A stretch of 64,000 nt of DNA from Rhizobiaceae bacterium (GTDB taxonomy: Bacteria; Pseudomonadota; Alphaproteobacteria; Rhizobiales; Rhizobiaceae). The stretch lies in NCBI GenBank assembly GCA_019635795.1, contig JAHBYV010000008.1, positions 91,602-155,601 on the forward strand, written 5' to 3'. Shown piece by piece: positions 1 to 64,000 of the stretch (its first letter is position 1; the number at the start of each line of letters is the position of its first letter). The notes below the pieces were generated by a model. The model was given only the letters and a program-made list of their open reading frames with translations. It did not search any database and was not told the origin of the DNA. Both the position numbers and the translations under genes were made by a program.

Positions 1-98
1 TTGTGTTTACGCGTTGGGTCCTGGAGGCAGGCATTTTGTCGGGTGCCTACCACCGCTTTCCTGTCGAACGAATCACGGGCGCATTCGATATGATCTGA
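1..98 (+). CDS. C-terminal end of an upstream gene (partial, unknown)
   Basis: A reading frame open from position 3 runs to a TGA at 96-98 and gives about 31 residues ending VERITGAFDMI. The composition looks protein-like, with well-formed codons and mixed hydrophobic, aromatic and charged residues. The stop lies 16 nt before the ATG of the next gene on the same strand, so the two are probably co-transcribed. Too little is present to name a family. The alternative is chance openness of a short frame. Confidence 0.45.
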   Translation, partial: VFTRWVLEAGILSGAYHRFPVERITGAFDMI

Positions 99-114
99 TT
101 CGGAGCGATCGCGG

Positions 115-2325
115 ATGTTCAAGACCAAGAAAATTGCAGGCAGCTTGCTGACCTTTGCACTGGTAGGGGTATGCCTCATCGGAGCAAGCTCTTATCTTGC
201 TCGCAAGACGCCTGCCGTTGAGGATTTGTTCCCGCGACCTGACAGCGTTGTCGCGCCGGTTGCCAGAATCCAGGTCACATTTGCGGAAAAAATTCTTCCT
301 GAGCGCACAACAATTCATCTTCAGCTCGCGAATGGCAACGGAACGAACATCACAAATGGCAACGCGATCCAGTATTCCGATGATCTCAAGCGCATGACGC
401 TTTCGAGCGACACGCTGCTGGCGGATGGAGAATACAGGGCAAAGGTTATTAGCGGCGATGACATATTCGCAGACTGGGAATTCAAGGTAAGTTCCCCTCG
501 CAAAGCACGCGAGACCGAGACGCAGAGCCATATCCTGATCGTTGCGGACGATAGATCGCCATTCAGCCGCTACTATCAGGAAATCCTGCTGGCGGAGGGC
601 ATCAACACTTTCTCTGTAATCGAAAAATCCCGCTTTTCGCAGGCAAAGATAGATGATTTTCAGACAATCATCCTGCCGGGAAATCTAGATAAGGCTGAAG
701 TCGATCGTCTTGACGATTGGGTCGAGCAAGGCGGCAATCTCGTAGCGATTCAGCCACAAGGAGCGATGGCCAAACTTGCAGGAGTGGTTGCAGAAGCACC
801 GCGCCCCGCCGACGGTTATCTGGTGATTGACACCAATCGTGCCCCCGGTGCCGGATTGACCGCTGAACCAATACAGTTTCACGGCAGTGCGTCTGACTTT
901 ATCCCGCTGGATGGCACGCGCGTTTTGGCAAGTTTGACTGAGAACGGCGCTGTCCAGAAGCAACCGGCCCTCACCATTCGCGCCATCGGCTCAAAAGGCG
1001 GTCAGGTGGCCGCGTTCGCATTCAATCTTGCAAAATCCGTCGTCCACACACGGCAAGGGAACCCGAAATGGGCGGGCCAGGATCGTGATGGCCTTTCACC
1101 AATACGCTCCAATGATCTGTTTTACGGCAATTCTGCTTCCGATCCGCAGCCTGATTTTCTGGACCTGAACAAGGTGCATATTCCACAGGCGGACGAAACC
1201 ATGCGTCTGCTGTCCAATCTGCTGGTTTACCTTCAGCGCGACAGCGCACCGCTCCCGCGCTTTTGGTACTTCCCGAAGAACTATAAAGCCGTCTTTGTCA
1301 TGGCCGCTGATGACCACGGAACAAAGACTGGCACATCAGATTTTTTCACCAGGCTGAAAAACCTGGATTCGCCCGGCTGCGACATGGCGAAATGGGAATG
1401 CCCCCGCGCGACATCCTGGACATTCATAAGGCCGTGGTCTTTTACGGCCGCCGGCCTGACCAACGAGGCAGCTGTGCGTTTCAGCAATCAGGGCTTTGAT
1501 GTAGGCGTCCATGTAACGACGTTCTGCCGCAACTGGTCAAACACATCCCTTGATCGCGCCTTCAGCCGCGATCTTTCCGAATTCGGTACGAGGTATCCCG
1601 GACTACCAAAGCAGCAGGGCAACAGGCTCCATTGCATCGCATGGTCAGATTATGTCGGCCAGGCCATCGTCGAACGAAAATGGGGGGTCAGGTTCGACAT
1701 GAACTATTACTATTGGCCGCGAGATTGGCTCAATGGGCGTTCAGGGTTCATGACCGGCTCAGGCCTGCCCATGCGGTTCAGTAGCGCGAACGGGCAGTTG
1801 ATCGATGTCTATCAGCAGGAAACGCATCTTGTAGACGAAGTATTCTTCGACAATCCGCAAGCGATCGAAGATTTGATCCGCCGCGCGAAAGGGCGCGAAG
1901 GGTACTACGGAGCATTCGGGACGCATGTTGATTTTCATAACCAGTTCGCGGATTTGATCATCGACATTGCACAAAGAAATGACGTGCCAATGATCTCCGG
2001 TCAGCAAATGCTCGAATGGCAGGATGCCCGTGCAAACTCGTCGTTCACCGATCTGGTCTGGAGCAATGACACCCTGGAGTTCACGCTTCAAGAAAGCCCA
2101 CAGGCAAAAGGCTCGCTAACGGGAATGCTGGCAATGAAGTCGAACGGGCATGTCCTGTCGCGCCTTTCCAGAAACGGCGAGGATATAAACTTCACAACCG
2201 AAACAATCAAAGGCGTGGAGTACGCACTGTTTCAGGGGGAAGGCGGAAGATATACAGCAGATTATCTTCCCGCACCGACCGCGCTTACGAATTCTCCCGC
2301 CGATGACACGCCGCACCTTCAGTAG
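115..2325 (+). CDS. Large exported protein with Ig-like and polysaccharide-deacetylase-like regions
   Basis: The 736-residue protein has an N-terminal membrane anchor or uncleaved signal (about residues 8-30). Next is a region of about 95 residues resembling bacterial Ig-like/CopC folds, starting DLFPRPDSVV. A flavodoxin or amidotransferase-like alpha/beta segment (about 140-225) follows, with ILIVADD near its start. The C-terminal half (about 385-640) resembles NodB-type deacetylases: an AADDHG acidic-histidine motif near 394-399, GVHVTTF near 465 and GTHVDFH near 602. A role in envelope or polysaccharide processing is inferred; the activity is unproven. A GGAG at 102-105 is correctly placed for the ATG at 115. 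It probably forms an operon with the partial gene before it. I do not recognise a named orthologue. Confidence 0.8.
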   Translation: MFKTKKIAGSLLTFALVGVCLIGASSYLARKTPAVEDLFPRPDSVVAPVARIQVTFAEKILPERTTIHLQLANGNGTNITNGNAIQYSDDLKRMTLSSDTLLADGEYRAKVISGDDIFADWEFKVSSPRKARETETQSHILIVADDRSPFSRYYQEILLAEGINTFSVIEKSRFSQAKIDDFQTIILPGNLDKAEVDRLDDWVEQGGNLVAIQPQGAMAKLAGVVAEAPRPADGYLVIDTNRAPGAGLTAEPIQFHGSASDFIPLDGTRVLASLTENGAVQKQPALTIRAIGSKGGQVAAFAFNLAKSVVHTRQGNPKWAGQDRDGLSPIRSNDLFYGNSASDPQPDFLDLNKVHIPQADETMRLLSNLLVYLQRDSAPLPRFWYFPKNYKAVFVMAADDHGTKTGTSDFFTRLKNLDSPGCDMAKWECPRATSWTFIRPWSFTAAGLTNEAAVRFSNQGFDVGVHVTTFCRNWSNTSLDRAFSRDLSEFGTRYPGLPKQQGNRLHCIAWSDYVGQAIVERKWGVRFDMNYYYWPRDWLNGRSGFMTGSGLPMRFSSANGQLIDVYQQETHLVDEVFFDNPQAIEDLIRRAKGREGYYGAFGTHVDFHNQFADLIIDIAQRNDVPMISGQQMLEWQDARANSSFTDLVWSNDTLEFTLQESPQAKGSLTGMLAMKSNGHVLSRLSRNGEDINFTTETIKGVEYALFQGEGGRYTADYLPAPTALTNSPADDTPHLQ

Positions 2326-2337
2326 CTTCTCGCTACA

Positions 2338-4572
2338 TCAGCCATTCCGTTCGGGGTTGTAGCCAAGCAAGCGCAACGCATTTAGCGTAACCAGTACTGT
2401 TGCGCCGGTATCGGCGAGTATCGCAATCCATAGGCCCGTGAGCCCTAGTATTGATGTGACGAGGAACACTGCTTTCAATCCGAGCGCGATGGTGACGTTC
2501 TGGCGGATATTTGCCATGCAGGTACGCGCCAACCGGATCAGCGCAGGCACGTCCGTCACGCGATTGCGCAAAATCGCAGCATCAGCAGTTTCAAGCGCTA
2601 CGTCGGTTCCGGACCCCATCGCAACGCCGACGCTCGCCTGCTTCAATGCTGGTGCATCGTTAATGCCGTCGCCAATCATCATAACGCCGCCGCTACTCGA
2701 CATATCGCGCACCGCATCGAGCTTTTGCTCGGGCATCATTTCAGCCTTGAACTCCATTCCAAGTCCTGCAGCAATGGCTGCGGCGGTACGGGAATTGTCT
2801 CCCGTGAGCATCGTTGCCATGACCCCCATTTCCTTAAGCTGACGCATCGCTTCCGCAGCATCTGCTCTGGATTCGTCCCGCAGGGCTAACAACCCGAGCG
2901 CCCCTACCTTGCGGAAAACGACCACAACCGTTTTCCCCTCCGCTTCAAGCGTATTGGCGAGCTCTCGTGCAGGCGCGTCGAGCACACCAGCTTCTTCAGC
3001 ATGCCTGGGCGAAGAAACCCATGCAGACGCACCGCCCACCAATGCCTCGACACCTTTGCCCACGATTGCCTTGGCATCACGCGCCGGCTGAACCGGAACC
3101 CTGGCCGTTTTCGCGCGAGTTAAGATCGCTAAGGCCAGCGGATGGCTGGACCCGGTTTCCACGCTCGCTGCAACCGACAGCAATCCGGACGCATCAGTTC
3201 CATTGAGAGGCAGAACGTCCGTGACTATCGGGCGGCCGTGCGTCAGGGTCCCGGTTTTGTCGAAAGCGACATGCCTGACTGCAGCCGCAGCTTCTACGAC
3301 GGAACCACCCTTCATCAAAAGTCCGCGCCGCGCTCCCGACGATAGGGCGGACGCGATTGAGGCAGGCACGGATATGACAAGCGCGCAAGGGCAACCGATC
3401 AACAACAGCGCAAGCCCGCGATAAATCCACGTCTCCCAATCCTGACCAAAGAATACTGGCGGTATCACCACCACCATTGCAGCGACCAGAACGACTGCCG
3501 GCATGTACAGGCGACTGAACCGATCAATGAAGCGCTCAGTTGGGGCACGTGCTTCCTCGGCCTCTTCGACAAGGCGGATGATGCGACTGATCGTGTTATC
3601 CTTGGCAGCCTTTTCGACGCTCACCCGAAGTGCCGCCTCGGTGTTTATGGACCCCGCGAAAACAGTGTCACCCGGAGAGCGCGTGACCGGAACGCTTTCC
3701 CCGGTAACAGGGCTTTCATCGACCCCCGAAACACCTTCGATAACCTGCCCGTCTGCCGGAATACGTTCACCGGGACGCACGAGAACAATCTGTCCCGGCT
3801 GCAAGGTTTGAGCGGAGACCTCGCGGGTCGTACTCCCCTCCTCAAGCAACGCGGTTCTGGGAACGAGCGTGGCAAGCGCCCTAATCCCTTGCCGTGCCCT
3901 ACCGGCTGCAACGCCTTCCAGCACTTCGCCAACCGCGAACAAAAACACCACGAGAGCAGCTTCCTCCGCAGCGTCAATGAACAAAGCTCCGACTGCTGCG
4001 ATCGTCATCAGGCTTTCTATTGTGAAAGGCTGTCCCAGGCGCAATGCTGCCCACGCGCGCCTTGCGACAGGAAAAAGACCAATGAGACAAGCGGCAATGA
4101 ACGCCCAGCGTCCCACTCCTTTGGGGGTCAGGAGTTCAATCCCCCATGCGAGCACAAGCAGCGCGCCGGTGAGAACCACCAAACGGCCTTTTGCGGTCTG
4201 GTACCATGATTTATCGCGGTCCGCCGGGTCATCGTGGCTATGTTTTTCGGTGCCCCCGGACGCATGTTCGTGGCCGTGCTCATGATCCGTGTGGTCATGC
4301 TTAACCGCGTGACCACCCTGGTGATTTGTCGAAGACGCCTCACCAATCCCGTAGCCAAGTTTGCGAACGGTTGCCTCTACTGCCTCGCGAGACGTCGCCT
4401 GTTCATCAAGGCGTAATTTCAGGCGCTCCGACATAACGGCCACCGAAACGTCGCTTACCCCCGGCAGACGTTCCACAGCGTTTCTGATTTTCGTCGCGCA
4501 GGCGGCACAGTCCATGCCCAACACTGACCATTCGTAATGATCATTTGTACTTTTTTCTATGTCTCTAGCCAT
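2338..4572 (-). CDS. zntA: Heavy-metal P1B-type ATPase (Zn/Cd/Pb efflux)
   Basis: This inner-membrane pump exports divalent soft metals using ATP. An N-terminal HMA domain carries GMDCAAC (Cys22 and Cys25). A histidine-rich linker (about residues 85-116) is typical of zinc and cadmium pumps. The core shows the transmembrane metal-site motif CPC near 391, the phosphorylation motif DKTGT near 437 and the hinge GDGIND near 632. The CPC motif and His-rich linker favour Zn/Cd/Pb over copper. Length of 744 residues is normal for the family. The gene is divergent from a MerR-type regulator whose predicted operator lies in the shared 86-nt spacer, so metal-induced expression is expected. The ribosome site before the ATG at 4572 is weak. 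Confidence 0.95.
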   Translation of the reverse strand: MARDIEKSTNDHYEWSVLGMDCAACATKIRNAVERLPGVSDVSVAVMSERLKLRLDEQATSREAVEATVRKLGYGIGEASSTNHQGGHAVKHDHTDHEHGHEHASGGTEKHSHDDPADRDKSWYQTAKGRLVVLTGALLVLAWGIELLTPKGVGRWAFIAACLIGLFPVARRAWAALRLGQPFTIESLMTIAAVGALFIDAAEEAALVVFLFAVGEVLEGVAAGRARQGIRALATLVPRTALLEEGSTTREVSAQTLQPGQIVLVRPGERIPADGQVIEGVSGVDESPVTGESVPVTRSPGDTVFAGSINTEAALRVSVEKAAKDNTISRIIRLVEEAEEARAPTERFIDRFSRLYMPAVVLVAAMVVVIPPVFFGQDWETWIYRGLALLLIGCPCALVISVPASIASALSSGARRGLLMKGGSVVEAAAAVRHVAFDKTGTLTHGRPIVTDVLPLNGTDASGLLSVAASVETGSSHPLALAILTRAKTARVPVQPARDAKAIVGKGVEALVGGASAWVSSPRHAEEAGVLDAPARELANTLEAEGKTVVVVFRKVGALGLLALRDESRADAAEAMRQLKEMGVMATMLTGDNSRTAAAIAAGLGMEFKAEMMPEQKLDAVRDMSSSGGVMMIGDGINDAPALKQASVGVAMGSGTDVALETADAAILRNRVTDVPALIRLARTCMANIRQNVTIALGLKAVFLVTSILGLTGLWIAILADTGATVLVTLNALRLLGYNPERNG

Positions 4573-4615
4573 GCTGGTCTGGCCCTTTTCCTGATGAGCG
4601 CCTACATGACCTGAA

Positions 4616-4646
4616 TAGCTAATGTCTCTAGTAACTATAGGTTCAA
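4616..4646 (-). promoter_or_regulatory. MerR-type promoter/operator for the metal ATPase
   Basis: On the minus strand a -35 TTGAAC (4641-4646) and a poor -10-like TAGCTA (4616-4621) are separated by 19 nt, the long spacer typical of MerR-controlled promoters. Inside the spacer, 4626-4640 form an imperfect dyad, CTATAGT-t-ACTAGAG, with 6 of 7 arm positions matching. This is the arrangement expected for ZntR/CadR/PbrR regulators. It sits between the two divergent genes and overlaps the leader of the regulator. Confidence 0.7.
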
Positions 4647-4658
4647 GAGGATTTTTCG

Positions 4659-5093
4659 ATGCTCACAATCGGAAAGATGGCTAATGCAACAGGCGTGAAG
4701 GTTCCGACAATCCGGTACTACGAACAAATCGGATTGTTACCCGATGCCGAACGCAGCGCTGGCAACCAGCGCCTTTACGCCAAAAACGCGCTGGAACGCC
4801 TGCGCTTTATACGTCACGCGCGTGAGCTTGGGTTTCCGCTTGAGGCAATACGGGATTTGCTGGCACTTTCCGATAAACCTGACCAAAGCTGTGCCGCGGC
4901 AGACGCAATTGCAAAGAGGCAGCTACAGGCAGTGCGTGCGCGTATTGCCCGTCTCCAAGCGCTGGAAGTTGAACTACAGCGCATGGTCACGCAGTGCGAA
5001 CACGGCAAGATGTCCGATTGCCGGGTAATCGGCGTTCTGGGCAATCACGAGCTTTGCCAGCACGATCACGCGGAAGAAAGCTTTACGGGCTGA
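4659..5093 (+). CDS. MerR-family metal-responsive regulator (ZntR/CadR/PbrR type)
   Basis: This 144-residue cytoplasmic transcription regulator has the MerR winged helix-turn-helix at the N-terminus (IGKMANATGV, then TIRYYEQIGLL) followed by a dimerisation helix. Metal-ligand candidates are Cys78, Cys113 and Cys121, and a C-terminal cluster of His130, Cys133, His135 and His137. That pattern fits Zn/Cd/Pb sensors rather than CueR or MerR itself. The ATG at 4659 is preceded by AGAGG at 4646-4650. It lies divergent to the P-type ATPase and probably controls it from the dyad at 4626-4640, which would also affect its own transcription. The exact metal cannot be read from sequence. Confidence 0.92.
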   Translation: MLTIGKMANATGVKVPTIRYYEQIGLLPDAERSAGNQRLYAKNALERLRFIRHARELGFPLEAIRDLLALSDKPDQSCAAADAIAKRQLQAVRARIARLQALEVELQRMVTQCEHGKMSDCRVIGVLGNHELCQHDHAEESFTG

Positions 5094-5151
5094 TGTTCAA
5101 CTCGACCGGCCGCGCAAGATTTCGCAACGGCCAGCTTACACGACCAACCAA

Positions 5152-5553
5152 TTACCGTGGGTAATTCTCGGTCGGATAGAGAACAGGCGGTTGCCCCGGA
5201 CGCTGTGCGTGAGACTCGCGATACACATAGCCAGACGGAGCTTTGCCGGGCTGAATGCGAGGCGGATTAGGCTTTACAGGCTTCCTGCCTTCTGCCGGCG
5301 GTCTTGGCCGATAGTCGCGGTCGCCACGCCGACCAATTCTTTGACCTTCCCGATAGTCATAATAGCGGTCGCGATAGTAACGGTCTCTGTAGCGCGGATA
5401 CCGGTCATAGTTCCGGTAGCCATCATAGTAGCCGCCAGAACCCTCATAATAGCCGCCATAGCCACCACCATAATAGGGGTCGCCAACGCAACCGGCGATG
5501 CCGAGGGCAGCCAGTGCCAGAATTGCAGCGCGCGTCAAGGATTTGTAGTTCAT
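5152..5553 (-). CDS. Small Gly/Tyr-rich lipoprotein
   Basis: The predicted protein (about 133 residues from the ATG at 5553) starts with a lipoprotein signal peptide ending in the lipobox LGIAGC. The mature part is dominated by Gly-Tyr, then Arg-Tyr-Asp repeats, and ends in a basic Pro-rich stretch. It would be lipidated and anchored in the envelope; function is unknown. The frame is open upstream to 5601, but only the ATG at 5553 puts the signal peptide at the N-terminus. The composition resembles other low-complexity rhizobial surface lipoproteins. No partner is evident; the neighbours are a MerR gene and a methyltransferase. Confidence 0.75.
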   Translation of the reverse strand: MNYKSLTRAAILALAALGIAGCVGDPYYGGGYGGYYEGSGGYYDGYRNYDRYPRYRDRYYRDRYYDYREGQRIGRRGDRDYRPRPPAEGRKPVKPNPPRIQPGKAPSGYVYRESHAQRPGQPPVLYPTENYPR

Positions 5554-5652
5554 GCGAGTTGTCCGCCAGAAAACGACCAATTCACGAAACCTATCTGGCA
5601 AAAGCGGTAAAATTCAGACGCTCGCCTGCGCGCATTTTCCTTCAAACGCCGC

Positions 5653-6462
5653 CTAAGCTACAGCCGAGACCACAAAAGCCTGAATTTTCGCAGAGATCTG
5701 AGCATTTCCATGCTTTTGCGCAAGATGGGCCGATATACGATCAGTTACGTCGGCAAGGTTCGCACCTCGGGCCTCTATTTCGTTGCGTAGTGGCGTCCCT
5801 TGAGAATAGGCGAGCGCTGCAATGAGCGGCGAAGGCGCGCGGCTTTCCTCTGTCTTTTTCTCTATGGCGACGCTTGAGAACCCCGCCGATTCCAGCTCCC
5901 TTTGAATGAGCGCCGTGTCAAAATAGCCATGAGGAATTTGAGTTATGAAGCGCGGCGGATTGTCCGGAAAGATCTGGGAAAGGGCGTCCAACACATCGTT
6001 TGCAAATACATTTTCTTCAACGCGATCCCACACGTTGAACAAGAACCGTCCGCCGGGCTTCAACACGCGCTTGGCTTCGCGATAACCTGCCGTTCGGTCA
6101 GGGAAGAACATTACGCCAAATTGGCAACAGACTAGATCGAATGCCGCATCCCGGCAAGGCAGCGCCATCGCATCTGCTTGCATCCACTGGATACGGCCAT
6201 CTGTCGGTTGGCGCGACATTGCATAATCCAGCATGGCCTGACTGAGATCGGTTACGACGTAATTCGCATCGGAAGATAGTCTTGGCGCCAGCTCGCGCGT
6301 CACCGCACCGGTGCCAGCCGCGACTTCAAGAACAGAGCGAGGAGAGAACGAAGCAGCGCGCAGTGCGAGATCTGCCGCATAAGTACCGAAAATCAACGGG
6401 ACCATGTAGCGGTCGTAATTTTCCGGGATAGAACCGGTAAAAACCTTATTCTCTTCCGACAT
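5653..6462 (-). CDS. Class I SAM-dependent methyltransferase (UbiE/Methyltransf_11-like)
   Basis: The protein has a Rossmann-type SAM-binding fold: motif I VLEVAAGTGAVTREL, then VVTDLSQAMLDYA (the acidic residue binding the ribose) and motif IV FDLVCCQFGVMFFPD. The KRVLKPGGRFLFNVWD stretch is typical of Methyltransf_11 enzymes. The substrate is unknown. The ATG at 6462 (MSEENKVF) is preferred and gives about 269 residues; earlier in-frame starts at 6474 and 6495 are possible. No operon partners are clear, as tRNA-Glu lies upstream and a lipoprotein gene downstream. Confidence 0.85.
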   Translation of the reverse strand: MSEENKVFTGSIPENYDRYMVPLIFGTYAADLALRAASFSPRSVLEVAAGTGAVTRELAPRLSSDANYVVTDLSQAMLDYAMSRQPTDGRIQWMQADAMALPCRDAAFDLVCCQFGVMFFPDRTAGYREAKRVLKPGGRFLFNVWDRVEENVFANDVLDALSQIFPDNPPRFITQIPHGYFDTALIQRELESAGFSSVAIEKKTEESRAPSPLIAALAYSQGTPLRNEIEARGANLADVTDRISAHLAQKHGNAQISAKIQAFVVSAVA

Positions 6463-6646
6463 GGGAACACCCATGATTAATGGAAAGCCTAGCATACCAC
6501 ATTGCGTCAGCGGTGTACTGGAATAAATTCATTGCTGAAATTTATGGAACAGCGTCAAATCGCTTTGGCGCATCTTCCAGCCCCATCAGAGATACGGATA
6601 AATCTCGACAGCTTGAAAATCAGAATGTTGATGTCATTGAAACTTC

Positions 6647-6721
6647 TGGTACGCCCAAGGGGAATCGAACCCCTGTTTGCGCCGTGAGAGGGCGCCGTCC
6701 TGACCGCTAGACGATGGGCGC
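6647..6721 (-). tRNA. tRNA-Glu (anticodon CTC)
   Basis: Read on the minus strand, 75 nt fold as a cloverleaf. A 7-bp acceptor stem begins GCGCCCA. The D arm contains CTAGCGGTCAGG. The anticodon loop CTCTCAC has anticodon CTC at 6686-6688. The T arm is CAGGGGTTCGATTCCCC, and CCA is encoded at 6647-6649. The first acceptor pair is G-U. The sequence matches the bacterial tRNA-Glu pattern. Confidence 0.95.
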
Positions 6722-6776
6722 AGCGAGAATGCGCATATAGGCAATATGCCGGTCGTTGGCAACTGCCAAGCAGCAC

Positions 6777-7163
6777 TCAATCCGTGGAGATTTCAAAACG
6801 ACCGACCATGCGTCCTGCGGCCGTGTCGAAAACGTAGATCACACGTTGTTCCGCAGCCTCTTCAACATAAATCGAAAGCTGGGTGCCTGAAAGCGATTGC
6901 GAAACAATCCGCGCACCTGCGGGCAGAGGGATTTTTCCCTCGACCAGGCCGCCCTGCGCTGGCACAGAAAGGCCGTTTGCGACAGTTGGCTCGGGGACGG
7001 CGTTGCGTGACTTGTAGACAATTGCGCCGAGCACAGCCATAAGGGCCAGGAACAGCAGGCCAAGGTTGACCCCCATGAAGCGGATCATCTTTCGCCGCAC
7101 ATTTTCCACTGCAGGATCGAGCGGTTTCTCGTCGTTGTCGTCGAGTGCCGGGTTGGCCATCAC
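6777..7163 (-). CDS. Small membrane-anchored protein (DUF6476-like)
   Basis: This 128-residue protein has an acidic, polar N-terminus, one strong membrane helix (about residues 33-55, GVNLGLLFLALMAVLGAIVY) and a C-terminal domain of about 70 residues rich in beta strands. It probably sits in the inner membrane with the C-terminal part in the periplasm. The family appears conserved next to the pseudouridine synthase gene in related Rhizobiales, but its function is unknown. It is divergent from rluD with only 16 nt between the two starts, so the promoters overlap. The DUF number is from memory and should be treated as tentative. Confidence 0.8.
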   Translation of the reverse strand: MMANPALDDNDEKPLDPAVENVRRKMIRFMGVNLGLLFLALMAVLGAIVYKSRNAVPEPTVANGLSVPAQGGLVEGKIPLPAGARIVSQSLSGTQLSIYVEEAAEQRVIYVFDTAAGRMVGRFEISTD

Positions 7164-7179
7164 ATTATTCCAGAGTTAA

Positions 7180-8208
7180 ATGAGCGCCTCTGATAGCGAA
7201 GACAAAGCCGGATTGATAGTGTTGAATACGGCGGCAGAGGACGCAGGCCAAAGGCTCGACCAGTGGCTGGCGGCACGCCTTGCGCCAGACTTGTCACGCA
7301 GCCGGATACAGGCCCTGATCAAGCAGGGCGCCGTCTTGCTTGATGGTATTGCTGTTTCAGAAGCGCGGCACAAGCTGAAAGCAGATCAGTCAATCGCGAT
7401 TGATATTCCCGAGCCTGAAGCCCCGGAACCTGCTGGCGAGAACATTCCGCTGGATATTCTTTTTGAAGACAATGAGCTGATTGTCATCAACAAACCTGCC
7501 GGTCTGGTTGTTCATCCCGGTGCAGGCAACTGGACCGGAACGCTGGTAAATGCGCTGATCCACCATTGCGGAGACAGTCTGTCAGGCATCGGTGGCGTGC
7601 GGCGGCCGGGTATTGTTCACCGCCTGGATAAGGATACCAGCGGTGTTCTGGTTGTCGCAAAAACAGATCGCGCGCATCAATCCCTTTCCGAGGCTTTCGC
7701 TGACCACGGTCGCGACGGTGATCTTGAGCGCGCCTATGTTGCACTCGTTTGGGGTGCCCCGCCTCGCCCGACAGGCACAATCGACGCCGCGTTGGGGCGC
7801 GCGAGCGACAGGGTGCGTCGCGCCGTCGTTTCTCCAGGCCGTGAGGACGCGCGTCACGCTGTGACACACTTCACAGTGCTCGAACGATTTGGCGTGCAGA
7901 AAGACGGAAGCTTTATGGCCGCACTTGTCGAATGCAGGCTGGAAACAGGAAGGACCCATCAGATCCGGGTGCATATGGCGCATATCGGCCATCCGCTGAT
8001 TGGAGACCGCGATTACGGCCAGGCTTTTAAAACCAAGGCAAACCGTCTGGAAGAACCTGCCCGTAGTCAGGTTCAGGATTTCCCGCGTCAGGCCTTGCAT
8101 GCGCGTCTTCTTGCATTTCGTCACCCGGTTACCCAGATAAATATGCGGTTTGAAGCGCCTGTCCCTACTGACATGGACGCACTTATCGACAGCTTCAGAA
8201 AGATTTGA
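7180..8208 (+). CDS. rluD: RluA-family 23S rRNA pseudouridine synthase
   Basis: The enzyme isomerises uridine to pseudouridine in RNA, most likely 23S rRNA helix 69 if it is the RluD orthologue. An N-terminal S4 RNA-binding domain (about residues 18-80, RLDQWLA and SRSRIQALIKQGAVLLDG) precedes the catalytic core. That core holds the signature HRLDKDTSGVLVVAKT near residue 147, with Asp150 as the catalytic nucleophile. TGRTHQIRVHMAHIGHPLIGD near the C-terminus is also diagnostic. Length of 342 residues and the S4 domain favour RluD over RluA or RluC. It is followed by rpoH on the same strand after a 227-nt gap. Confidence 0.92.
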   Translation: MSASDSEDKAGLIVLNTAAEDAGQRLDQWLAARLAPDLSRSRIQALIKQGAVLLDGIAVSEARHKLKADQSIAIDIPEPEAPEPAGENIPLDILFEDNELIVINKPAGLVVHPGAGNWTGTLVNALIHHCGDSLSGIGGVRRPGIVHRLDKDTSGVLVVAKTDRAHQSLSEAFADHGRDGDLERAYVALVWGAPPRPTGTIDAALGRASDRVRRAVVSPGREDARHAVTHFTVLERFGVQKDGSFMAALVECRLETGRTHQIRVHMAHIGHPLIGDRDYGQAFKTKANRLEEPARSQVQDFPRQALHARLLAFRHPVTQINMRFEAPVPTDMDALIDSFRKI

Positions 8209-8435
8209 TCCGCCGGTTTCAACCGCAGTTGGATTGAAGACTGGCTCAAAATTCCTGACTCGCCTGAGCGGGTAACGGGTGTATTCTGTTTTTTAGCTGG
8301 AACGGATATTGAACTCCTGGGTTTAATACCTACCTAAGCCTGTTGCACGGCGCTTGCGAAGCTGCCGCTTCAGGAGGCCTGCACCGCGTTTGCCGCAGAG
8401 CGGAAATGCGGGAACAGAAAAGGAGGGGTGCTATT

Positions 8436-9344
8436 ATGGCCCAATCACTGCCAAGTATTGCTTCGGGAGAAGGAGGCCTCTCCCGGTATCTCGAAGAAAT
8501 TCGACGTTTTCCGATGTTGCAGCCGCAGGAAGAGTACATGCTCGCCAAGCGGTATCATGAACATCAGGATACAAACGCCGCCCATAAGCTGGTTACCAGC
8601 CATTTGCGCCTAGTGGCGAAGATTGCCATGGGTTATCGCGGCTATGGCTTGCCAATAGGCGAGGTCATTTCTGAGGGCAATGTCGGCCTTATGCAGGCCG
8701 TGAAGAAATTTGAACCGGATCGGGGCTTCCGTCTGGCCACATATGCAATGTGGTGGATCAAGGCCTCCATTCAGGAATACATTCTGCGTTCGTGGAGCCT
8801 CGTTAAAATGGGCACAACCGCGAACCAGAAGCGGCTGTTCTTTAACCTGCGCAAGGTGAAGGGAAAAATCCAGGCGCTTGAAGATGGCGATTTGCGGCCA
8901 GATCAGGTCAAGGAGATTGCCACCAAGCTGAACGTGTCCGAGGAAGAAGTCATTTCAATGAACCGCCGTCTTTCCGGCGACGCCTCCCTCAACGCGCCAA
9001 TTCGCGCCACCGAGGGTGAATCCGGTGAGTGGCAGGACTGGCTTGTAGACGACCATGACAGTCAGGAAGAAATGCTGATCGAACAGGACGAGCTTGAGAA
9101 CCGCCGCGCGATGCTGGAAAGCGCCCTCGGAGTTTTGAATGAGCGTGAACGCCGCATTTTCGAAGCACGGCGCCTGTCAGAAGAGCCGATAACGCTCGAA
9201 GACCTTTCAAGCGAGTTCAACATCAGCCGCGAGCGCGTTCGCCAGATTGAGGTTCGCGCTTTCGAAAAGGTGCAGGAAGCCGTTCAGGCTGCCGCGCGGC
9301 AGCAGGCACAGGCCCTGCGCACGATCGAGGCAGAACCGGCGTAA
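8436..9344 (+). CDS. rpoH: Heat-shock sigma factor RpoH (sigma-32)
   Basis: This alternative sigma factor directs RNA polymerase to heat-shock promoters. Region 2 is clear: RLVAKIAMGYRGYGLP, then FRLATYAMWWIKASIQEYIL. The RpoH box is present (QKRLFFNLRKVK). A region 4 helix-turn-helix lies near the C-terminus (LEDLSSEFNISRERVRQIEVRAFEKVQ). The frame is open from 8343, but an AGGAGG at 8421-8426 selects the ATG at 8436, giving 302 residues, a usual RpoH length. The 227-nt upstream gap contains no other gene and should hold the promoter. Many Rhizobiales carry two rpoH genes; which one this is cannot be decided here. Confidence 0.95.
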   Translation: MAQSLPSIASGEGGLSRYLEEIRRFPMLQPQEEYMLAKRYHEHQDTNAAHKLVTSHLRLVAKIAMGYRGYGLPIGEVISEGNVGLMQAVKKFEPDRGFRLATYAMWWIKASIQEYILRSWSLVKMGTTANQKRLFFNLRKVKGKIQALEDGDLRPDQVKEIATKLNVSEEEVISMNRRLSGDASLNAPIRATEGESGEWQDWLVDDHDSQEEMLIEQDELENRRAMLESALGVLNERERRIFEARRLSEEPITLEDLSSEFNISRERVRQIEVRAFEKVQEAVQAAARQQAQALRTIEAEPA

Positions 9345-9373
9345 ATAAGCCGATAATTTCAACTTCCCCCAAG

Positions 9374-9400
9374 AGGCCGGGCACACTGCCCGGCCTTTTT
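9374..9400 (+). terminator. Rho-independent terminator of rpoH
   Basis: A perfect 10-bp stem, AGGCCGGGCA (9374-9383) with TGCCCGGCCT (9387-9396), has a 3-nt loop and runs into TTTTT. It lies 30 nt after the rpoH stop and just before the 3' end of the convergent ChaC-type gene. Confidence 0.9.
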
Positions 9401-9421
9401 GCAGCAGCGTTTCGCCCGGTC

Positions 9422-9946
9422 TTACTTTTCGGATTTCAGCCGTAACGCCACGCTTTCCAGCCAATGGTCGCGGATGCCCAGTGCTTGAAGATGTTCAAGC
9501 GTTGAAAGTACATAGGTTGGGTTCGGTCCGCTCTGCCCCTCCGCGTTCCTGACGATTTCAGCGGCGTGCAGTTCGTCCATGCGGCCCGCATATTGCTGAT
9601 GCGCACGGTCAACGACATAGGCGACCGCCGCAACCTGCCTGCCATCGGCAAGGCGCACGGGCAATCGCCGTTCAAGATAGACATTCGTGACCAGCTCGCG
9701 GGCGCGCAAATAGCCCATCACCTCGCCGTGCAGTTCGCCTGGCACCCGAAATGCGAGGCCGACACATGACCCACCGCGATCCAATCCCAGCACAAGCCCG
9801 GGACGCTCGGGGGTCCCACGATGAACCCACGACTTCACGCAAAGAGAGCGTCTATACCCGGCCAGACGGGCACGGCTCGTTTCCACATACGCAAATCCCG
9901 GGTTCCAGATCAACGAACCGTAGCCAAAAACCCAAAAATCGCCCAT
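9422..9946 (-). CDS. chaC: Glutathione-specific gamma-glutamylcyclotransferase (ChaC-like)
   Basis: The protein belongs to the ChaC family, which cleaves glutathione to 5-oxoproline and Cys-Gly in the cytoplasm. It opens with the hallmark substrate-binding loop FGYGSLIWNP (residues 7-16), and the expected catalytic glutamate is Glu84 in YLRARE. The later segment YAVVDRAHQQYAG-like and the LEHLQALGI C-terminus also fit. Length of 174 residues is normal. It converges on rpoH and is divergent from the DUF2125 gene, with 48 nt between the starts. Confidence 0.87.
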   Translation of the reverse strand: MGDFWVFGYGSLIWNPGFAYVETSRARLAGYRRSLCVKSWVHRGTPERPGLVLGLDRGGSCVGLAFRVPGELHGEVMGYLRARELVTNVYLERRLPVRLADGRQVAAVAYVVDRAHQQYAGRMDELHAAEIVRNAEGQSGPNPTYVLSTLEHLQALGIRDHWLESVALRLKSEK

Positions 9947-9994
9947 ATCCCAACGCCTGATCCGTACAGACGCCCGACCTACGAGAGAGCCAGC

Positions 9995-11005
9995 ATGTCG
10001 TCAAGCGAAGCACAGCGTTCAAAAAGCAGCCGAAAATTTGTCTGGCTGGCAATGTTCATCGTGTTGCTGTTCGGCGGTTACAGCCTTGGCTGGTACTGGA
10101 TGGCCGGGAAAGCGCGGGAGCGGGTCGAAAGCTTCATCTCGCACCTCAACGGTAATGGTCGCAGCGCGGTATGCGAGAACAGCAGGGTTGCAGGCTTTCC
10201 ATTTCGCCTGGGGCTCGCCTGCGACAGTGTCGTGTATCAGGACGAGAGGAATCGCATTGCTATCACGGCAGGCGGTTTGCGCACCGCAGCACAAATCTAT
10301 CAGCCATTGAAAACAGTGGCAGAACTTGACGGCCCGTTGAGGATCGATGCACCGGGCATCACGCCTCTTTTCATTGAGTGGGATTCACTTCGTGCAAGCG
10401 CGCGTCTCAGTCGTCCATTGCCTTCAATGGTTTCGTTGGAAGCGACCGGTCTGTCCGGCATCTCAGACCCCTCAGACGAAACTGATCCGGTCAGTTTCTT
10501 CAGCGCGGAACAGGCAGAGGCGCATTTCCGGCCCAATGGTTCCGACCTGGACTGGGCGGGCAGCTTCCGGAAGCTTGAAATTGATCCCGAAGCGGTAGGC
10601 AATCGCACGTTGCCAATATTGGATGGCGAGGGCGACGCAACTGTCAAAAATGGTGTTGCGCTGGTCCATACCCGCCCCACCAGCCTGCGCGGCCAATCCA
10701 TTGAAATTCGTAATCTGGCCATGTCGTCCGGCGACGCAAAAATGACGCTCAGCGGACCGATTGCGATCGACACACGCGGGCTCGTGGACGCGTCGCTGAA
10801 ACTGGCCATGCACAACCCCGCAGCAGTTTCGAAGCTTTTCGAAACTGCTGTGCCTGAACGGGCAAACGAAATCAGTCAGGCTTTTGGCGCGCTAGGAATG
10901 CTCGGCGACACGCCAAGCGTTCCAATCAAGATCGAAAAGAGCAAAATCAAGCTGGACCTGATTTTTGGCTCGATAACCCTTGGGCAGTTACCGCCTTTGG
11001 AATGA
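9995..11005 (+). CDS. DUF2125 family envelope protein
   Basis: The 336-residue protein has one N-terminal membrane helix (about residues 14-36, FVWLAMFIVLLFGGYSLGWYW), followed by a large beta-rich periplasmic domain. CENSRVAGFPFRLGLACDSV near the start of that domain, with two cysteines that may pair, is typical of alphaproteobacterial DUF2125 proteins. Function is unknown, and an envelope role is inferred from topology alone. The frame is open from 9821, but the upstream part overlaps the divergent ChaC gene. The ATG at 9995 places the helix correctly and follows a GAGAG. The gene ends at 11005, one base before the convergent tyrC stop. Confidence 0.85.
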   Translation: MSSSEAQRSKSSRKFVWLAMFIVLLFGGYSLGWYWMAGKARERVESFISHLNGNGRSAVCENSRVAGFPFRLGLACDSVVYQDERNRIAITAGGLRTAAQIYQPLKTVAELDGPLRIDAPGITPLFIEWDSLRASARLSRPLPSMVSLEATGLSGISDPSDETDPVSFFSAEQAEAHFRPNGSDLDWAGSFRKLEIDPEAVGNRTLPILDGEGDATVKNGVALVHTRPTSLRGQSIEIRNLAMSSGDAKMTLSGPIAIDTRGLVDASLKLAMHNPAAVSKLFETAVPERANEISQAFGALGMLGDTPSVPIKIEKSKIKLDLIFGSITLGQLPPLE

Positions 11006-11941
11006 CTATTTCGAAGGCTGTTGCTCGATTCCGTGACGACCAAAATCAGGCGCATCGACATCCTGTCCCGCCTCGATGATGGAACGACGCACGCCGCGAG
11101 TGTGGGTAAAAAGCTCGAACAGCTTGTCGCCGTCGCCCCAGCGAATTGCGCGCTGCAAGGCGGCAAGGTCTTCCGAAAACCGCGCGAGCATTTCCAGAAT
11201 GGCCTCGCTATTGTGCAGACACACGTCGCGCCACATGGTCGGATCAGACGCCGCAAGGCGCGTGAAGTCGCGGAAACCCGAAGCCGCGTATTTGATCACT
11301 TCGGTCTTGGAAACATTCTGGAGATCGTCTGCCGTCCCAACAATATTGTAGGCAATGATGTGAGGAAGGTGCGAAACAATGGCCAACACCTTGTCATGAT
11401 GGGCAGCATCCATCACATCGATGTTGGAACCGCAGCGGCGCCAGAATCCAGACAGCTTTTCCAGCGCGGCTGGATCGGTATCAGGCAACGGTGTGAAAAT
11501 GCACCACCGGTTCACAAACAAATCGGCGAACCCTGCGTCGGGGCCGGATTTTTCCGTGCCCGCGAGCGGGTGACCCGGAATAAAATGCACGCCTTCCGGC
11601 ACGAAGGGCGACATCTGGGCGATAACACTGGCCTTGGTGGAACCAACGTCGGTCAGAATTGCACCGGGCTTCAAGGCTGGTGCAATGGCTTCGGCAACCG
11701 CGGCCGAAGATCCGACGGGAACAGAAACGATCACAAGATCGGCGTTTTGGACCGCCTCTGCCGGGTCGGTGTAGTATGAATGACCAAGCTGCAGTTCTTC
11801 AGCGCGGCGCAGCGTTTCAACGCTACGGGTTGCAATCGCCACATGGCGGGAAAGTCCTTTTGCTGCAATCACTCGTGCGAGCGATGAGCCGATCAGACCG
11901 ATGCCGATAAGGGCAATACGGTCAAACATTGGTTCCGACAT
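11006..11941 (-). CDS. tyrC: Prephenate/arogenate dehydrogenase (tyrosine biosynthesis)
   Basis: This cytoplasmic NAD(P)-dependent enzyme oxidatively decarboxylates prephenate or arogenate toward tyrosine. The N-terminal Rossmann motif is GIGLIGSS (residues 13-20). PGHPLAGTEKSGPDAG and a C-terminal all-helical dimer domain are typical of the TyrA/TyrC family. At 311 residues it has no fused chorismate mutase or ACT domain. It starts one base after the hisC stop, so the two are translationally coupled. The pairing of a HisC-type aminotransferase with TyrC suggests the aminotransferase also serves aromatic amino acids. Substrate preference cannot be read from sequence. Confidence 0.92.
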   Translation of the reverse strand: MSEPMFDRIALIGIGLIGSSLARVIAAKGLSRHVAIATRSVETLRRAEELQLGHSYYTDPAEAVQNADLVIVSVPVGSSAAVAEAIAPALKPGAILTDVGSTKASVIAQMSPFVPEGVHFIPGHPLAGTEKSGPDAGFADLFVNRWCIFTPLPDTDPAALEKLSGFWRRCGSNIDVMDAAHHDKVLAIVSHLPHIIAYNIVGTADDLQNVSKTEVIKYAASGFRDFTRLAASDPTMWRDVCLHNSEAILEMLARFSEDLAALQRAIRWGDGDKLFELFTHTRGVRRSIIEAGQDVDAPDFGRHGIEQQPSK

Positions 11942-11942
11942 T

Positions 11943-13055
11943 TTACTTTTCCAGAAATTCTTTGAGCGCAGCTACAACGCCACGATTTGCCTCTTCCGTA
12001 CCCACGGTCATGCGAAGTGCATTCGGAAATCCGTAGGCGACCACGCGGCGCAGGATAAAGCCTCGCGCCAGCAGAAATTCATCAGCGCGCCCGGCACAAT
12101 ATCGTTCACCGGAAGGGAAGTGCATCAATAGAAAATTGCCAGCGCTCGGCGTCACACGCAAGCCGAGCGCAGCCAATTCGCGGGTGAGCCACGCCAGCCA
12201 TTCCGCGTTATGCTCAACTGACCGCGTCACGTGCTCTCTATCCGCCATTGCCGCCACGCCGGCTTCAATCGACATGGCATTAACGTTGAACGGATCGCGC
12301 ACCCGGTCCAGCGCATCGATAATGTGAGACGGCGCATAGAGCCATCCGATGCGCGCGCCCCCAAGACCATGAACCTTGGAGAAAGTTCGCGTCATCACCA
12401 CATTTTCGGAAGAACCGACAAGCTCCACACCGGCTTCATAGTCATTTCGCCGGACAAACTCGGCATAAGCCGCGTCGAGAACCAGCAGCACGTGCCTTGG
12501 CAAAGACGCCTGAAGTCGCCGAACTTCGCTGAACGGCAGATAAGTCCCGGTCGGGTTGTTCGGATTGGCGAGGTATATGATCTTCGTGCGCTCCGTCACC
12601 GCGCCGAGAATAGCATCGACATCGGCCTGCTCGTTCGTTTCACGAACAGTAACAGACGTTGCGCCTGTCATCTGGATATAGATTTTATACTGCAAAAAGC
12701 CGTGCTCGGTAATGATCCCCTCATCACCGGGCTGCAGATAAATGCGCGCCAGCAGCGCCAATGCTTCATCTGACCCGTTAAAGCACAGAATGTTAGCGGG
12801 GTTCAGGCCATGGACCTTCGCAATTGCTTCCCGCAGTTTTGTTGCGCGGCCATCGGGGTAGAATTCCATCCTCTCAGAAGCTGCCTTCACCGCCTCTATG
12901 GCTTTGGGCGAAGCCCCAAACGGATTCTCATTCGAGGATAATTTGAATACCTTCTCAACGCCCGGATGCGCAGACGACTTGCCCGGCACATAGGCTTCAA
13001 TGTCCATCACACCCGGATTTGGCTGGGGACGGGAAGGCTTTTCAACGCGGTTCAT
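11943..13055 (-). CDS. hisC: Histidinol-phosphate / aromatic aminotransferase HisC
   Basis: This PLP-dependent fold-type I aminotransferase converts imidazole-acetol phosphate to histidinol phosphate, or acts on aromatic substrates. Recognisable motifs are [14 protein letters not shown] near the N-terminus, [11 protein letters not shown], and the PLP-lysine region [15 protein letters not shown]. The frame extends upstream to 13226, but the ATG at 13055 ([10 protein letters not shown]) starts at the normal family position and gives 370 residues. A longer version would overlap the SAM-II aptamer of the divergent metX. It is coupled to tyrC with a 1-nt gap, which argues for a double role in histidine and tyrosine/phenylalanine synthesis. 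Confidence 0.92.
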
Positions 13056-13183
13056 TGCTTCAGTCCAGAACAAAATGCGCTTGGGAAATATCCCCAGCGG
13101 GAAGGATTGTCGAGTGCGCATCATGGTCCAGCGCCGCCTCATCCGTTGACGGAAGCGTGTTTCAGGCATAAATAGCGCTCGAA

Positions 13184-13239
13184 CTCGTGGTGATTTGGCC
13201 GGTCGGCTTGCAGCCACGTTAAACAAGTCGCTAAAGGGC
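13184..13239 (+). promoter_or_regulatory. SAM-II riboswitch aptamer upstream of metX
   Basis: The segment folds as the SAM-II H-type pseudoknot. P1 is CGTGG (13186-13190) with CCACG (13214-13218). P2 is CGGCTTG (13204-13210) with CAAGTCG (13224-13230), allowing one G-U pair. The conserved GTGATTTGG, the GTTAAA linker and the terminal CGCTAAAGGG match the known alphaproteobacterial metA/metX leader. SAM binding should lower metX expression. An intrinsic terminator hairpin follows at 13255-13288, suggesting transcriptional control. Confidence 0.93.
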
Positions 13240-13254
13240 CGTGTCAGTCAGGCA

Positions 13255-13288
13255 ACCGGCATTTGCGACCCTGCAATGCCGGTTTTTT
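13255..13288 (+). terminator. Leader terminator between SAM-II aptamer and metX
   Basis: A 9-bp stem, ACCGGCATT (13255-13263) with AATGCCGGT (13275-13283), has an 11-nt loop and continues into six T residues. It lies 15 nt after the aptamer and 37 nt before the metX start, so it is well placed as the expression platform of the riboswitch. Confidence 0.8.
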
Positions 13289-13324
13289 GTTGCGGACGAG
13301 TGCCCATAGCAGAAAACCGCGAAA

Positions 13325-14506
13325 GTGAGTGTGATGGCTGCTGCCCGCGCAAAGGCAAAGAGTGTTGATGAGGCCAATTTTCCGTCCAGCCCGGTCGTGC
13401 GTTTTGGCATGGACAAGCCTCTCATTCTGGAGGCAGGTGTCAAACTCGCGCCGTTTCAGATTGCGTACGAAACCTACGGCGAACTTAATGCTGACAAGTC
13501 GAATGCAGTTCTGATTTGCCATGCCCTGACAGGCGACCAATATGTCGCGAGCACCAATCCTATAACGGGAAAGCCCGGCTGGTGGGAAGTGCTGATCGGC
13601 CCCGGCAAAATTATCGACACCAACCGCTTTTTCGTTATCTGCGCAAACGTTATCGGCTCTTGCCTCGGATCGACAGGACCTGCCTCAATCAACCCCGAAA
13701 CCGGCAAGCCCTATGGCCTTGACCTACCGCTCATAACCATACGCGATATGGTTCGCGCACAGGCCATGCTGGTTGATCATTTCGGGATCGACCAATTGTT
13801 CTGCGTCATTGGTGGCTCGATGGGTGGAATGCAGGTTCTGGAATGGACTTCGACCTATCCCGATCGCGTATTCTCCGCCCTGCCCATGGCAACCGGCACA
13901 CGCCATTCTGCCCAGAACATTGCATTCTACGAGGCCGGCAGGCAGGCCGTCATGGCCGACCCGAACTGGCGTGGTGGCAGGTATATCGAAGCTGGCGTAC
14001 GGCCCGAGAAGGGTCTTGCGGTGGCGCGTATGATCGCTCACATCACCTATCTTTCCGAGGCGGCCTTGCACCGTAAATTTGGCCGCAATCTGCAGGATCG
14101 CCCAAAACTTACTTTCTCCTTCGACGCGGATTTTCAGATTGAAAGCTATCTGCGCCATCAGGGCATGACGTTCGTTGATCGCTTCGACGCTAACTCATAT
14201 CTCTATCTCAGCCGCGCAATGGATTATTTCGACATGGCGGCGGACCATGATGGCCAATTGGCCGCAGCGTTCAAGAACACGAGCACGCGTTTTTGCGTCG
14301 TATCTTTCACCAGCGACTGGCATTTCCCCACGGAAGAGAGCCGCGCCCTTGTTCATGCACTCAATGCGTCCGGCGCACCGGTCTCTTTCGTTGAGATCGA
14401 GACGGATCGCGGTCATGACGCATTCCTGCTCGACGAACCCGAACTGTTCAGCGCGATTGGCGGGTTCATCGCTTCTGCTGCGCGCGCAAGAGGGATCTCC
14501 CAATGA
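13325..14506 (+). CDS. metX: Homoserine O-acyltransferase (methionine biosynthesis)
   Basis: This alpha/beta-hydrolase-fold enzyme activates homoserine by acylation, using acetyl- or succinyl-CoA, as the first step of methionine synthesis. The nucleophile elbow is GGSMGG with Ser165. The catalytic Asp and His fit the region around [12 protein letters not shown] and [23 protein letters not shown] near residue 60 is also characteristic. The start may be GTG at 13325 or ATG at 13334; neither has a strong ribosome site. The gene is controlled by a SAM-II riboswitch plus terminator and overlaps metW by 4 nt. Some family members use succinyl-CoA, so acyl donor is open. Confidence 0.93.
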
Positions 14507-15117
14507 GCGTCAATGCGAGTTCGCGAATTGATCTGCAAGTTATGGCCGATCTCATTCCCGCCGGAGCAAAGGTTCTCGACGTAGGCTGCGGAAACGGCGA
14601 ATTGCTTGAGCTTCTGCGCGATGAAAAGAACATCGATGCCAGAGGCGTAGAAATATCCCAACGCGGCGTGAATGAATGTGTCGCGAGAGGGCTTTCCGTC
14701 ATTCAGGGCGATGCTGACACAGATCTTGTCTATTACCCTGACAGTTCGTTCGACTACGCCCTGTTGTCCCAGACCCTTCAGGCTACCCGAAACCCCCGTC
14801 AGGTGCTTGAACATCTATTGCGCATTGGCAACCGTGTGATTGTTTCCTTCCCGAACTTCGGCCATTGGAGCGTCCGCTCTTCCCTGTTTTTCAAGGGACG
14901 GATGCCTGTCACAAAGGACCTGCCCTATAGCTGGTACGACACGCCGAACATACATTTCTGTACCATCCGCGATTTCGTTGTTCTGTGCGAGGAAGTGGGT
15001 GCCGTAGTTGAAAAAGCAGTCGCCATCGATGGCAATGGCCAGAAGATCGGTTTCTCCATGCCGTGGTGGTTCTGGAATTTCTTCGGACAGCAAGCGGTCT
15101 TCCTGCTTCGGCGCTAG
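14503..15117 (+). CDS. metW: Methionine biosynthesis protein MetW
   Basis: The 204-residue methyltransferase-like protein has motif [16 protein letters not shown] followed by [16 protein letters not shown]. The conserved FPNFGHW and [16 protein letters not shown] segments are diagnostic of MetW. MetW works together with MetX in homoserine acylation in many proteobacteria. It overlaps the metX stop by ATGA, so translation is coupled and it lies under the same SAM-II control. The convergent ABC transporter gene ends 12 nt beyond its stop. Confidence 0.95.
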
Positions 15118-15129
15118 GCGCGAGGATCT

Positions 15130-16932
15130 TTAAGGTTTGCGCTCACGCGCACCGAAATCTACCTTCCTGAGCGTGACCCCTCTCTCGTCCTTTGAGAGCT
15201 CGATCTTCCGTTTGAAGAACGTCATATTGGGGGCAAGTCTGCCGATATTAATGACAGTCGAATTGGGGAGCTCCGTCTCCAGCAACGTGTAAATGTCTTT
15301 GCGGCAAGTCGCATCAAGCGCATCCAGAGATTCGTCGATCACAACCCAGTCCGGCTTGTGGACAGCAAGGCGTGCAAATGCCAGAAGCCGCAGATCGGTC
15401 TCACCAAGCTCCTTGTCCCAACGCGCGGTTGTATCGAGAGCGTGTGAAAGTCGCTGCAGCCCAACCTTTTCAAGCGCTGACATCAAAGCGCCGTCCTCGA
15501 AAGTTCCGGTCTTGTGCGGGTAAGTCAGCGCCTGCCTCAAGGTGCCGCGCGGGATGTAGGGCGTCCGCGGAAAGAAGAACATTGCGTCGTTTTTGGGCAA
15601 GCCGATATGTCCTTTGCCCCATGGCCACAACCCGGCAAGTGTACGGAAGAACAAGGTTTTTCCCGCCCCAGGGTCGCCCGTTACGATTACCCGTTCACCT
15701 TGCCCGATCGTAACCTTATCATTCTCGAGTCGAGTGCAACCGCCCGGTGAGGCTATCGCAAGACCTTCGAAGGTCAATTCAGCCGTGGGGTTCTCCGAAA
15801 TCCTGATCAAATCTTCGCCGCTGTGGAGCTTGTCTGCCTCCACAAGTGCCGCGCGGAAGGAGGCAACGCGAAGCAGAGTCGCACGCCAGTCGGCTATCGC
15901 GCCAATATTATTGATGAACCACCGCAGCGAGGAATGCACCTGATTGAATGCGCCCACCGCCATCATCAGGCCACCGAAGCTTATGTCTCCGGCAAAATAC
16001 ACGGGCGAGGCCACGAGAATGGGGGCGACAATTGTAAGCCAACCATAACCGTCGGTTACCCACTCAAGCCTGATCTGAACTCTGTAAATGCGCAATATCG
16101 CGGCTAGCAGATTGCCGAGATCGCCTTCCATCCGGCGTTTTTCATCCTGCTCGCCGCCTGCAATTGCGACAGCATCCACATGTTCATTCACGTGCATCAT
16201 GGAAAAACGAAGATCGGCCTCGCGCGCGTATCGGTCGGCATTGAGCCCGATCAATGGCCGCCCTACCAGCCACGTGATAACTGACGCAGAGCCGGCGTAA
16301 ATGAACGCCGCCCACACCATGTAGCCCGGTATTGCGTAGGTTTCGCCACCAATATGAAACACAAAACCGGAAGATAGCGACCACAGGATTCCTACAAAGG
16401 AGACGAGCAGAATGGAGGATTGGAACAAGCCAAAGGAAAGCCCCGTCACCAGATCGGCAAGATGTCCGGCATCCTCCTGCATTCGCTGATCGGGGTTTAT
16501 GCCTATTGCACCTGCGTTTGCGAGTTTGAAGGCGCGGCGCGGCTTCATCCATTCTGCTATCAGGTCTGTGGTCAGCATCTCGCGCAAACGTAACCGGAAA
16601 CGCTGGTTCAGCCAGGTTTGTGCGACACCGAGTGTCAGCAACCCACCCGCTATCATCGCAAATATTTCGAGCTGGCGGATTAGCCCGGCAAAGTCCCGTT
16701 TTTCGATGGCGTCATAGAAAGGGGCATTCCAGCGGTTGAGCAGAATTTGCCCGAACGAGGTCGCTACAATAACGGCAATCGCACCAAGCCCGGTCCAAAT
16801 GATCGTTTTGCGCAATGGTGAGCCACGAAAGGCTTGTCGCATCGTGTCGAGTTGGGCGCGAAAGCTGATCGCTTCGGCTGGAACTGCAATCGCTGGAGCC
16901 GGTTCACTATGCACGGAAGCCACGTCTGACAT
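15130..16932 (-). CDS. SbmA/BacA-like ABC transporter (fused permease-ATPase)
   Basis: The 600-residue protein belongs to the ABC half-transporter family related to SbmA/BacA and eukaryotic ABCD proteins. The N-terminal membrane domain (about residues 45-340, first helix TIIWTGLGAIAVIVATSF) contains the family features RLREMLTTDLIAEWM and NPDQRMQED. The ATPase domain has Walker A GDPGAGKT, a degenerate signature near LGETDLRLLAFARL and Walker B VVIDESLDALD. Substrates of relatives include antimicrobial peptides, very-long-chain fatty acids and cobalamin; none can be assigned here. It lies convergent to metW and 61 nt downstream of the lipid kinase gene. Confidence 0.87.
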   Translation of the reverse strand: MSDVASVHSEPAPAIAVPAEAISFRAQLDTMRQAFRGSPLRKTIIWTGLGAIAVIVATSFGQILLNRWNAPFYDAIEKRDFAGLIRQLEIFAMIAGGLLTLGVAQTWLNQRFRLRLREMLTTDLIAEWMKPRRAFKLANAGAIGINPDQRMQEDAGHLADLVTGLSFGLFQSSILLVSFVGILWSLSSGFVFHIGGETYAIPGYMVWAAFIYAGSASVITWLVGRPLIGLNADRYAREADLRFSMMHVNEHVDAVAIAGGEQDEKRRMEGDLGNLLAAILRIYRVQIRLEWVTDGYGWLTIVAPILVASPVYFAGDISFGGLMMAVGAFNQVHSSLRWFINNIGAIADWRATLLRVASFRAALVEADKLHSGEDLIRISENPTAELTFEGLAIASPGGCTRLENDKVTIGQGERVIVTGDPGAGKTLFFRTLAGLWPWGKGHIGLPKNDAMFFFPRTPYIPRGTLRQALTYPHKTGTFEDGALMSALEKVGLQRLSHALDTTARWDKELGETDLRLLAFARLAVHKPDWVVIDESLDALDATCRKDIYTLLETELPNSTVINIGRLAPNMTFFKRKIELSKDERGVTLRKVDFGARERKP

Positions 16933-16993
16933 GAGTCAATCCTCTCAGTGGTGGCTGTTTAGCGTGTTTCTGCTTTTCGCACGATGCTAATAA

Positions 16994-17902
16994 TCAGGGC
17001 GCGTACACCAACACCGATTTCGGGCGAATCCGAAAATGCGCCGGGGTCCAGGTCTTTAACTCGCCATCAGTGTTTACAGGCCGTGGCCGGCTGGTTCGGA
17101 TGGTAATTTCCGTGGTCTTGAACGCCCGCACATCATGCCATTGGCCTTGTGTGCCCCGCCTTAAACTGGGAAGCAGCCGCAACAAGCTCCACCAGTGGTC
17201 GACTTCAAGGCTGTAAAAATCCAGCCATCCATCGTCCGCAGTGGCATTTTCTTCCACCGTCATTCCGCCACCGTAGTGCCGGCCATTACCTACCGAAACC
17301 TGCAATGTGCGAATGATTTCAGTGGCCCCATCATGCTCGACAAATGCCTTGAAAAGACGGGAGCGCGCAAGCAGGCGTGCAGCGACGATACCATAGCCGA
17401 GCTTGCCAAAGCGCTTCTTTGCATGTTCCGAAAGCTCGGCAGCAAGCTCTGCAGAAAAGCCGATGCTCGCAACATTGAAGAAGAGGTGGCCGTTTACCTC
17501 CCCCAGATCAATGTGTTGCGGCTTGCCATTTGCAATGATCCTGGCCGCCTCAACAGGGTCTGGCGAAATATCAAGTGTGCGGGCAAAATCATTGGCCGTA
17601 CCCAACGGCAGCACGCCGAGCGGCAGGCCGGTGTAAACGAGACCCCGAGCGGCTGCGTTCAGCGTGCCATCCCCACCGCCAATTATTGCAAGATCGACAT
17701 TTCGCGCCCGTCTGGAAATGAGTTCAGACAGGTTTTCCTGCTCGGAAGGCGCGGCCTCTTCAAGCGAGATGTTGGCTGCGGTCAGAACATCTTTGACTGC
17801 GTCAATCGACTCCGCCCCGCGTCGGGCGCGGGGGTTGACGATAAGCAGCGCTTTTCGAGTCTTGGACCGCTTCAAGGATGTCGGCTCTAACCATGGCAAC
17901 AA
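16994..17902 (-). CDS. Diacylglycerol/sphingosine kinase-like lipid kinase
   Basis: The protein has the DAGK catalytic domain: IVNPRARRG near residue 21, the nucleotide-binding GGGDGT at 75-80 and PLGTANDFARTL. The C-terminal domain contains the conserved GGGMTVEENATADDGWLDF. It is expected to phosphorylate a lipid at the cytoplasmic membrane face, similar to YegS. Start choice is uncertain: no in-frame ATG precedes the domain, so TTG codons at 17902, 17899 or 17875 are the candidates. Length of about 300 residues is typical. Confidence 0.85.
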   Translation of the reverse strand: MLPWLEPTSLKRSKTRKALLIVNPRARRGAESIDAVKDVLTAANISLEEAAPSEQENLSELISRRARNVDLAIIGGGDGTLNAAARGLVYTGLPLGVLPLGTANDFARTLDISPDPVEAARIIANGKPQHIDLGEVNGHLFFNVASIGFSAELAAELSEHAKKRFGKLGYGIVAARLLARSRLFKAFVEHDGATEIIRTLQVSVGNGRHYGGGMTVEENATADDGWLDFYSLEVDHWWSLLRLLPSLRRGTQGQWHDVRAFKTTEITIRTSRPRPVNTDGELKTWTPAHFRIRPKSVLVYAP

Positions 17903-17956
17903 TGACAGAACAGATATAGGTAGGAATTAACGGCAAAAGAATGCGCAAGATCCGAG

Positions 17957-18715
17957 TCAGTTCCCGCGCCGCGTCTTGGACAACGTGTTTATTGCCGCCC
18001 CCTGCGGCGTAAGGACGGGCACGAACACCCGTCGGGAGGCCCGGGTTGCGGCAGGCAGGGCCTGATACAATCGCTTTTGCGCCTCCACCACGATAGCACC
18101 AGAGAAAATCGGCCAGAAACGCCGTCCCAGGCGCTCAAGGGTCGCATGAAAACGCAATATCCATCTGCGCTTGGATGGCGGAAAGAAAAGCGCGTCCGCC
18201 CATGCGGACGGAGTAAAGTTGGCTTCACGCAACAAAGCGTCAAGCTGGCTGCGCGAATATGGACGACCGGTGCCGAACGGCGTGTGCTCAAATCGCGCCC
18301 ATACACCACGCCGGTTAGGCACGATGATCACGACCCGTCCGGATGGTGAAAGGACACGCCAGATTTCGTTCAAGGTTTCACGCGGATTTTCTGAGTGTTC
18401 GAGCGCATGGACAAGCAGGACACGGTCAACAGACGCGTCCACCAGCGGAAGCTCCTCTTCAAACACGAGCGCTGTTGCAGAGGGCGCTTCGGCGGGCCAG
18501 CGGACGGCTCCTTGCGTAGCGGGCATAAACGCAATCATGCGTTCCGCATCGGCTCCGAAACGATCCAGCCAAGGCAAGGTATAACCGAGACCGACAAGCC
18601 TTTCCTTCGGCACGTTGGACCAGATGCTGGAAAGTGCCATAGTCAGGGAGCGTTCGGCCAATCGGCCCGCAAGGCTGGCATAGAATGCACGAAGATTCAC
18701 AATATCCGAATTCAT
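17957..18715 (-). CDS. Class I SAM-dependent methyltransferase
   Basis: The protein (about 252 residues from the ATG at 18715) has a divergent SAM-binding fold. It shows an acidic turn ELPLVDASVDRVLLVHALEHSENPRETLNE and the strand VLSPSGRVVIIVPNRRG, typical of Methyltransf_11 enzymes. The first motif (GLGYTLPWL) is less canonical. Two in-frame starts are possible, at 18754 and 18715; the latter gives MNSDIVNLRAFYAS, which resembles relatives. The gene is divergent from gloB with about 80 nt between starts. The substrate is unknown. Confidence 0.82.
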   Translation of the reverse strand: MNSDIVNLRAFYASLAGRLAERSLTMALSSIWSNVPKERLVGLGYTLPWLDRFGADAERMIAFMPATQGAVRWPAEAPSATALVFEEELPLVDASVDRVLLVHALEHSENPRETLNEIWRVLSPSGRVVIIVPNRRGVWARFEHTPFGTGRPYSRSQLDALLREANFTPSAWADALFFPPSKRRWILRFHATLERLGRRFWPIFSGAIVVEAQKRLYQALPAATRASRRVFVPVLTPQGAAINTLSKTRRGN

Positions 18716-18794
18716 AGCCCTAACGCTATCTTTCTGCGCGCCAGCTTTCAACATGGTCAGGTGACAGGCTTGGTGCAGTTATCTATGATGAAGC

Positions 18795-19562
18795 ATGACC
18801 ATTCAGATTGAACAGTTCAATTGTCGAAGCGACAATTTCGGCATTCTGCTCCATCATGTCGAAAGCGGCCTCACCGCGCTAATAGACGCTCCGGAAGAGG
18901 CAGCCATCATGGCTGCTATTGAGCGCACGGGCTGGGCGCCTTCAATGATACTTACAACGCATCATCACACTGATCATGTGGAAGCGAACCCCGCCCTCAA
19001 GCGGCGTTTCGGTCTGGAGATCATTGCGCCAGCGAAAGAGGCTGACCGCATCCCCGGCGTGGACAGAACAGTAAAAGAAGGCGACGTCATCGACTTTTCT
19101 GGCGAGCCGATTCGGGTGATCGAAACTCCCGGGCACACTGCGGGGCATGTCAGCTATTATCTGCCCGGCCCCGGCATTGTTTTCACGGCTGACACGCTGT
19201 TTGCGATGGGCTGCGGCAGGCTGTTCGAATGTCCGCCAACCACAATGTATGACTCGCTCGGCAAACTGGCCGCCTTGCCTCCGCAAACCATCGTCTATTG
19301 CGGTCACGAATATACTTTGGCCAACGCGCGCTTTGCAGCCACGATTGATCCGACAAATGAAGCTCTTGCCGAACGGCTGGAGCGCGTCGAGCGTATGCGG
19401 GAGAATGGGCAGGCAACGCTGCCCACCACTATTGGCGATGAACTCGCAACTAACCCGTATTTGCGCTGCGGTGATGCTGCCATCCGATTAAATCTCGGTA
19501 TGCAACAGGCAAGCGATGCGGAAGTCTTTGCAGAAATCCGCAAGCGCAAAGACAATTTCTAG
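18795..19562 (+). CDS. gloB: Hydroxyacylglutathione hydrolase (glyoxalase II)
   Basis: This metallo-beta-lactamase-fold thioesterase hydrolyses S-lactoylglutathione to lactate and glutathione, completing methylglyoxal detoxification in the cytoplasm. The metal-binding motif THHHTDH is at residues 55-61. Further ligands are in TPGHTAGHVSYY, FTADTLF and CGHEYTLANARFA, the last also contacting glutathione. Length of 255 residues is normal for GloB. Its stop overlaps the convergent stop of the next gene by 4 nt. Confidence 0.95.
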   Translation: MTIQIEQFNCRSDNFGILLHHVESGLTALIDAPEEAAIMAAIERTGWAPSMILTTHHHTDHVEANPALKRRFGLEIIAPAKEADRIPGVDRTVKEGDVIDFSGEPIRVIETPGHTAGHVSYYLPGPGIVFTADTLFAMGCGRLFECPPTTMYDSLGKLAALPPQTIVYCGHEYTLANARFAATIDPTNEALAERLERVERMRENGQATLPTTIGDELATNPYLRCGDAAIRLNLGMQQASDAEVFAEIRKRKDNF

Positions 19563-21127
19563 CCGCTTGTCTGAACACCCCAGGACTTCAGAACATCGTC
19601 AAACACCTTCTCGCCTGGAATGCCTTTTTCCATGGTGATCAAGGCCCGGCGGCCGGACTTGTACACAAGTGGGACATCCAGCCAGGAGCGCTCAAGAAGC
19701 AGGCGCATATTTGCGTCCTTATCCTGCGGACTGTCATTCAATGCGATCAGGAAGAACCCATCCGAAATCTTTGCGGGTATGCCTGAGAGCGGTGTGCCAG
19801 CATCCTGTTCGGACGATTTAAGCGCAATCCGAAGCACGTTATCGATACCGCCGCCTTCAAAGTTTTCAGGCGTCAGAAATATCATTTCAACAATGTGGCT
19901 CGCTGGCAATGTCGCATCTGCGTTGCGCCGAATTGTCATGCGCAACTGCAATTCCTTACCCGGAATAGTCGCTTCCGCCCTGATTGCAGGTTCCGGCGGC
20001 TGATCGGCACCAGGAGATTCCTGTACGACTGACCAAACAATCGACCCACGTTCCGCGGAGCCATCGGCAGAGTTTGTACGCTCTTCATAGAAGATTGCCT
20101 GCTGTCCGACCGCTACAGCCGTCTGCGCATCCTGCGTTACCTCACTCTGTGCGGGTGGAGCCTGCTCAGCCTCGGGCGCCTGCGCGGTTTCGGCGGGCTG
20201 TTGATCGACCGGCGCTTCCTCTTCGGCGGAATCAGTCCCCTCCTCTTGCGGCGCAGCTTGATCGGGCGCGCCTGCCTGATCTTCAGGGGCTGATTCACCA
20301 TCAGTAGCGCTTGCCACAGAAGCCCCTTCGCCGATGGTAGCTTGAGAACCGGCAGGGCCAACGTCACTTTCGCTGCCGTCGGGGTTCAGCTTCTGCGTAA
20401 ATTTAACCGGACCGTTTGCAGGGCGACCTCCCTCACCTTCCGCAGGAGTTGCGTTTTCCGTAACTTCAGGGGTTGCTTCAGGTGCTGCACCGCTTTGCGG
20501 CTGCGACTGCGTCAGGTCCGCAACTATTGCCGACAACTGATCCCTGTTCATCCATGCTGCATATCCACCGCCTGCCAGCGCAACCAGAAGCAATAGAGTT
20601 GCAACAAGCCGGCCATATCCACGCCGCGGCTCAGGCTCAAGAGGGATAGCATTGGGCGGCGGTGAATCGTAACGATCATCTTCGAGCGGATCGAACTCAT
20701 CTTCCTGATCGACAGGATCGGGCTGGGCAGCAACGGGTTGCTGGTGCTGTACGGGAGGACGCGATGTCGGCGTGGTGACGGGTCGCGGCTGCACGATTGG
20801 CCGTGGCGGCTCAGGCTGCCGGGGACGCGGCGGAACTACAGGCTCGTTCTTCAACCCGTTCAGCGAGTTAAGTACACTTTCCAACTCGTCGAGTGGCTCG
20901 TGACGCGCTGGTGCGGGAGGTGCAAACGAGCGCTCGACCTCCGCAATGGCATCTTCCAGCGCCCGGCGCTGACGATCAGCAACCCCCGCAGGAGGCGGCG
21001 GGTTCATGCCCGCGAGCTTTGCAGAGATCGTGCTGCGAGCTTTGTCATACACCCGCTGGCGCATTTCAGGGCTTGTTTCGCCAAGCCCTTCCAGCGTCTT
21101 TTTCAATACACCTACAAAATCCGACAT
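19559..21127 (-). CDS. Proline/acid-rich single-pass membrane protein of unknown function
   Basis: This 522-residue protein has three visible parts. The N-terminal cytoplasmic region (about 1-75) is helical and begins SDFVGVLKKTLEGLGETSPEM. A Pro/Glu-rich linker runs to a single membrane helix near 170-192 (LVATLLLLVALAGGGYAAW). A second low-complexity stretch rich in Ala, Glu, Pro and Gln (about 200-340) precedes a folded C-terminal domain of about 170 residues containing RAEATIPGKELQLRMTIRRN. The layout suggests a protein spanning the inner membrane and periplasm. I do not recognise a characterised family. It lies about 66 nt after purA on the same strand. Confidence 0.75.
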   Translation of the reverse strand: MSDFVGVLKKTLEGLGETSPEMRQRVYDKARSTISAKLAGMNPPPPAGVADRQRRALEDAIAEVERSFAPPAPARHEPLDELESVLNSLNGLKNEPVVPPRPRQPEPPRPIVQPRPVTTPTSRPPVQHQQPVAAQPDPVDQEDEFDPLEDDRYDSPPPNAIPLEPEPRRGYGRLVATLLLLVALAGGGYAAWMNRDQLSAIVADLTQSQPQSGAAPEATPEVTENATPAEGEGGRPANGPVKFTQKLNPDGSESDVGPAGSQATIGEGASVASATDGESAPEDQAGAPDQAAPQEEGTDSAEEEAPVDQQPAETAQAPEAEQAPPAQSEVTQDAQTAVAVGQQAIFYEERTNSADGSAERGSIVWSVVQESPGADQPPEPAIRAEATIPGKELQLRMTIRRNADATLPASHIVEMIFLTPENFEGGGIDNVLRIALKSSEQDAGTPLSGIPAKISDGFFLIALNDSPQDKDANMRLLLERSWLDVPLVYKSGRRALITMEKGIPGEKVFDDVLKSWGVQTSG

Positions 21128-21193
21128 TTAACTTTGACCTGAGTTCCTGACTCTTATCCAGCCTGTGCCGCAAACCGGGTAAGAGCCCCAAAA

Positions 21194-22483
21194 TTAATCT
21201 TGAAAGGGGTCTGTAACAAGTATTGTGTCGTCACGTTCGGGGCTGGTTGACAAGAGCGCCACGGGCGCGCCGATCAACTCCTCGATATGACGAACATATT
21301 TGACGGCCTGCGCCGGCAATTCCGCCCAACTGCGTGCACCAGCCGTCGTTTGCGACCACCCTTCGAGTGTCTCATAAATCGGCTTAACCGCAGCTTGTGC
21401 CCGCATTGAGGCAGGCAAATAATCAATGCGTTCGCCATCAAGCTCATAGCCCACGCAAACTTTAATCTCTTTGAGGCCATCCAGAACGTCGAGCTTCGTC
21501 AAGGCAATGCCGGTAATGCCGGACGTCTTGACCGTCTGGCGAACCAATACCGCATCGAACCAGCCACACCGGCGCGGGCGACCCGTGTTCACGCCCACTT
21601 CGCGCCCGACGGTAGCCAGATGCTGGCCGATCTCATCGTGCAGTTCGCAAGGGAACGGCCCCTCGCCAACACGCGTCGTATATGCCTTTGTGATCCCCAG
21701 CACATAGCCGATTGCGGTTGGCCCAAGGCCAGAGCCCGCAGCCGCCTGGCCCGCGACCGTATTGGAAGAGGTCACAAACGGATATGTCCCGTGGTCATTG
21801 TCGAGCAATGCACCCTGCGCGCCTTCAAAAAGGATACGCGACCCATCACGCCGCTTTTCTTCCAGCACGCGCCAGACCTGATCCATGAACGGCAAAATTT
21901 CAGCCGAAACGGACATCAGCTCGTCATAGATCTTGGTCGCTTCGACTTCCTCAATGCCCATTCCGCGCCGCAAGGCATTGTGGTGCCCGAGCAGCCGCTC
22001 AATCTTCACCATAAGCGTATCGGGTTCGGAAAGATCAACCAGGCGAATGGCGCGCCTTCCAACCTTGTCCTCATAGGCGGGCCCAATGCCACGCTTGGTC
22101 GTGCCGATCTTCAGGCCGCCGGTAGCATCTTCACGAATGGCATCCAGTTCCCTGTGCAACGAGAGAATGAGTGGCGCGTTATCCGCAATTCTGAGAACAT
22201 CCGGCGTAGTTACGACGCCCTGCCCCCGCAGCTTTGCCAATTCCTGAACAAAATGATGTGGATCGACAACAACGCCATTGCCTATGACCGACAGCTTGCC
22301 CTGAACGAGACCTGAGGGCAGCAACGCCAGCTTATAGCTGACACCGCCGATGACGAGAGTATGTCCAGCATTGTGACCACCGTGGTATCGCACAACCACA
22401 TCGGCGCGATCGGCCAGCCAATCAACAATCTTGCCTTTTCCTTCGTCGCCCCACTGCGAGCCGACAACCACGACATTCGCCAT
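21194..22483 (-). CDS. purA: Adenylosuccinate synthetase
   Basis: This enzyme converts IMP and aspartate to adenylosuccinate using GTP, the first committed step of AMP synthesis. The N-terminal P-loop equivalent [16 protein letters not shown] and the GGHNAGHT loop are diagnostic. [13 protein letters not shown] and the C-terminal GVGPFP-like TRVGEGPFP segment also fit. The ATG at 22483 is supported by an AGGGA about 10 nt upstream and gives 429 residues, the usual PurA length; the longer frame to 22510 is unlikely. Confidence 0.97.
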
Positions 22484-23046
22484 ATCTGTTCCCTGATGAA
22501 TCGCCCGCAACGCGAACAGTGATTGAAACCAGCGCTCTATAGCGTCTAAGTCGGCATGGCGACAATTCTTTTCGCGTTATCATGCAAACTCCTGTGCTAA
22601 CACCGAGTTCCGTTTACATCCAACTGGAAGTCCCATGCACCGAAGCGCCTACCTGCTGCTTGTACTGACCACGCTTTTTTGGGGCGGGAATGCCATTGCC
22701 GGCAAACTTGCTATAGGCCACATATCGCCAATGGCACTTACCACGGGCCGCTGGGCGCTTTCCTTCCTTGTTCTGCTTGCCTTTGGCTGGTCTTACCTGA
22801 AAGCGGATTGGCCTGTAATCCGAAAGCACTGGCTGCTGCTGTTCGCCCTTGGAATTTCCGGGTTCACGCTTTTCAACGTAGCCCTCTACACCGCGCTAAC
22901 CCTCACAACTGCCATCAATGTGAGCATCGAACAGGCGGGAATGCCTATGCTCATATTTTTGATGAACTTCCTTTTCTTCCGGCAACGAGCAAGTTGGGGC
23001 CAGATGGTGGGATTATGCCTGACCTTGCTTGGCGTAATTCTCACCG

Positions 23047-23050
23047 CCAG
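23047..23050. repeat. Target-site duplication, left copy (CCAG)
   Basis: CCAG immediately precedes the IS3-family element and is repeated directly after it at 24254-24257. Four-base duplications are expected for the IS407-like branch of the IS3 family. Confidence 0.9.
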
Positions 23051-23076
23051 TGACGTGCTCCCCGTTTTGTCCACGT

Positions 23077-24188
23077 CTATAAGTTAGCCCTGTTCACGTT
23101 GTGGTCCGATCTGGACCGGTTTGCAAATTCGTTCGGGGTGAGCCCGTCGAGGCTCGTGTGCGGGCGGTTCACATTGTAGTCGATCCTCCATTCTTCGATG
23201 CTGTCTCGGGCATGCCGATAGCTGGCGAAGAGCCGCTCGTTGAGGCACTCGTCGCGCAGCCGACCGTTAAAGCTCTCCACGAAGCCGTTCTGCATGGGCT
23301 TGCCGGGCGCGATGTAGTGCCATTCGACATGCCGGTCTTCCTGCCATGCCAGGATGGCATTCGAGGTCAGCTCCGTGCCGTTGTCCGATACGATCATGCA
23401 GGGATAGCCGCGATACTCGGCGATGATGTCGAGTTCGCGGGCAACGCGTTCGCCCGAGATCGAGTTGTCGACGACGGTGGCCAGGCATTCCCGGCTGAAG
23501 TCGTCGATGACGCACAGGATCCGGAAGCGGCGGCCGTCGGTGAGCGTGTCGGAGACGAAGTCGAGGCTCCAGCGCTGGTTGGCATCCTGCGGTATCGCCA
23601 TCGGTGCTCTCGTGCCGAGCGCACGCTTTCGGCCGCCGCGTTTGCGCACTGTCAGCCGCTCTTCCCGATAGAGCCGGTAGAGCTTCTTCCAGTTCACCGC
23701 CACGCCTTCGCGCTTCAGCAGCAGGTGCAGCCGGCGATAGCCGAAGCGTCGGCGCTGGGCCGCCAGTTCCCGTAACCGCTTTCGCAGGCCAGCGTCGTCC
23801 GGTCGGCTCGAACGATAGCGGTAGACCCGCGGCTCCATGCCGACGAGCCTGCAAGCACGACGCTGCGTATAGCCCTTGTTCTCGATCGCCCAGGTCACGG
23901 CGGTCCTCCTCGACCCAGGCGTCAGAAGTTTTTTCCGAGCATCTCGCGCAAGGTCGAGACGTCGAGCATGGCGTCGGCCAGCAGGCGCTTCAGCTTGCCG
24001 TTCTCCTCCTCCAGGCTCTTCAGCCGCTTCGCCTCCGATACGTCCATGCCGCCATACTTCGAGCGCCACTTGTAGAACGTCGCATCGCTCACACCGTATT
24101 TGCGGCAAAGCTCCGTCGCCGAAAGCCCCGCCTGGTGCTCCTTCAAAATGCCGATGATCTGTTCGTCGGAAAATCTCGATCGCTTCAT
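23077..24188 (-). CDS. IS3-family transposase OrfAB (made by -1 frameshift)
   Basis: The catalytic OrfB frame continues from OrfA by a -1 slip at A-AAA-AAC (minus strand of 23928-23934), where the zero frame reads GGA AAA AAC and then ends at TGA. The shifted frame reads [13 protein letters not shown] and continues with an integrase core of the rve type. DDE candidates are the Asp in [10 protein letters not shown], the Asp in IVSDNGTEL and the Glu in [12 protein letters not shown]. The protein cuts and joins DNA ends during transposition. The frame ends at TAG at 23077-23079, inside the element. The fusion is about 370 residues. Confidence 0.9.
23922..24188 (-). CDS. IS3-family OrfA (helix-turn-helix subunit)
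   Basis: This 88-residue protein starts [17 protein letters not shown] and contains a helix-turn-helix ([23 protein letters not shown]) that recognises the element ends. A leucine-rich coiled coil follows ([19 protein letters not shown]). It ends at TGA at 23922-23924, just after the slippery heptamer, and alone acts as a regulator of transposition. The ATG at 24188 is preferred over the in-frame upstream one at 24203. Confidence 0.92.
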
Positions 24189-24253
24189 TGCCTGTCTCCT
24201 CATCCGGATGACAGGCTAACCTCAAAGCGAGGACATTTCAGGGGAGCACGTCA

Positions 24254-24257
24254 CCAG
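24254..24257. repeat. Target-site duplication, right copy (CCAG)
   Basis: CCAG directly follows the right inverted repeat of the IS3-family element and matches the copy at 23047-23050. Confidence 0.9.
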
Positions 24258-24744
24258 CCATGGCGAATTATCGCGCTTGCTGGCTTTGGATCTGAATGCA
24301 GGTGACGCGATTATGCTCGTCTCAAGCGTGGTTTACAGCGGCTACACGATCGCCTTGCGCTTCAAGCCGCAGCTTCATTGGGTGTCGTTGATGATTGCCC
24401 TGACTGGCTCAGCTTTCATTACATCATTGCCATTCGCCGCTGGTGAATTTGCTATGGGCTACGGCCAACTGCCCGATACAAAAGGCTGGTTGATCCTGCT
24501 CTATGTGCTGATCTTCCCGTCGCTGCTGGCGCAAATCCTGTATATTCGTGGCGTCGAGATGATCGGCGCAAATCGCGCAGGACTGTTCATCAATCTCGTG
24601 CCGATCTTTGGCACGCTGCTTTCAATCATTCTGCTTGGGGAAGATTTTTACATCTATCATGCCATTGCGCTCGCGATGGTGTTCGGCGGAATTGCGATGG
24701 CAGAGCATAGCGGGCGCCGCTTTGAAGCGACGCCCTAAGCATGG

Positions 24745-26334
24745 TCAGATATCGAACTGAAGTCGCTTCGCTGATGCGATCTTCGGATTGGCCCGCAGAT
24801 CGTTGAGGGCTTTTTCCGGAAAGGGTGCGTCCAGATAAAGAAGTGCAATCGCATCGCCGCCAGCGTGGTCACGTCCAAGCTGGAAATTTGCGATGTTGAC
24901 GTCGTTCTGTCCGCAAATCGTTCCCAATAGACCGATGATGCCGGGAACGTCCGGGTTTGTCGTATAAAGCATGTGGTGCCCCACTTCTGCATCAAGGTTG
25001 ATCCCCTTGATCTGGATGAAGCGCGGCTTTCCATCCGAGAAACATGTACCGGCTATAGAACGGGTCATACTTGGCGTTTTAACAGTCAGCTTGATGTAGC
25101 CATCGAACACACCGGATTTATCACGCTTGACCTCAGAAACAATAATGCCGCGCTCTTTCACCATGATAGGTGCGGACACCATGTTCACATCTGAGACCTG
25201 CGGCCGGATCAGCCCTGCAAGCGCAGCGCTCATCAGCGCCCGCGTGTTCATGGTCGCGGTTGCGCCATCAAACAGGATTTCGACCTCCTTGATCGGCTCC
25301 TCGGTGACCTGCCCGACGAAACCGCCCAGAACCTCCGCCAGTTTGACGAATGGCTTCAGTCGCGGCGCCTCTTCGGCAGTGATCGAAGGCATGTTGATGG
25401 CGTTGGAAACCGCACCTTTTATCAGATAATCCGACATCTGTTCGGCAATCTGAAGCGCAACATTTTCCTGTGCTTCGGCAGTAGATGCTCCAAGATGAGG
25501 CGTGCAAACTACATTTGGAAACTGGAACAACTCATTGTCAGTGGCAGGCTCCACCTCGAACACATCGATACCGGCACCTGCAACCTTTCCGCTCTTCAGG
25601 CCTTCAACCAGATCTTTCTCAACGATCAATCCGCCGCGTGCACAGTTGATGATGCGAACACCATTCTTCATCTTGGCGATTGCATCGGCATTGATGATAT
25701 TGCGCGTCTTGTCTGTCAGCGGCGTGTGCAAGGTGATGAAGTCAGCACGGGTGAACAGTTCGTCAAGCTCCACCTTCTCAACGCCCAGCTCATTGGCCCG
25801 CTCTTCAGAAAGGAATGGGTCAAAGGCAATCACGTGCATTTTTAGCCCAACGCCGCGTGTCGCCACAATGGCACCGATATTTCCGCAGCCGATAATGCCC
25901 AGCGTCTTGCCGGTAATTTCGACACCCATGAAGCGATTCTTTTCCCACTTGCCTGCATGTGTTGAAGCGTTCGCTTCGGGCAATTCGCGGGCAACGGCGA
26001 AGATCAGGGCGATGGCATGTTCTGCTGTCGTGATCGAATTGCCGAACGGCGTATTCATCACGATGATACCCCGGCGCGACGCAGCCGGAATGTCCACATT
26101 GTCCACACCAATGCCAGCGCGACCAATCACCTTGAGATTTGATGCGGCAGCGATAAGTTTTTCTGTGACCTTGGTGGCCGAACGAATGGCCAAACCATCA
26201 TATTGATCAATGGCTTCAAGGAGCTTGTCCTTGTCTTTACCAAGGTCTGGCAAATAGTCTACTTCCACGCCGCGATCTTTGAAGATCTGAACGGCAGTTG
26301 GCGAAAGTTTGTCGGATACGAGTACGCGTGGCAT
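24745..26334 (-). CDS. serA: D-3-phosphoglycerate dehydrogenase
   Basis: This NAD-dependent enzyme starts serine synthesis by oxidising 3-phosphoglycerate. The Rossmann region shows LGIIGCGNIGAIVATR. Catalytic-site segments include INCARGGLIVEKDL and TPHLGASTAEAQENVA. The long C-terminus contains the intervening domain and a final ACT domain (HMLYTTNPDVPGIIGLLGTI), which may allow serine feedback. The ATG at 26334 (MPRVLVSDKL) gives 529 residues, normal for this long type; the open frame to 26472 runs into the serC end and is not used. It lies downstream of serC, and the two are probably one operon. Confidence 0.96.
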   Translation of the reverse strand: MPRVLVSDKLSPTAVQIFKDRGVEVDYLPDLGKDKDKLLEAIDQYDGLAIRSATKVTEKLIAAASNLKVIGRAGIGVDNVDIPAASRRGIIVMNTPFGNSITTAEHAIALIFAVARELPEANASTHAGKWEKNRFMGVEITGKTLGIIGCGNIGAIVATRGVGLKMHVIAFDPFLSEERANELGVEKVELDELFTRADFITLHTPLTDKTRNIINADAIAKMKNGVRIINCARGGLIVEKDLVEGLKSGKVAGAGIDVFEVEPATDNELFQFPNVVCTPHLGASTAEAQENVALQIAEQMSDYLIKGAVSNAINMPSITAEEAPRLKPFVKLAEVLGGFVGQVTEEPIKEVEILFDGATATMNTRALMSAALAGLIRPQVSDVNMVSAPIMVKERGIIVSEVKRDKSGVFDGYIKLTVKTPSMTRSIAGTCFSDGKPRFIQIKGINLDAEVGHHMLYTTNPDVPGIIGLLGTICGQNDVNIANFQLGRDHAGGDAIALLYLDAPFPEKALNDLRANPKIASAKRLQFDI

Positions 26335-26377
26335 AGCGTATGTCCTTGCAATAATTACAGATTTTGTGGAGATGGGG

Positions 26378-26405
26378 CGCTGCCACTCATGGAAGAATGG
26401 CAGCG
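26378..26405 (-). other. Hairpin in the serC-serA spacer
   Basis: A perfect 8-bp stem, CGCTGCCA (26378-26385) with TGGCAGCG (26398-26405), has a 12-nt loop. It lies just after the serC stop and 44 nt before the serA start. There is no following T tract on the minus strand, so it is not a good terminator. It could stabilise the upstream mRNA or modulate serA expression. Confidence 0.4.
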
Positions 26406-26417
26406 GTCGCAAATTGG

Positions 26418-27596
26418 CTATGCAGCAGCCTTGAGCGAGGCCTTCTGGACAGCAAATGCCCAATCCAGCCAAGGCAACAGCGCTTCAAGATCAGCCGCTT
26501 CAACCGTGGCGCCGCACCAGATGCGCAGGCCGGGCGGTGCGTCACGATAAGCACCTATGTCGAACGCAACGCCTTCTTTTTCGAGCGCGGAAACCAGGCC
26601 CTTTGCGAACGCAGCTTGTCCATCTTTATCCAGAGCTGTGATTTCTGGATCAACAATCGACAGGCATACCGAGGTATTCGACCGCGTTGCGGGGTCAACC
26701 GCCAGATTTGCAAGCCAGTTGCTTTCGCTCGTGAACCGGTCCAGCACACCGAAATTGGTGTCGGCTCGCGCAATAAGAGCATCGAGTCCGCCAATCGATT
26801 TGGCCCAGTTCAACGCATCAACGTAATCTTCGACACAAAGCATCGAAGGTGTGTTGATTGTTTCGCCCTTGAAGATGCCCTCGATCAGCTTGCCGCCGGA
26901 TGTCAGACGGAAAATTTTCGGCAGTGGCCACGCCGGCTTGTAGCTCAGCAGTCGCTCCACTGCGCGAGGAGACAGGATAAGCACACCATGCGCACCTTCA
27001 CCGCCCAGCACCTTCTGCCAGGAGAAAGTCACGACATCGAGCTTGGAGAAATCAAGGCGCTGCGCGAAGGCGGCGGACGTTGCGTCGCAAATGGTCAGGC
27101 CCTTGCGGTTCGCCGGAATAAAATCGCCGTTCGGCACACGCACACCGGCAGTGGTGCCATTCCACGTGAAAACCACGTCTCGGTCGAAATCAATTCTGGA
27201 AAGGTCTGGTAGTTCGCCATAAGGCGCTTCGATGGTCCGAACGTCTTGAAGCTTCAATTGCTTGACCACATCCGTCACCCAGCCTGAGCCGAAGCTCTCC
27301 CAGGCAACCATATCGACGCCGCGTTCTCCGAGAAGCGACCAGAGCGCCATTTCAACAGCGCCGGTGTCTGATGCAGGGACTATTCCGATGCGATAATCGT
27401 CCGGAACCTGCAGAACTTCACGTGTCAGTTCAATCGCCTGTTCAAGTCGGCTCTTGCCGATCTTTGCGCGATGGGAACGACCCAAGGGCGCAGCTTTCAA
27501 CGCTTCCAGCGACCAGCCAGGACGTTTAGCACAGGGACCAGAGGAAAAATTAGGATTTGCCGGGCGCACTGCCGGCTTGGACGCGAGCGTCATCAT
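26418..27596 (-). CDS. serC: Phosphoserine aminotransferase
   Basis: This PLP-dependent enzyme transfers an amino group from glutamate to 3-phosphohydroxypyruvate, the second step of serine synthesis. The N-terminal [18 protein letters not shown] and the PLP-lysine region [21 protein letters not shown] are typical of the alphaproteobacterial SerC type. The [19 protein letters not shown] segment contacts the cofactor. Length of 392 residues is as expected. Start codons at 27596 and 27593 are adjacent; an AAGGA lies about 10 nt upstream, partly inside a leader hairpin. Order serC-serA fits one serine operon. Confidence 0.95.
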
Positions 27597-27602
27597 CGTG
27601 GT

Positions 27603-27669
27603 CTATCCTTCCAGATAGTTAGCCCCTCGTTGGGGAGGGGTGGCCCACGGACGGCGATATGAAATCGCC
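27603..27669 (-). promoter_or_regulatory. serC leader RNA (serC motif)
   Basis: The minus-strand leader just before serC holds three small hairpins: GGCGAT-ATCGCC (27653-27669), CCCCT-AGGGG (27623-27640) and CTATC-GATAG (27603-27618). The last encloses the ribosome-binding GGAAGGA. This resembles the conserved serC leader described in Rhizobiales upstream of serC-serA. The ligand, if any, is unknown. Identification is from the pattern of stems and spacing, as recalled. Confidence 0.6.
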
Positions 27670-27742
27670 TCCGTTCAGTCAAGGAAATTTTTGCGTAATT
27701 TCCGAAAACTTGCCGCCCGCACGACGCCCGCGCAGAGCGCAA

Positions 27743-28396
27743 TCACCAGAGGTTGTAACGCAACCCGACCTTCACCTGATGATGCTCAATTCCATGCGAA
27801 AACTCCTCATCCAGAACGTTGAGAGCACTCGGCACTGCGAAAAATTGGTACCCGGCATCAAGGGTAACCTTATCGTTCAAACGATAAGAGGCTCCACCAA
27901 CGATGTTATAAGCGAAGTCAGTCTGCTTGAGTTCAAAGTCACCCGCGCCAAAGCTCGTGGTCGTCGAATCGGTAATTCTCGCAACGCCAGCACCGAAGCC
28001 GAGATATGGCGTAAAGCCGGCAATATGCCCAAGCTCGGCATAGCCGGTAAGCATACCACTCAACACCTGATGCTCAGCCGATATTGAAGCAAATCCAATA
28101 TCGAGATCGTAAGAACTTTTGCCAATATAGTTTCCGGTCAGATCGGCACGCAGCCAGTCATTGAATTGATAGCCAATACCAATGCCCCCGCCGAACTTTC
28201 CTTCTGAAACGTCGGCATCCGCCAGATCGAATGTGAACGTAGGCATACTTAATGAGTAAAGTGCGTCGGCCCGCACATAGATGCCAGTGAATGGCTTCAC
28301 AGGGGCATCCTCAGACGGATCCAGCGCATCTCCGGCAAATGACGGTACGCACATCATGGCCAGGAGAACCGAGCTCATAATATTTCTTGCTATCAT
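27743..28396 (-). CDS. Outer membrane beta-barrel protein (Omp25/Omp31 type), copy 1
   Basis: The 217-residue protein has a signal peptide ending near PSFAG. An 8-stranded barrel of the OMP_b-brl type follows. Alternating strands such as GGGIGIGYQFNDWLRADLTGNY and the terminal strand VKVGLRYNLW, with its C-terminal aromatic, are typical of Rhizobiales Omp25/Omp31 proteins. The ATG at 28396 follows a strong GCAGGAGG; the longer frame to 28471 lacks a signal peptide at its start. It is the last and most divergent of three adjacent paralogues and has its own 147-nt upstream spacer, so it may have a separate promoter. Confidence 0.9.
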   Translation of the reverse strand: MIARNIMSSVLLAMMCVPSFAGDALDPSEDAPVKPFTGIYVRADALYSLSMPTFTFDLADADVSEGKFGGGIGIGYQFNDWLRADLTGNYIGKSSYDLDIGFASISAEHQVLSGMLTGYAELGHIAGFTPYLGFGAGVARITDSTTTSFGAGDFELKQTDFAYNIVGGASYRLNDKVTLDAGYQFFAVPSALNVLDEEFSHGIEHHQVKVGLRYNLW

Positions 28397-28543
28397 CTTT
28401 GGAAAACCTCCTGCTTTTGAAGCGGCATGGCTTCCCCTAACGTTCGCACTGCCCTCCGGGCTGCTACGCAAGCAAGCGACTCACGCCATTTCTAGCATGA
28501 ATATTATGTTTAGCTAATATTTGTAAACAGGCTTGCTACTATG

Positions 28544-29203
28544 TTAAGGCAATTCGTAGCGCAGCCCAAACTTGATTTGGTGCATCTTCACGCCATTTCG
28601 GCTTCCGAACGTATCAGGATCAATATATTCCGTGTTCGGAGATGCCAGAAACTGATAGCCGACATCGAAAGTGGTTCGATCCGAGATTTGGTAACCAATA
28701 CCAGCATTAAGCGAGTAGGCGAACTCGGTTTGCGTCTCGGGGGTTTCGAACGACAGGTCTGCGCGCAGCTCATCTCGCGAGTGCATGACTCCAACGCCCG
28801 CACCGACATAGGGCGTCAAACCTACGAATGTGCCAAGGTCAACGTAGCCCGTCGCAAATCCGGTCCATATTGTATTTTTGGCGGAACCTGCTCCCTGATC
28901 CAAGCTGTCAGATGCAACGAAATTCGCCGTCAGATCTGCTCGTAGCCATTCATTGAATCGGTATCCCACCCCTGCTCCGGCACCAAAGCGGGTATTCTCC
29001 GGTTCCCGTCCAAACAGCGGAAAATCATAAACGGGCTTGTCTGCCAGATACGAGACATCACCCCGCAAATACCAGCCCTTTGCCTGAACCGTCGGCGTAT
29101 ATTCGGGGATTGCATCGGCTTCGGCAGCATCCATGTCCGCCGCAAAACCAGACGCGCACAGACACATCAGCGCTACCGCTGAAGCCAGGAATTTCAAAGC
29201 CAT
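28544..29203 (-). CDS. Outer membrane beta-barrel protein (Omp25/Omp31 type), copy 2
   Basis: This 219-residue protein has a signal peptide cleaved after GFAAD or nearby, then KGWYLRGDVSY, the usual first strand. GAGAGVGYRFNEWLRADLTANF closely matches copy 1, and the last strand is HQIKFGLRYELP. It is predicted to be an 8-stranded outer membrane barrel that may contact peptidoglycan or act in host interaction, as Omp25-type proteins do in Brucella. It starts 12 nt after the stop of copy 3 and is probably co-transcribed with it. Confidence 0.9.
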   Translation of the reverse strand: MALKFLASAVALMCLCASGFAADMDAAEADAIPEYTPTVQAKGWYLRGDVSYLADKPVYDFPLFGREPENTRFGAGAGVGYRFNEWLRADLTANFVASDSLDQGAGSAKNTIWTGFATGYVDLGTFVGLTPYVGAGVGVMHSRDELRADLSFETPETQTEFAYSLNAGIGYQISDRTTFDVGYQFLASPNTEYIDPDTFGSRNGVKMHQIKFGLRYELP

Positions 29204-29215
29204 GCAACGCCCCGA

Positions 29216-30019
29216 TTATTTGTAAACCGGTTCCGCAGCAGGAACATAGGCTACGGGCTCAGGCTCGCAATTCGCATTGCTGCCACCGAGGGAATAGCGC
29301 AGACCAGCCCTCACCTCATGCACGTTCAGCCCATCGTCGAAGCCCGGGCCTGGCTCGGTCCCAACCTGTTCGAACATGCGCCCACCTTCCACGTGCGTGA
29401 ACCTGTAGCCCGCATCAAGCTGCAGCCGGTCGGAAATACAATAGGAGGCACCCACCATCGCCGCGGCGGCAAAACGCCAGTTGGATGAGCCCGGATGCTC
29501 AGCGCCGGGCGGTGTGTTGGTAAGCGTATCCCACTTGATATGCGCACCGCCAATACCGCCTCCAATGTATGGCGTGAAGCCGCCCCAGGTGCCAAGGTCC
29601 ACATACGCATTTGCCAGAAGCAACCACGCTGTCATTGATGACGTATCCGTGGTCGCGCCATTGCTGCTTGAGCCGCTAAAATCGGATTTGAACCAGTAGT
29701 CAGCCGTCACATCAGTGCGCAGATGTTTGTTGATCTGGTAGCCAACGCCGCCGCCAAGCGTGAACGCGCCATCCAGATCACCTTCCAGAATGTCCGTCCC
29801 CGGAGCAGGCACACCGGCACCGTAAGTGATGTATTCTGCTTCACCAAAGTTTGCCCAATGACCACCCAGATCGCCGCGAATATACCAGCCACCTGTGTTT
29901 GGCTGCGCGTATACGACCTCCAGTGGGGGCTGTTCCGGCGCAGCCATATCTGCCGCAAAGGCCGGCATCGCAATGCTTGCAGAAAGGACAGCACAACCAA
30001 TCATCAATAAGCGCATCAT
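29216..30019 (-). CDS. Outer membrane beta-barrel protein (Omp25/Omp31 type), copy 3
   Basis: The 267-residue protein starts MMRLLMIGCAVLSASIAMPAFAAD, a clear signal peptide. A GAGG precedes the ATG at 30019. Strands include GGWYIRGDLGG, GGGVGYQINKHLRTDVTADY and YIGGGIGGAHIKWD. Unlike its two neighbours the barrel does not end at the C-terminus: after VRAGLRYSLGG it carries about 23 extra residues rich in Pro, Glu and Ala. It is first in the likely two-gene unit with copy 2. Confidence 0.9.
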   Translation of the reverse strand: MMRLLMIGCAVLSASIAMPAFAADMAAPEQPPLEVVYAQPNTGGWYIRGDLGGHWANFGEAEYITYGAGVPAPGTDILEGDLDGAFTLGGGVGYQINKHLRTDVTADYWFKSDFSGSSSNGATTDTSSMTAWLLLANAYVDLGTWGGFTPYIGGGIGGAHIKWDTLTNTPPGAEHPGSSNWRFAAAAMVGASYCISDRLQLDAGYRFTHVEGGRMFEQVGTEPGPGFDDGLNVHEVRAGLRYSLGGSNANCEPEPVAYVPAAEPVYK

Positions 30020-30166
30020 CCGCACCTCATACAATCCGGTCGAATGCCCGGCCAAGATTCGGTATGGATAATGGATCGCAAAGGTTAAGTTGCTCTTAAC
30101 CTTGTTTTTTAACCATGTTCAAAATGCCTGGGACGATTGAAAACAGCCTCAGCACGCCGTGTCTGA

Positions 30167-31519
30167 TTAGGCTGCGGTGCGCACGTCCGAGATTACACTT
30201 ACAATATCGTCAACGACGGCCTCGACCAGGGTCGAATCATCCCCTTCCGCCATCACGCGAATAAGCGGCTCGGTCCCTGAAGGGCGAATAACGAGGCGAC
30301 CACCAGCACCCAGGCGCGACCGCCCATCTTCAATCGCTTGCTTAACGCTTTTTTCCTCAAGCGGCTTGCCACCAGAAAAGCGAACGTTCTTCAGGAATTG
30401 CGGAACCGGCTCGAACTTACGGCACAGTTCGCTCACAGGCTTGTCCGCGCGCTTAACGCAGGCCAGCACTTGCAAAGCGGACACAAGGCCGTCACCCGTT
30501 GTTGAAAAATCCGTCAGCACAATATGCCCGGATTGCTCGCCCCCCACATTAAACCCATGTGCGCGCATATGCTCAACGACATAACGATCACCAACCTTCG
30601 TGCGGTGGAGCTGTAAACCCTGATCGCCCAGGAAGCGCTCGAGACCAAGATTGGACATGACAGTAGCCACAACGCCACCGCCCGCGAGACGTCCAGCCTC
30701 GTTCCAGGATTCGGCTATCAGGGCCATGATCTGGTCGCCATCAACGATAGTACCGTTCTCATCAACGATCGTTACACGATCAGCGTCCCCATCGAGCGCA
30801 ATACCGATGTCGGCCCGAACCTCGTGCACTTTCCTTTGCAGCCCAGCGGGATGGGTTGAGCCACATTCATTGTTAATGTTGAAGCCGTTCGGTTCGACAT
30901 TAATGGCAATGACTTCCGCGCCGAGCTCCCATAATGCGGCGGGCGCAACCTTGTAACCTGCACCATTTGCGCAATCGATCACGATGCGCAGACCCGACAG
31001 CGACATGGAACGCGGCAGAGTGCGTTTGGCAAACTCTACATAACGGTCATGGACGCCATCGACACGCTTGGCTCGCCCTAATGCGTCAGGGCCTGCAAGC
31101 GTCACATCGATCTTCTGATCGAGCATGGCCTCAATCCGCTGTTCATGTTCGTCCGACAATTTGTACCCATCCGGGCCGAACAGCTTGATGCCATTATCAT
31201 CGTAGGGGTTGTGCGAGGCCGAAATCATAACGCCAATATCCGCGCGCAATGATCGGGCCAACATAGCAACAGCCGGGGTTGGAATTGGGCCGAGTAGAAA
31301 CACGTCCATGCCTGCTGCGCAGAAGCCGGCCACCATCGCGTTTTCAAGCATGTATCCGGAAAGGCGCGTGTCTTTTCCGACAACTACGCGGTGCCTGTGG
31401 TCGCCGCGCTGGAAAGACATTCCAGCAGCCATGCCTACACGCATGGCAACATCAGCCGTCATTGGAAATGAATTCGCGCGTCCACGGATACCGTCGGTGC
31501 CGAAATAGCGTTTCGTCAT
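30167..31519 (-). CDS. glmM: Phosphoglucosamine mutase
   Basis: The enzyme interconverts glucosamine-6-phosphate and glucosamine-1-phosphate, feeding UDP-GlcNAc for peptidoglycan and LPS. The start [12 protein letters not shown], the phosphoserine motif [12 protein letters not shown] with Ser102, the metal-binding DGDADRV and the C-terminal [15 protein letters not shown] phosphate-binding loop are all present. Length of 450 residues is standard. In many Rhizobiales it lies close to ftsH, as here, although a small unrelated gene on the opposite strand separates the two. Confidence 0.97.
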
Positions 31520-31776
31520 TCAGTCAGATCCCAAAATTCATTGCGCGCTATTGCCACAAAATGCCCTGCCGAGCGCATCACATTTGGTAATTCTATGTTA
31601 CCAGGGATTTCGAAAACGTTGCGCTGGCTGTTTTGGCAAACAACTACACCTTACGTCGAGTGCGATTACCAGATTCGCAAATCGAATTTGTTGATATATA
31701 TTAGTATTTCATAATATTACTATCTCCAGTGGGATTCGGTTGTTCCGTTTCCCCTCCTCAAAACTGGAGATATATC

Positions 31777-32202
31777 ATGTCAATACGTCGCCTCGCGGCG
31801 TTGCTGCCTCTCGCAGCACTCTCTCTTTTACTCACCAGCCCTGCAAATGCACTCAGCATGAAAGAGTGCAGTTCTAAATTTAAAGCGGCGCGCGAAGCTG
31901 GAACGCTTGACGGAATGAAGTGGACTGAATTCCGCAAGATTGAATGCGGCGCAGCCCCAACCGAAGACTCGGCAAAGAGTGAGCCTGCCAAGTCAACAGG
32001 ATCGACCGAGGGCATGACCTTCCCTGATGCTATTGATCCTAAATTTGGTGACGAGTCGCCAGCCAAGCAACGCATGAAGACTTGCCTTGAAAGCTATCAC
32101 GCCAACAAGAAGGCAAAGACGCTGAATGGTATGCGATGGGTACAGAAAGGCGGCGGCTACTATAGCCAGTGCAACGCGCGCCTTCAAAAAGCAAAGTCTT
32201 GA
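31777..32202 (+). CDS. Small secreted protein with two PsiF-like repeats
   Basis: The 141-residue protein has a signal peptide (MSIRRLAALLPLAALSLLL to about NALS) and two related segments. Each begins Met-Lys with a Cys, contains a G(T/K)LDGM- or TLNGMRW-type core and ends with a second Cys. The first is about residues 30-60 and the second about 100-132. The Cys pairs suggest disulfides in the periplasm. The pattern resembles phosphate-starvation-inducible PsiF-type repeats, with function unknown. The ATG at 31777 follows GGAGA at 31766-31770. It lies alone on the + strand between glmM and ftsH, behind a 250-nt AT-rich upstream region and before a bidirectional terminator. Confidence 0.8.
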   Translation: MSIRRLAALLPLAALSLLLTSPANALSMKECSSKFKAAREAGTLDGMKWTEFRKIECGAAPTEDSAKSEPAKSTGSTEGMTFPDAIDPKFGDESPAKQRMKTCLESYHANKKAKTLNGMRWVQKGGGYYSQCNARLQKAKS

Positions 32203-32218
32203 TTCTGACCAGAATGAA

Positions 32219-32244
32219 AAAGCGCCGCAATTTGCGGCGCTTTT
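32219..32244. terminator. Bidirectional terminator between the PsiF-like gene and ftsH
   Basis: The perfect 8-bp stem GCGCCGCA (32222-32229) with TGCGGCGC (32233-32240) has a 3-nt loop. It is flanked by A-rich sequence on the left and TTTT on the right, giving a U tract in both directions. It serves the + strand gene ending at 32202 and ftsH ending at 32250 on the minus strand. Confidence 0.9.
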
Positions 32245-32249
32245 CAAGT

Positions 32250-34187
32250 TCACCCCTGAGGCTGTGGCTCCATTCCACCTTCCGGCTCGGAACCCTTCTT
32301 GCGCCCACGCGCAGAACCCGCCTTGGGAACAGCAGAACCACGTGAAGGCGGCGTATCGTCACCCATATCACGCGATGGCTTCTTGCCAGCAATCAACTGC
32401 TTGATTTCCTCACCGCTCAGCGTTTCGTACTCCAGCAGACCCTCGGCCAGCGCAATCCAGTCCTTTTTCTGCTTGGTGAGAATGCGCCTTGCAGTCCCAT
32501 AAGCCTCATCGGTCAAGCGCCGGACTTCGGCATCGATCAGCTGTGCGGTTTCCTCCGAAACGTTCTGCGTCCGGGCGACAGAGTGACCGAGGAAAACTTC
32601 TTCCTGATTCTCACCATAGGCAACCTGTCCAAGCTTGTCCGAGAAGCCCCAGCGGGTCACCATGGCACGCGCCAGCTTCGTTGCCTGCTCAATGTCAGAG
32701 GAAGCACCCGATGTGATGTTTTCCTTACCGAACTTCAATTCTTCAGCAACACGACCGCCCATCATGATCGCAAGACGTGAGATCATGTATTTATAGCTCA
32801 TGGAGTAGCGGTCACCTTCGGGCAACTGCATGACCATACCAAGCGCACGTCCACGCGGAATGATCGTCGCTTTGTGCAGTGGATCAGCGGCAGGAACGTT
32901 CAATGCCAATATAGCGTGGCCCGCCTCATGGTATGCCGTAAGTTCCTTTTCCGCCTGCGTCATAGCCGACGACCGGCGCTCGGCACCCATCATCACCTTG
33001 TCCTTGGCGTCTTCGAACTCCTGCATGGTAACAAGACGCTTGTTGCGCCGCGCCGCCATCAAAGCCGCTTCATTGACGAGATTAGCAAGGTCGGCACCAG
33101 AGAAGCCGGGTGTACCACGCGCAATAACCTTTAAATCGACATTTGGGGCAAGCGGGACATTGCGCACATGGACCTTCAGAATCTTCTCACGGCCATTGAT
33201 GTCAGGGTTCGGAACGACGACCTGACGGTCAAAACGGCCCGGACGCAGCAGCGCAGGATCGAGAACGTCCGGACGGTTTGTCGCGGCGATGAGGATAATG
33301 CCCTCGTTTGCCTCGAAGCCATCCATCTCGACCAGCAACTGGTTCAATGTCTGTTCGCGCTCGTCATTACCGCCGCCAAGTCCTGCACCGCGATGGCGAC
33401 CAACCGCATCGATTTCGTCGATGAAGATGATGCAAGGCGCGTTCTTTTTGGCTTGATCGAACATATCGCGCACACGGCTGGCACCAACGCCCACGAACAT
33501 TTCCACAAAGTCAGAACCGGAAATCGTGAAAAATGGAACATTCGCCTCGCCTGCGACGGAGCGCGCTAGTAGGGTTTTACCGGTTCCGGGAGGGCCTACA
33601 AGCAAAACACCGCGCGGAATTTTGCCGCCAAGACGCTGAAACTTCTGAGGGTCGCGCAAGAATTCCACGATCTCCTCAAGGTCTTCCTTTGCCTCATCAA
33701 CGCCTGCAACGTCCTGAAATGTGATGCGGCCATGCGCTTCGGTCAAAAGCTTCGCCTTGGATTTACCAAAGCCCATGGCGCGACCGGAACCAGACTGCAT
33801 CTGGCGCATGAAGAATATCCACACCCCGAGGATCAGGATCATCGGCAACCAGGACAGCAGCACACCCAGCAACGAGCCCGAACCATCGGTTTCTGGCCGT
33901 GCATTTATTGTCACATCCTTACCTTCAAGACGCTTCACCAAATCGGCGTCGCCCGGTGAATATGTTTGGAATGCCGTAGAATTGTCGGCGTAACTGCCGG
34001 AAATTCGCTGACCCGAAATGGTCACGGATTTCACACGGCCAGCATCAACCTGCGAAAGAAACTCGGAGTAAGGTATATCCTGCGTGGACCCTCGCTGCTG
34101 GGGGCCGCCCTGGAACAGGTTGAACAAGGCTATGAGCAGGACCGCAATGATCGCCCACAGAGCCAGATTACGATAATTCGGGTTCAT
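32250..34187 (-). CDS. ftsH: ATP-dependent zinc metalloprotease FtsH
   Basis: This membrane-anchored AAA+ protease degrades misfolded membrane proteins and regulators such as sigma-32. Two N-terminal helices (about residues 6-22 and 110-128) flank a small periplasmic domain. The AAA module has Walker A GPPGTGKT near 197-204 and Walker [16 protein letters not shown], followed by the second region of homology. The protease site HEAGH lies near 420, with a third zinc ligand expected downstream. Length of 645 residues is normal. The tail is Pro/Gly/Lys-rich and low complexity. It lies downstream of tilS, with a 109-nt spacer. Confidence 0.98.
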
Positions 34188-34296
34188 CAGATTCCTGTAA
34201 CGCTACAGCGGGCAGCACAAGCCACACAGCACATTTTCTCATTTTCCCCAACATAGGGATGCAGACACATATTGCCAAGTTTTCCCTTGAGAGCAG

Positions 34297-35571
34297 TTAA
34301 AATGTCTTTTCAATGTGACGCGGGAAAGGCAAGGGTGGAAATGTTTCCGCTCCAAACAGCTTCGCTACTTCATTGGCAAGCCCGAGGTCAAAACTAGGCA
34401 GAAACATGCGCCAGGGGGCGATAATCGGCACAGCAACCGCATTTTCCGGCAAATTCGGAGTTGTTTTTGCTGCTGAGCGGACAAGGCTTTCCGGCACCGA
34501 ATATTCCCGAGACGATTCGCCGCGCCTCCCGGATTGACCTGCGGCGATCTGAAATCGATTATCCCAGACCTCACCTTCTACAGGTTGCAGGGTTGGCACA
34601 TTGCGCCCTTCGCGCAAGATAAAAACTGCGTCCTTGCGTGCATCGATCAAAGCGCGAGACAAATTTGCCCGCAATGAGCCGCTACGCATGCCCTCTATCA
34701 ATGCCAGCACCCGCTGGCGGTTCGGCAGGTGTTCTGTGCCGCCCTGTACGGCCAGAAGAGCCCGGATCGCGAGGACCAATGTTTCATCGGGAGCGGCAAG
34801 AATTTCCCGACCCAACCGAATTAGACCGGGCGCTTGGCAATCCGCATGGCGGCGCAAGAGACTTGCAGCCCACACTCCCCGCGCCATACGCAAGGCACCG
34901 GCATCCTGCGCCGCAGCTACTGCGCGATCAGCGAGTTCCCTTCCGTTGCGCGCACTGTTCAGTTCGAGCCGCACCCGAACGCGCTCGAACCGGACATCGC
35001 TATTGCTAGGGTCATCGACCCAACCAACGCCAATAGCGGCCAGCTTTTCTCGCAAAGCATCGCGGGAAGTATTCAACAAGGGGCGCAGAAACCAGACGCG
35101 ACCATTAAATAGAGTCGCAGGGGCGATACCTGCGCCGCCCGGACCTTCGCCACGCGAGTTGCGCATGATAACGGTCTCTGCCAAATCATCGCGTGTGTGG
35201 CCGGTGAAAACCGCAGCTGCCCCCTCGCGCGTCGCAAGATCGGCCAAAAGTTTGTGTCGCGCCAACCGGGCAGCGGCCTGAACGCCCTTTGTGGGCTTGC
35301 TGCCTTCCCAAGGCAAAACGAAGTGCTGAATTCCGATCATCTCACAAAGTCGGGCAACATCCTGCGCTTCAACCGCGGATTGTGCCCGCAGGCCATGATC
35401 TACAGTGGCTGCAATCAGCTTCGTGTCGGGATGGTGCTTGCTGAGATGGGATTTCAGAAGGAATAGAAGGGCAGTTGAATCACTGCCGCCTGAAACAGCC
35501 GCTATAAGCGTAGCTGCAGGCCGAAACTCGTAGGAACCAAAGACCGAAGCGAGAGGTCCGCCGCTCAGCAC
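34297..35571 (-). CDS. tilS: tRNA(Ile)-lysidine synthetase
   Basis: The enzyme modifies C34 of tRNA-Ile(CAU) to lysidine using ATP and lysine, changing codon reading from AUG to AUA. The PP-loop motif SGGSDS is at residues 27-32, followed by TVDHGLRAQSAVEAQDVARLC and TGHTRDDLAETVIMRNSRG, which are diagnostic. The C-terminal region (about 250-424) is less conserved. The start overlaps the end of the upstream cpoB gene by 7 nt, indicating translational coupling within the tol-pal region. Confidence 0.95.
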   Translation of the reverse strand: MLSGGPLASVFGSYEFRPAATLIAAVSGGSDSTALLFLLKSHLSKHHPDTKLIAATVDHGLRAQSAVEAQDVARLCEMIGIQHFVLPWEGSKPTKGVQAAARLARHKLLADLATREGAAAVFTGHTRDDLAETVIMRNSRGEGPGGAGIAPATLFNGRVWFLRPLLNTSRDALREKLAAIGVGWVDDPSNSDVRFERVRVRLELNSARNGRELADRAVAAAQDAGALRMARGVWAASLLRRHADCQAPGLIRLGREILAAPDETLVLAIRALLAVQGGTEHLPNRQRVLALIEGMRSGSLRANLSRALIDARKDAVFILREGRNVPTLQPVEGEVWDNRFQIAAGQSGRRGESSREYSVPESLVRSAAKTTPNLPENAVAVPIIAPWRMFLPSFDLGLANEVAKLFGAETFPPLPFPRHIEKTF

Positions 35572-36581
35572 TTTGCCTGTGCCTGTTCGCGCTCAATGCG
35601 CTTCTTCAACGCAGCTGAAGCGTTCGGATAGCGCTTGCCAACCTCGGCAAATGTTGCGCAGCCGACATCGCGCTGGTTGATGCCGACAAGTGAAACGCCA
35701 AGCTTGAAAAGCATATCGGGAGCTTTCTTTGCTTTAGGGTATTTCTTGTTCGCAGCCAGAAATACTTCAGCCGCTTCCCGGTATTTTTGCTGTTCAAGCA
35801 AGGATTCTCCGAGCCAGAACTGGGCGTCAGACGCGCGCGGATCTTGCGGAAAGCGCTCTGCGTGTTGACGGAAGCCAACTTCGGCCGCCTTGTACTGGCC
35901 CGAAAGGATAGATTCGTATGAGCTGCGATACAGCTCATCGGGACCGGCCGCGGGCGGCAAGGCTGCTACCACCGTATCGTCAGATGTATCGGTGCCCTGT
36001 TGTGGCAACACAGCTTCCGGGTCCCGGCTTACGACTGTGCTATCCCCCACACTGCCGCCAATCACATTGCCATTCTGGTCAAATGTGATTGTCCCGAAAT
36101 CCTGCGCAGGCACCCCGAGTTGGGCATTGTCCTGCACCGGTGTCTCCGACTTCGCCAATTCTTCGATGGACGGCGTGGCCGTTTCCGCGCTGCTTTCGTT
36201 AGCAGGGTGGGTAGATGGCGGGATTCCGCCACCCTTCCCCGGTTCTGCCGCAGCATGTTTGCGTGGAGAACCTCCGGCATCGGTTTTCTTCTCTTCCAGT
36301 TCCTGGAAACGGAACTCGTTGTCTTCCTGCATCTTCCGGATTTGCTCCTGAAGCTGCATGATCTGGAAGTTCAGCTCTTCGATCCGGCCATTCATCTGAC
36401 GCAACTGCTCGTCAATGGCCTGTGCGCCGACCTGTGCCAATATCACCGGCGCCTGAGCAGAAACACCGGTTAGCTCACCCCGTGGCGTGGGTGGCAGATT
36501 CCCTGCGAAACTTGCCGTAGGGCCAGCCCCGCACAAGAGCAACGCTGCCACTGCGCCGCTCAAAAGATTTCGCAACTGCAT
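35565..36581 (-). CDS. cpoB: Tol-Pal system protein CpoB/YbgF
   Basis: This periplasmic protein coordinates outer membrane constriction with septal peptidoglycan synthesis. The ATG at 36581 is backed by GAGAGG and gives 338 residues starting with a signal peptide (LLSGAVAALLLCGAGPTASFAG). A coiled-coil segment follows (INFQIMQLQEQIRKMQEDN-like, about residues 60-100), then a Pro/Ser-rich linker. The C-terminal TPR domain begins ELYRSSYESILSGQYKAAEVGF and carries the typical FLGESLLEQQKYREAAEVF repeat. The frame is open to 36734, but the extra part has no signal peptide. It lies downstream of pal. Confidence 0.93.
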   Translation of the reverse strand: MQLRNLLSGAVAALLLCGAGPTASFAGNLPPTPRGELTGVSAQAPVILAQVGAQAIDEQLRQMNGRIEELNFQIMQLQEQIRKMQEDNEFRFQELEEKKTDAGGSPRKHAAAEPGKGGGIPPSTHPANESSAETATPSIEELAKSETPVQDNAQLGVPAQDFGTITFDQNGNVIGGSVGDSTVVSRDPEAVLPQQGTDTSDDTVVAALPPAAGPDELYRSSYESILSGQYKAAEVGFRQHAERFPQDPRASDAQFWLGESLLEQQKYREAAEVFLAANKKYPKAKKAPDMLFKLGVSLVGINQRDVGCATFAEVGKRYPNASAALKKRIEREQAQAKC

Positions 36582-36719
36582 TTGCCTCTCGCAATCTGTT
36601 TGAAGATCGGATGCCAAGTAGCAGAATATGAAAAAGTTAGCGGCCAAAATTTGAAGTTTATGAGGCCGCAACGAAGATGAAACAGACTGTTGCAAATCAG
36701 CAACAGCAAGGCTGCAAGT

Positions 36720-36745
36720 ATAAACGCCGGGCAAAAGGCCCGGCG
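36720..36745 (-). terminator. Terminator after pal
   Basis: On the minus strand an 8-bp stem, CGCCGGGC with GCCCGGCG (36738-36745 and 36725-36732), has a 5-nt loop and leads into TTTAT. It lies 28 nt past the pal stop. It probably separates pal from the cpoB-tilS unit, at least in part. Confidence 0.75.
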
Positions 36746-36772
36746 CTCACAAACTCTATCGGCGAGTCAGCA

Positions 36773-37282
36773 TTAGCTGCCGGCACCACGCGGCACAGTC
36801 ACTGCGCGGCGGTTCTGCGACCAGCAAGAAATATCGTCGCAAACTGCAACCGGCCGCTCCTTGCCATAGGAAATCGTCTTGATACGGTTTCCGGCAACAC
36901 CTTGAGCAATCAGGAAGTCGCGCGTTGAAGCCGCGCGGCGCGCACCGAGTGCCAGATTGTATTCACGCGTGCCGCGCTCGTCGGCATGGCCTTCAACCGT
37001 GATGGCGTAGCTGCTGTAGCGGTTTAGCCACTGCGCCTGACGCGCCAGCGTCTGCTGGGCATCCGAACGAATTGCAGAGGAATCAGTGTCAAAGAAAATG
37101 CGGTCGCCGACGTTGACCGTGAAGTCCTGCGCCGAACCCGGCGTTGCAGCACCAGCACCGCCGCCAAGGCCGAGGTCGCCCGCATTGTTTGGCGTTTTCT
37201 TGGAAGCGCAGCCTGCGATGGCCAATCCGGCCACAAGCGCCACTGCGACTGGGTTTCTTGCTATAGCTGCGATGCGGCGCAT
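36773..37282 (-). CDS. pal: Peptidoglycan-associated lipoprotein Pal
   Basis: This outer membrane lipoprotein binds peptidoglycan and TolB. The signal peptide ends in the lipobox AIAGC with lipidated Cys25. A Gly/Ala/Asn-rich linker leads to a C-terminal OmpA-like domain. That domain contains IRSDAQQTLARQAQWL, the peptidoglycan-binding VEGHADERGTREYNLALG and GARRAASTRDFL. Length of 169 residues is typical. A terminator lies between tolB and pal, so a promoter in 37283-37450 is expected. Confidence 0.97.
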   Translation of the reverse strand: MRRIAAIARNPVAVALVAGLAIAGCASKKTPNNAGDLGLGGGAGAATPGSAQDFTVNVGDRIFFDTDSSAIRSDAQQTLARQAQWLNRYSSYAITVEGHADERGTREYNLALGARRAASTRDFLIAQGVAGNRIKTISYGKERPVAVCDDISCWSQNRRAVTVPRGAGS

Positions 37283-37450
37283 GCCAGCCTCTCCTTCAGG
37301 TAATGTTTAGCAAAATTTCAGTGTATTGGTTGACCAACCAGTAACCACGTTGCGGTTAATGTCCGTTCAACGAACAGGGTTAATAAATTCCTGCCCCTAG
37401 CCCGGTCACCACCTTCCCTCAGCTTCGAGCCTTCCTCATGGATTGGGGCC

Positions 37451-37479
37451 AAAAGGCGGCAAACACATCATTTGCCGCC
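37451..37479 (-). terminator. Terminator after tolB
   Basis: A 9-bp stem, GGCGGCAAA (37455-37463) with TTTGCCGCC (37471-37479), has a 7-nt loop and is followed on the minus strand by TTTT. It begins 18 nt downstream of the tolB stop and should end or attenuate the tolQRAB transcript before pal. Confidence 0.82.
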
Positions 37480-37496
37480 GTCTGCGACGATTGGAA

Positions 37497-38807
37497 TCAA
37501 TCTAGCAATGGGGACCATGCAGGATCAGACGCGTAGTTCGGCGTTGGGATGGGCTGATCATTGCGGCCCGTCAGGTCGATGCTACGCAGCTTCGGTCCGC
37601 CAGATCCCGCACTTTCTGCAAAGAACATCAGAACGCGACCGTTCGGCGCCCATGTCGGCCCTTCCTGTGCAAAACCGGACGAGAGTATCCGCTCGCCAGA
37701 ACCGTCGGTCTTCATCACGCCTATCTGGAACTCACCACCAACCTGCTTGGTAAACGCGATCAAATCACCACGGGGCGACCAAACCGGCGTCGAATAGCTG
37801 CCGCCTCCGAACGATATACGTGTCTGGCCCGAACCATCGGCTCCCATCACATAAATTTGCGGCTGGCCTCCGCGGTCAGACGTAAAGACGACCTTGCTGC
37901 CATCCGGCGAGTATGAAGGGGAGGTGTCGATCGCGTTGGTGTTGGTCAACCGGGTTGTATTACGGCTGCGCAAATCCATTGCGAAAATGTTTGAATTGCC
38001 GTCGTCTCGCAGCAGGCTCATGATAACTTTCTGGCCATCGGGAGAAAAGCGGGGAGCAAAGGTCATGCCGGGGAAGTTGCCTACCAGCTCGCGCTGCCCC
38101 GTCTCGATCTGCAACAGGTAGACCTGCGGCTGGCCGCTCTCATACGACATATAGGTGATTTCTTGCCGGGTGGGCGAGAAGCGCGGTGTCAGGGCGATGG
38201 TCGTACCCTTCGACAAATAGCGCACATTTGCGCCATCCTGATCCATGATTGCGAGCCGCTTCAGGCGCTTGTCCTTCGGTCCTGACTCGTCGATGAAAAC
38301 GACGCGCGTATCAAAATACCCGTCCTCGCCGGTAAGGGCTTTGTAGATCGAATCCGCAATGATATGCGCCACACGGCGCTTGTTCGCCATGGGCGCGAAA
38401 AACTGTTCACCCACAAGCTGCTGTGCGCCGAATGTGTCCCACAAACGGAACTCCGCGCGAATACGCCCGTCTGCCGCGGTCGAAACACGACCGGTCACAA
38501 GGGCCTGCGCATTGATAACCTTCCAGTCTTCAAAGCGCGGCTGAGCATCCGGGTTCGAGATTTTCTCAACAAAGGCCGCCTTATCGATGGGCGCAAAAAG
38601 TCCGGACCTCTTCAGATCGGCAGCAACGATGGAGGAAATCTCCGCGCCCAGCCCTTCACCCAGAAAATCCGTCACCGCGATCGGCAAGGGTTCGATCACG
38701 CCCTTGTTCACGTCGATCTCGACACGAGCCAAAGCAGGCTCCATCGCAACCATCGGCATTGCAGCCAGGGTTGCCAGCACCAGAAGCGATTTCAGCAGTT
38801 TCTTCAT
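37497..38807 (-). CDS. tolB: Periplasmic Tol-Pal translocation protein TolB
   Basis: This soluble periplasmic beta-propeller links TolA in the inner membrane to Pal. The signal peptide is [21 protein letters not shown]. The N-terminal domain (about residues 30-165) is followed by repeated propeller blades marked by [27 protein letters not shown] and [10 protein letters not shown]. The ATG at 38807 is preferred over 38822 and gives 436 residues. It lies 29 nt after tolA and is the last gene of the tolQRAB run. Confidence 0.96.
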
Positions 38808-38836
38808 ACCTGTCGGCCTCATAAAATCGATGGCGA

Positions 38837-39979
38837 TCAGAACATGGCGCTCGGATCGAAATTCACGGCTATTTCAGCCCAGACATCTGCCTTGCCCGCT
38901 GGCAGTTGCAGCCCTTGCTGGTCGCAAATCTGGACGGCACGAATGGCGCTTTGATCGAATGCGCGGTTGCCGCTCGACTCCTCAACGCGCGGGCGACCTT
39001 CAAGTTTTCCGCTCGAATCAACGTTGAACGCGACCTTGACCCTCAAACCATCCCCGCCTTCCGCGCCAGCAGGGATCGTCCAGCACCCACTCAACTGCTC
39101 GCGCAGCGCGTCTTCCTCGCCGCGAGAAAGCTTTGCGCCCTGATTCTGCCTGCCACCCAGGGAAGCAGTTTGACTGGAGCGCTTCGCGCCGCCCCCAGCG
39201 GTTTTTTCCTTACTCAGGAGCGCTGCGACTTCATCTTCATTGAATTCGCTGTCTTCCGCTTTCGGCTTGGAAGAAGCCTCCTTCGCCGGTTGTTCGGAAG
39301 CCTTGCGGTCAGGTGCTTTAGCCGTTTGCGCCTCTGGCGGTCTCGGCTTTGCCGCCGGGGCAGGCACGCTGTCAGGCAATTTGACCTGCTCTTCTACCGG
39401 CTTGGATTCGGCGACAGTTTCAGCGATCGAATCCGTCGTTTGCGGCTGCGCTTCAGCGACCTTCTGTTCCGACAGCTCTGCGGGCTTTTGCTCGGCTTCT
39501 TTCACCGGCTCCGGCTTCTGCTCTGGCACCTTGGCAGGATCGGGTGCAACCTCCTGTTTCGGTTGCTCTGCCTGTGCGACCTCGGTAGCCGGAACAGGCT
39601 TTGGTTCCTCAACCTTTTGAACCTCTTCCTTTTTCACAGGTTCTTCAGGCTTCGGCTGCGGCTTGGGAGCCTGCGCGGATTCAACCGGCTTGGGCTTTGC
39701 ATCGGGGACTAATGGCTTGTCCGTATCCATCTCATTGTCGCCGACCTTCTGCGCATCCGGAACTGTATCCGGGCGCGTCGTTGGTGTCGGGGCAGGCTTT
39801 TCAGACATGGGAGCCTTCTTGTCTCCCATTTGCACCTGTGCCACTTCCTCAACCGGAACAATATCGACCGATACAGACTCGACCGACGCGTCCATGGAGC
39901 GCGGCGAGGACAACGATATGAGTCCCAGACCGAGCAACACGGCGTGCATTGCGACCGAAGTTGCGACACTGCCTCTCAT
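38837..39979 (-). CDS. tolA: Tol-Pal protein TolA
   Basis: TolA is anchored in the inner membrane by one N-terminal helix (about residues 4-22). The long central part (about 55-260) is rich in Pro, Glu, Lys and Ala and low in complexity, spanning the periplasm. The C-terminal domain of about 100 residues is TonB-like and includes [19 protein letters not shown] and [13 protein letters not shown]. It transmits proton-motive force from TolQR to TolB and Pal. Alphaproteobacterial TolA often replaces the enterobacterial helix by such a Pro/Glu-rich region. Gaps to tolR and tolB are short (8 and 29 nt). Confidence 0.92.
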
Positions 39980-39987
39980 GACGTAGA

Positions 39988-40440
39988 TCAGGAACCTTGC
40001 TGCGGCAGGCCAACGAGGCCAATGTTTTTGTATCCAGCCGAGCTTATCTCGGCCATGACGCTCATGATGGTCCCGTAATCTGCGGTCTTGTCTCCACGAA
40101 TGAGAATGCGTTCATCGTAGCCTGCCTTGGCGATCGCAGCGAGCTTGGCCGCAACCTCTTCCAGCGGATAGGACTCGTCCCCGATCCAGATTTCACCTGC
40201 GCGATTCACGGAAACCTCAAGCGGCTTCGTTTCTGTGGCTGTTGTAGCCGCGTTCGCCTTGGGCAGGTCAATGGGAACAGTGGAGGTAAGAAGAGGTGCA
40301 GCCACCATGAAAATGATGAGCAGCACCAGCATCACGTCCACAAGCGGCGTAACGTTTATCTCTGATACCAAGGCGTGCTTGCGACCGCGGCGCCTGTGCC
40401 CGCGTCCGGTATAGCCTCCACCACCAGCTGACATTCCCAT
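39988..40440 (-). CDS. tolR: Tol-Pal protein TolR (ExbD family)
   Basis: This inner membrane protein is part of the proton-driven TolQR motor. The basic N-terminus leads into SEINVTPLVDVMLVLLIIFMV, where Asp in LVDV is the expected proton-carrying residue, and a periplasmic domain follows. The ATG at 40440 or 40434 gives about 150 residues. A longer frame to 40500 would overlap the end of tolQ by 32 nt and is unlikely. It lies between tolQ and tolA with short gaps. Confidence 0.95.
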   Translation of the reverse strand: MGMSAGGGGYTGRGHRRRGRKHALVSEINVTPLVDVMLVLLIIFMVAAPLLTSTVPIDLPKANAATTATETKPLEVSVNRAGEIWIGDESYPLEEVAAKLAAIAKAGYDERILIRGDKTADYGTIMSVMAEISSAGYKNIGLVGLPQQGS

Positions 40441-40468
40441 GTTTTCTACCCAATCCGCTCGGAGGACA

Positions 40469-41185
40469 TCAAGCAGCCGCTCGAGGAGCAACCTTTTCAT
40501 CTATTTGGCGCGACAGTATGGCGGAGAACTCATCCGCAAAGCCCTCCATACGAGAACCGAGCTTTGCAACGTCTGACGAAAGCTTGTTGTACGCGATGAC
40601 GGCAGGAATAGCCGCAAGCAAGCCAATTGCCGTTGCAAGCAAGGCTTCAGCGATACCAGGGGCGACGACTGCGAGGTTGGTCGATTTAGAGCCTGCGATG
40701 GCCTGAAACGAAGTCATGATACCAACGACTGTTCCGAAAAGGCCAATGAAGGGTGCAGCCGAACCAATCGTCGCAAGAAAGCCGAGCCGGCTTTCCAGCC
40801 GCTCCATCTCGCGGGTAAGAGCCAAGTCCATGGCTTTATCGATACGCGTCTGAAGCCCGATGGGCGACTTTGCGCCCTTCTCGAATGACTTCTTCCATTC
40901 GCGCATAGCTGCAACAAATATCGCTCCCATGCCGGTAGTGCTGCGGTCCGCGAGTGTACGGTACAGATCTTCCAGCGATTGCCCCGACCAGAACACCTGC
41001 TCAAAACGGTCAAGCGCCGAGCGCATACGTGTGAAGGCGACGACCTTGTCGAAGACAATCGCCCATGTCCAGACCGAAGCGCCAAGCAATCCGATCATGA
41101 CGAGTTTGACCACCCATCCGGCTTGCCAGAACAAGCTCCAGACCGACAATTCCGCGCCTGTCGCCGCGAGAGGAAGTTGTTCCAT
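40469..41185 (-). CDS. tolQ: Tol-Pal protein TolQ (ExbB family)
   Basis: TolQ is a three-helix inner membrane protein that forms the motor ring with TolR. Helix 1 is around residues 15-40 (VVKLVMIGLLGASVWTWAIV). The conserved cytoplasmic loop contains FVAAMREWKKSFEKGAK. The second pair of helices includes LGFLATIGSAAPFIGLFGTVVGIMTSF and AIGLLAAIPAVIAYN. Length of 238 residues is typical. It begins the tolQRAB run. The 204-nt gap to ybgC contains two TTAA-N7 elements that only partly resemble a CtrA site. Confidence 0.96.
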   Translation of the reverse strand: MEQLPLAATGAELSVWSLFWQAGWVVKLVMIGLLGASVWTWAIVFDKVVAFTRMRSALDRFEQVFWSGQSLEDLYRTLADRSTTGMGAIFVAAMREWKKSFEKGAKSPIGLQTRIDKAMDLALTREMERLESRLGFLATIGSAAPFIGLFGTVVGIMTSFQAIAGSKSTNLAVVAPGIAEALLATAIGLLAAIPAVIAYNKLSSDVAKLGSRMEGFADEFSAILSRQIDEKVAPRAAA

Positions 41186-41389
41186 AGTGTGTTCCTAAAC
41201 CAATGGACCCGGCACCGGGCTCCACGCCGTCTATCCTTCAAAGGCCCGTCAAGGGGCCGCTCAAGCTTGGGGAAGCGAGTTTTGCGGCCTTCTCAAGGCG
41301 AAATTTGGTGAAAGGAAGGCGCATTCGATATGCTCAACCTTTCAGGTTTCCCTTAATGAGCCGTTATGGTTAATGATACGTTAGGAATA

Positions 41390-41857
41390 TCAGGAAGTTG
41401 AGACGTTTGATGCTGGCAGGAAAGCTGCGATCCATTCTTTTGGAAAACGGCGAGGTCGCCCGGTTTCCCCGATCGTCGCTGCTTCAACACGTGCCTCGAC
41501 AAGCACTTCATCGCCACGCCAAAGGCGCTGTTTCATAAATATCCGCGCGCCCGAAACCTGATCGACCCACGTCTCGATCAAAATGATGTCATCTATGCGC
41601 GCGGGCGTCCGAAAATCGATCTCCATGCGGCGCACCACCCAGGCGATCCGCTCGCCAAGCTTGCCTTCATGAAGTTCGGTATGATGCACGCCAGACAGCC
41701 GCAGAAAATCCGACCGCCCTCGTTCAAGAAACTCTAGATACCGGGCGTGATACACGACACCGCTGAAATCTGTATCCGCGTAATAAACGCGGGCGAGCAG
41801 CCGGTGCGTGCCGCCCTCAATAATTCCCGTCAGGGCTATGTTGTTGCCCACGCTCAT
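41390..41857 (-). CDS. ybgC: Tol-Pal associated acyl-CoA thioesterase YbgC
   Basis: This hotdog-fold thioesterase of the 4-hydroxybenzoyl-CoA type acts in the cytoplasm on acyl-CoAs and is linked to phospholipid metabolism near the Tol complex. [31 protein letters not shown] near the N-terminus carries the catalytic aspartate of the YbgC family (Asp28 or Asp30). Length of 155 residues is normal. It overlaps the ruvB stop by 4 nt, so it is coupled to ruvCAB, with the tol genes following. Confidence 0.94.
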
Positions 41858-42891
41858 TCTTCCTGAAACAAATTGATCTGCTGCTGAACGAATTCCTTGG
41901 GTGGATCAATGCCAAGATGCCGCCACGCATTGGCAGTCAGAACACGCCCGCGCGGCGTACGCTGAATGAACCCCTGCTGTATGAGATAGGGCTCGATTAT
42001 ATCCTCAATAGCGTCGCGCGGCTCCGACAACCCGGCGGCAATTGTATCGATCCCGACCGGACCTCCACCGAAATTCGATGCGATCATTGTCAGATATCTG
42101 CGGTCGAGTTGATCAAGTCCAAGCTGATCCACCTCAAGCCTGGACAGAGCCTCATCGGCCACGCGACGATCGACAAGTTCAGACCCCGCCACGCTTGCGA
42201 AATCTCTCACCCTGCGAAGTAAGCGCCCAGCAATGCGCGGAGTACCCCGCGCCCTGCGCGCAATCTCCACTGCCCCGTCATCGCCAAGCGGCATACCCAG
42301 AATGCGTGCACCGCGCCGAACAATCAGTTCCAATTCCTCAACAGTATAGAAGTTGAGTCGGACAGGAATCCCAAAACGATCACGCAATGGATTCGTAATC
42401 AGGCCAAGGCGCGTTGTAGCCGCCACAAGTGTAAACTTGGCCAGATCAATCTTCACCGAGCGCGCCGCTGGCCCTTCTCCGATTATCAAATCGAGCTGGT
42501 AGTCTTCCATCGCCGGATATAGGATTTCTTCCACCGCCGGGCTAAGACGATGAATCTCATCGATGAAAAGCACATCGCGCTCTTCCAGATTGGTTAGCAA
42601 CGCGGCGAGATCGCCTGCCTTGGCTATGACCGGGCCGGAAGTAGACCGGAAATTCACACCCATTTCGCGAGCCATAATCTGCGCCAATGTTGTCTTGCCA
42701 AGCCCCGGAGGGCCAACAAACAGCACGTGATCAAGCGCCTCGCCCCGCTGCTTGGCTGCCTCCACAAACACCTTGAGATTCGCGCGAGCGGCGGCCTGCC
42801 CAACAAAATCGTCAAGCGTCTGCGGTCGCAACGTCTGATCGACATCTTCTCCCCGTCGTTCCGACGAAATGAGTCGCGGCGCAGTGCTCAT
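41854..42891 (-). CDS. ruvB: Holliday junction helicase subunit RuvB
   Basis: This AAA+ motor drives branch migration with RuvA. Walker A is [12 protein letters not shown] near residues 61-69 and Walker B is [12 protein letters not shown]. The sensor region contains [13 protein letters not shown], and the C-terminal winged helix [17 protein letters not shown] contacts DNA. At 345 residues it is standard. It follows ruvA by 19 nt and overlaps ybgC. Confidence 0.98.
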
Positions 42892-42910
42892 GGCCTCACC
42901 TTCGGAAAAC

Positions 42911-43531
42911 TCAACGCGCCAACTCCTTTAATCCAAGGCGAATAAGGGTAGCGGAATCCGCGCTTTCCCCGGCTGATTTTAGCGCCGCAGCTACGGCGTT
43001 GGCGGCAATGTCACGCGAATATCCAAGATTAGCCAGCGCCGAAACTGCATCAGCAACAGGTGTTGGAGCAAGTCCATCGCCCAAAGCCTGTTTCAGGCCG
43101 ATCGTCCCGCCTGCCTCGCCAGCGAACGCCGGAGCCTTGTTCTTCAATTCAGTGACGATGCGCTCGGCGACCTTTTTCCCGACACCGGGTGCCCGGCTAA
43201 CCATGGCAATGTCACGCAAAGCAATTGCATTTGCCAGATCAGAGGGCGAAAGGGTTGAAAGAATAGCCAAAGCCACCTTCGCTCCTACACCTTGGACATT
43301 ATTCATCAGCAGACGGAACCACTCGCGTTCAAGCGCAGACCGAAATCCGTAAAGCCTGATCATATCTTCACGGACATAGGTTTCGATGAAAAGCGTTACA
43401 GCCTCGCCCACTCCGGGCAGCGAAGAAAGTGTGCGCACCGAGCAATAGGCCACGTAGCCGACTCCATGCACATCGACCGTGCAGTGATCGTCTTCGATCT
43501 CGTCCAGAACGCCCTTCAATTTGCCAATCAT
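42911..43531 (-). CDS. ruvA: Holliday junction binding subunit RuvA
   Basis: RuvA binds four-way junctions as a tetramer and loads RuvB. The ATG at 43531 (MIGKLKGVL) overlaps the ruvC stop by 4 nt and gives about 206 residues. Two helix-hairpin-helix motifs are visible, [13 protein letters not shown] and [13 protein letters not shown]. The C-terminal domain III contains a flexible linker before [15 protein letters not shown]-like sequence that contacts RuvB. The frame upstream to 43600 lies inside ruvC and is not used. Confidence 0.97.
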
Positions 43532-44055
43532 GAAATACCCTGACTCGCCATGGCAGCAGCAATGCGCCCCTGAACGCTTTGACGGTGATGCGCGTGGCAA
43601 ATTGCAATAGCCAGCGCGTCGGCAGCGTCTTCCGTGTCGAATGTTGCTTTGGGCATCAACACCTTGACCATCATCACGATCTGCCCCTTTTCTCCCTTTC
43701 CCACGCCGATAACGGCTTTCTTCACAGCATTGGGAGCATATTCGGCAACTGCAAGTCCGGCCAGTGCCGGGACAAGCATAGCGACGCCGCGCGCCTGTCC
43801 CAATTTCAGGGTTGCCGAGGCATCGCGGTTCACGAAGGTATTTTCGACAGCGGCTTCTTCAGGCTCAAACCGGCGCATAACGTCTAGCAGTCCGTCATGC
43901 AGCTGGCACAGGCGGGCGGCGAGCGGCGCCTTTTCATCAGAACGCACAGTGCCAGCGCCTACGAAGCACAAGGAGTTTCCTTGCGTCTCAATCACGCCCC
44001 AGCCCGTGCGCCGCAGGCCCGGATCAATACCAATTATGCGAATCGCATGTTGCAT
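43528..44055 (-). CDS. ruvC: Holliday junction resolvase RuvC
   Basis: This RNase H-like nuclease cuts Holliday junctions symmetrically. Acidic catalytic residues are visible in [12 protein letters not shown] (Asp11), AAVENTFVN (Glu) and [15 protein letters not shown] (two Asp). Length of 175 residues is normal. It is the first gene of the ruvCAB unit and overlaps ruvA by 4 nt. The upstream gap to the DUF1465 gene is only 70 nt. Confidence 0.97.
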
Positions 44056-44125
44056 GCCGAATTATCCCTTTCAGGACTCGACATGCCAGCGAAATGTGAA
44101 CAAACCAGAAACAATCGCGTTTATA

Positions 44126-44647
44126 TCAACCGCGACCAAACGCTGTCTTGAGCAGGAGGATCTGATCCGAGACAGGATTACCGCGCCGGGTGTCCTGATC
44201 TGCGGGTTGACCGTAAAGTTCCTCGTCCATCCTGCGAACGCGTGTTTGCAGCCGCAACGACAGATCGACCAGTTCGCGGAATTCATCGGGTAATTCATTC
44301 CACCCGGTGGTGTCTTGCGGGGCCGAGGGCGTATCCAGACGCACTTTGGCTTTTTCAGATGCCACCTGATCGCGCGTCATTTCGCCCGAATTTGCGGCGC
44401 GCTGCAATAACAGCCAAGAAGCCACTTGCATGAGGCGCGTGGTCAACCGCATCGACTCTGCCGCGTAGAGTGTTGCGCCAGGTCGTGACAAGCCCTTGGC
44501 AGCAGCCCGACCCTTTCCGTCGAGATATTCTGCAGTGCGCTCCACCAGCGCCATGCCTTCATTATAGAGTGGCTTGAACGAATCCGACGCCAGCCTTCTT
44601 TCCGCCAACCGAATTGTGTTTGCGGCTTCCCTCGAAACCTCAGTCAT
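44126..44647 (-). CDS. rcdA: RcdA-type protease adaptor (DUF1465 family)
   Basis: The 173-residue protein is all helical, with MRLTTRLMQVASWLLLQRA in the centre and LSLRLQTRVRRMDEEL near the C-terminus, matching the alphaproteobacterial DUF1465 family. In Caulobacter the homologue RcdA is an adaptor that helps ClpXP degrade CtrA during the cell cycle. The ATG at 44647 gives the usual length; the open frame to 44713 is probably not used. A CtrA-type site lies 125 nt upstream at 44772-44787. It is the last core gene before accessory DNA. Confidence 0.8.
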   Translation of the reverse strand: MTEVSREAANTIRLAERRLASDSFKPLYNEGMALVERTAEYLDGKGRAAAKGLSRPGATLYAAESMRLTTRLMQVASWLLLQRAANSGEMTRDQVASEKAKVRLDTPSAPQDTTGWNELPDEFRELVDLSLRLQTRVRRMDEELYGQPADQDTRRGNPVSDQILLLKTAFGRG

Positions 44648-44771
44648 ACCGGCGCCCCTGCCGCTCGTTTTTTCATTTGTCCGCCAAACATCGTTCTTCC
44701 CTGTACGCTGCACTTGTTCAAGCGAGCGGGAGACAAGATGCGCCGTAGATAACGGGTTGGCAAGTTTATGT

Positions 44772-44787
44772 TTAATAAAGGGTTAAC
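44772..44787. promoter_or_regulatory. CtrA-type site upstream of the RcdA-like gene
   Basis: The sequence TTAA (44772-44775), seven bases, then TTAAC (44783-44787) matches the CtrA consensus TTAA-N7-TTAAC. It lies about 125 nt upstream of the DUF1465 start, a plausible promoter distance. The match is short and the surrounding DNA is AT-rich, so chance is possible. Confidence 0.5.
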
Positions 44788-44898
44788 GGAATAGGATTGA
44801 TTTCATTGGGTTTAATTATCTGACTGCTCGAATTTATTATTTTTCTACGTTTTCAACGGGTTGAGAGCATTTTGTCTCTACGGAACTGACGCTTACCG

Positions 44899-45173
44899 TA
44901 AATGCTGCGGAGCTCTCCAATGGAGATAGATTGAGATCTCCCGGCAGCTTCGTCCGCAGTACGTCAAGCTGGTGAACTCAGTGGAAATCACCGATCCTGA
45001 CGACCAGATTCTCAAGGCTCAGGCTACGATCAACTGGTTCAAACAATCTTCGTGGTTCGGAACAACGGCGAGAATACGCCTGGAAACGGTACAACCGAGC
45101 ACAGCTGGTCATAAAAGCAGCCAAGTATCATAGCAGGGTACTAAACAGATTCAGACAGCTCGTAGCAGCCTAA
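44899..45173 (+). other. Probable decayed gene remnant of unknown origin
   Basis: The 585-nt stretch between the RcdA-like gene and the next gene contains coding-like sequence in two different + frames. One frame reads KAQATINWFKQSSWFG near 45018-45060. The next frame reads EYAWKRYNRAQLVIKAAKY toward a TAA at 45171-45173. This looks like one small gene broken by a frameshift, with no intact start seen. No family is recognised. A hairpin follows at 45180-45202. The rest, 44788-44898, holds no visible gene. Confidence 0.35.
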
Positions 45174-45179
45174 TAAAAG

Positions 45180-45202
45180 AAACCCCGGCAGAACCGGGGT
45201 TT
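45180..45202. terminator. Terminator hairpin, probably for the minus-strand gene at 45233
   Basis: A perfect 9-bp stem, AAACCCCGG (45180-45188) with CCGGGGTTT (45194-45202), has a 5-nt loop. On the minus strand it continues TCTTTTATT, a U-rich tail, and it lies about 30 nt past the stop at 45233. It could also end + strand transcripts. Confidence 0.75.
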
Positions 45203-45232
45203 CGCATGTTTGAAAATGGCCTAATGAATGGC

Positions 45233-45655
45233 TTACACCGCTGGTTTAAGGTAGTGCTTCTTTAGAAATTCATCTTCTTCAGCATAGTGATCTAGAAGTT
45301 CCACAATATCTTTTGATTGCCTAATATAATCTGGTGCATCGCTGAACACACTGATCATATGGTTCTTATCACCAGTGTAAGTGCGGTCAAAATAAGTTGA
45401 CGCGTATACACGGTCTAGTTCGATCAATGAATGGTAAAGAAAAATAAGAGCACCGCCACGTTTGTTGCTCTTATGTTGCCTGTAGACGTGATTGATCAAC
45501 TCTCTAATTACGAATAGCTGAGCCTTTGGTGCAAACTTGTTAAGGTGGCCGGTCATATCATTAAGATGTTCATCAATCGTTTCTATCTCCGCGTTATTAA
45601 ACGAAATACGGATGTTGGTAGGTGTGGTTGGGGTATGATTTATGTTGTTATGCAT
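45233..45655 (-). CDS. Hypothetical protein, accessory region
   Basis: This 140-residue protein from the ATG at 45655 (AAAGGA upstream) is not recognised. It begins with a Thr/Asn/Pro-rich tail (about 1-15), then a mainly helical region with IDEHLNDMTGHLNKFAP and QLFVIRELINHVYRQHK. GGALIFLYHSLIELDRVYASTYFDRTY follows, with no signal peptide or membrane helix. Codon use is distinctly AT-rich compared with the core genes, suggesting recent arrival. A terminator follows it. It lies with two small genes and a truncated recombinase on the same strand, so it may be cargo of a small integrative element. Confidence 0.7.
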   Translation of the reverse strand: MHNNINHTPTTPTNIRISFNNAEIETIDEHLNDMTGHLNKFAPKAQLFVIRELINHVYRQHKSNKRGGALIFLYHSLIELDRVYASTYFDRTYTGDKNHMISVFSDAPDYIRQSKDIVELLDHYAEEDEFLKKHYLKPAV

Positions 45656-45786
45656 AATTGAAATCCTTTCTTTAATATGCTTGATCTGTATGCCACAAAC
45701 TACCCCAAAAGTCAAGTTTCAGCTAATTTAATCGACGCTGTAAGTTATTGATTGTACAATATTAATCACGAAACTTTTTAAAAAAA

Positions 45787-46029
45787 TCAGCCACCAGATA
45801 ATAATCTGAATCCAATCGCTGCATTCTGCTTCCTGAGTGCTCTTTCAGCTGCATCCACATACGATTTATTCCAGCGAGAATTCTCTTTCTCGATGATTTC
45901 ACGCACGAGATTCAATTGCTCAAGGGTCTCACACTGGTCGATCTGAGCCTGAAACTTTCTCCAATATTCTGATTTCAAAAACCGCTCAACGAGTTCGGTC
46001 TTGGTTGGCTTTTTGAACTGTGAGGGCAT
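45787..46029 (-). CDS. Small hypothetical protein, accessory region
   Basis: The 80-residue, highly charged helical protein starts MPSQFKKPTKTELVERFLKSEYWRKF and has an amphipathic centre (LEQLNLVREIIEKENSRW). A GGAG lies about 8-10 nt before the ATG at 46029; a TTG at 46032 is also in frame. No family is recognised. It lies between two other minus-strand small genes downstream of a truncated tyrosine recombinase. The AT-rich composition is unlike the core. Confidence 0.6.
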   Translation of the reverse strand: MPSQFKKPTKTELVERFLKSEYWRKFQAQIDQCETLEQLNLVREIIEKENSRWNKSYVDAAERALRKQNAAIGFRLLSGG

Positions 46030-46088
46030 CAAGGCAGCTCCAATCTGTTTTCACCATAAATAGCAGGAATATCTAAAGTAGATTGCAA

Positions 46089-46217
46089 TTAGAAACATAT
46101 GACAGCAGTAAACAAAGGCGGAAGACCGGTAGGAATAAGGTAGTCACCGCCCTGGTAATCGATGTGATCGAATATGAATTGAAGTTTTTTACCCTTACGG
46201 GCGCGTATTTTGGTCAT
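46089..46217 (-). CDS. Very small basic protein (42 residues), accessory region
   Basis: A short frame starts at the ATG at 46217, about 6 nt after AAAGGAT, and encodes MTKIRARKGKKLQFIFDHID followed by YQGGDYLIPTGLPPLF and a TAA at 46089-46091. It is basic at the N-terminus and could be an excisionase-like or regulatory peptide of the adjacent integrative remnant, but no family match is claimed. The placement and ribosome site argue for real translation; the length argues for caution. Confidence 0.45.
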   Translation of the reverse strand: MTKIRARKGKKLQFIFDHIDYQGGDYLIPTGLPPLFTAVICF

Positions 46218-46306
46218 TGAAACATCCTTTGGTTGGTAAGGGAAAGACAGCCCCACCCCGTCTCTCCATCAGGTAATTGAGCTGATATAAATATGTATAT
46301 ATGCGC

Positions 46307-46984
46307 TCAATGAACGGTTCGGTTATCATTCCTAATGTTTGCGACTCTCTGAGCAGCAGCTAGCGCAGCTCGGTCGTAAACCATCGAGGTCATTTGGGTT
46401 GATGAGTGACCGGCAACCTTGGAAAGATCACCTAGGTCAGCACCAAACATTCTGGCTTCAGTGATTCCTGATGAACGCAAGTCTCTGGCTACATACTCTT
46501 TCGGTATTTCCGCTGCGTCAGCGTGGCCACGGAAAAGCTTTGAGATATAGGCTTCACTGTATCGGCGGTCTGTACCTTCCATGAGAATGACTGGACCGGA
46601 CTTTTCACCCTTGTAGAGAGCTAGTTCCTCTTGAACCATTGGAGCCAGCTTCAACGGGAAAAGGACTTTCAGACCTGTTTTGCGCTCTGTTTTTGTCGGT
46701 GTGAATTTCAACACCTCGTCTGCATCAATGTGCGACCAGTCTAGCTCTAGGATCACATCGTAGAGGCGGATTGTGGTCTCAAACACCAAAGCGTAAGCCA
46801 GAGCCATATTCGGTCTGCCATCTTCGTGAGCGGCCTTCCGAAGTGCTATGACCTGTTCAAATGTGAAGAAAATTTCTCGCTTGGTGCTACCGGCAAGATA
46901 CCTTGATGTGGCTTTGATGACTTCCAGAAGGTCCGCACAACCTTTTACACGGCATTGAGTACCGTAGTTGATTGCAGCACGAAG
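46307..46984 (-). pseudogene. Tyrosine recombinase/integrase, N-terminus removed by IS66 insertion
   Basis: The minus-strand frame encodes the catalytic part of a phage-type integrase. It contains the first catalytic-arginine region TTIRLYDVILELDW, the box around ARDLRSSGITEARM, and the C-terminal SKVAGHSSTQMTSMVYDRA with the tyrosine nucleophile. Upstream of about 46984 the frame enters IS66 sequence, so the N-terminal arm-binding and core-binding domains are missing and no native start is present. It would have driven integration of the small AT-rich element to its left. The box II and III residues look intact, so decay is recent. Confidence 0.82.
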
Positions 46985-48318
46985 CACGGCGCAAACGACC
47001 GGCGCGCCAGCCATTTCCCGAGCATCTGCCGCGCGAACGCGTGGTCGAGCCAGCACCGACCGCTTGCCACTGCTGCGGCGGTCATCGGCTGCGCAAGCTG
47101 GGTGAGGATATCGCCGAGACGCTGGAGGTGGTGCCGCGGCAATGGAAGGTGATCCAACACGTGCGGGAGAAGTTCACCTGCCGCGACTGCGAGGCGATCA
47201 GCCAGGCTCCGGCGCCGTTCCACGCCACCCCACGGGGCTGGGCCGGTCCCAGCCTGCTGGCGATGATCCTGTTCGAGAAGTTCGGCCAGCATCAACCGCT
47301 CAACCGCCAGGCTGAACGCTATGCCCGCGAAGGCGTGCCGCTCAGCCTGTCGACGCTCGCCGACCAGGTCGGCGCCGGCGCTGCGGCGCTGATGCCGCTG
47401 TTCAAGCGGCTCGAAGCCCATGTGCTGGCCGCTTCACGTCTGCACGGCGACGACACGACGGTGCCGGTCCTGGCCAAAGGCAAGACCGATACCGGCCGAT
47501 TATGGACCTATGTGCGCGATGACCGACCGTTCGGCGGCGCCGATCCGCCGGCGGCGGTGTTCTATTATTCCCGCGATCGTCGAGGCGAACATCCCGCGGC
47601 GCATCTCGCCGGCTGGAGCGGCATCCTGCAGGCCGATGCCTTTGGCGGTTATGGCGATCTCTATGCGATGGATCGTCAGCCGGCGCCTGTTCTGGAAGCC
47701 AGCTGCTGGGCCCACAGCCGGCGCAAAGTGTTCGAGCTGGCCGATATCGAAGCGGCGGCGCGCAAGAAGGCGCGCGGCGACAAGCCCAACCTGGTCTATC
47801 CGCTCGCGGTTGAAGCCGTGAAGCGCATCGATGCCCTGTTCGATATCGAGCGCGAGATCAACGGCCTGTCGCCGGCCCAACGCCACGCCGTGCGCCAGGA
47901 GCGGAGCGTGCCGCTGGTCACCGAACTCGAGCGCTGGATGATCGAGACGCGCGACAAGCTCTCGCGCGGACACGATCTGAGCAAGGCCTTCAACTACATG
48001 CTGCGCCGCTGGTCGTCCTTCACCCGCTTCCTCGACGATGGCCGGATCTGCCTGTCGAACAATGCAGCCGAGCGAGCCCTGCGCGGCATCGCCCTCGGCA
48101 GAAAGTCATGGCTGTTCTGCGGTTCCGATCGCGGCGGACAGCGCGCTGCCGTTCTCTACAGCCTGATCGCCAGCGCCAAGTTGAATGACATCGACCCTCA
48201 GGCCTGGCTCGCCGATATCCTGGCGTGCATCGCGGCCCACCCAGCACAGCGGATCGATGATTTGCTGCCGTGGAATTGGCGATCCGCAAAACTGCGGACC
48301 CAACCAGCGGCGGCCTGA
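46985..48318 (+). pseudogene. IS66-family transposase TnpC, N-terminally truncated
   Basis: This frame covers the zinc-binding and catalytic portions of TnpC. CHCCGG and CRDCEAISQ supply Cys ligands. GDDTTVPVLAKGKTDTGRLW, with the family's acidic residue, HSRRKVF and LSNNAAERALRGIALGRKSWLF form the DDE-like core of the IS66 domain. The normal protein is roughly 520 residues; here about 440 remain, and the missing part lies where the integrase remnant begins. An ATG exists at 46972, but it belongs to the junction, not to the native start. It is probably inactive. Confidence 0.87.
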
Positions 48319-48320
48319 TC

Positions 48321-48554
48321 ATGCAGCGCAATAAGGTGCATCACGTCTCCACCGTCGAACGTGTCGCCAGGGACCTCGGCGTCAGCGAAGCGCTCATCCA
48401 GGACCTGACCCTCGGTCTCGAGCCCGAGGACGGCGTCATCTGGGTCTACGGCGCCAACGATGACGACGGGATCCTGGCCTTCACCGATGAAGGCATCGAG
48501 GAAGTCAAACTCCTCCTCGAAGAATATCATCGCGTCTCACCATCGAAACCTTGA
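48321..48554 (+). CDS. Small protein carried by IS66 elements
   Basis: The 77-residue acidic protein from the ATG at 48321 starts 2 nt after the tnpC stop. It contains HHVSTVERVARDLGVSEALIQD and ends in a Glu-rich helix. Similar small proteins occur downstream of tnpC in several alphaproteobacterial IS66 elements; function is unknown. It is translated with tnpC and may be a remnant passenger. Confidence 0.7.
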   Translation: MQRNKVHHVSTVERVARDLGVSEALIQDLTLGLEPEDGVIWVYGANDDDGILAFTDEGIEEVKLLLEEYHRVSPSKP

Positions 48555-48702
48555 CCCCAGCACCGCAGTGGTCAGGGGCTCATGGCCGCCGGATACGCAC
48601 CCCTGCGGTCTTCACCGAATGCGTACGCTTTAGAGGCCGAATACCTACGCGCGTTAAATCATGGGCGACTGTGCTGACGGCTCCTCACTGGGAACCACGA
48701 CA

Positions 48703-49713
48703 TTAGATTTGATCGCCAATACTCCGATCCCGCGCATAAAACGCCACGATCGGGATGATGAGAAGCCCAAAAACCGCCTGCTGCATCGCGTAGCTAAGGC
48801 CAAGCCCCACTAAGAGCGTTGTCAAAAAAGTTAGAACCAAGGTACCAACAATAGTAGAGCCGTAACCGCCCCACCCCCCCATGAGCGACGTTCCCCCGAT
48901 GACCACGGCTGCGATTGTGGTAAAAAGATAGGGGTCGCCAACTCCCACAAATCCCCCGCCCGAAAAGCCGAGGAGAGCCATGCCTGTCAGTGCTGACATA
49001 CCACCACTGATAGCATAGGCGATAAGCCACATTCGGTATTCCGAAATGAGAATACGCGACGCAGCGAGCCGATTTCCTCCCACCGCGTAGAAACTACGAC
49101 CAAATGATGTTTTCGCCATGGCCGTCACCACAATCGCAGCTACAACGATCCAGATTATGACGATTGGCGGAATGGGTAGCCCAAACGTAGTACCCGCAAT
49201 TGAGGACACATCACGAAGCCACTGCGGCACTGTTCCCAGAACCGTCCCACCATAGACCGACCCTGTACTGATCAATATCTGACAGGCTCCGACTACAGCC
49301 AACCCTACTCCCATCGTCATGATCAAACTTTGGCCCTGAATACGGAAACTCAGAACTCCGTTCAAAATGCCGACGGCGAGTCCTCCAATTAGTACAATCA
49401 AACAGGCTGGCAGCCACGGGACACCCCAATTAAGCAACGCGGCCAGTAGGATATTTGATGATCCGATCACGTAAGGTATGGACATATCGAGGCCGCCCAG
49501 TAGAGCACAAAGAGTTTGGCCTAGTGATGCGAGGCCCAGAAATGCTGCCAAAAGCAGCATCGATCTGATGTTTGCATATGATCCAAATTGCGGAACCAAG
49601 AGGGTTCCTGCAATGGATAGAAAAATAAGAAGACCGATGCCGAACAGGACGCTTCGGTTGATGCTTATTTTTTGGATGGTTGGTGTATCCTTGAGATAGT
49701 TGAACATAATCAT
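48703..49713 (-). CDS. ABC sugar-type permease (RbsC family), second copy
   Basis: The 336-residue inner membrane protein has about eight to ten predicted helices and the BPD_transp_2 features GGLDMSIPYVIGSSNILLAA and VIGGTSLMGGWGGYGSTIVGTLVLTFL. It is one of two permeases that form the membrane channel with the ATPase at 50687. The ATG at 49713 overlaps the stop of the preceding permease by 4 nt. It is the last gene of the transport run. The RbsC/XylH-like family usually imports monosaccharides, but related systems take nucleosides or autoinducers. Confidence 0.92.
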   Translation of the reverse strand: MIMFNYLKDTPTIQKISINRSVLFGIGLLIFLSIAGTLLVPQFGSYANIRSMLLLAAFLGLASLGQTLCALLGGLDMSIPYVIGSSNILLAALLNWGVPWLPACLIVLIGGLAVGILNGVLSFRIQGQSLIMTMGVGLAVVGACQILISTGSVYGGTVLGTVPQWLRDVSSIAGTTFGLPIPPIVIIWIVVAAIVVTAMAKTSFGRSFYAVGGNRLAASRILISEYRMWLIAYAISGGMSALTGMALLGFSGGGFVGVGDPYLFTTIAAVVIGGTSLMGGWGGYGSTIVGTLVLTFLTTLLVGLGLSYAMQQAVFGLLIIPIVAFYARDRSIGDQI

Positions 49714-50690
49714 TTCGTCTCCCCCGCCGGGCGACTAATCGCGCTATTTACAAGAAGCGACATTACGAGAACGACACCCGTCGACATCTGGGTGACGAAA
49801 CCTGAGACCGTTCCAAAATTGAACGTCGCTAGGACATAGCTAATAAGATAGATACATATTGAGCCAAGTATCGAACCCAGTCCGCCGCCTCGTCCGCCAG
49901 CTAGGCTCGTTCCACCTAGTACGACCGCGGTGATTGCCGATAGCGTGTAGGTGCTTCCTTGGGTCGGATCTCCAGAACCGATCAACGCAGTGTAGCAAAG
50001 TGCCGCCATTGCTGTGTAAACTCCAGCTACCGCGTGAGCTCCAAATCTCGCGCCCACTGTATTGACGCCACTAGCGAACGCCATCCTTTCTTCGCCGCCA
50101 GTCAACAAGATTTGCTGGTAGAAAGCGGTACGGGAAAAAATCGCCCACAGGACGATCATACCGCACAATACAAAAAAAACCGGCGAGAAAACGGTTGCTC
50201 CGTTCCCCCAGTCAAACATCCATTCAGGCGCAACACCTGAAGGGCGGTCTAGGATCACTAAATTGACGCCAGTCAGTACAAGGTAGGCGCTTAAAGTTAC
50301 GATAATTGGCGATACGCGGACGTAGATAATTATTGTCGCGATGATAATTTGATAAAGAACGCCAATGCCGACAAGATAGACGATTACGTAGGTCGGCGAC
50401 GAATAGCCGTACTCAACCAGCCACGCGACCAAAGTTACGTTAAGAAAGCCTAGAAGCGGACCGACAGATAGATCGACGCCGCCTCGTCCTGCCAAAACGA
50501 TTGGCGTTACAGCCAGCGACGCTAGAACTAGCGGAGCTAATACAATGATAGCGCTGCCGATACCACTGGATGAAAAAAGCTGAGGCGCTCGAAATGCAGC
50601 CACCAGAAGGAGAAATGCCGACAGGCACACCGAAGTGAGCAAGTGCTGGTTGCGAGTTAGTAAGGAGCGCGCCTTTTCATTCAAATTCAT
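49710..50690 (-). CDS. ABC sugar-type permease (RbsC family), first copy
   Basis: The 326-residue membrane protein has the family motif GGVDLSVGPLLGFLNVTL, the typical loop region with TGGEERMAFASGVNTVGARF and the conserved GGTSLAGGRGGGLGSILGSICIYL. It begins within 4 nt of the ATPase stop and overlaps the second permease. Two different permeases in one operon, as in some carbohydrate and aromatic-ring importers, suggest a heterodimeric channel. Confidence 0.92.
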   Translation of the reverse strand: MNLNEKARSLLTRNQHLLTSVCLSAFLLLVAAFRAPQLFSSSGIGSAIIVLAPLVLASLAVTPIVLAGRGGVDLSVGPLLGFLNVTLVAWLVEYGYSSPTYVIVYLVGIGVLYQIIIATIIIYVRVSPIIVTLSAYLVLTGVNLVILDRPSGVAPEWMFDWGNGATVFSPVFFVLCGMIVLWAIFSRTAFYQQILLTGGEERMAFASGVNTVGARFGAHAVAGVYTAMAALCYTALIGSGDPTQGSTYTLSAITAVVLGGTSLAGGRGGGLGSILGSICIYLISYVLATFNFGTVSGFVTQMSTGVVLVMSLLVNSAISRPAGETK

Positions 50691-52234
50691 GCGGCACCTA
50701 CGCGTTCGAATGACATTTCCGCCTCCTCCGACTCACCGAACATCGCCGCGAGAAATGCATGTTCCGAGAATCGGATAGCTGGGATTGTCCTGAAGGGAAT
50801 TCTTTGGCGGAATACAAGCACTCGATCGGCAAAGTCAAAAAAGTCTTCTATTTCGCTCGAGAGGTAAATTACCGCGCCTCCTTCATGGACGAACTCTTTG
50901 AGCTGCGTATAGAGCTCACGCTTTGTGGCAAAATCGACCCCACGTGCAGGGTCGTCGAGTACGATGATCTTCGGGCCCGCAGCGAATGCGCGTCCAATTA
51001 ATACCTTTTGCTGGTTTCCGCCGCTGAGCGATGTGATCAGATTTGAGGTTCGGCCAGTCTTGATTGATAAACGCTTGACCTCACCGTCAAACGCTCGTTG
51101 AATTTGACGACGCTTGATCCAGCCGTACTCTCCGAACGTTGACCTATAAAGTGGTAGAGCAAAGTTCTCAAAAATAGAAAGATTGGGAAAGATTCCTTCG
51201 TGCGCGCGATCACCAGAAACATACGCCACGCCGGAAGTCTTGGCATCGATTGGCGCAAAACCCAACCCTTGCGGCTTGGCCACTGAAATCGATCCAGAAT
51301 GAGAAGATATTAAGCCTGCTGCAGCGCGGATAAAGTCGGTTTGCCCTTGGCCGTCAAGACCCGCGACTCCGACAATCTCGCCAGCATGCAAGTCAAAGTC
51401 AAAGGGTGGCGCGTCTCGATCTACCCTCAGAGCCCGCGCTGAAAGCACTACACTCCCTAACTCCCGCCCTAGCATTGACTCCGCAGCCACTTTCGCATCA
51501 ATAGCGACATTCTTGCCCGACATCGACCGCAGCAGATTTGATTTAGTGATATTTTTTCCGACAAGTTCGTCCACCACTCGGCCATCGCGGAGTACGGTGG
51601 CGCGATCGGCAATCCGAACGAGTTCGGCTATGCGATGCGTGACAATGACGACACAGCACCCAACTTCCCGCGCCTTGCCAATCTCAGCGTGGAGCCGCGT
51701 GGTTGCATCCAAATCAAGAGCCGCCGACGACTCATCAAAGATCAGCAGGCGCGGATTAGACAATAGGGCACGTGCGATCACGATCCATTGCTTAACGCTC
51801 AGCGGCAATTGTTGCACTGGAGTGTTGGGATCGATATCTAGACCTGAAAACTGCTTCAGAATGCTTCGGCTTTTTTGGTTGGCTTCGGCGCGCGAACGAG
51901 CTCGCTTCCACAAGCTGTCTGCGCCAGCGAAAATATTGTCCGCAACGCTCAACGTTTCAGCAACCAGGATCTCTTGAAATATCGTCGCGACACCGAGAGC
52001 TCGGGCGTGCATAGGATCCCGGGGACTTTCTCCGAAAGTCGTCACAAGGCCAGAGTCCGGCCGCAGCACGCCCGACATTGTTTTCGCTAGGGTAGATTTT
52101 CCGCTGCCGTTTTCGCCGACTATCGCATGTACTTCGCCGGGGCTGATCGTCAAGCTGACGTCGTCGAGAGCTATCGTCTCGCCGAAGCGTTTGACCACAC
52201 GACTTATCTGGACTTGGTTTTGAGTGTCCGACAT
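50687..52234 (-). CDS. Two-domain ABC ATPase (RbsA-like)
   Basis: This cytoplasmic protein has two ATP-binding halves. The first has Walker A VGENGSGKSTLAKTM near residue 40, a signature region near QQLPLSVKQWIVIARAL and Walker B LLIFDESSAALD. The second has a degenerate Walker A region near GLDGQGQTDFIRA and the signature LSGGNQQKVLIGRAF, followed by IIVLDDPARGVDFATK. This split is usual for sugar importers. The ATG at 52234 is preceded by GGAAG and gives about 515 residues; the ATG at 52252 is less likely. The stop overlaps the first permease. Confidence 0.93.
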   Translation of the reverse strand: MSDTQNQVQISRVVKRFGETIALDDVSLTISPGEVHAIVGENGSGKSTLAKTMSGVLRPDSGLVTTFGESPRDPMHARALGVATIFQEILVAETLSVADNIFAGADSLWKRARSRAEANQKSRSILKQFSGLDIDPNTPVQQLPLSVKQWIVIARALLSNPRLLIFDESSAALDLDATTRLHAEIGKAREVGCCVVIVTHRIAELVRIADRATVLRDGRVVDELVGKNITKSNLLRSMSGKNVAIDAKVAAESMLGRELGSVVLSARALRVDRDAPPFDFDLHAGEIVGVAGLDGQGQTDFIRAAAGLISSHSGSISVAKPQGLGFAPIDAKTSGVAYVSGDRAHEGIFPNLSIFENFALPLYRSTFGEYGWIKRRQIQRAFDGEVKRLSIKTGRTSNLITSLSGGNQQKVLIGRAFAAGPKIIVLDDPARGVDFATKRELYTQLKEFVHEGGAVIYLSSEIEDFFDFADRVLVFRQRIPFRTIPAIRFSEHAFLAAMFGESEEAEMSFERVGAA

Positions 52235-52276
52235 TGAGTTACAAACTTCCATGTTCGCGGCGTCTCAACGGAAAAG

Positions 52277-52299
52277 GGGCCGCCATGTCTTGGCGACCC
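52277..52299 (-). other. Hairpin between the binding-protein and ATPase genes
   Basis: On the minus strand a stem of about 9 bp, including one G-U, forms between 52277-52285 and 52291-52299 with a 5-nt loop, followed by CCTTTTCC. It lies in the 89-nt gap after the binding protein. Hairpins at this place commonly protect the upstream mRNA or attenuate the downstream genes, giving more binding protein than membrane components. Confidence 0.45.
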
Positions 52300-52323
52300 A
52301 TTCGCCGCTTCTTTCTCGGCAGA

Positions 52324-53490
52324 TTAGTTCTGCGGCTTCCAGGTCAAAGGATCACTTGGCCGGGCGAAAACCTGGTTCGCTAGAGAGTTGGGAAACCAAT
52401 CCTCGGCTTTCGGTTCCAGCCATCTTTGATCGTCGATTTTACAATCTTCCGGAAGTTGAGAATTGTTCTCTTCGAGCGTGTACTTCATAACTTGGCGAGC
52501 GATTGTCTGTATCTTTGGGCCCTGTCCCTGCAGGACACGCAATGCCGCATTCCATCCAAAATAAATCTCGGACGCTGGCGGATAAAGATAAAATCCAACA
52601 TCAGCAATTTCGGGATGTTCCTTCCAATAGCAGGCAGCGCCGAATTCTCCTTGTAGACTGATCGGGGGCACCGGTCGGCCGGACTGCAGCAAAGCTTGGA
52701 TCACGCCGATCTCTGATGGCGACTGAAGCACGATACCATCAACAGTTTCCGGATGCGTCGCTAGAAACTTCTGCACTTCGACCTGTGCAATCTGATCAGT
52801 CCAATTTCCCTGCACGGTACCAATCAACTTAATGTCCGGATGTTCGGCGATGGCCTTCAGTGCTCCGGTGTCGAAACTATCCGACGTGTTTAGCCCCGCG
52901 ATTCCACTCACGTACAAGAGGTTGCCTTTGCCCCCCATTTTTTCGATGACACTCTTTGCAATTTGATATCCGCCATCGACAAAGTTCGGCGTGACACTGA
53001 GAGCCTCAGGGGCAGTTACAAAACCATCGTAAGAAATGACCGGAACGCCTTTATCATAGGCATACTTGATCGACTGATTCAGCGCGGTCGGGTTTGAACA
53101 ACATAGAATAATGATATCCACTCCCTGATCAACAAGTTGACGAATTTGCTGGATTTGCACGGCATCCTTGAGATCGGACTGTGTGATAACAATATCCTTG
53201 ACCAATCCAGCTTCTTTGGCCTCTGGTACGAGAACGTTCATTAGACGATCCATCGCTGCCGCGCGCCAGGTATTCCCAGCATAAGAACTCGCAAAGCCGA
53301 TAGTCCACGGCGGGCCTTTTTTGGGTTTGAAGTCGCTTAGCATACTAGCTCCTACCGGTGTTTTGGGATCTAAGCCTTCGTATGCTTTCTGTATATCTGG
53401 CGGAAGCTCCTGAAGTACCTCGGCGCGCGCCAGCATTGTTGTGAATAACGCAACCACAGCCACGGCACATATAGTCAATAAAGCTTTCAT
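52324..53490 (-). CDS. Periplasmic substrate-binding protein, sugar-binding (RbsB/Peripla_BP_4-like)
   Basis: A signal peptide (about residues 1-23, ending ARA) precedes a periplasmic-binding-protein fold: IGFASSYAGNTWRAAAMDRLMN, then DIIILCCSNPTALNQSIKYAYDKGVPVISYDGF. A long C-terminal region includes EIYFGWNAALRVLQGQGPKIQ. The fold is of the ribose/galactose class, but at 388 residues it is longer than RbsB. It feeds the ABC ATPase and permeases downstream. The ligand cannot be read from sequence; the company of the cluster suggests a nitrogen-containing or cyclic compound rather than a simple sugar. Confidence 0.9.
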   Translation of the reverse strand: MKALLTICAVAVVALFTTMLARAEVLQELPPDIQKAYEGLDPKTPVGASMLSDFKPKKGPPWTIGFASSYAGNTWRAAAMDRLMNVLVPEAKEAGLVKDIVITQSDLKDAVQIQQIRQLVDQGVDIIILCCSNPTALNQSIKYAYDKGVPVISYDGFVTAPEALSVTPNFVDGGYQIAKSVIEKMGGKGNLLYVSGIAGLNTSDSFDTGALKAIAEHPDIKLIGTVQGNWTDQIAQVEVQKFLATHPETVDGIVLQSPSEIGVIQALLQSGRPVPPISLQGEFGAACYWKEHPEIADVGFYLYPPASEIYFGWNAALRVLQGQGPKIQTIARQVMKYTLEENNSQLPEDCKIDDQRWLEPKAEDWFPNSLANQVFARPSDPLTWKPQN

Positions 53491-53614
53491 GTTTACGTCC
53501 TCCTGTTTGCGTTAGGTTCTTGAGTTTGACTTTCAACCAGCACTCGGAAGCACATTTGAACAAGGCAGGTGCACAGATTTACCGCTAACGGCCGCTCGCC
53601 CCGATCGTGCGTAC

Positions 53615-54058
53615 CTATATTTGGCCGTGTGGCTTGTTAGATCTACCATCTGACGCAACCGGGTTTTGAACGAGCGCGATCGCGTCAACTTCTAAGAGCG
53701 CGCCAGGAACAAGAAGGCTCGGAACGCCTACGGTCGTGCTTGCTGTGAATCGCTTTGTAAATTTCTCGCCCCTAACCTTGCTGTATGCAGCGTAGTCCTT
53801 GAAATCCGTACAGTAGCACGTGAGTTTCACTACATCGTCCAGCGATGCCCCGGCCACATGGAGTATCTTTTCGATGTTTTCAAAAATGCATCGCGCCTGC
53901 GCTTCCATGTCTTCAGGACCTACCAAAGCTCCGTTGGCATCGACTGGAAGTTGCCCGGAAACGTAGAGTGTGCTGCCCACACAAACACCCGGCACAAAGG
54001 AAAGCCCGTCGTCCCAAGGCCAACCCGGATCGATCACACGAATACTGTTCATAGACAT
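53615..54058 (-). CDS. RidA-family (YjgF/YER057c/UK114) protein
   Basis: The 147-residue protein has the RidA trimer fold: ASGQLPVDANG-like VSGQLPVDANGALVGPEDMEAQARCIFENIEKIL, and the C-terminal GVPSLLVPGALLEVDAIALVQ with a conserved loop. RidA proteins hydrolyse reactive enamine/imine intermediates from amino acid breakdown, and cluster-borne members are often specialised deaminases. The usual catalytic Arg near the C-terminus is not obvious, so activity is unproven. The ATG at 54058 has a strong GGGAGGGAAGG. Two palindromic operators lie 40-90 nt upstream, placing it first in the transport unit. Confidence 0.87.
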   Translation of the reverse strand: MSMNSIRVIDPGWPWDDGLSFVPGVCVGSTLYVSGQLPVDANGALVGPEDMEAQARCIFENIEKILHVAGASLDDVVKLTCYCTDFKDYAAYSKVRGEKFTKRFTASTTVGVPSLLVPGALLEVDAIALVQNPVASDGRSNKPHGQI

Positions 54059-54097
54059 GAACCTTCCCTCCCGATAAACGAAACCCCACAGAGCATC

Positions 54098-54109
54098 GCA
54101 TACGTATGC
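54098..54109. promoter_or_regulatory. Palindromic operator 1 upstream of the ridA/transport genes
   Basis: GCATACGTATGC is a perfect 12-bp palindrome 40 nt upstream of the RidA-type start. The same sequence occurs at 62609-62620 and 62641-62652 upstream of the enzyme genes. It is a probable binding site for the LacI-type regulator in the cluster. Confidence 0.8.
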
Positions 54110-54131
54110 ATGTTTGTTCAATGTGTTTGTT

Positions 54132-54143
54132 GCATACGTATTC
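54132..54143. promoter_or_regulatory. Palindromic operator 2 upstream of the ridA/transport genes
   Basis: GCATACGTATTC matches the 12-bp operator at 11 of 12 positions. Its centre lies 34 bp from operator 1, about three helical turns, fitting cooperative binding of one regulator to two sites. Confidence 0.75.
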
Positions 54144-54316
54144 ATTGATCGTTAGCAAGGATCGGTTTTCCTGTCCAGCGTCATGTTATTTTTTTTCTGG
54201 CGAGCTACTATTGGTGATTGCGTGTTGTGGTGTTGTTCACGTGGGGAAATGCAATTCAGAACGCCGCGCGGTACCAACGAAGATCGCCTGTCTAATCAGC
54301 TATTTTTGGCGCTATG

Positions 54317-55411
54317 TCAGGCTGAGGCGATTTGAGATTTTCTCTGTCGTTTGGTGGAAAGACGAGCGGATTTCCGAAGTACAATGGTACCAGGCAGGAC
54401 CACATTTGCAGGCTTGCGTTTTGGATCAGAAATTCGCTCAGAAAGAAGCCTTAATGCTTCATCAATCATCTCACTGACTGGCTGTCGAAACGTGGTAAGG
54501 GAATAGCTTGGCCAAGCTGCGGTTCCAATGTCGTCAAAACCGATAACCGATACGTCTTTTGGTACATTGAGCCCAAGTTCGATTCGAAGGGCGTCCAACA
54601 CGCCAAGCGCCATGATGTCGTTGGCTGCAAAGATGCTGTCCGGTGGATACTTATTTTCGAAAAGAGATCGAGCTGCGTCCACACCGCCCTGATAAGTAAA
54701 ATCCCCATTCGCAATGAGAGGTTCCTTTCCGGTCCGAGCAAGTACTACCTCTCTAAACCCGCGCTCGCGCTCAACGCTGGTGGAAGCGCCTGCCAAACCA
54801 GCGACAAACGCGGGCCGACGATGTCCAGAATCTAGAAGAAGATTGGCCAGAAATTTGCCCGCCGAAAAATTGTCACATGAGACCGTATCTACGGGAGCAG
54901 ACCGAATCGTACGGTTGATTAGCACCACAGGAGAATACGTCTTTAGCGAGAGTTCAGCGATCGAAATTCCAGGAAGCGCCGACGCTATAATTATTCCGTC
55001 GACTTGGTATTTCAAAACCCCTGAAATTGCCAAATCGATCGGCTCGTCACGTGAAATGTTGAACAGAACGACCCGCTGACCAACAGTTTGTAGTTTTTTC
55101 GAGAGCGTGTCGAGAATCTCTGGATAGAAGGGGTTAGTTATGTCCCCCACCACCAGCGCAATCATTCCAGTCCGGCGAGTGATCAAGCTCCGCGCATGAA
55201 TGTTAGGCACATAGTTTATGGCTTCAGCAGCTCTTAGAATCTTTTCACGTGTCTCGGGCGCGACTTTTCCACCGTCGGTGAAGGCTCGCGAGACAGCGCT
55301 CTGCGAAACTCCCGCTGCTCGAGCCACATCCCTAGACGTTGGCTTGCTGTGCACTACTAGCTCTTGCCTGGATAATTTCTTTACCAGAGTTGGTCCGTTT
55401 TTTTTATTCAT
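54317..55411 (-). CDS. LacI-family transcriptional regulator
   Basis: The regulator has an N-terminal LacI helix-turn-helix (SRDVARAAGVSQSAVSRAFTDGGKVAPETREKIL, about residues 26-60) and hinge, then a periplasmic-binding-protein-like effector domain with VVGDITNPFYPEILDTLSK and the LacI-typical GFDDIGTAAWPSYSLTTFRQP. The ATG at 55411 gives 364 residues; the open frame to 55585 adds a non-homologous extension. It lies between the enzyme and transport genes on the same strand and probably binds the four GCATACGTATGC sites, repressing until the substrate or a catabolite is present. Confidence 0.92.
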   Translation of the reverse strand: MNKKNGPTLVKKLSRQELVVHSKPTSRDVARAAGVSQSAVSRAFTDGGKVAPETREKILRAAEAINYVPNIHARSLITRRTGMIALVVGDITNPFYPEILDTLSKKLQTVGQRVVLFNISRDEPIDLAISGVLKYQVDGIIIASALPGISIAELSLKTYSPVVLINRTIRSAPVDTVSCDNFSAGKFLANLLLDSGHRRPAFVAGLAGASTSVERERGFREVVLARTGKEPLIANGDFTYQGGVDAARSLFENKYPPDSIFAANDIMALGVLDALRIELGLNVPKDVSVIGFDDIGTAAWPSYSLTTFRQPVSEMIDEALRLLSERISDPKRKPANVVLPGTIVLRKSARLSTKRQRKSQIASA

Positions 55412-55708
55412 AACTTCTAGCGCCGCCCAGTGTATACACTGACGAACTCGTCGCAGGCGGCACTCCCTACCGTCAAGTGTGTCCGCATTTCGGTACTGCC
55501 GCATCCCCTCGGTTAATGCGCAGTGTTTCCCGCAACCATGCGAGAGCGCAAGGGATATTTCGATGACAGCTGACCAAATAAACACGATCAGTTGGATTCA
55601 AACAGCACGGATCTGATCGAGCGAGTTACGCCTGTAATCTGCAAACACCCAGTTTCTCTGAAGCAAGCATCAAAGTATCTGTCCTCGCTTTGTCCGCATG
55701 ACGAACAT
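55412..55708. other. Spacer between the SDR and LacI genes
   Basis: This 297-nt gap has no gene and no copy of the palindromic operator. It presumably holds the promoter of the regulator gene, but no clear sigma-70 elements stand out. Confidence 0.4.
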
Positions 55709-56473
55709 TCACTCTGCCGTCCAACCGCCATCCAAGAGAAGCGCAGCACCAGTCATAAGCGCGGACGCATCAGACGCAAGAAATACGATCGCACCTGATA
55801 TATCCTCTACTTGTCCAAGGCGACCGAGCTTTATCTTGGAGAGGACATCCTGACGGAACTTCTCATCTTCAAAAAAGGGTCTCGTCATAGGCGTCTCTAC
55901 GAAGGTTGGGCCGATCGTATTAACTCGAATTCCCGATGGACCGAGTTCAATTGCCATAGCTTTGGTAAGACCCTCGATGGCATGTTTTGAAGCACAGTAA
56001 ACACTGCGCCGCGCTGCGCCGACGTGTCCCATTTGAGATGACATGTTGATGATCGAGCCACGACGGCCAGCAGCAATCATCTGCTGAGCGACCTTCTGAG
56101 CAACAAAAAAAGCGCCCTTCACGTTCAAGCCAATAATCGCGTCGAAGTCGCTCGTAGTAACGTCAACAAAGGCCGCAGGGCGATTTGTTCCCGCGTTATT
56201 GACCAGAATGTCGAAAGGCTCACACGAGTTAAGTGCCAGTTGCACCCCTTCGGTATCTGCGACGTCAAGGGCAAGTGGCCGCGCAGTGTTACCGGTAGCA
56301 TTGATGGCCTCAGCAGCGGATGTGATCTCATCCAGACTCCTGGCGGCTAGTGTCACGTCCGCTCCAGCCTGTGCAAGCGCCGTCGCCGCGGCCAAGCCAA
56401 TTCCTCGGCCCGCACCAGTGACGAGCGCGCGCTTGCCGTCCAACCGAAACGACGATTGCCGAGGTAGTGTCAT
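55709..56473 (-). CDS. Short-chain dehydrogenase/reductase (SDR family)
   Basis: This 254-residue cytoplasmic oxidoreductase has the cofactor motif [10 protein letters not shown] (residues 19-28), NNAG in [14 protein letters not shown] and the catalytic Ser-Tyr-Lys set in [32 protein letters not shown] after the third strand favours the classical SDR type. It probably oxidises a hydroxyl group of a catabolic intermediate. Its ATG at 56473 overlaps the HisD-like stop by 4 nt, so it is coupled to that gene. The substrate is unknown. Confidence 0.92.
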
Positions 56474-57801
56474 TCCAAGGTTTTCCGTCTCATGGAAAGA
56501 GCCGGCTGTGCATACCCGACATTTTGCCCTCCGTACCTGCGAACTCGCACGTTGGCTTGCTCGGCATGCCCAGCGAACCCTTCGAGCAACGATAACCTAG
56601 AACAGTATTCTCCGATCAGTGCGCTAGCCTCATTGGTCGCGATTCTTTGGAACGTGCATGTTTTTAGAAACTTTCCGACCCACAATCCGCCAGTGTACCG
56701 GGCGGCCTTTTTCGTTGGCAGCGTATGATTGGTTCCGATGACCTTATCACCGAAGGCAACGTTTGTTCTTGCACCCAAAAACAACGCCCCATAGTTAGTC
56801 AAATTATGCAAAAAATAATCTGGAGCAGATGTCATGACTTGTACATGTTCAGACGCAATCCGATCGGCTTCGAGCAGCATCTCGTCTATACTGTCGCAGA
56901 CAATTACCTCGCCATAATCAGTCCAAGATTTCCGCGCGGAATCTGCTGTAGGCAAAATAGCGAGAAGGCGGTCAATTTCCTCCATCGTGTCAGCTGCTAA
57001 CTTTTGCGATGTTGTAAGCAGGATTGCTGGAGAGTTTGGACCATGCTCCGCCTGGCCAAGTAGATCGGTCGCGCAAATCTCTGCGTCTGAAGTCTCATCG
57101 GCGATGACGAGCGTTTCTGTGGGACCCGCCAATAGATCAATTCCAATCCGTCCAAATAGTTGCCGTTTAGCCTCCGCCACGTATGCGTTACCCGGACCTA
57201 CGATCATGTCTACAGGCGCGATGCTTTCCGTTCCTATGGCCATTGCAGCCACAGCTTGCACCCCGCCTAGAACATAGATTTCGGTGGCTCCGCCAAAATG
57301 CATGGCCGCCACTATCGCCGGATGTGGACCGCCCTTGAAGGGAGGAGCACAGCCGATAATCCGCTTAACCCCTGCTACACTGGCGGTGACAATAGACATA
57401 TGAGCTGACGCAACCATAGGATATCTGCCGCCTGGAACATAGCAACCTACGCTATTCACAGGAATATGGCGATGCCCGAGAAAAACCCCCGGCAAAGTCT
57501 CGACCTCTACATCAACTAAGCTCGCACGCTGCTTTTCAGCAAAGTTGCGCACCTGTGTTTGTGCGAATTTGATGTCTTCGAGATCTTCTTTGGCCACTTT
57601 GGCGATGGCATCGTAAATTTCCGCTTCACTTAGTCGAAAGGATTCGGGGGCCCAGTTGTCAAATCGTTGCGATAATTCCCTTATCGCCTGATCGCCTTCC
57701 GCTTCGACGCTGGAAATAATTGTCTCCACCGTGCTTTTCACCTTAGTGTCAGCAGCTTTGACGTCAACTGCGTCCATACCTCGTTTAAGATAGCGAACCA
57801 T
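56470..57801 (-). CDS. Histidinol-dehydrogenase-family enzyme (catabolic paralogue)
   Basis: The protein is homologous to HisD, which oxidises an alcohol to a carboxylate in two NAD-dependent steps. Zinc and catalytic positions are retained: QAEHGPNS (Gln and His), ASEHVQVM (Glu-His), [11 protein letters not shown] (Asp) and [15 protein letters not shown] (His). The segment [22 protein letters not shown] differs from biosynthetic HisD and resembles catabolic paralogues such as HpsN-type enzymes. The ATG at 57801 gives 443 residues, the usual length. Its place in a catabolic cluster argues against a role in histidine synthesis. The alcohol substrate is unknown. Confidence 0.87.
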
Positions 57802-58071
57802 TTTAGTAGTCACTCCCGATGAGTTAAGAGACCTATCTTGATGGCGCGATTGGGTGTGGCGTGTCAGCGTGTGCTCGGATGTCCCGAATTCTACGGCTGA
57901 CTCGTGTCGGATATCGAACACGTCGCAAGCTGCTTCCGCGCAATCTGATTGAGTGCATCCACATTTGCCAAGGGTACGAGTAGCGCGCATTCAACCGGCC
58001 AACTGTTGATTGGCTTGAACACGTTCCACTCGCCCCGTCGGTGTAGTTTAACCGGTTAGCTTTGCACGGGA
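57802..58071. other. Spacer between the HyuB-like and HisD-like genes
   Basis: This 270-nt gap contains no supported gene. An open frame continues upstream from the HisD-like gene to 57990, but it reads as basic low-quality sequence. No copy of the GCATACGTATGC operator is present, so the genes downstream may depend on readthrough from the promoter near 62,600 or on a separate promoter not recognised here. Confidence 0.4.
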
Positions 58072-60351
58072 TCATTTAACACTAAGCTGCTTGTCCCATA
58101 CCGGCTCACTGCTAGCCAAGATGACCTCTGTCTCGACTTGTGTCGCGCAAGACGGGCAAAAGTATTGGCGAAACTGCATTTCCGGATCTATAAATAGCTT
58201 TGGATCAACCAGCAGTGGATTGGCCTGCTGAATATGGTTGTCCTTCCTAACAAGAGATAGCTTGTAGTTTTTTGCGGCTGACCCGTGAACACGCCCGCAG
58301 CCGGAGCATGCGACATCATTTTCTTTGTTAAGAACAAGATGACGACTAATTTGCCTTGCGCCTCGGTCCGTTACGTTTTTCGCTCGCGATTTGACTTGGT
58401 TCGAGCCAATGCGTTCTGATCGAATCTGTTCGCGCTTTTGCTCCGTCGCGGCTACGTCAACAGAACCTTCTCGTAAAACGACGCCGTAAACCGTCTCTGC
58501 TATCTTCCCAGAAACGGCGTCGTTCAAGATATCTACGAGCACCTTTGCTGGATCTCGGTCAAGAGGATCACCGTAACCACCGCCGCCACTCCAAGTATGC
58601 TCAAATACGTCTTGCGGATTCTCCAACGTTTCGCATTTGACCGGTAGGTATTCGATCTCGCCGTTTAAGGAGGAGAGGTCTGTTGGGATTTCGCCACGTG
58701 CGAACCATTTTTCGACATCGGAGTTGCGAACCATCTTAAACATTGATGAGTTCGCAGGATAACCGCCATCAACGCCAAATGCTGTGGGGAATGCTTGCCC
58801 AAAAGTCGCGACTACGAGTTCAATCGATCGACCATCAGTATCGTGAGGTATCCAGCATGACGTGGCACCCATCCCGCCGCGAAACTCTCCAGGCCCCCCG
58901 GAATCTTTCGTCTCCCGTCTATACAAATAGAGAATTGGATAGAACCCTTCGTTGGTTTCAACGTTTGGACACTGACCTGTAATGGCGGCCATAAGGCCTG
59001 CAGTATCGACACCATCGGCAAAGGTGCGCGCTCCCCAGCCACCTGCCATGCAATCCATGATCATAGTCACGAACGGAAGCTTGTTATTATCGAGCCCTGA
59101 CGTAATTACGGTTGTCCAGGACCCAACACAGCCCGCTAGGAGGCGATCCTGTAGATCGGGCGCACTTGCAAGCATTCGCGACACGCAATTGTTCGCTGCG
59201 TTTGTTGCGGACCAGGTACCAGCGATTGATCCCATCGAAACCCCGTGGGGGAACTCTGCATTGATAATGGTTCCAACAGGTGTTTTGAACTTCAGGGCTC
59301 TGTGAATACCACCTAACGCCCATGGGATGTCAAAACAGAGAAGCGGGAGGATCGCAACTGTCGAGCCCCCGACTGCGCCTGCTCGGGTGCAGTTGATCAT
59401 CCCGACATTTGGATCGGAACCAGAGAAATCGAACTCGAGTGTGTCGTCCTTCTTGGTGACTGCAAGCGCTGTTTTATAAACGCCTCGATCTCCGCTCTTC
59501 GCCACCTCTTGGTACGTTTCACACCGCCAAGTTCCATCAGGAATCTCGCGCAGGCGGTCACGAAACCGTTGCTCTGCATAGTCCATTTGCTTTTTCATAA
59601 CGACGTTGATTGTTTTTGCGCCGTAACGCTCAATCAGCTCCAGTACACGCTGCTTAGCAACGTTGTTAGAGGCGATATGAGCGCGCAGATCCAGACCAAC
59701 CAACGCGGGTGCACGTGACCGGCGCAGGTACACCTCCTCGACATCTTTGCGTATGTTTCCTGCCTCGACGATTTTGATCGGTGGGTAGGCCATACCTTCA
59801 GAAAAATGGTTGTCAGCGTCTACACACCATGACCCGACGTTCACGCCACCCAGATCAACCTCATGGATCGTAGATCCAGTCCAAGCGAACAGCTCGTCAC
59901 CAACAAAGATCGGCGAAAGAACTGCAACGTCTTGAGGGTGAAGAGCGCCTACCCACGGATCGTTACAAAGAAACATATCGTCGGGATTTATCCCTGGATT
60001 GTCGCTACGGTGGACGACCGTCCATTTGACCATGAAGTCGACGTTCGACGCGTGAGGTAGATAGTACGGACCGATATTGATGATATCCCCCAGCTCATCA
60101 CAAAGCACGACGTTGAAGTCGTTGGCATCGGTGGCAACAGGCGAACCGGATATCTTTTTTAGCGCTTGGCCCTGCTCATCGTTGATCTGCCATAATTTGT
60201 GGGCGACTACCTCGAATGTAATCGGGTCAACTTTATGTGTCTCATCATAAGAAAACAACTTTAGCTTCGGAGAAATGGATTTCGGGTCTGGACGCTTTCC
60301 ATCCGAGAAGAAGTGTCCCGATCCGGGAATCTTGAGAAGAGATTTTGCCAT
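58072..60351 (-). CDS. Hydantoinase B/acetone-carboxylase alpha-like subunit with C-terminal zinc-ribbon
   Basis: The 759-residue protein belongs to the HyuB/oxoprolinase family: DPITFEVVAHKLWQINDEQG near residue 40, DMFLCNDPWVGALHPQDVAVLSPIF, and SGGGGYGDPLDRDP around residue 585. It pairs with the HyuA-like subunit encoded 6 nt upstream. Unlike plain HyuB (about 550-600 residues) it continues for about 150 residues, including CSGCGRVHG near 681-690 and CPSCATQVE near 730, a CXXC pair likely to bind zinc. This resembles the gamma subunit of acetone carboxylase fused to the alpha-type chain. The reaction may be ATP-dependent hydrolysis or carboxylation of a cyclic amide or ketone. Confidence 0.9.
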   Translation of the reverse strand: MAKSLLKIPGSGHFFSDGKRPDPKSISPKLKLFSYDETHKVDPITFEVVAHKLWQINDEQGQALKKISGSPVATDANDFNVVLCDELGDIINIGPYYLPHASNVDFMVKWTVVHRSDNPGINPDDMFLCNDPWVGALHPQDVAVLSPIFVGDELFAWTGSTIHEVDLGGVNVGSWCVDADNHFSEGMAYPPIKIVEAGNIRKDVEEVYLRRSRAPALVGLDLRAHIASNNVAKQRVLELIERYGAKTINVVMKKQMDYAEQRFRDRLREIPDGTWRCETYQEVAKSGDRGVYKTALAVTKKDDTLEFDFSGSDPNVGMINCTRAGAVGGSTVAILPLLCFDIPWALGGIHRALKFKTPVGTIINAEFPHGVSMGSIAGTWSATNAANNCVSRMLASAPDLQDRLLAGCVGSWTTVITSGLDNNKLPFVTMIMDCMAGGWGARTFADGVDTAGLMAAITGQCPNVETNEGFYPILYLYRRETKDSGGPGEFRGGMGATSCWIPHDTDGRSIELVVATFGQAFPTAFGVDGGYPANSSMFKMVRNSDVEKWFARGEIPTDLSSLNGEIEYLPVKCETLENPQDVFEHTWSGGGGYGDPLDRDPAKVLVDILNDAVSGKIAETVYGVVLREGSVDVAATEQKREQIRSERIGSNQVKSRAKNVTDRGARQISRHLVLNKENDVACSGCGRVHGSAAKNYKLSLVRKDNHIQQANPLLVDPKLFIDPEMQFRQYFCPSCATQVETEVILASSEPVWDKQLSVK

Positions 60352-60357
60352 GATAAC

Positions 60358-62430
60358 TCACCCTTGCGTAATGCGGACGTTTCCGAAGCCATCGATCTTT
60401 GCTCGTTGGCCGGGATGAATAAGTCCAGTAGTGGTGTCAAAACGGATAATCGCTGGGCCTTCGATCAGCATCCCGGCCTTGAGCCCGTCGCCATAAATAC
60501 CTGTTTCTACTTCTGCTCCAACTTCCCGCCAATAGATCATCTCTTTGCCAATTCTGGCAGGCACCGAATCTGCACTTCCTATTTTTGCTTCTTTTAGCGA
60601 CGCATCCTGAATGTGCATTGAGCCAATGACACGGTAGGTAACCAACTCTACACCCGCTTCACGAAAACCAGATCCTCGGCCGAATAGCTTCTCGTACCGC
60701 ATTTCGAATTCCTCGATGACGCCGTCTAGAACGGCAGTAGTCAGCTTGCCCGCCGGCACATTCGCGTCAACCTGGTGGACCTGCCCTTTGTAACGCAGCT
60801 CAACGACCCGCTTGAGTTCCACGTTAGAGCGTTTAGCTCCACCCGCTGTTAGCTTCTCGATCGCTTCTTTTTCTAGGCGCTCAAAGTCGGCAGTGAACTT
60901 ATCCGGATCAAACGGCGCAAGTGTAAGATCCGACTGCTGGGTCATGGTTGATACGTCGGAGACCGCCAACCCAAGAGCCGAGAACGCCGAGGAAATATTT
61001 CCTAGAGGGAAAATTACCTCCTGAACGCCGAGTTCTCTGCCAAACGCACCGCTATGGAGAGGGCCTGCGCCACCGAATCCATAGACAACGAAGTCGCGGG
61101 GATCATAACCGCGCTCGATCGTCATTTTGCGTATCAAATCAGACATGTGCTGATTGACGATTTCGACTATACCGCTCGCGGCGTCGCGCACACTCATGCC
61201 CAAGGGCCGCGCAATCTTTTCTTCGATAGCCTTCTCCGCAAGAGTACGGTCGAGCTTGAACTTTCCCCCCAGAAAATAGTTGGGGTCGATGTAACCGAGC
61301 ACAAGGTCGGCATCGGTTACCGTTGGGTCTTGACCTCCGCGCCCATAACATGCGGGGCCTGGATCCGCCCCGGCGCTTTTAGGTCCCACCCGAAGGCGAT
61401 CCATATCCACCCACGCAATAGAACCGCCGCCGGCGCCGATGGAAACGATATCGATAGTTGGGGCCAGCAACGTATACTGGTTAACGGTCGAGGATGACGT
61501 GATGATCGGCTTACCGTCAACGACAAGGCCGACGTCGAAGCTGGTACCGCCTACGTCGGCAGCGATGATGTTTTTCTGCCCGAGAAGGTTTCCAAGAAAC
61601 GAGGTGGCTACGACCCCGCCAGCAGGGCCTGAAGCAAGGGTATTAACTGACCGACGCTCAGCATCTGCGGCTCTCATCGATCCGCCCATCGACTGCATGA
61701 CGTACAGTGGCGACCGCAAACCGTTCTCGTGCAGTGCATTCGTCAGCTCGGTGAGATAGGTAGTCAGTAGCGGAGCGACATAGGCATTAACGGCCGTAGT
61801 TGCAGACCGCTCATACTCGTTAACCGCAGGAGCAATCTCGCTCGAGATCGATATGTGGATGTGTGGCGCCATTTCCTCGATAATTTCCCGCATGCGCCGC
61901 TCATGAAGAGGATGCTTAAAAGACCAAAGAAAGCAGACACCAATCGCTTCAACTCCTTGGACAAGGAGGTCTTTCACAGCCTGGCGGGCGCTGTCCTCGT
62001 TAAACGGGACTACTACTCTGCCCTTATAATCGATCCTCTCATGCACTTCCTTGATCAGACTTTTGGTCACAATGGGCGCTGGCTTGTCGCAGTAAGTATA
62101 TTGCTTTAAGTCGATTTCCGATCGGCCGGCGGAGCGGCCAATAATCCTCATAATGGGAAGAGCATCTCTATGCCCGGCCGTCGTTATAAAACCGATCTTT
62201 ACACCGTTGAGGTTGATCATCGCATTGGTTGCGACGGTCGTACCATGGTAGAAACAATCCAATGTCGAAAGAACGTTTCTGCCTTTGTCCACCGCCTCAA
62301 CTACATCTAGAACACCTTTTGAGAAATTTGGGGGTGTCGATGGCCGCTTTGCTATTTCAACCTGCCCATCGTCACGCAAATAGACCAAGTCGGTGAATGT
62401 CCCACCGGTATCTACTCCAATTGAACTCAT
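60358..62430 (-). CDS. Hydantoinase A/acetone-carboxylase beta-like ATP-dependent subunit
   Basis: This 690-residue protein has the ATP-binding signatures of the HyuA/oxoprolinase family: IGVDTGGTFTDLVY at the N-terminus, HGTTVATNAMI near residue 63, a central ADVGGTSFDVGLV and SIGAGGGSIAWVD, and later FGGAGPLHSGAFGRELG. It phosphorylates or activates its substrate together with the HyuB-like subunit. It is the first gene of the enzyme run, starting 178 nt downstream of the palindromic operators. Known relatives handle hydantoins, 5-oxoproline, acetone and acetophenone, so the family alone does not fix the substrate. Confidence 0.93.
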   Translation of the reverse strand: MSSIGVDTGGTFTDLVYLRDDGQVEIAKRPSTPPNFSKGVLDVVEAVDKGRNVLSTLDCFYHGTTVATNAMINLNGVKIGFITTAGHRDALPIMRIIGRSAGRSEIDLKQYTYCDKPAPIVTKSLIKEVHERIDYKGRVVVPFNEDSARQAVKDLLVQGVEAIGVCFLWSFKHPLHERRMREIIEEMAPHIHISISSEIAPAVNEYERSATTAVNAYVAPLLTTYLTELTNALHENGLRSPLYVMQSMGGSMRAADAERRSVNTLASGPAGGVVATSFLGNLLGQKNIIAADVGGTSFDVGLVVDGKPIITSSSTVNQYTLLAPTIDIVSIGAGGGSIAWVDMDRLRVGPKSAGADPGPACYGRGGQDPTVTDADLVLGYIDPNYFLGGKFKLDRTLAEKAIEEKIARPLGMSVRDAASGIVEIVNQHMSDLIRKMTIERGYDPRDFVVYGFGGAGPLHSGAFGRELGVQEVIFPLGNISSAFSALGLAVSDVSTMTQQSDLTLAPFDPDKFTADFERLEKEAIEKLTAGGAKRSNVELKRVVELRYKGQVHQVDANVPAGKLTTAVLDGVIEEFEMRYEKLFGRGSGFREAGVELVTYRVIGSMHIQDASLKEAKIGSADSVPARIGKEMIYWREVGAEVETGIYGDGLKAGMLIEGPAIIRFDTTTGLIHPGQRAKIDGFGNVRITQG

Positions 62431-62608
62431 ATTTTCCTCCTAGTTTCCGGTACGACTTACTGCTTGAGTGTAAAGTGGTGCATTTTTTCGAACGGTCCCC
62501 CTCTGCAATGTTCTGGAGCACCTCACGGCAACTCTGAGCGTGAAAAGGCTTTGGTGCGGCAAAAGCCGTCACCACCGCCTCGCATGGTTCACCAGATCCT
62601 TATTTGAC
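62431..62608. other. Leader between the operators and the HyuA-like gene
   Basis: A 178-nt stretch separates the operators from the HyuA-like start at 62430. No gene is supported in it; the rest is unremarkable leader sequence with no clear terminator or riboswitch pattern. Confidence 0.4.
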
Positions 62609-62620
62609 GCATACGTATGC
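62609..62620. promoter_or_regulatory. Palindromic operator 3 upstream of the HyuA-like gene
   Basis: A perfect GCATACGTATGC palindrome, identical to operator 1 at 54098. It lies 32 bp centre to centre from operator 4, about three helical turns. Confidence 0.82.
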
Positions 62621-62637
62621 AAGCGAAATTACATTGC

Positions 62638-62655
62638 CGTGCATACGTATGCACG
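62638..62655. promoter_or_regulatory. Palindromic operator 4 (18-bp perfect palindrome)
   Basis: CGTGCATACGTATGCACG is a perfect 18-bp palindrome that contains the 12-bp core shared with the other sites. As the best match it is probably the strongest site for the LacI-type regulator encoded at 54317-55411. Confidence 0.85.
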
Positions 62656-62892
62656 ATCTATAGCAAGTATGCTTCTGTCTGTCCAGCGGGCCTACATTTT
62701 TTTGTCTACCATAGTGTGTGGTCCCTAATAGATCAGCGAATGCGCTTTGCTCGCGCTGTTTGATCTCTGCGAGCAATGAGGGCTAAGCTGCTCGTATTTT
62801 CAACAATATGAAGTGCTTGGATCTGGTGATCCGGGCTGAGCGTTAAAATCCTTCGGCGTTGTACTAGTTTCAGTTTTCGTCGACCCCCATAT

Positions 62893-63312
62893 ATGAAGTT
62901 CGTTGGCTATTACCGCGTATCGACACGCAAACAATCCAAATCCGGTCTCGGCCTTGAGGTTCAGCAACAGAAGGTCCGCCACGGCGAACTGATAGGCGAG
63001 TTCATCGAAGCCGAGTCGGACGCAAGGACGATCGCACCGAACTTGCCAAGGCGATCATCCTCGCCCGCAAATCGGAAACGTCTCTGCTGATTGCCAAGCT
63101 GGATCGGTTTTCCCGCCGTGTCAGTTTCATCGCATCGATGATGGAAAAGGATCCCGCTGACAGTCGTCGAAATGCCGAATGTGACGGACTTTCAACTTCA
63201 TATATTCGCGGCGCTTGCTCAGGAAGAACACCGCCAAATTTCCGAACGGACGAAAGCAGCGTTCTTCACGCTACCAACCGGTACAGCGAAGATCCGAGTC
63301 CATAGCACCAAA
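62893..63312 (+). pseudogene. Serine recombinase/resolvase, decayed
   Basis: The start MKFVGYYRVSTRKQSKSGLG is a resolvase N-terminus with the catalytic Ser in YRVSTRKQ. The frame then breaks: near 63018 the expected continuation RKDDRTELAKAIILARK appears in another frame, and a second shift near 63150 leads to VVEMPNVTDFQLHIFAALAQEEHRQISERTKAA. About 7 residues also seem to be missing after QQQKV. After position 63300 the sequence no longer resembles a resolvase. At least two frameshifts make it inactive. Confidence 0.87.
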
Positions 63313-63480
63313 AACTTTCTAATCTGCTTCGAAAATCAATATAACATAATGTATGTTATGTTATACACTTATTTGAATTATCCATTTTAAGAAAAGAACT
63401 GAATCAGTACATCCAAGCACCCAGTAGTTCGGCCCATTTAAAGGATGGATAAATTTCCAGTTTGAGCAGATAAGCATGAT

Positions 63481-64000
63481 ATGGGTGTATATGATTTATC
63501 CACCATCAGTGACCTAGATGCAATTTCTCCACTGGAAACATTTCTTTCTGAAATTTCTAATCCTAATACCAGGGCAGCATATCATCAGGCCTGTACAGCT
63601 TTTATTCATTGGCTTGAGACGATAGGACAAAACCCGCTCCGGGTACGGTCAATACACATTGCGACGTGGCGTGAGTTGGTTCAACGACGACATTCCGTCG
63701 CAACCACCAAGCTCTATCTGGCAGCGCTTCGCACCTTCTTCGACTGGATGTGCGAGCAAAACCTTATCCCACTTAATCCAGCTCGCGCTGTTAAAAGCCC
63801 GAAAGAGGTCATTGCAGTCGGCAAAACCAGTTTTCTTGAGCCTGCTGAGACCCGCATGTTGCTTGCATCGCTACAGGGAGAACAACCAATCGACCTGCGT
63901 GATCGCGCTTTGATCGGGCTTATGCTGTTTACATTTGCTCGTATCGGTGCAGCACTCAGATTGAACTGTGATGATCTGGTTCGACGCGGTGGATCGACAT
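63481..64000 (+). CDS. Tyrosine recombinase (XerC/D-like), 5' part, runs off window
   Basis: From the ATG at 63481 the frame stays open to the end of the window (about 173 residues). The N-terminal SAM-like core-binding domain is visible (LETFLSEISNPNTRAAYHQACTAF-like, then LAALRTFFDWMCEQNLIPLNPAR). The catalytic domain begins RDRALIGLMLFTFARIGAALRLN, where the Arg in FARI is the expected first catalytic residue. The C-terminal part with the tyrosine is outside the window. It is probably the recombinase of the next mobile segment. Fragment only, so integrity is unknown. Confidence 0.87.
   Translation, partial: MGVYDLSTISDLDAISPLETFLSEISNPNTRAAYHQACTAFIHWLETIGQNPLRVRSIHIATWRELVQRRHSVATTKLYLAALRTFFDWMCEQNLIPLNPARAVKSPKEVIAVGKTSFLEPAETRMLLASLQGEQPIDLRDRALIGLMLFTFARIGAALRLNCDDLVRRGGST

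Follow-up and report, generated by a model that had tools for sequence, protein, structure and literature searches.

A putative two-gene ketone carboxylase in a predicted LacI-type uptake and breakdown regulon of a Rhizobiaceae bacterium

Gene Content of the Locus

The window, a stretch of 64,000 nt from a Rhizobiaceae bacterium, carries two runs of genes on the minus strand. In order of transcription, the HyuA run encodes HyuA, HyuB, a HisD-like protein, an SDR, and a LacI-family regulator; the RidA run encodes RidA, a binding protein, an ATPase, and two permeases.

60358..62430, minus strand: HyuA-like alpha subunit, 690 aa, ATP-binding, ASKHA-type
58072..60351, minus strand: HyuB-like beta subunit, 759 aa, metal tetrad Asp78/His138/Asp141/His163
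58072..58389, minus strand: gamma-type zinc domain, fused at the HyuB C-terminus, Cys682, 685, 732, 735
56470..57801, minus strand: HisD-like zinc dehydrogenase, 443 aa, third subgroup, motif GRYPM
55709..56473, minus strand: SDR dehydrogenase, 254 aa, 4-nt overlap with the HisD end
54317..55411, minus strand: LacI-family regulator, 364 aa, PF00356 and Peripla_BP_3, helix GVSQSAVSR
53615..54058, minus strand: RidA-family protein, 147 aa, Ser at the canonical Arg position
52324..53490, minus strand: periplasmic binding protein, Peripla_BP_4, CUT2 type
50687..52252, minus strand: two-domain ABC ATPase, CUT2 type
49710..50690, minus strand: permease A
48703..49713, minus strand: permease B

The LacI gene had been predicted to lie between the two runs, and it does so as the last gene of the HyuA run. 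With 270 nt between HyuB and HisD and 297 nt between SDR and LacI, this run may comprise one transcript or more.

The HisD-like Dehydrogenase

Among solved structures, HpsN is closest to the HisD-like protein (396.8 bits). The protein shares the fold family of HpsN and HisD, and the zinc ligands, the catalytic Glu-His pair, and the Asp can be aligned; however, it reads GRYPM where HpsN has GRY[A/S]H and HisD has GSAPL. Histidinol dehydrogenase was ruled out by the missing GSAPL motif and the closeness to HpsN. The similarity to HpsN would suit degradation of the C3 sulfonate DHPS, with the HisD-like protein acting as HpsN, but this is scarcely credible: in PMC11382572, His126 of the HpsN motif binds the sulfonate, and GRYPM lacks this residue. 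Met or Leu occupies the position in 20/20 distinct relatives examined (21 rows, L008 and L061 being one gene). By its motif, the enzyme belongs to a third, distinct subgroup that is neither histidinol nor sulfopropanediol dehydrogenase; this refines the original label "HisD-like".

Carboxylase or Hydrolase

The motifs DTGGTFTD, DVGGT, and GADPGP are readable in HyuA, and the HyuA/HyuB family assignment of the original prediction stands. Its leaning towards lactams and hydantoins fares less well, owing to the gamma domain and the placement of HyuB. The C-terminal domain of HyuB scores 29.7 bits against PF08882 (cut-off 21), matches 5l9w_C (E 1.1e-13) and 5m45_C (E 1.2e-7), and shows homology to the gamma subunit of both acetophenone carboxylase and acetone carboxylase. 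A fused gamma domain also occurs in four more distant relatives (39-41%). PMC5214803 states that Apc and Acx possess gamma, that every Hyd complex lacks it, and that no substrate-site consensus separates the branches. The metal tetrad occurs in hydrolases too and does not discriminate between carboxylase and hydrolase.

Phylogenies were calculated from deduplicated sequences, excluding matches with fewer than 400 (HyuB) or 380 (HyuA) aligned residues. In a tree of 57 sequences, HyuB is placed on the carboxylase side, away from hydantoinase and caprolactamase. The references for acetone and acetophenone carboxylase are joined by 21/21 gamma-bearing locus sequences and by none of the 32 gamma-less ones (split support 0.98-1.0), the gamma label coming from a profile built from six seeds. 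The HyuA tree agrees with this but sets the gamma-bearing side apart weakly (support 0.618).

Taken together, HyuA and HyuB most likely form a two-gene ketone carboxylase. The likeness to Acx (AcxABC) and Apc (ApcA-E) comprises the alpha and beta subunits, the beta metal site, the four-cysteine gamma zinc domain, and the side taken in the HyuB tree. In contrast to both systems, only two genes are present and gamma forms part of the beta protein. Genes for alpha-prime and epsilon are missing, and the putative carboxylase is linked to LacI, HisD, SDR, and an ABC transporter of the sugar type; neither the acxABC nor the apcABCD(E) layout was found at the locus. Identity between the window HyuB and the two locus sequences placed with the reference for acetone carboxylase is only ~28%. 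The two genes and the beta-gamma fusion point to a variant rather than a plain Acx or Apc. Within the substrate panel suggested originally, ketones are therefore a better bet than lactams or hydantoins.

Alternatively, the pair may be an ATP-dependent lactam or hydantoin hydrolase, with RidA taking the nitrogen and the SDR and HisD-like enzymes the carbon. CapAB, hydantoinase, and 5-oxoprolinase share the two-gene layout, the family, and the alpha motifs, and among NCBIfam models the caprolactamase alpha is the best match of HyuA (582.9 bits against 433.6 for acetophenone carboxylase subunit-gamma, all below the cut-offs). The latter model corresponds to alpha in the terms of PMC5214803. Orthologues of the window transporter are located within or next to HyuAB genes that are caprolactamase-type or otherwise lack gamma (G144, locus L094; G181, locus L093), and amidohydrolase, LLM monooxygenase, and RidA genes accompany the closest HyuB orthologues (L008 and L009). 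Against this, the two-subunit, gamma-less layout of the ATP-dependent hydantoinases and lactamases was not found at the locus: the window HyuB has the gamma domain, which CapAB, hydantoinase, and 5-oxoprolinase lack according to PMC5214803, and groups apart from them. The two runs, ten genes in all, encode neither an aminotransferase nor an amidohydrolase. The window RidA aligns a Ser with the canonical arginine, which we take to be catalytic in RidA imine deaminases. We consider a hydrolase unlikely and prefer the carboxylase.

Palindromes and Putative Promoters

Four copies of a palindrome, three of them exact, had been described as pairs upstream of two minus-strand runs. A search of the 64,000-nt window for GCATACGTATGC gave the same positions, and the gene coordinates confirm that one pair precedes the RidA run (RidA start 54058, ~40 nt from the nearer palindrome) and the other the HyuA run (HyuA start 62430, ~180 nt from the nearer palindrome).

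62681..62686, minus strand: putative -35 of the HyuA promoter, CTGGAC, common with the RidA promoter
62658..62663, minus strand: putative -10 of the HyuA promoter, CTATAG, 17-nt spacer
62641..62652, no strand: predicted operator 1 of the HyuA run, GCATACGTATGC, exact
62609..62620, no strand: predicted operator 2 of the HyuA run, GCATACGTATGC, exact
54173..54178, minus strand: putative -35 of the RidA promoter, CTGGAC
54150..54155, minus strand: putative -10 of the RidA promoter, CTAACG, 17-nt spacer, weak consensus match
54132..54143, no strand: predicted operator 1 of the RidA run, GCATACGTATTC, one mismatch
54098..54109, no strand: predicted operator 2 of the RidA run, GCATACGTATGC, exact

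The palindrome at operator 1 upstream of HyuA is perfect over 16 nt (GTGCATACGTATGCAC). Additional matches with two mismatches lie at 41023 and 53374, the latter within the binding-protein gene. This makes six matches with at most two mismatches; shuffled sequences gave 2.05 on average, and 1/100 shuffles reached six. This count alone is only mildly unusual, so the weight rests on the exact copies. The exact 12-mer occurs three times in the 3.26-Mb genome, every time at the LacI/HyuA locus, against ~0.18 copies expected from composition; its reversed control had no match across the same genome.

Promoter-like elements of the form CTGGAC-N17-CTA precede both palindrome pairs, and AAAAAAAT, CGCTGGACAG, CTTGCTA, and GATC are common to both upstream regions at matched spacing, a similarity absent from the original description. 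CTGGAC was read as a -35 element on the basis of what we take to be the alphaproteobacterial promoter consensus; the HyuA -35 CTGGAC was absent from the output of a generic promoter scan.

Regulator and Palindrome Types across Related Loci

Sites resembling TTGCATACGTATGCAA were found near most related HisD-linked LacI proteins that have the same SQSAVSR helix. Five of six SQSAVSR loci, the window counted, have an intergenic site with at most two mismatches; the exception is L155, whose palindrome TTGAATGCGCATTCAC differs at 4/12 core positions. Other LacI helices go with other palindromes: GTGAGAACGTTCTCAC-type (L151, L152, L154), TTGGAAACGTTTCCAA-type (L163), and GTGCAAACGGTTGCAC (L096). At L159 (helix SVSTVSR), neither the palindrome of its group nor that of the window was found at the cut-off used. 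Two-mismatch matches also occur at loci of other helix types, within the L152 LacI gene and ~210 nt upstream of the L154 ATPase, and there is one at L158, where no LacI was found.

A 16-mer pattern from the SQSAVSR-locus sites occurred in three of eight genomes, with all four places at the HisD locus; the pattern was derived from sites in three of those same eight genomes. A slightly wider 16-mer, which does not match the window's own sites because their outer bases differ, was present in 26 of the 397 genomes of the order scan (reversed control 2/397). In 17 of the 26 a subgroup HisD lies no more than ~10 kb away from it; G145 and G280, which are among these 17, contributed to shaping the pattern. 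The other nine have no subgroup HisD beside the site: in G032, G254, G172, G103, and G134 it is elsewhere or on another contig, and for G245, G238, G092, and G371 none is listed. One such site, L198, is in surroundings that resemble central carbon metabolism. A LacI gene is present at 6/7 fetched loci, and the helix is SQSAVSR in all six.

Across related loci, palindrome type and regulator type go together, and the original prediction of a single LacI-type regulon joining uptake to breakdown is supported. The palindromes could instead serve another regulator while the nearby LacI targets something else; L008/L061, the closest orthologous cluster, keeps the enzymes and has a different paired palindrome, TTATCGTACGATAA at 1938 with a two-mismatch copy at 1910; further on, its contig carries a GntR gene. 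We regard this as very improbable, given that helix type predicts palindrome type across loci. The window sites, upstream of both target runs, are even palindromes with a central CG, which PMC4052901 describes as the LacI-family norm.

Orthologous Clusters and Module Distribution

HyuB orthologues above 70% identity are found at two other loci only (L008/L061 and L009). The original prediction had named orthologous clusters without the palindrome as evidence against the regulon, and the outcome is divided. No exact GCATACGTATGC was found in the orthologous clusters L008 and L009; the window palindrome is absent from L008/L061, which has its own pair, whereas L009 has GCATCCGCATGC at 1712 and GAATACGAATGC at 3849, each a 10-of-12 match. 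When the two L009 gaps were shuffled 5000 times, 10 and 19 shuffles reached two mismatches, figures that are not blind because the 1712 gap was chosen after its match was known. The 1712 site is in the gap between SDR and HisD, of which SDR is transcribed first, and may therefore be internal. A pattern from the two sites occurs at five places in that 3.5-Mb genome, three of them outside the cluster. The transporters of L008 and L009 are not orthologous to that of the window, so the imported compound may differ.

HisD, SDR, LacI, and ABC genes recur together in related genomes. The third HisD subgroup is common in the order, repeatedly beside an SQSAVSR-type LacI, SDR, and ABC transporters; among the gamma-bearing loci mapped, the window, G144, and G399 are the only ones where HisD and the carboxylase are neighbours. 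The context maps consist of hand-picked ORFs, some frames of which are spurious. The neighbours of the HyuAB, HisD, and transporter orthologues were too varied to name a substrate.

On this comparison, the window cluster is best read as a variant of a widespread LacI/HisD/SDR/transporter module with a putative ketone carboxylase added. The gene set had been called uncharacterised: a literature search found no paper on it among the matches listed, whereas its LacI/HisD/SDR/transporter part belongs to the widespread module. As in the local sugar-utilisation regulons of the LacI family described in PMC4052901, the palindrome is even with a central CG, the regulator is encoded with its targets, and ABC uptake is combined with catabolic genes; in contrast to those regulons, the predicted targets include a ketone carboxylase. 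Neither "histidinol" nor "hydantoinase" occurs in the main text of that paper.

The locus appears to be on a mobile stretch of the genome. Judged by eye, permease B is followed after 385 nt by a gene for an IS66-like transposase, and the cluster has flanking recombinase genes. The island might be a remnant, in which an IS element removed downstream genes and left a dead pathway with its operators. Relatives L089 and L092 have, by eye, an aldehyde-dehydrogenase-like gene near the end of the transporter operon, and most accessory genes present at L008 and L009 are missing from the window cluster. Yet all ten reading frames of the two runs are open over their full length, six of the ten genes have a clear purine-rich ribosome-binding site by eye, and the operators are almost perfectly retained, which makes a remnant improbable.

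Proposed Function

We favour, at a probability of about two in three, a horizontally acquired catabolic regulon in which one LacI controls uptake, oxidation by the SDR and HisD-like enzymes, and ketone carboxylation. Without inducer, LacI would bind the operator pair that closely follows each promoter, keeping both runs repressed; as its gene closes the HyuA run, it probably autoregulates. Arrival of the compound or an intermediate would release it. The CUT2-type ABC transporter would then import a small hydroxylated compound, probably resembling an alcohol or a sugar, the SDR would convert a secondary alcohol to a ketone, and HyuA with HyuB-gamma would carboxylate the ketone to a beta-keto acid, driven by ATP via phosphoenol and carboxyphosphate intermediates. 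The HisD-like enzyme may oxidize a primary alcohol to a carboxylate in a four-electron, NAD-dependent reaction, and RidA may have an accessory, probably non-canonical role. More tentatively, though as a serious possibility, the whole may be an undescribed route for a sugar- or polyol-like compound, in which oxidation gives a (hydroxy)ketone, a two-gene enzyme with built-in gamma carboxylates it with ATP, and a HisD-family dehydrogenase of a third kind produces an acid, under one LacI.

If true, ketone carboxylation extends beyond acetone-like and aromatic ketones into a repressor-controlled, sugar-type uptake-and-breakdown module. A common HisD-family subgroup for which we found no name is linked to a LacI operator throughout the order, which makes direct screens for inducers and substrates feasible. 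In the sample examined, the gamma domain, fused or adjacent, sorted genes annotated as "hydantoinase/oxoprolinase" into carboxylase and hydrolase sides, which offers a way round this common annotation trap.

A probable LacI regulon and its putative operators in the window

We read the cluster, at a probability of about two in three, as a LacI regulon whose enzymes include a ketone carboxylase and a dehydrogenase of the HisD family; known kinds of elements (LacI local regulon, ketone carboxylase, HisD-family dehydrogenase) are here combined in a new variant. A sequence search of the window returned the four palindromic sites at the positions first described (54098, 54132 with one mismatch, 62609 and 62641), and both minus-strand runs and the LacI gene were found where the original prediction had placed them. 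The exact 12-mer has three copies in the 3,256,896-base genome, all at the cluster locus, and its reversed control had no match in that genome.

Refined gene starts
54058, minus strand, RidA
55411, minus strand, LacI
57801, minus strand, HisD-like protein

The upstream regions of both runs can be aligned: CTGGAC, 17 nt, CTATAG or CTAACG, followed by a pair of operators with a start-to-start spacing of 32 or 34 bp. The CTGGAC/CTATAG-type elements, putative promoters by the alphaproteobacterial consensus, were not among the predictions of a generic sigma-70 scan of the window. Because the first operator begins 5 or 6 bases past the -10-like hexamer, its placement would suit repression. A LacI-type regulon over both runs is very probable. 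An extra palindrome, CAGTGTATACACTG, lies directly upstream of the LacI start (55427-55442).

No description of the gene set was found among the literature matches listed for it or its parts, which mostly exclude subscription papers, and an earlier description may exist. Neither "histidinol" nor "hydantoinase" occurs in the main text of a LacI regulon survey (PMC4052901).

Regulator-operator pairing at HisD loci

The HisD-like protein was the query for the operator test; at an E-value of 1e-110 or better, it had matches in 125 of 397 genomes of the order. By hand count, the close HisD group comprises about 79 genomes at 600 bits or more, followed by a gap down to 437 bits. LacI genes lie near HisD in 9 of 18 fetched loci of this group. 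Where the recognition helix is GVSQSAVSR or nearly so (comparison loci L155, L164, L167, L168, and L009), intergenic TTGCATACGTATGCAA-like sites occur in four of five cases. The SVSTVSR helix goes with GTGAGAACGTTCTCAC-like palindromes in three of four HisD-linked loci, and the sole SIATVSR-helix LacI is paired with TTGGAAACGTTTCCAA-like palindromes.

Palindromes at loci with other recognition helices
L151:9808, GTGAGAACGTTCTCAC, SVSTVSR helix
L151:13464, GTGAGAACGTTCTCAC, SVSTVSR helix
L154:10161, GTGAGAACGTTCTCAC, SVSTVSR helix
L154:13828, GTGAGAACGTTCTCAC, SVSTVSR helix
L152:10196, GTGAGAACGTTCTCAC, SVSTVSR helix
L163:9834, TTGGAAACGTTTCCAA, SIATVSR helix
L163:13474, TTGGAAACGTTTCCAA, SIATVSR helix

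A 16-mer scan (at most one mismatch) of the eight genomes holding the nine HisD-linked LacI loci found the site in three, at four places, all at the HisD locus. A slightly wider 16-mer is present in 26/397 genomes (reversed control, 2/397); comparing two result tables places it within about 10 kb of subgroup HisD (the family group of the window's protein) in 17 of the 26. Seven site-bearing loci were fetched; six contain LacI, in every case with the window-type helix SQSAVSR. In one of these six (L198:6917-8260), the SQSAVSR-type LacI gene adjoins pckA- and aldolase-like genes instead of HisD, together with a perfect TTGCATACGTATGCAA, so this helix-operator pair is not exclusive to the window's pathway. 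PMC4052901 names a regulator PckR.

HyuA/HyuB: carboxylase or hydrolase

Both HyuA and HyuB have Pfam matches in the hydantoinase/oxoprolinase families. For HyuB, the acetone carboxylase gamma model (PF08882) scores above its cut-off as well. A gamma profile was built from ten domains (the window, two orthologues, and haloarchaeal and other gamma genes). Its top match among PDB chains was 5l9w_C (1.1e-13), the acetophenone carboxylase beta chain, which by our reading corresponds to gamma in the naming of PMC5214803, followed by 5m45_C (1.2e-7), an acetone carboxylase gamma; beyond these and a second acetone carboxylase gamma, no PDB chain fell below 0.2. Four gamma-domain cysteines are invariant in the alignment.

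In a tree of 53 HyuB cores and four solved references, all 21 gamma-bearing cores group with acetone and acetophenone carboxylase (split support 0.98-1.0), and all 32 gamma-less cores with N-methylhydantoinase and caprolactamase. The layout of the HyuA tree agrees, with a support of 0.618; its 64 sequences include copies and fragments, the latter labelled "none" though from the same loci. Four more distant HyuB relatives (39-41%) also carry the fused gamma domain. According to PMC5214803, Hyd complexes all lack gamma, the subunit is apparently dispensable for core integrity, and no substrate-site consensus separates the branches; the carboxylase assignment is therefore made through gamma and phylogeny, not active-site residues. 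The window HyuB has the metal tetrad Asp-His-Asp-His, but so does caprolactamase (PMC8453981 and sequences in the tree). The gamma zinc of the X. autotrophicus acetone carboxylase is not considered catalytic (PMC5543143). HyuA/HyuB are classed as a probable ketone carboxylase.

The surroundings of other gamma-bearing enzymes are in places compatible with ketone or alcohol chemistry. On a Haladaptatus plasmid the neighbors include genes for butanediol dehydrogenase and 2-oxo-acid dehydrogenase; in Haloterrigena they encode a CoA ligase and an acetoacetate-decarboxylase-family protein, and in Rhodococcus an SDR and a CoA ligase. Elsewhere the neighbors are cytochrome P450 genes (Mycobacterium branderi plasmid) or include RidA, LLM, and SDR-type genes (Natronosalvus, the top plasmid match).

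Orthologous clusters and mobility

A search sensitive to close relatives only gave two orthologous HyuB loci, L008 (79%) and L009 (74%). Among the 397 genomes of the order, genome G144 alone is equally close (79%), the next being 44-47%. Among 385 genomes of the class, nothing besides the window's own genome exceeded 41% at an E-value limit of 1e-130; the best identity in two other genomes of the genus is 31%, and all 926 plasmid records with a match are below 60% (top row, 45%). The L009 LacI is 47% identical to that of the window, and in L009 10/12 matches to the palindrome precede both the transporter-HyuAB run and HisD. The window palindrome is absent from L008. Paired TTATCGTACGATAA-type palindromes lie there upstream of the transporter (L008:1910-1951), with HisD on one side and a permease on the other; the paired layout is window-like, and the different sequence probably indicates a different regulator.

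By eye, the cluster is flanked by transposase and recombinase genes.

Mobile genes flanking the cluster (by eye)
46307-48318 and 63481-64000, recombinase fragment, IS66-like transposase, and second tyrosine-recombinase-like gene

Cluster G+C is 0.51-0.54, against 0.54-0.59 in the remaining window; around the flanking mobile genes, too, it is lower than upstream. The window end is the contig end. The cluster is absent from two other genomes of the genus. A recent acquisition is likely.

HisD-like dehydrogenase and SDR

The HisD-like protein aligns over its full length with C. pinatubonensis HpsN, and its Gln-His motif, Glu-His motif and Asp all line up with their counterparts there. The substrate-recognition loop is GRY[A/S]H in HpsN and GSAPL in HisD (PMC11382572), whereas the window protein has GRYPM. 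The last loop residue is Met or Leu in all 20 distinct relatives from the loci examined (21 rows, since L008 and L061 are the same gene). With L008/L061 taken as a single locus, 11 of the 20 other loci have an SDR that shares 54-70% identity with that of the window and usually adjoins HisD directly; two further loci have a 41% relative.

A cluster recurring across the order (L195, L196, L197, L200, L201, L164, L167, and L168) has as its core subgroup HisD, SDR, an ABC transporter whose layout is CUT1-like by eye, and SQSAVSR LacI, which in L200 lies directly upstream. Most of the following accompany the core: SnoaL-like, cupin, cobalamin-independent methionine-synthase-like, and alpha/beta-hydrolase genes (Pfam calls on L164, similarity elsewhere). 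The operators number as many as four, and a second HisD paralogue is present in L195 and in L201. We found no name for its function. Subgroup HisD also occurs with cyclase-family genes (L061; L157/L158 by eye), and with polysaccharide-deacetylase-like genes (L009:16881-17756 and L157); the genomes behind L157 and L158 are small, at 1.3-1.4 Mb.

Transporter and RidA

Binding-protein relatives at 46-56% occur in 19 other genomes of the 397, with varying gene sets, including alpha/beta-hydrolase clusters and HyuAB pairs that are gamma-less in L093 and caprolactamase-type in L094 (partly by eye). L008 and L009 use a different transporter branch (ATPase 35-36% to the window's), and the window binding protein has no match there at 1e-8. 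Since relatives come with other gene sets and these two loci use another branch, the transporter cannot reveal the imported compound. In G144, a second HyuAB pair (L094:11096-15191) sits inside an operon related to the window transporter (binding protein 47%, ATPase 50%), and its HyuB groups with caprolactamase. RidA-family genes with Ser or Asn (by eye) in place of the canonical arginine are located at 53615-54058, L008:13443-13925, and L009:16457-16852; a second RidA copy in both L008 and L009 retains the arginine.
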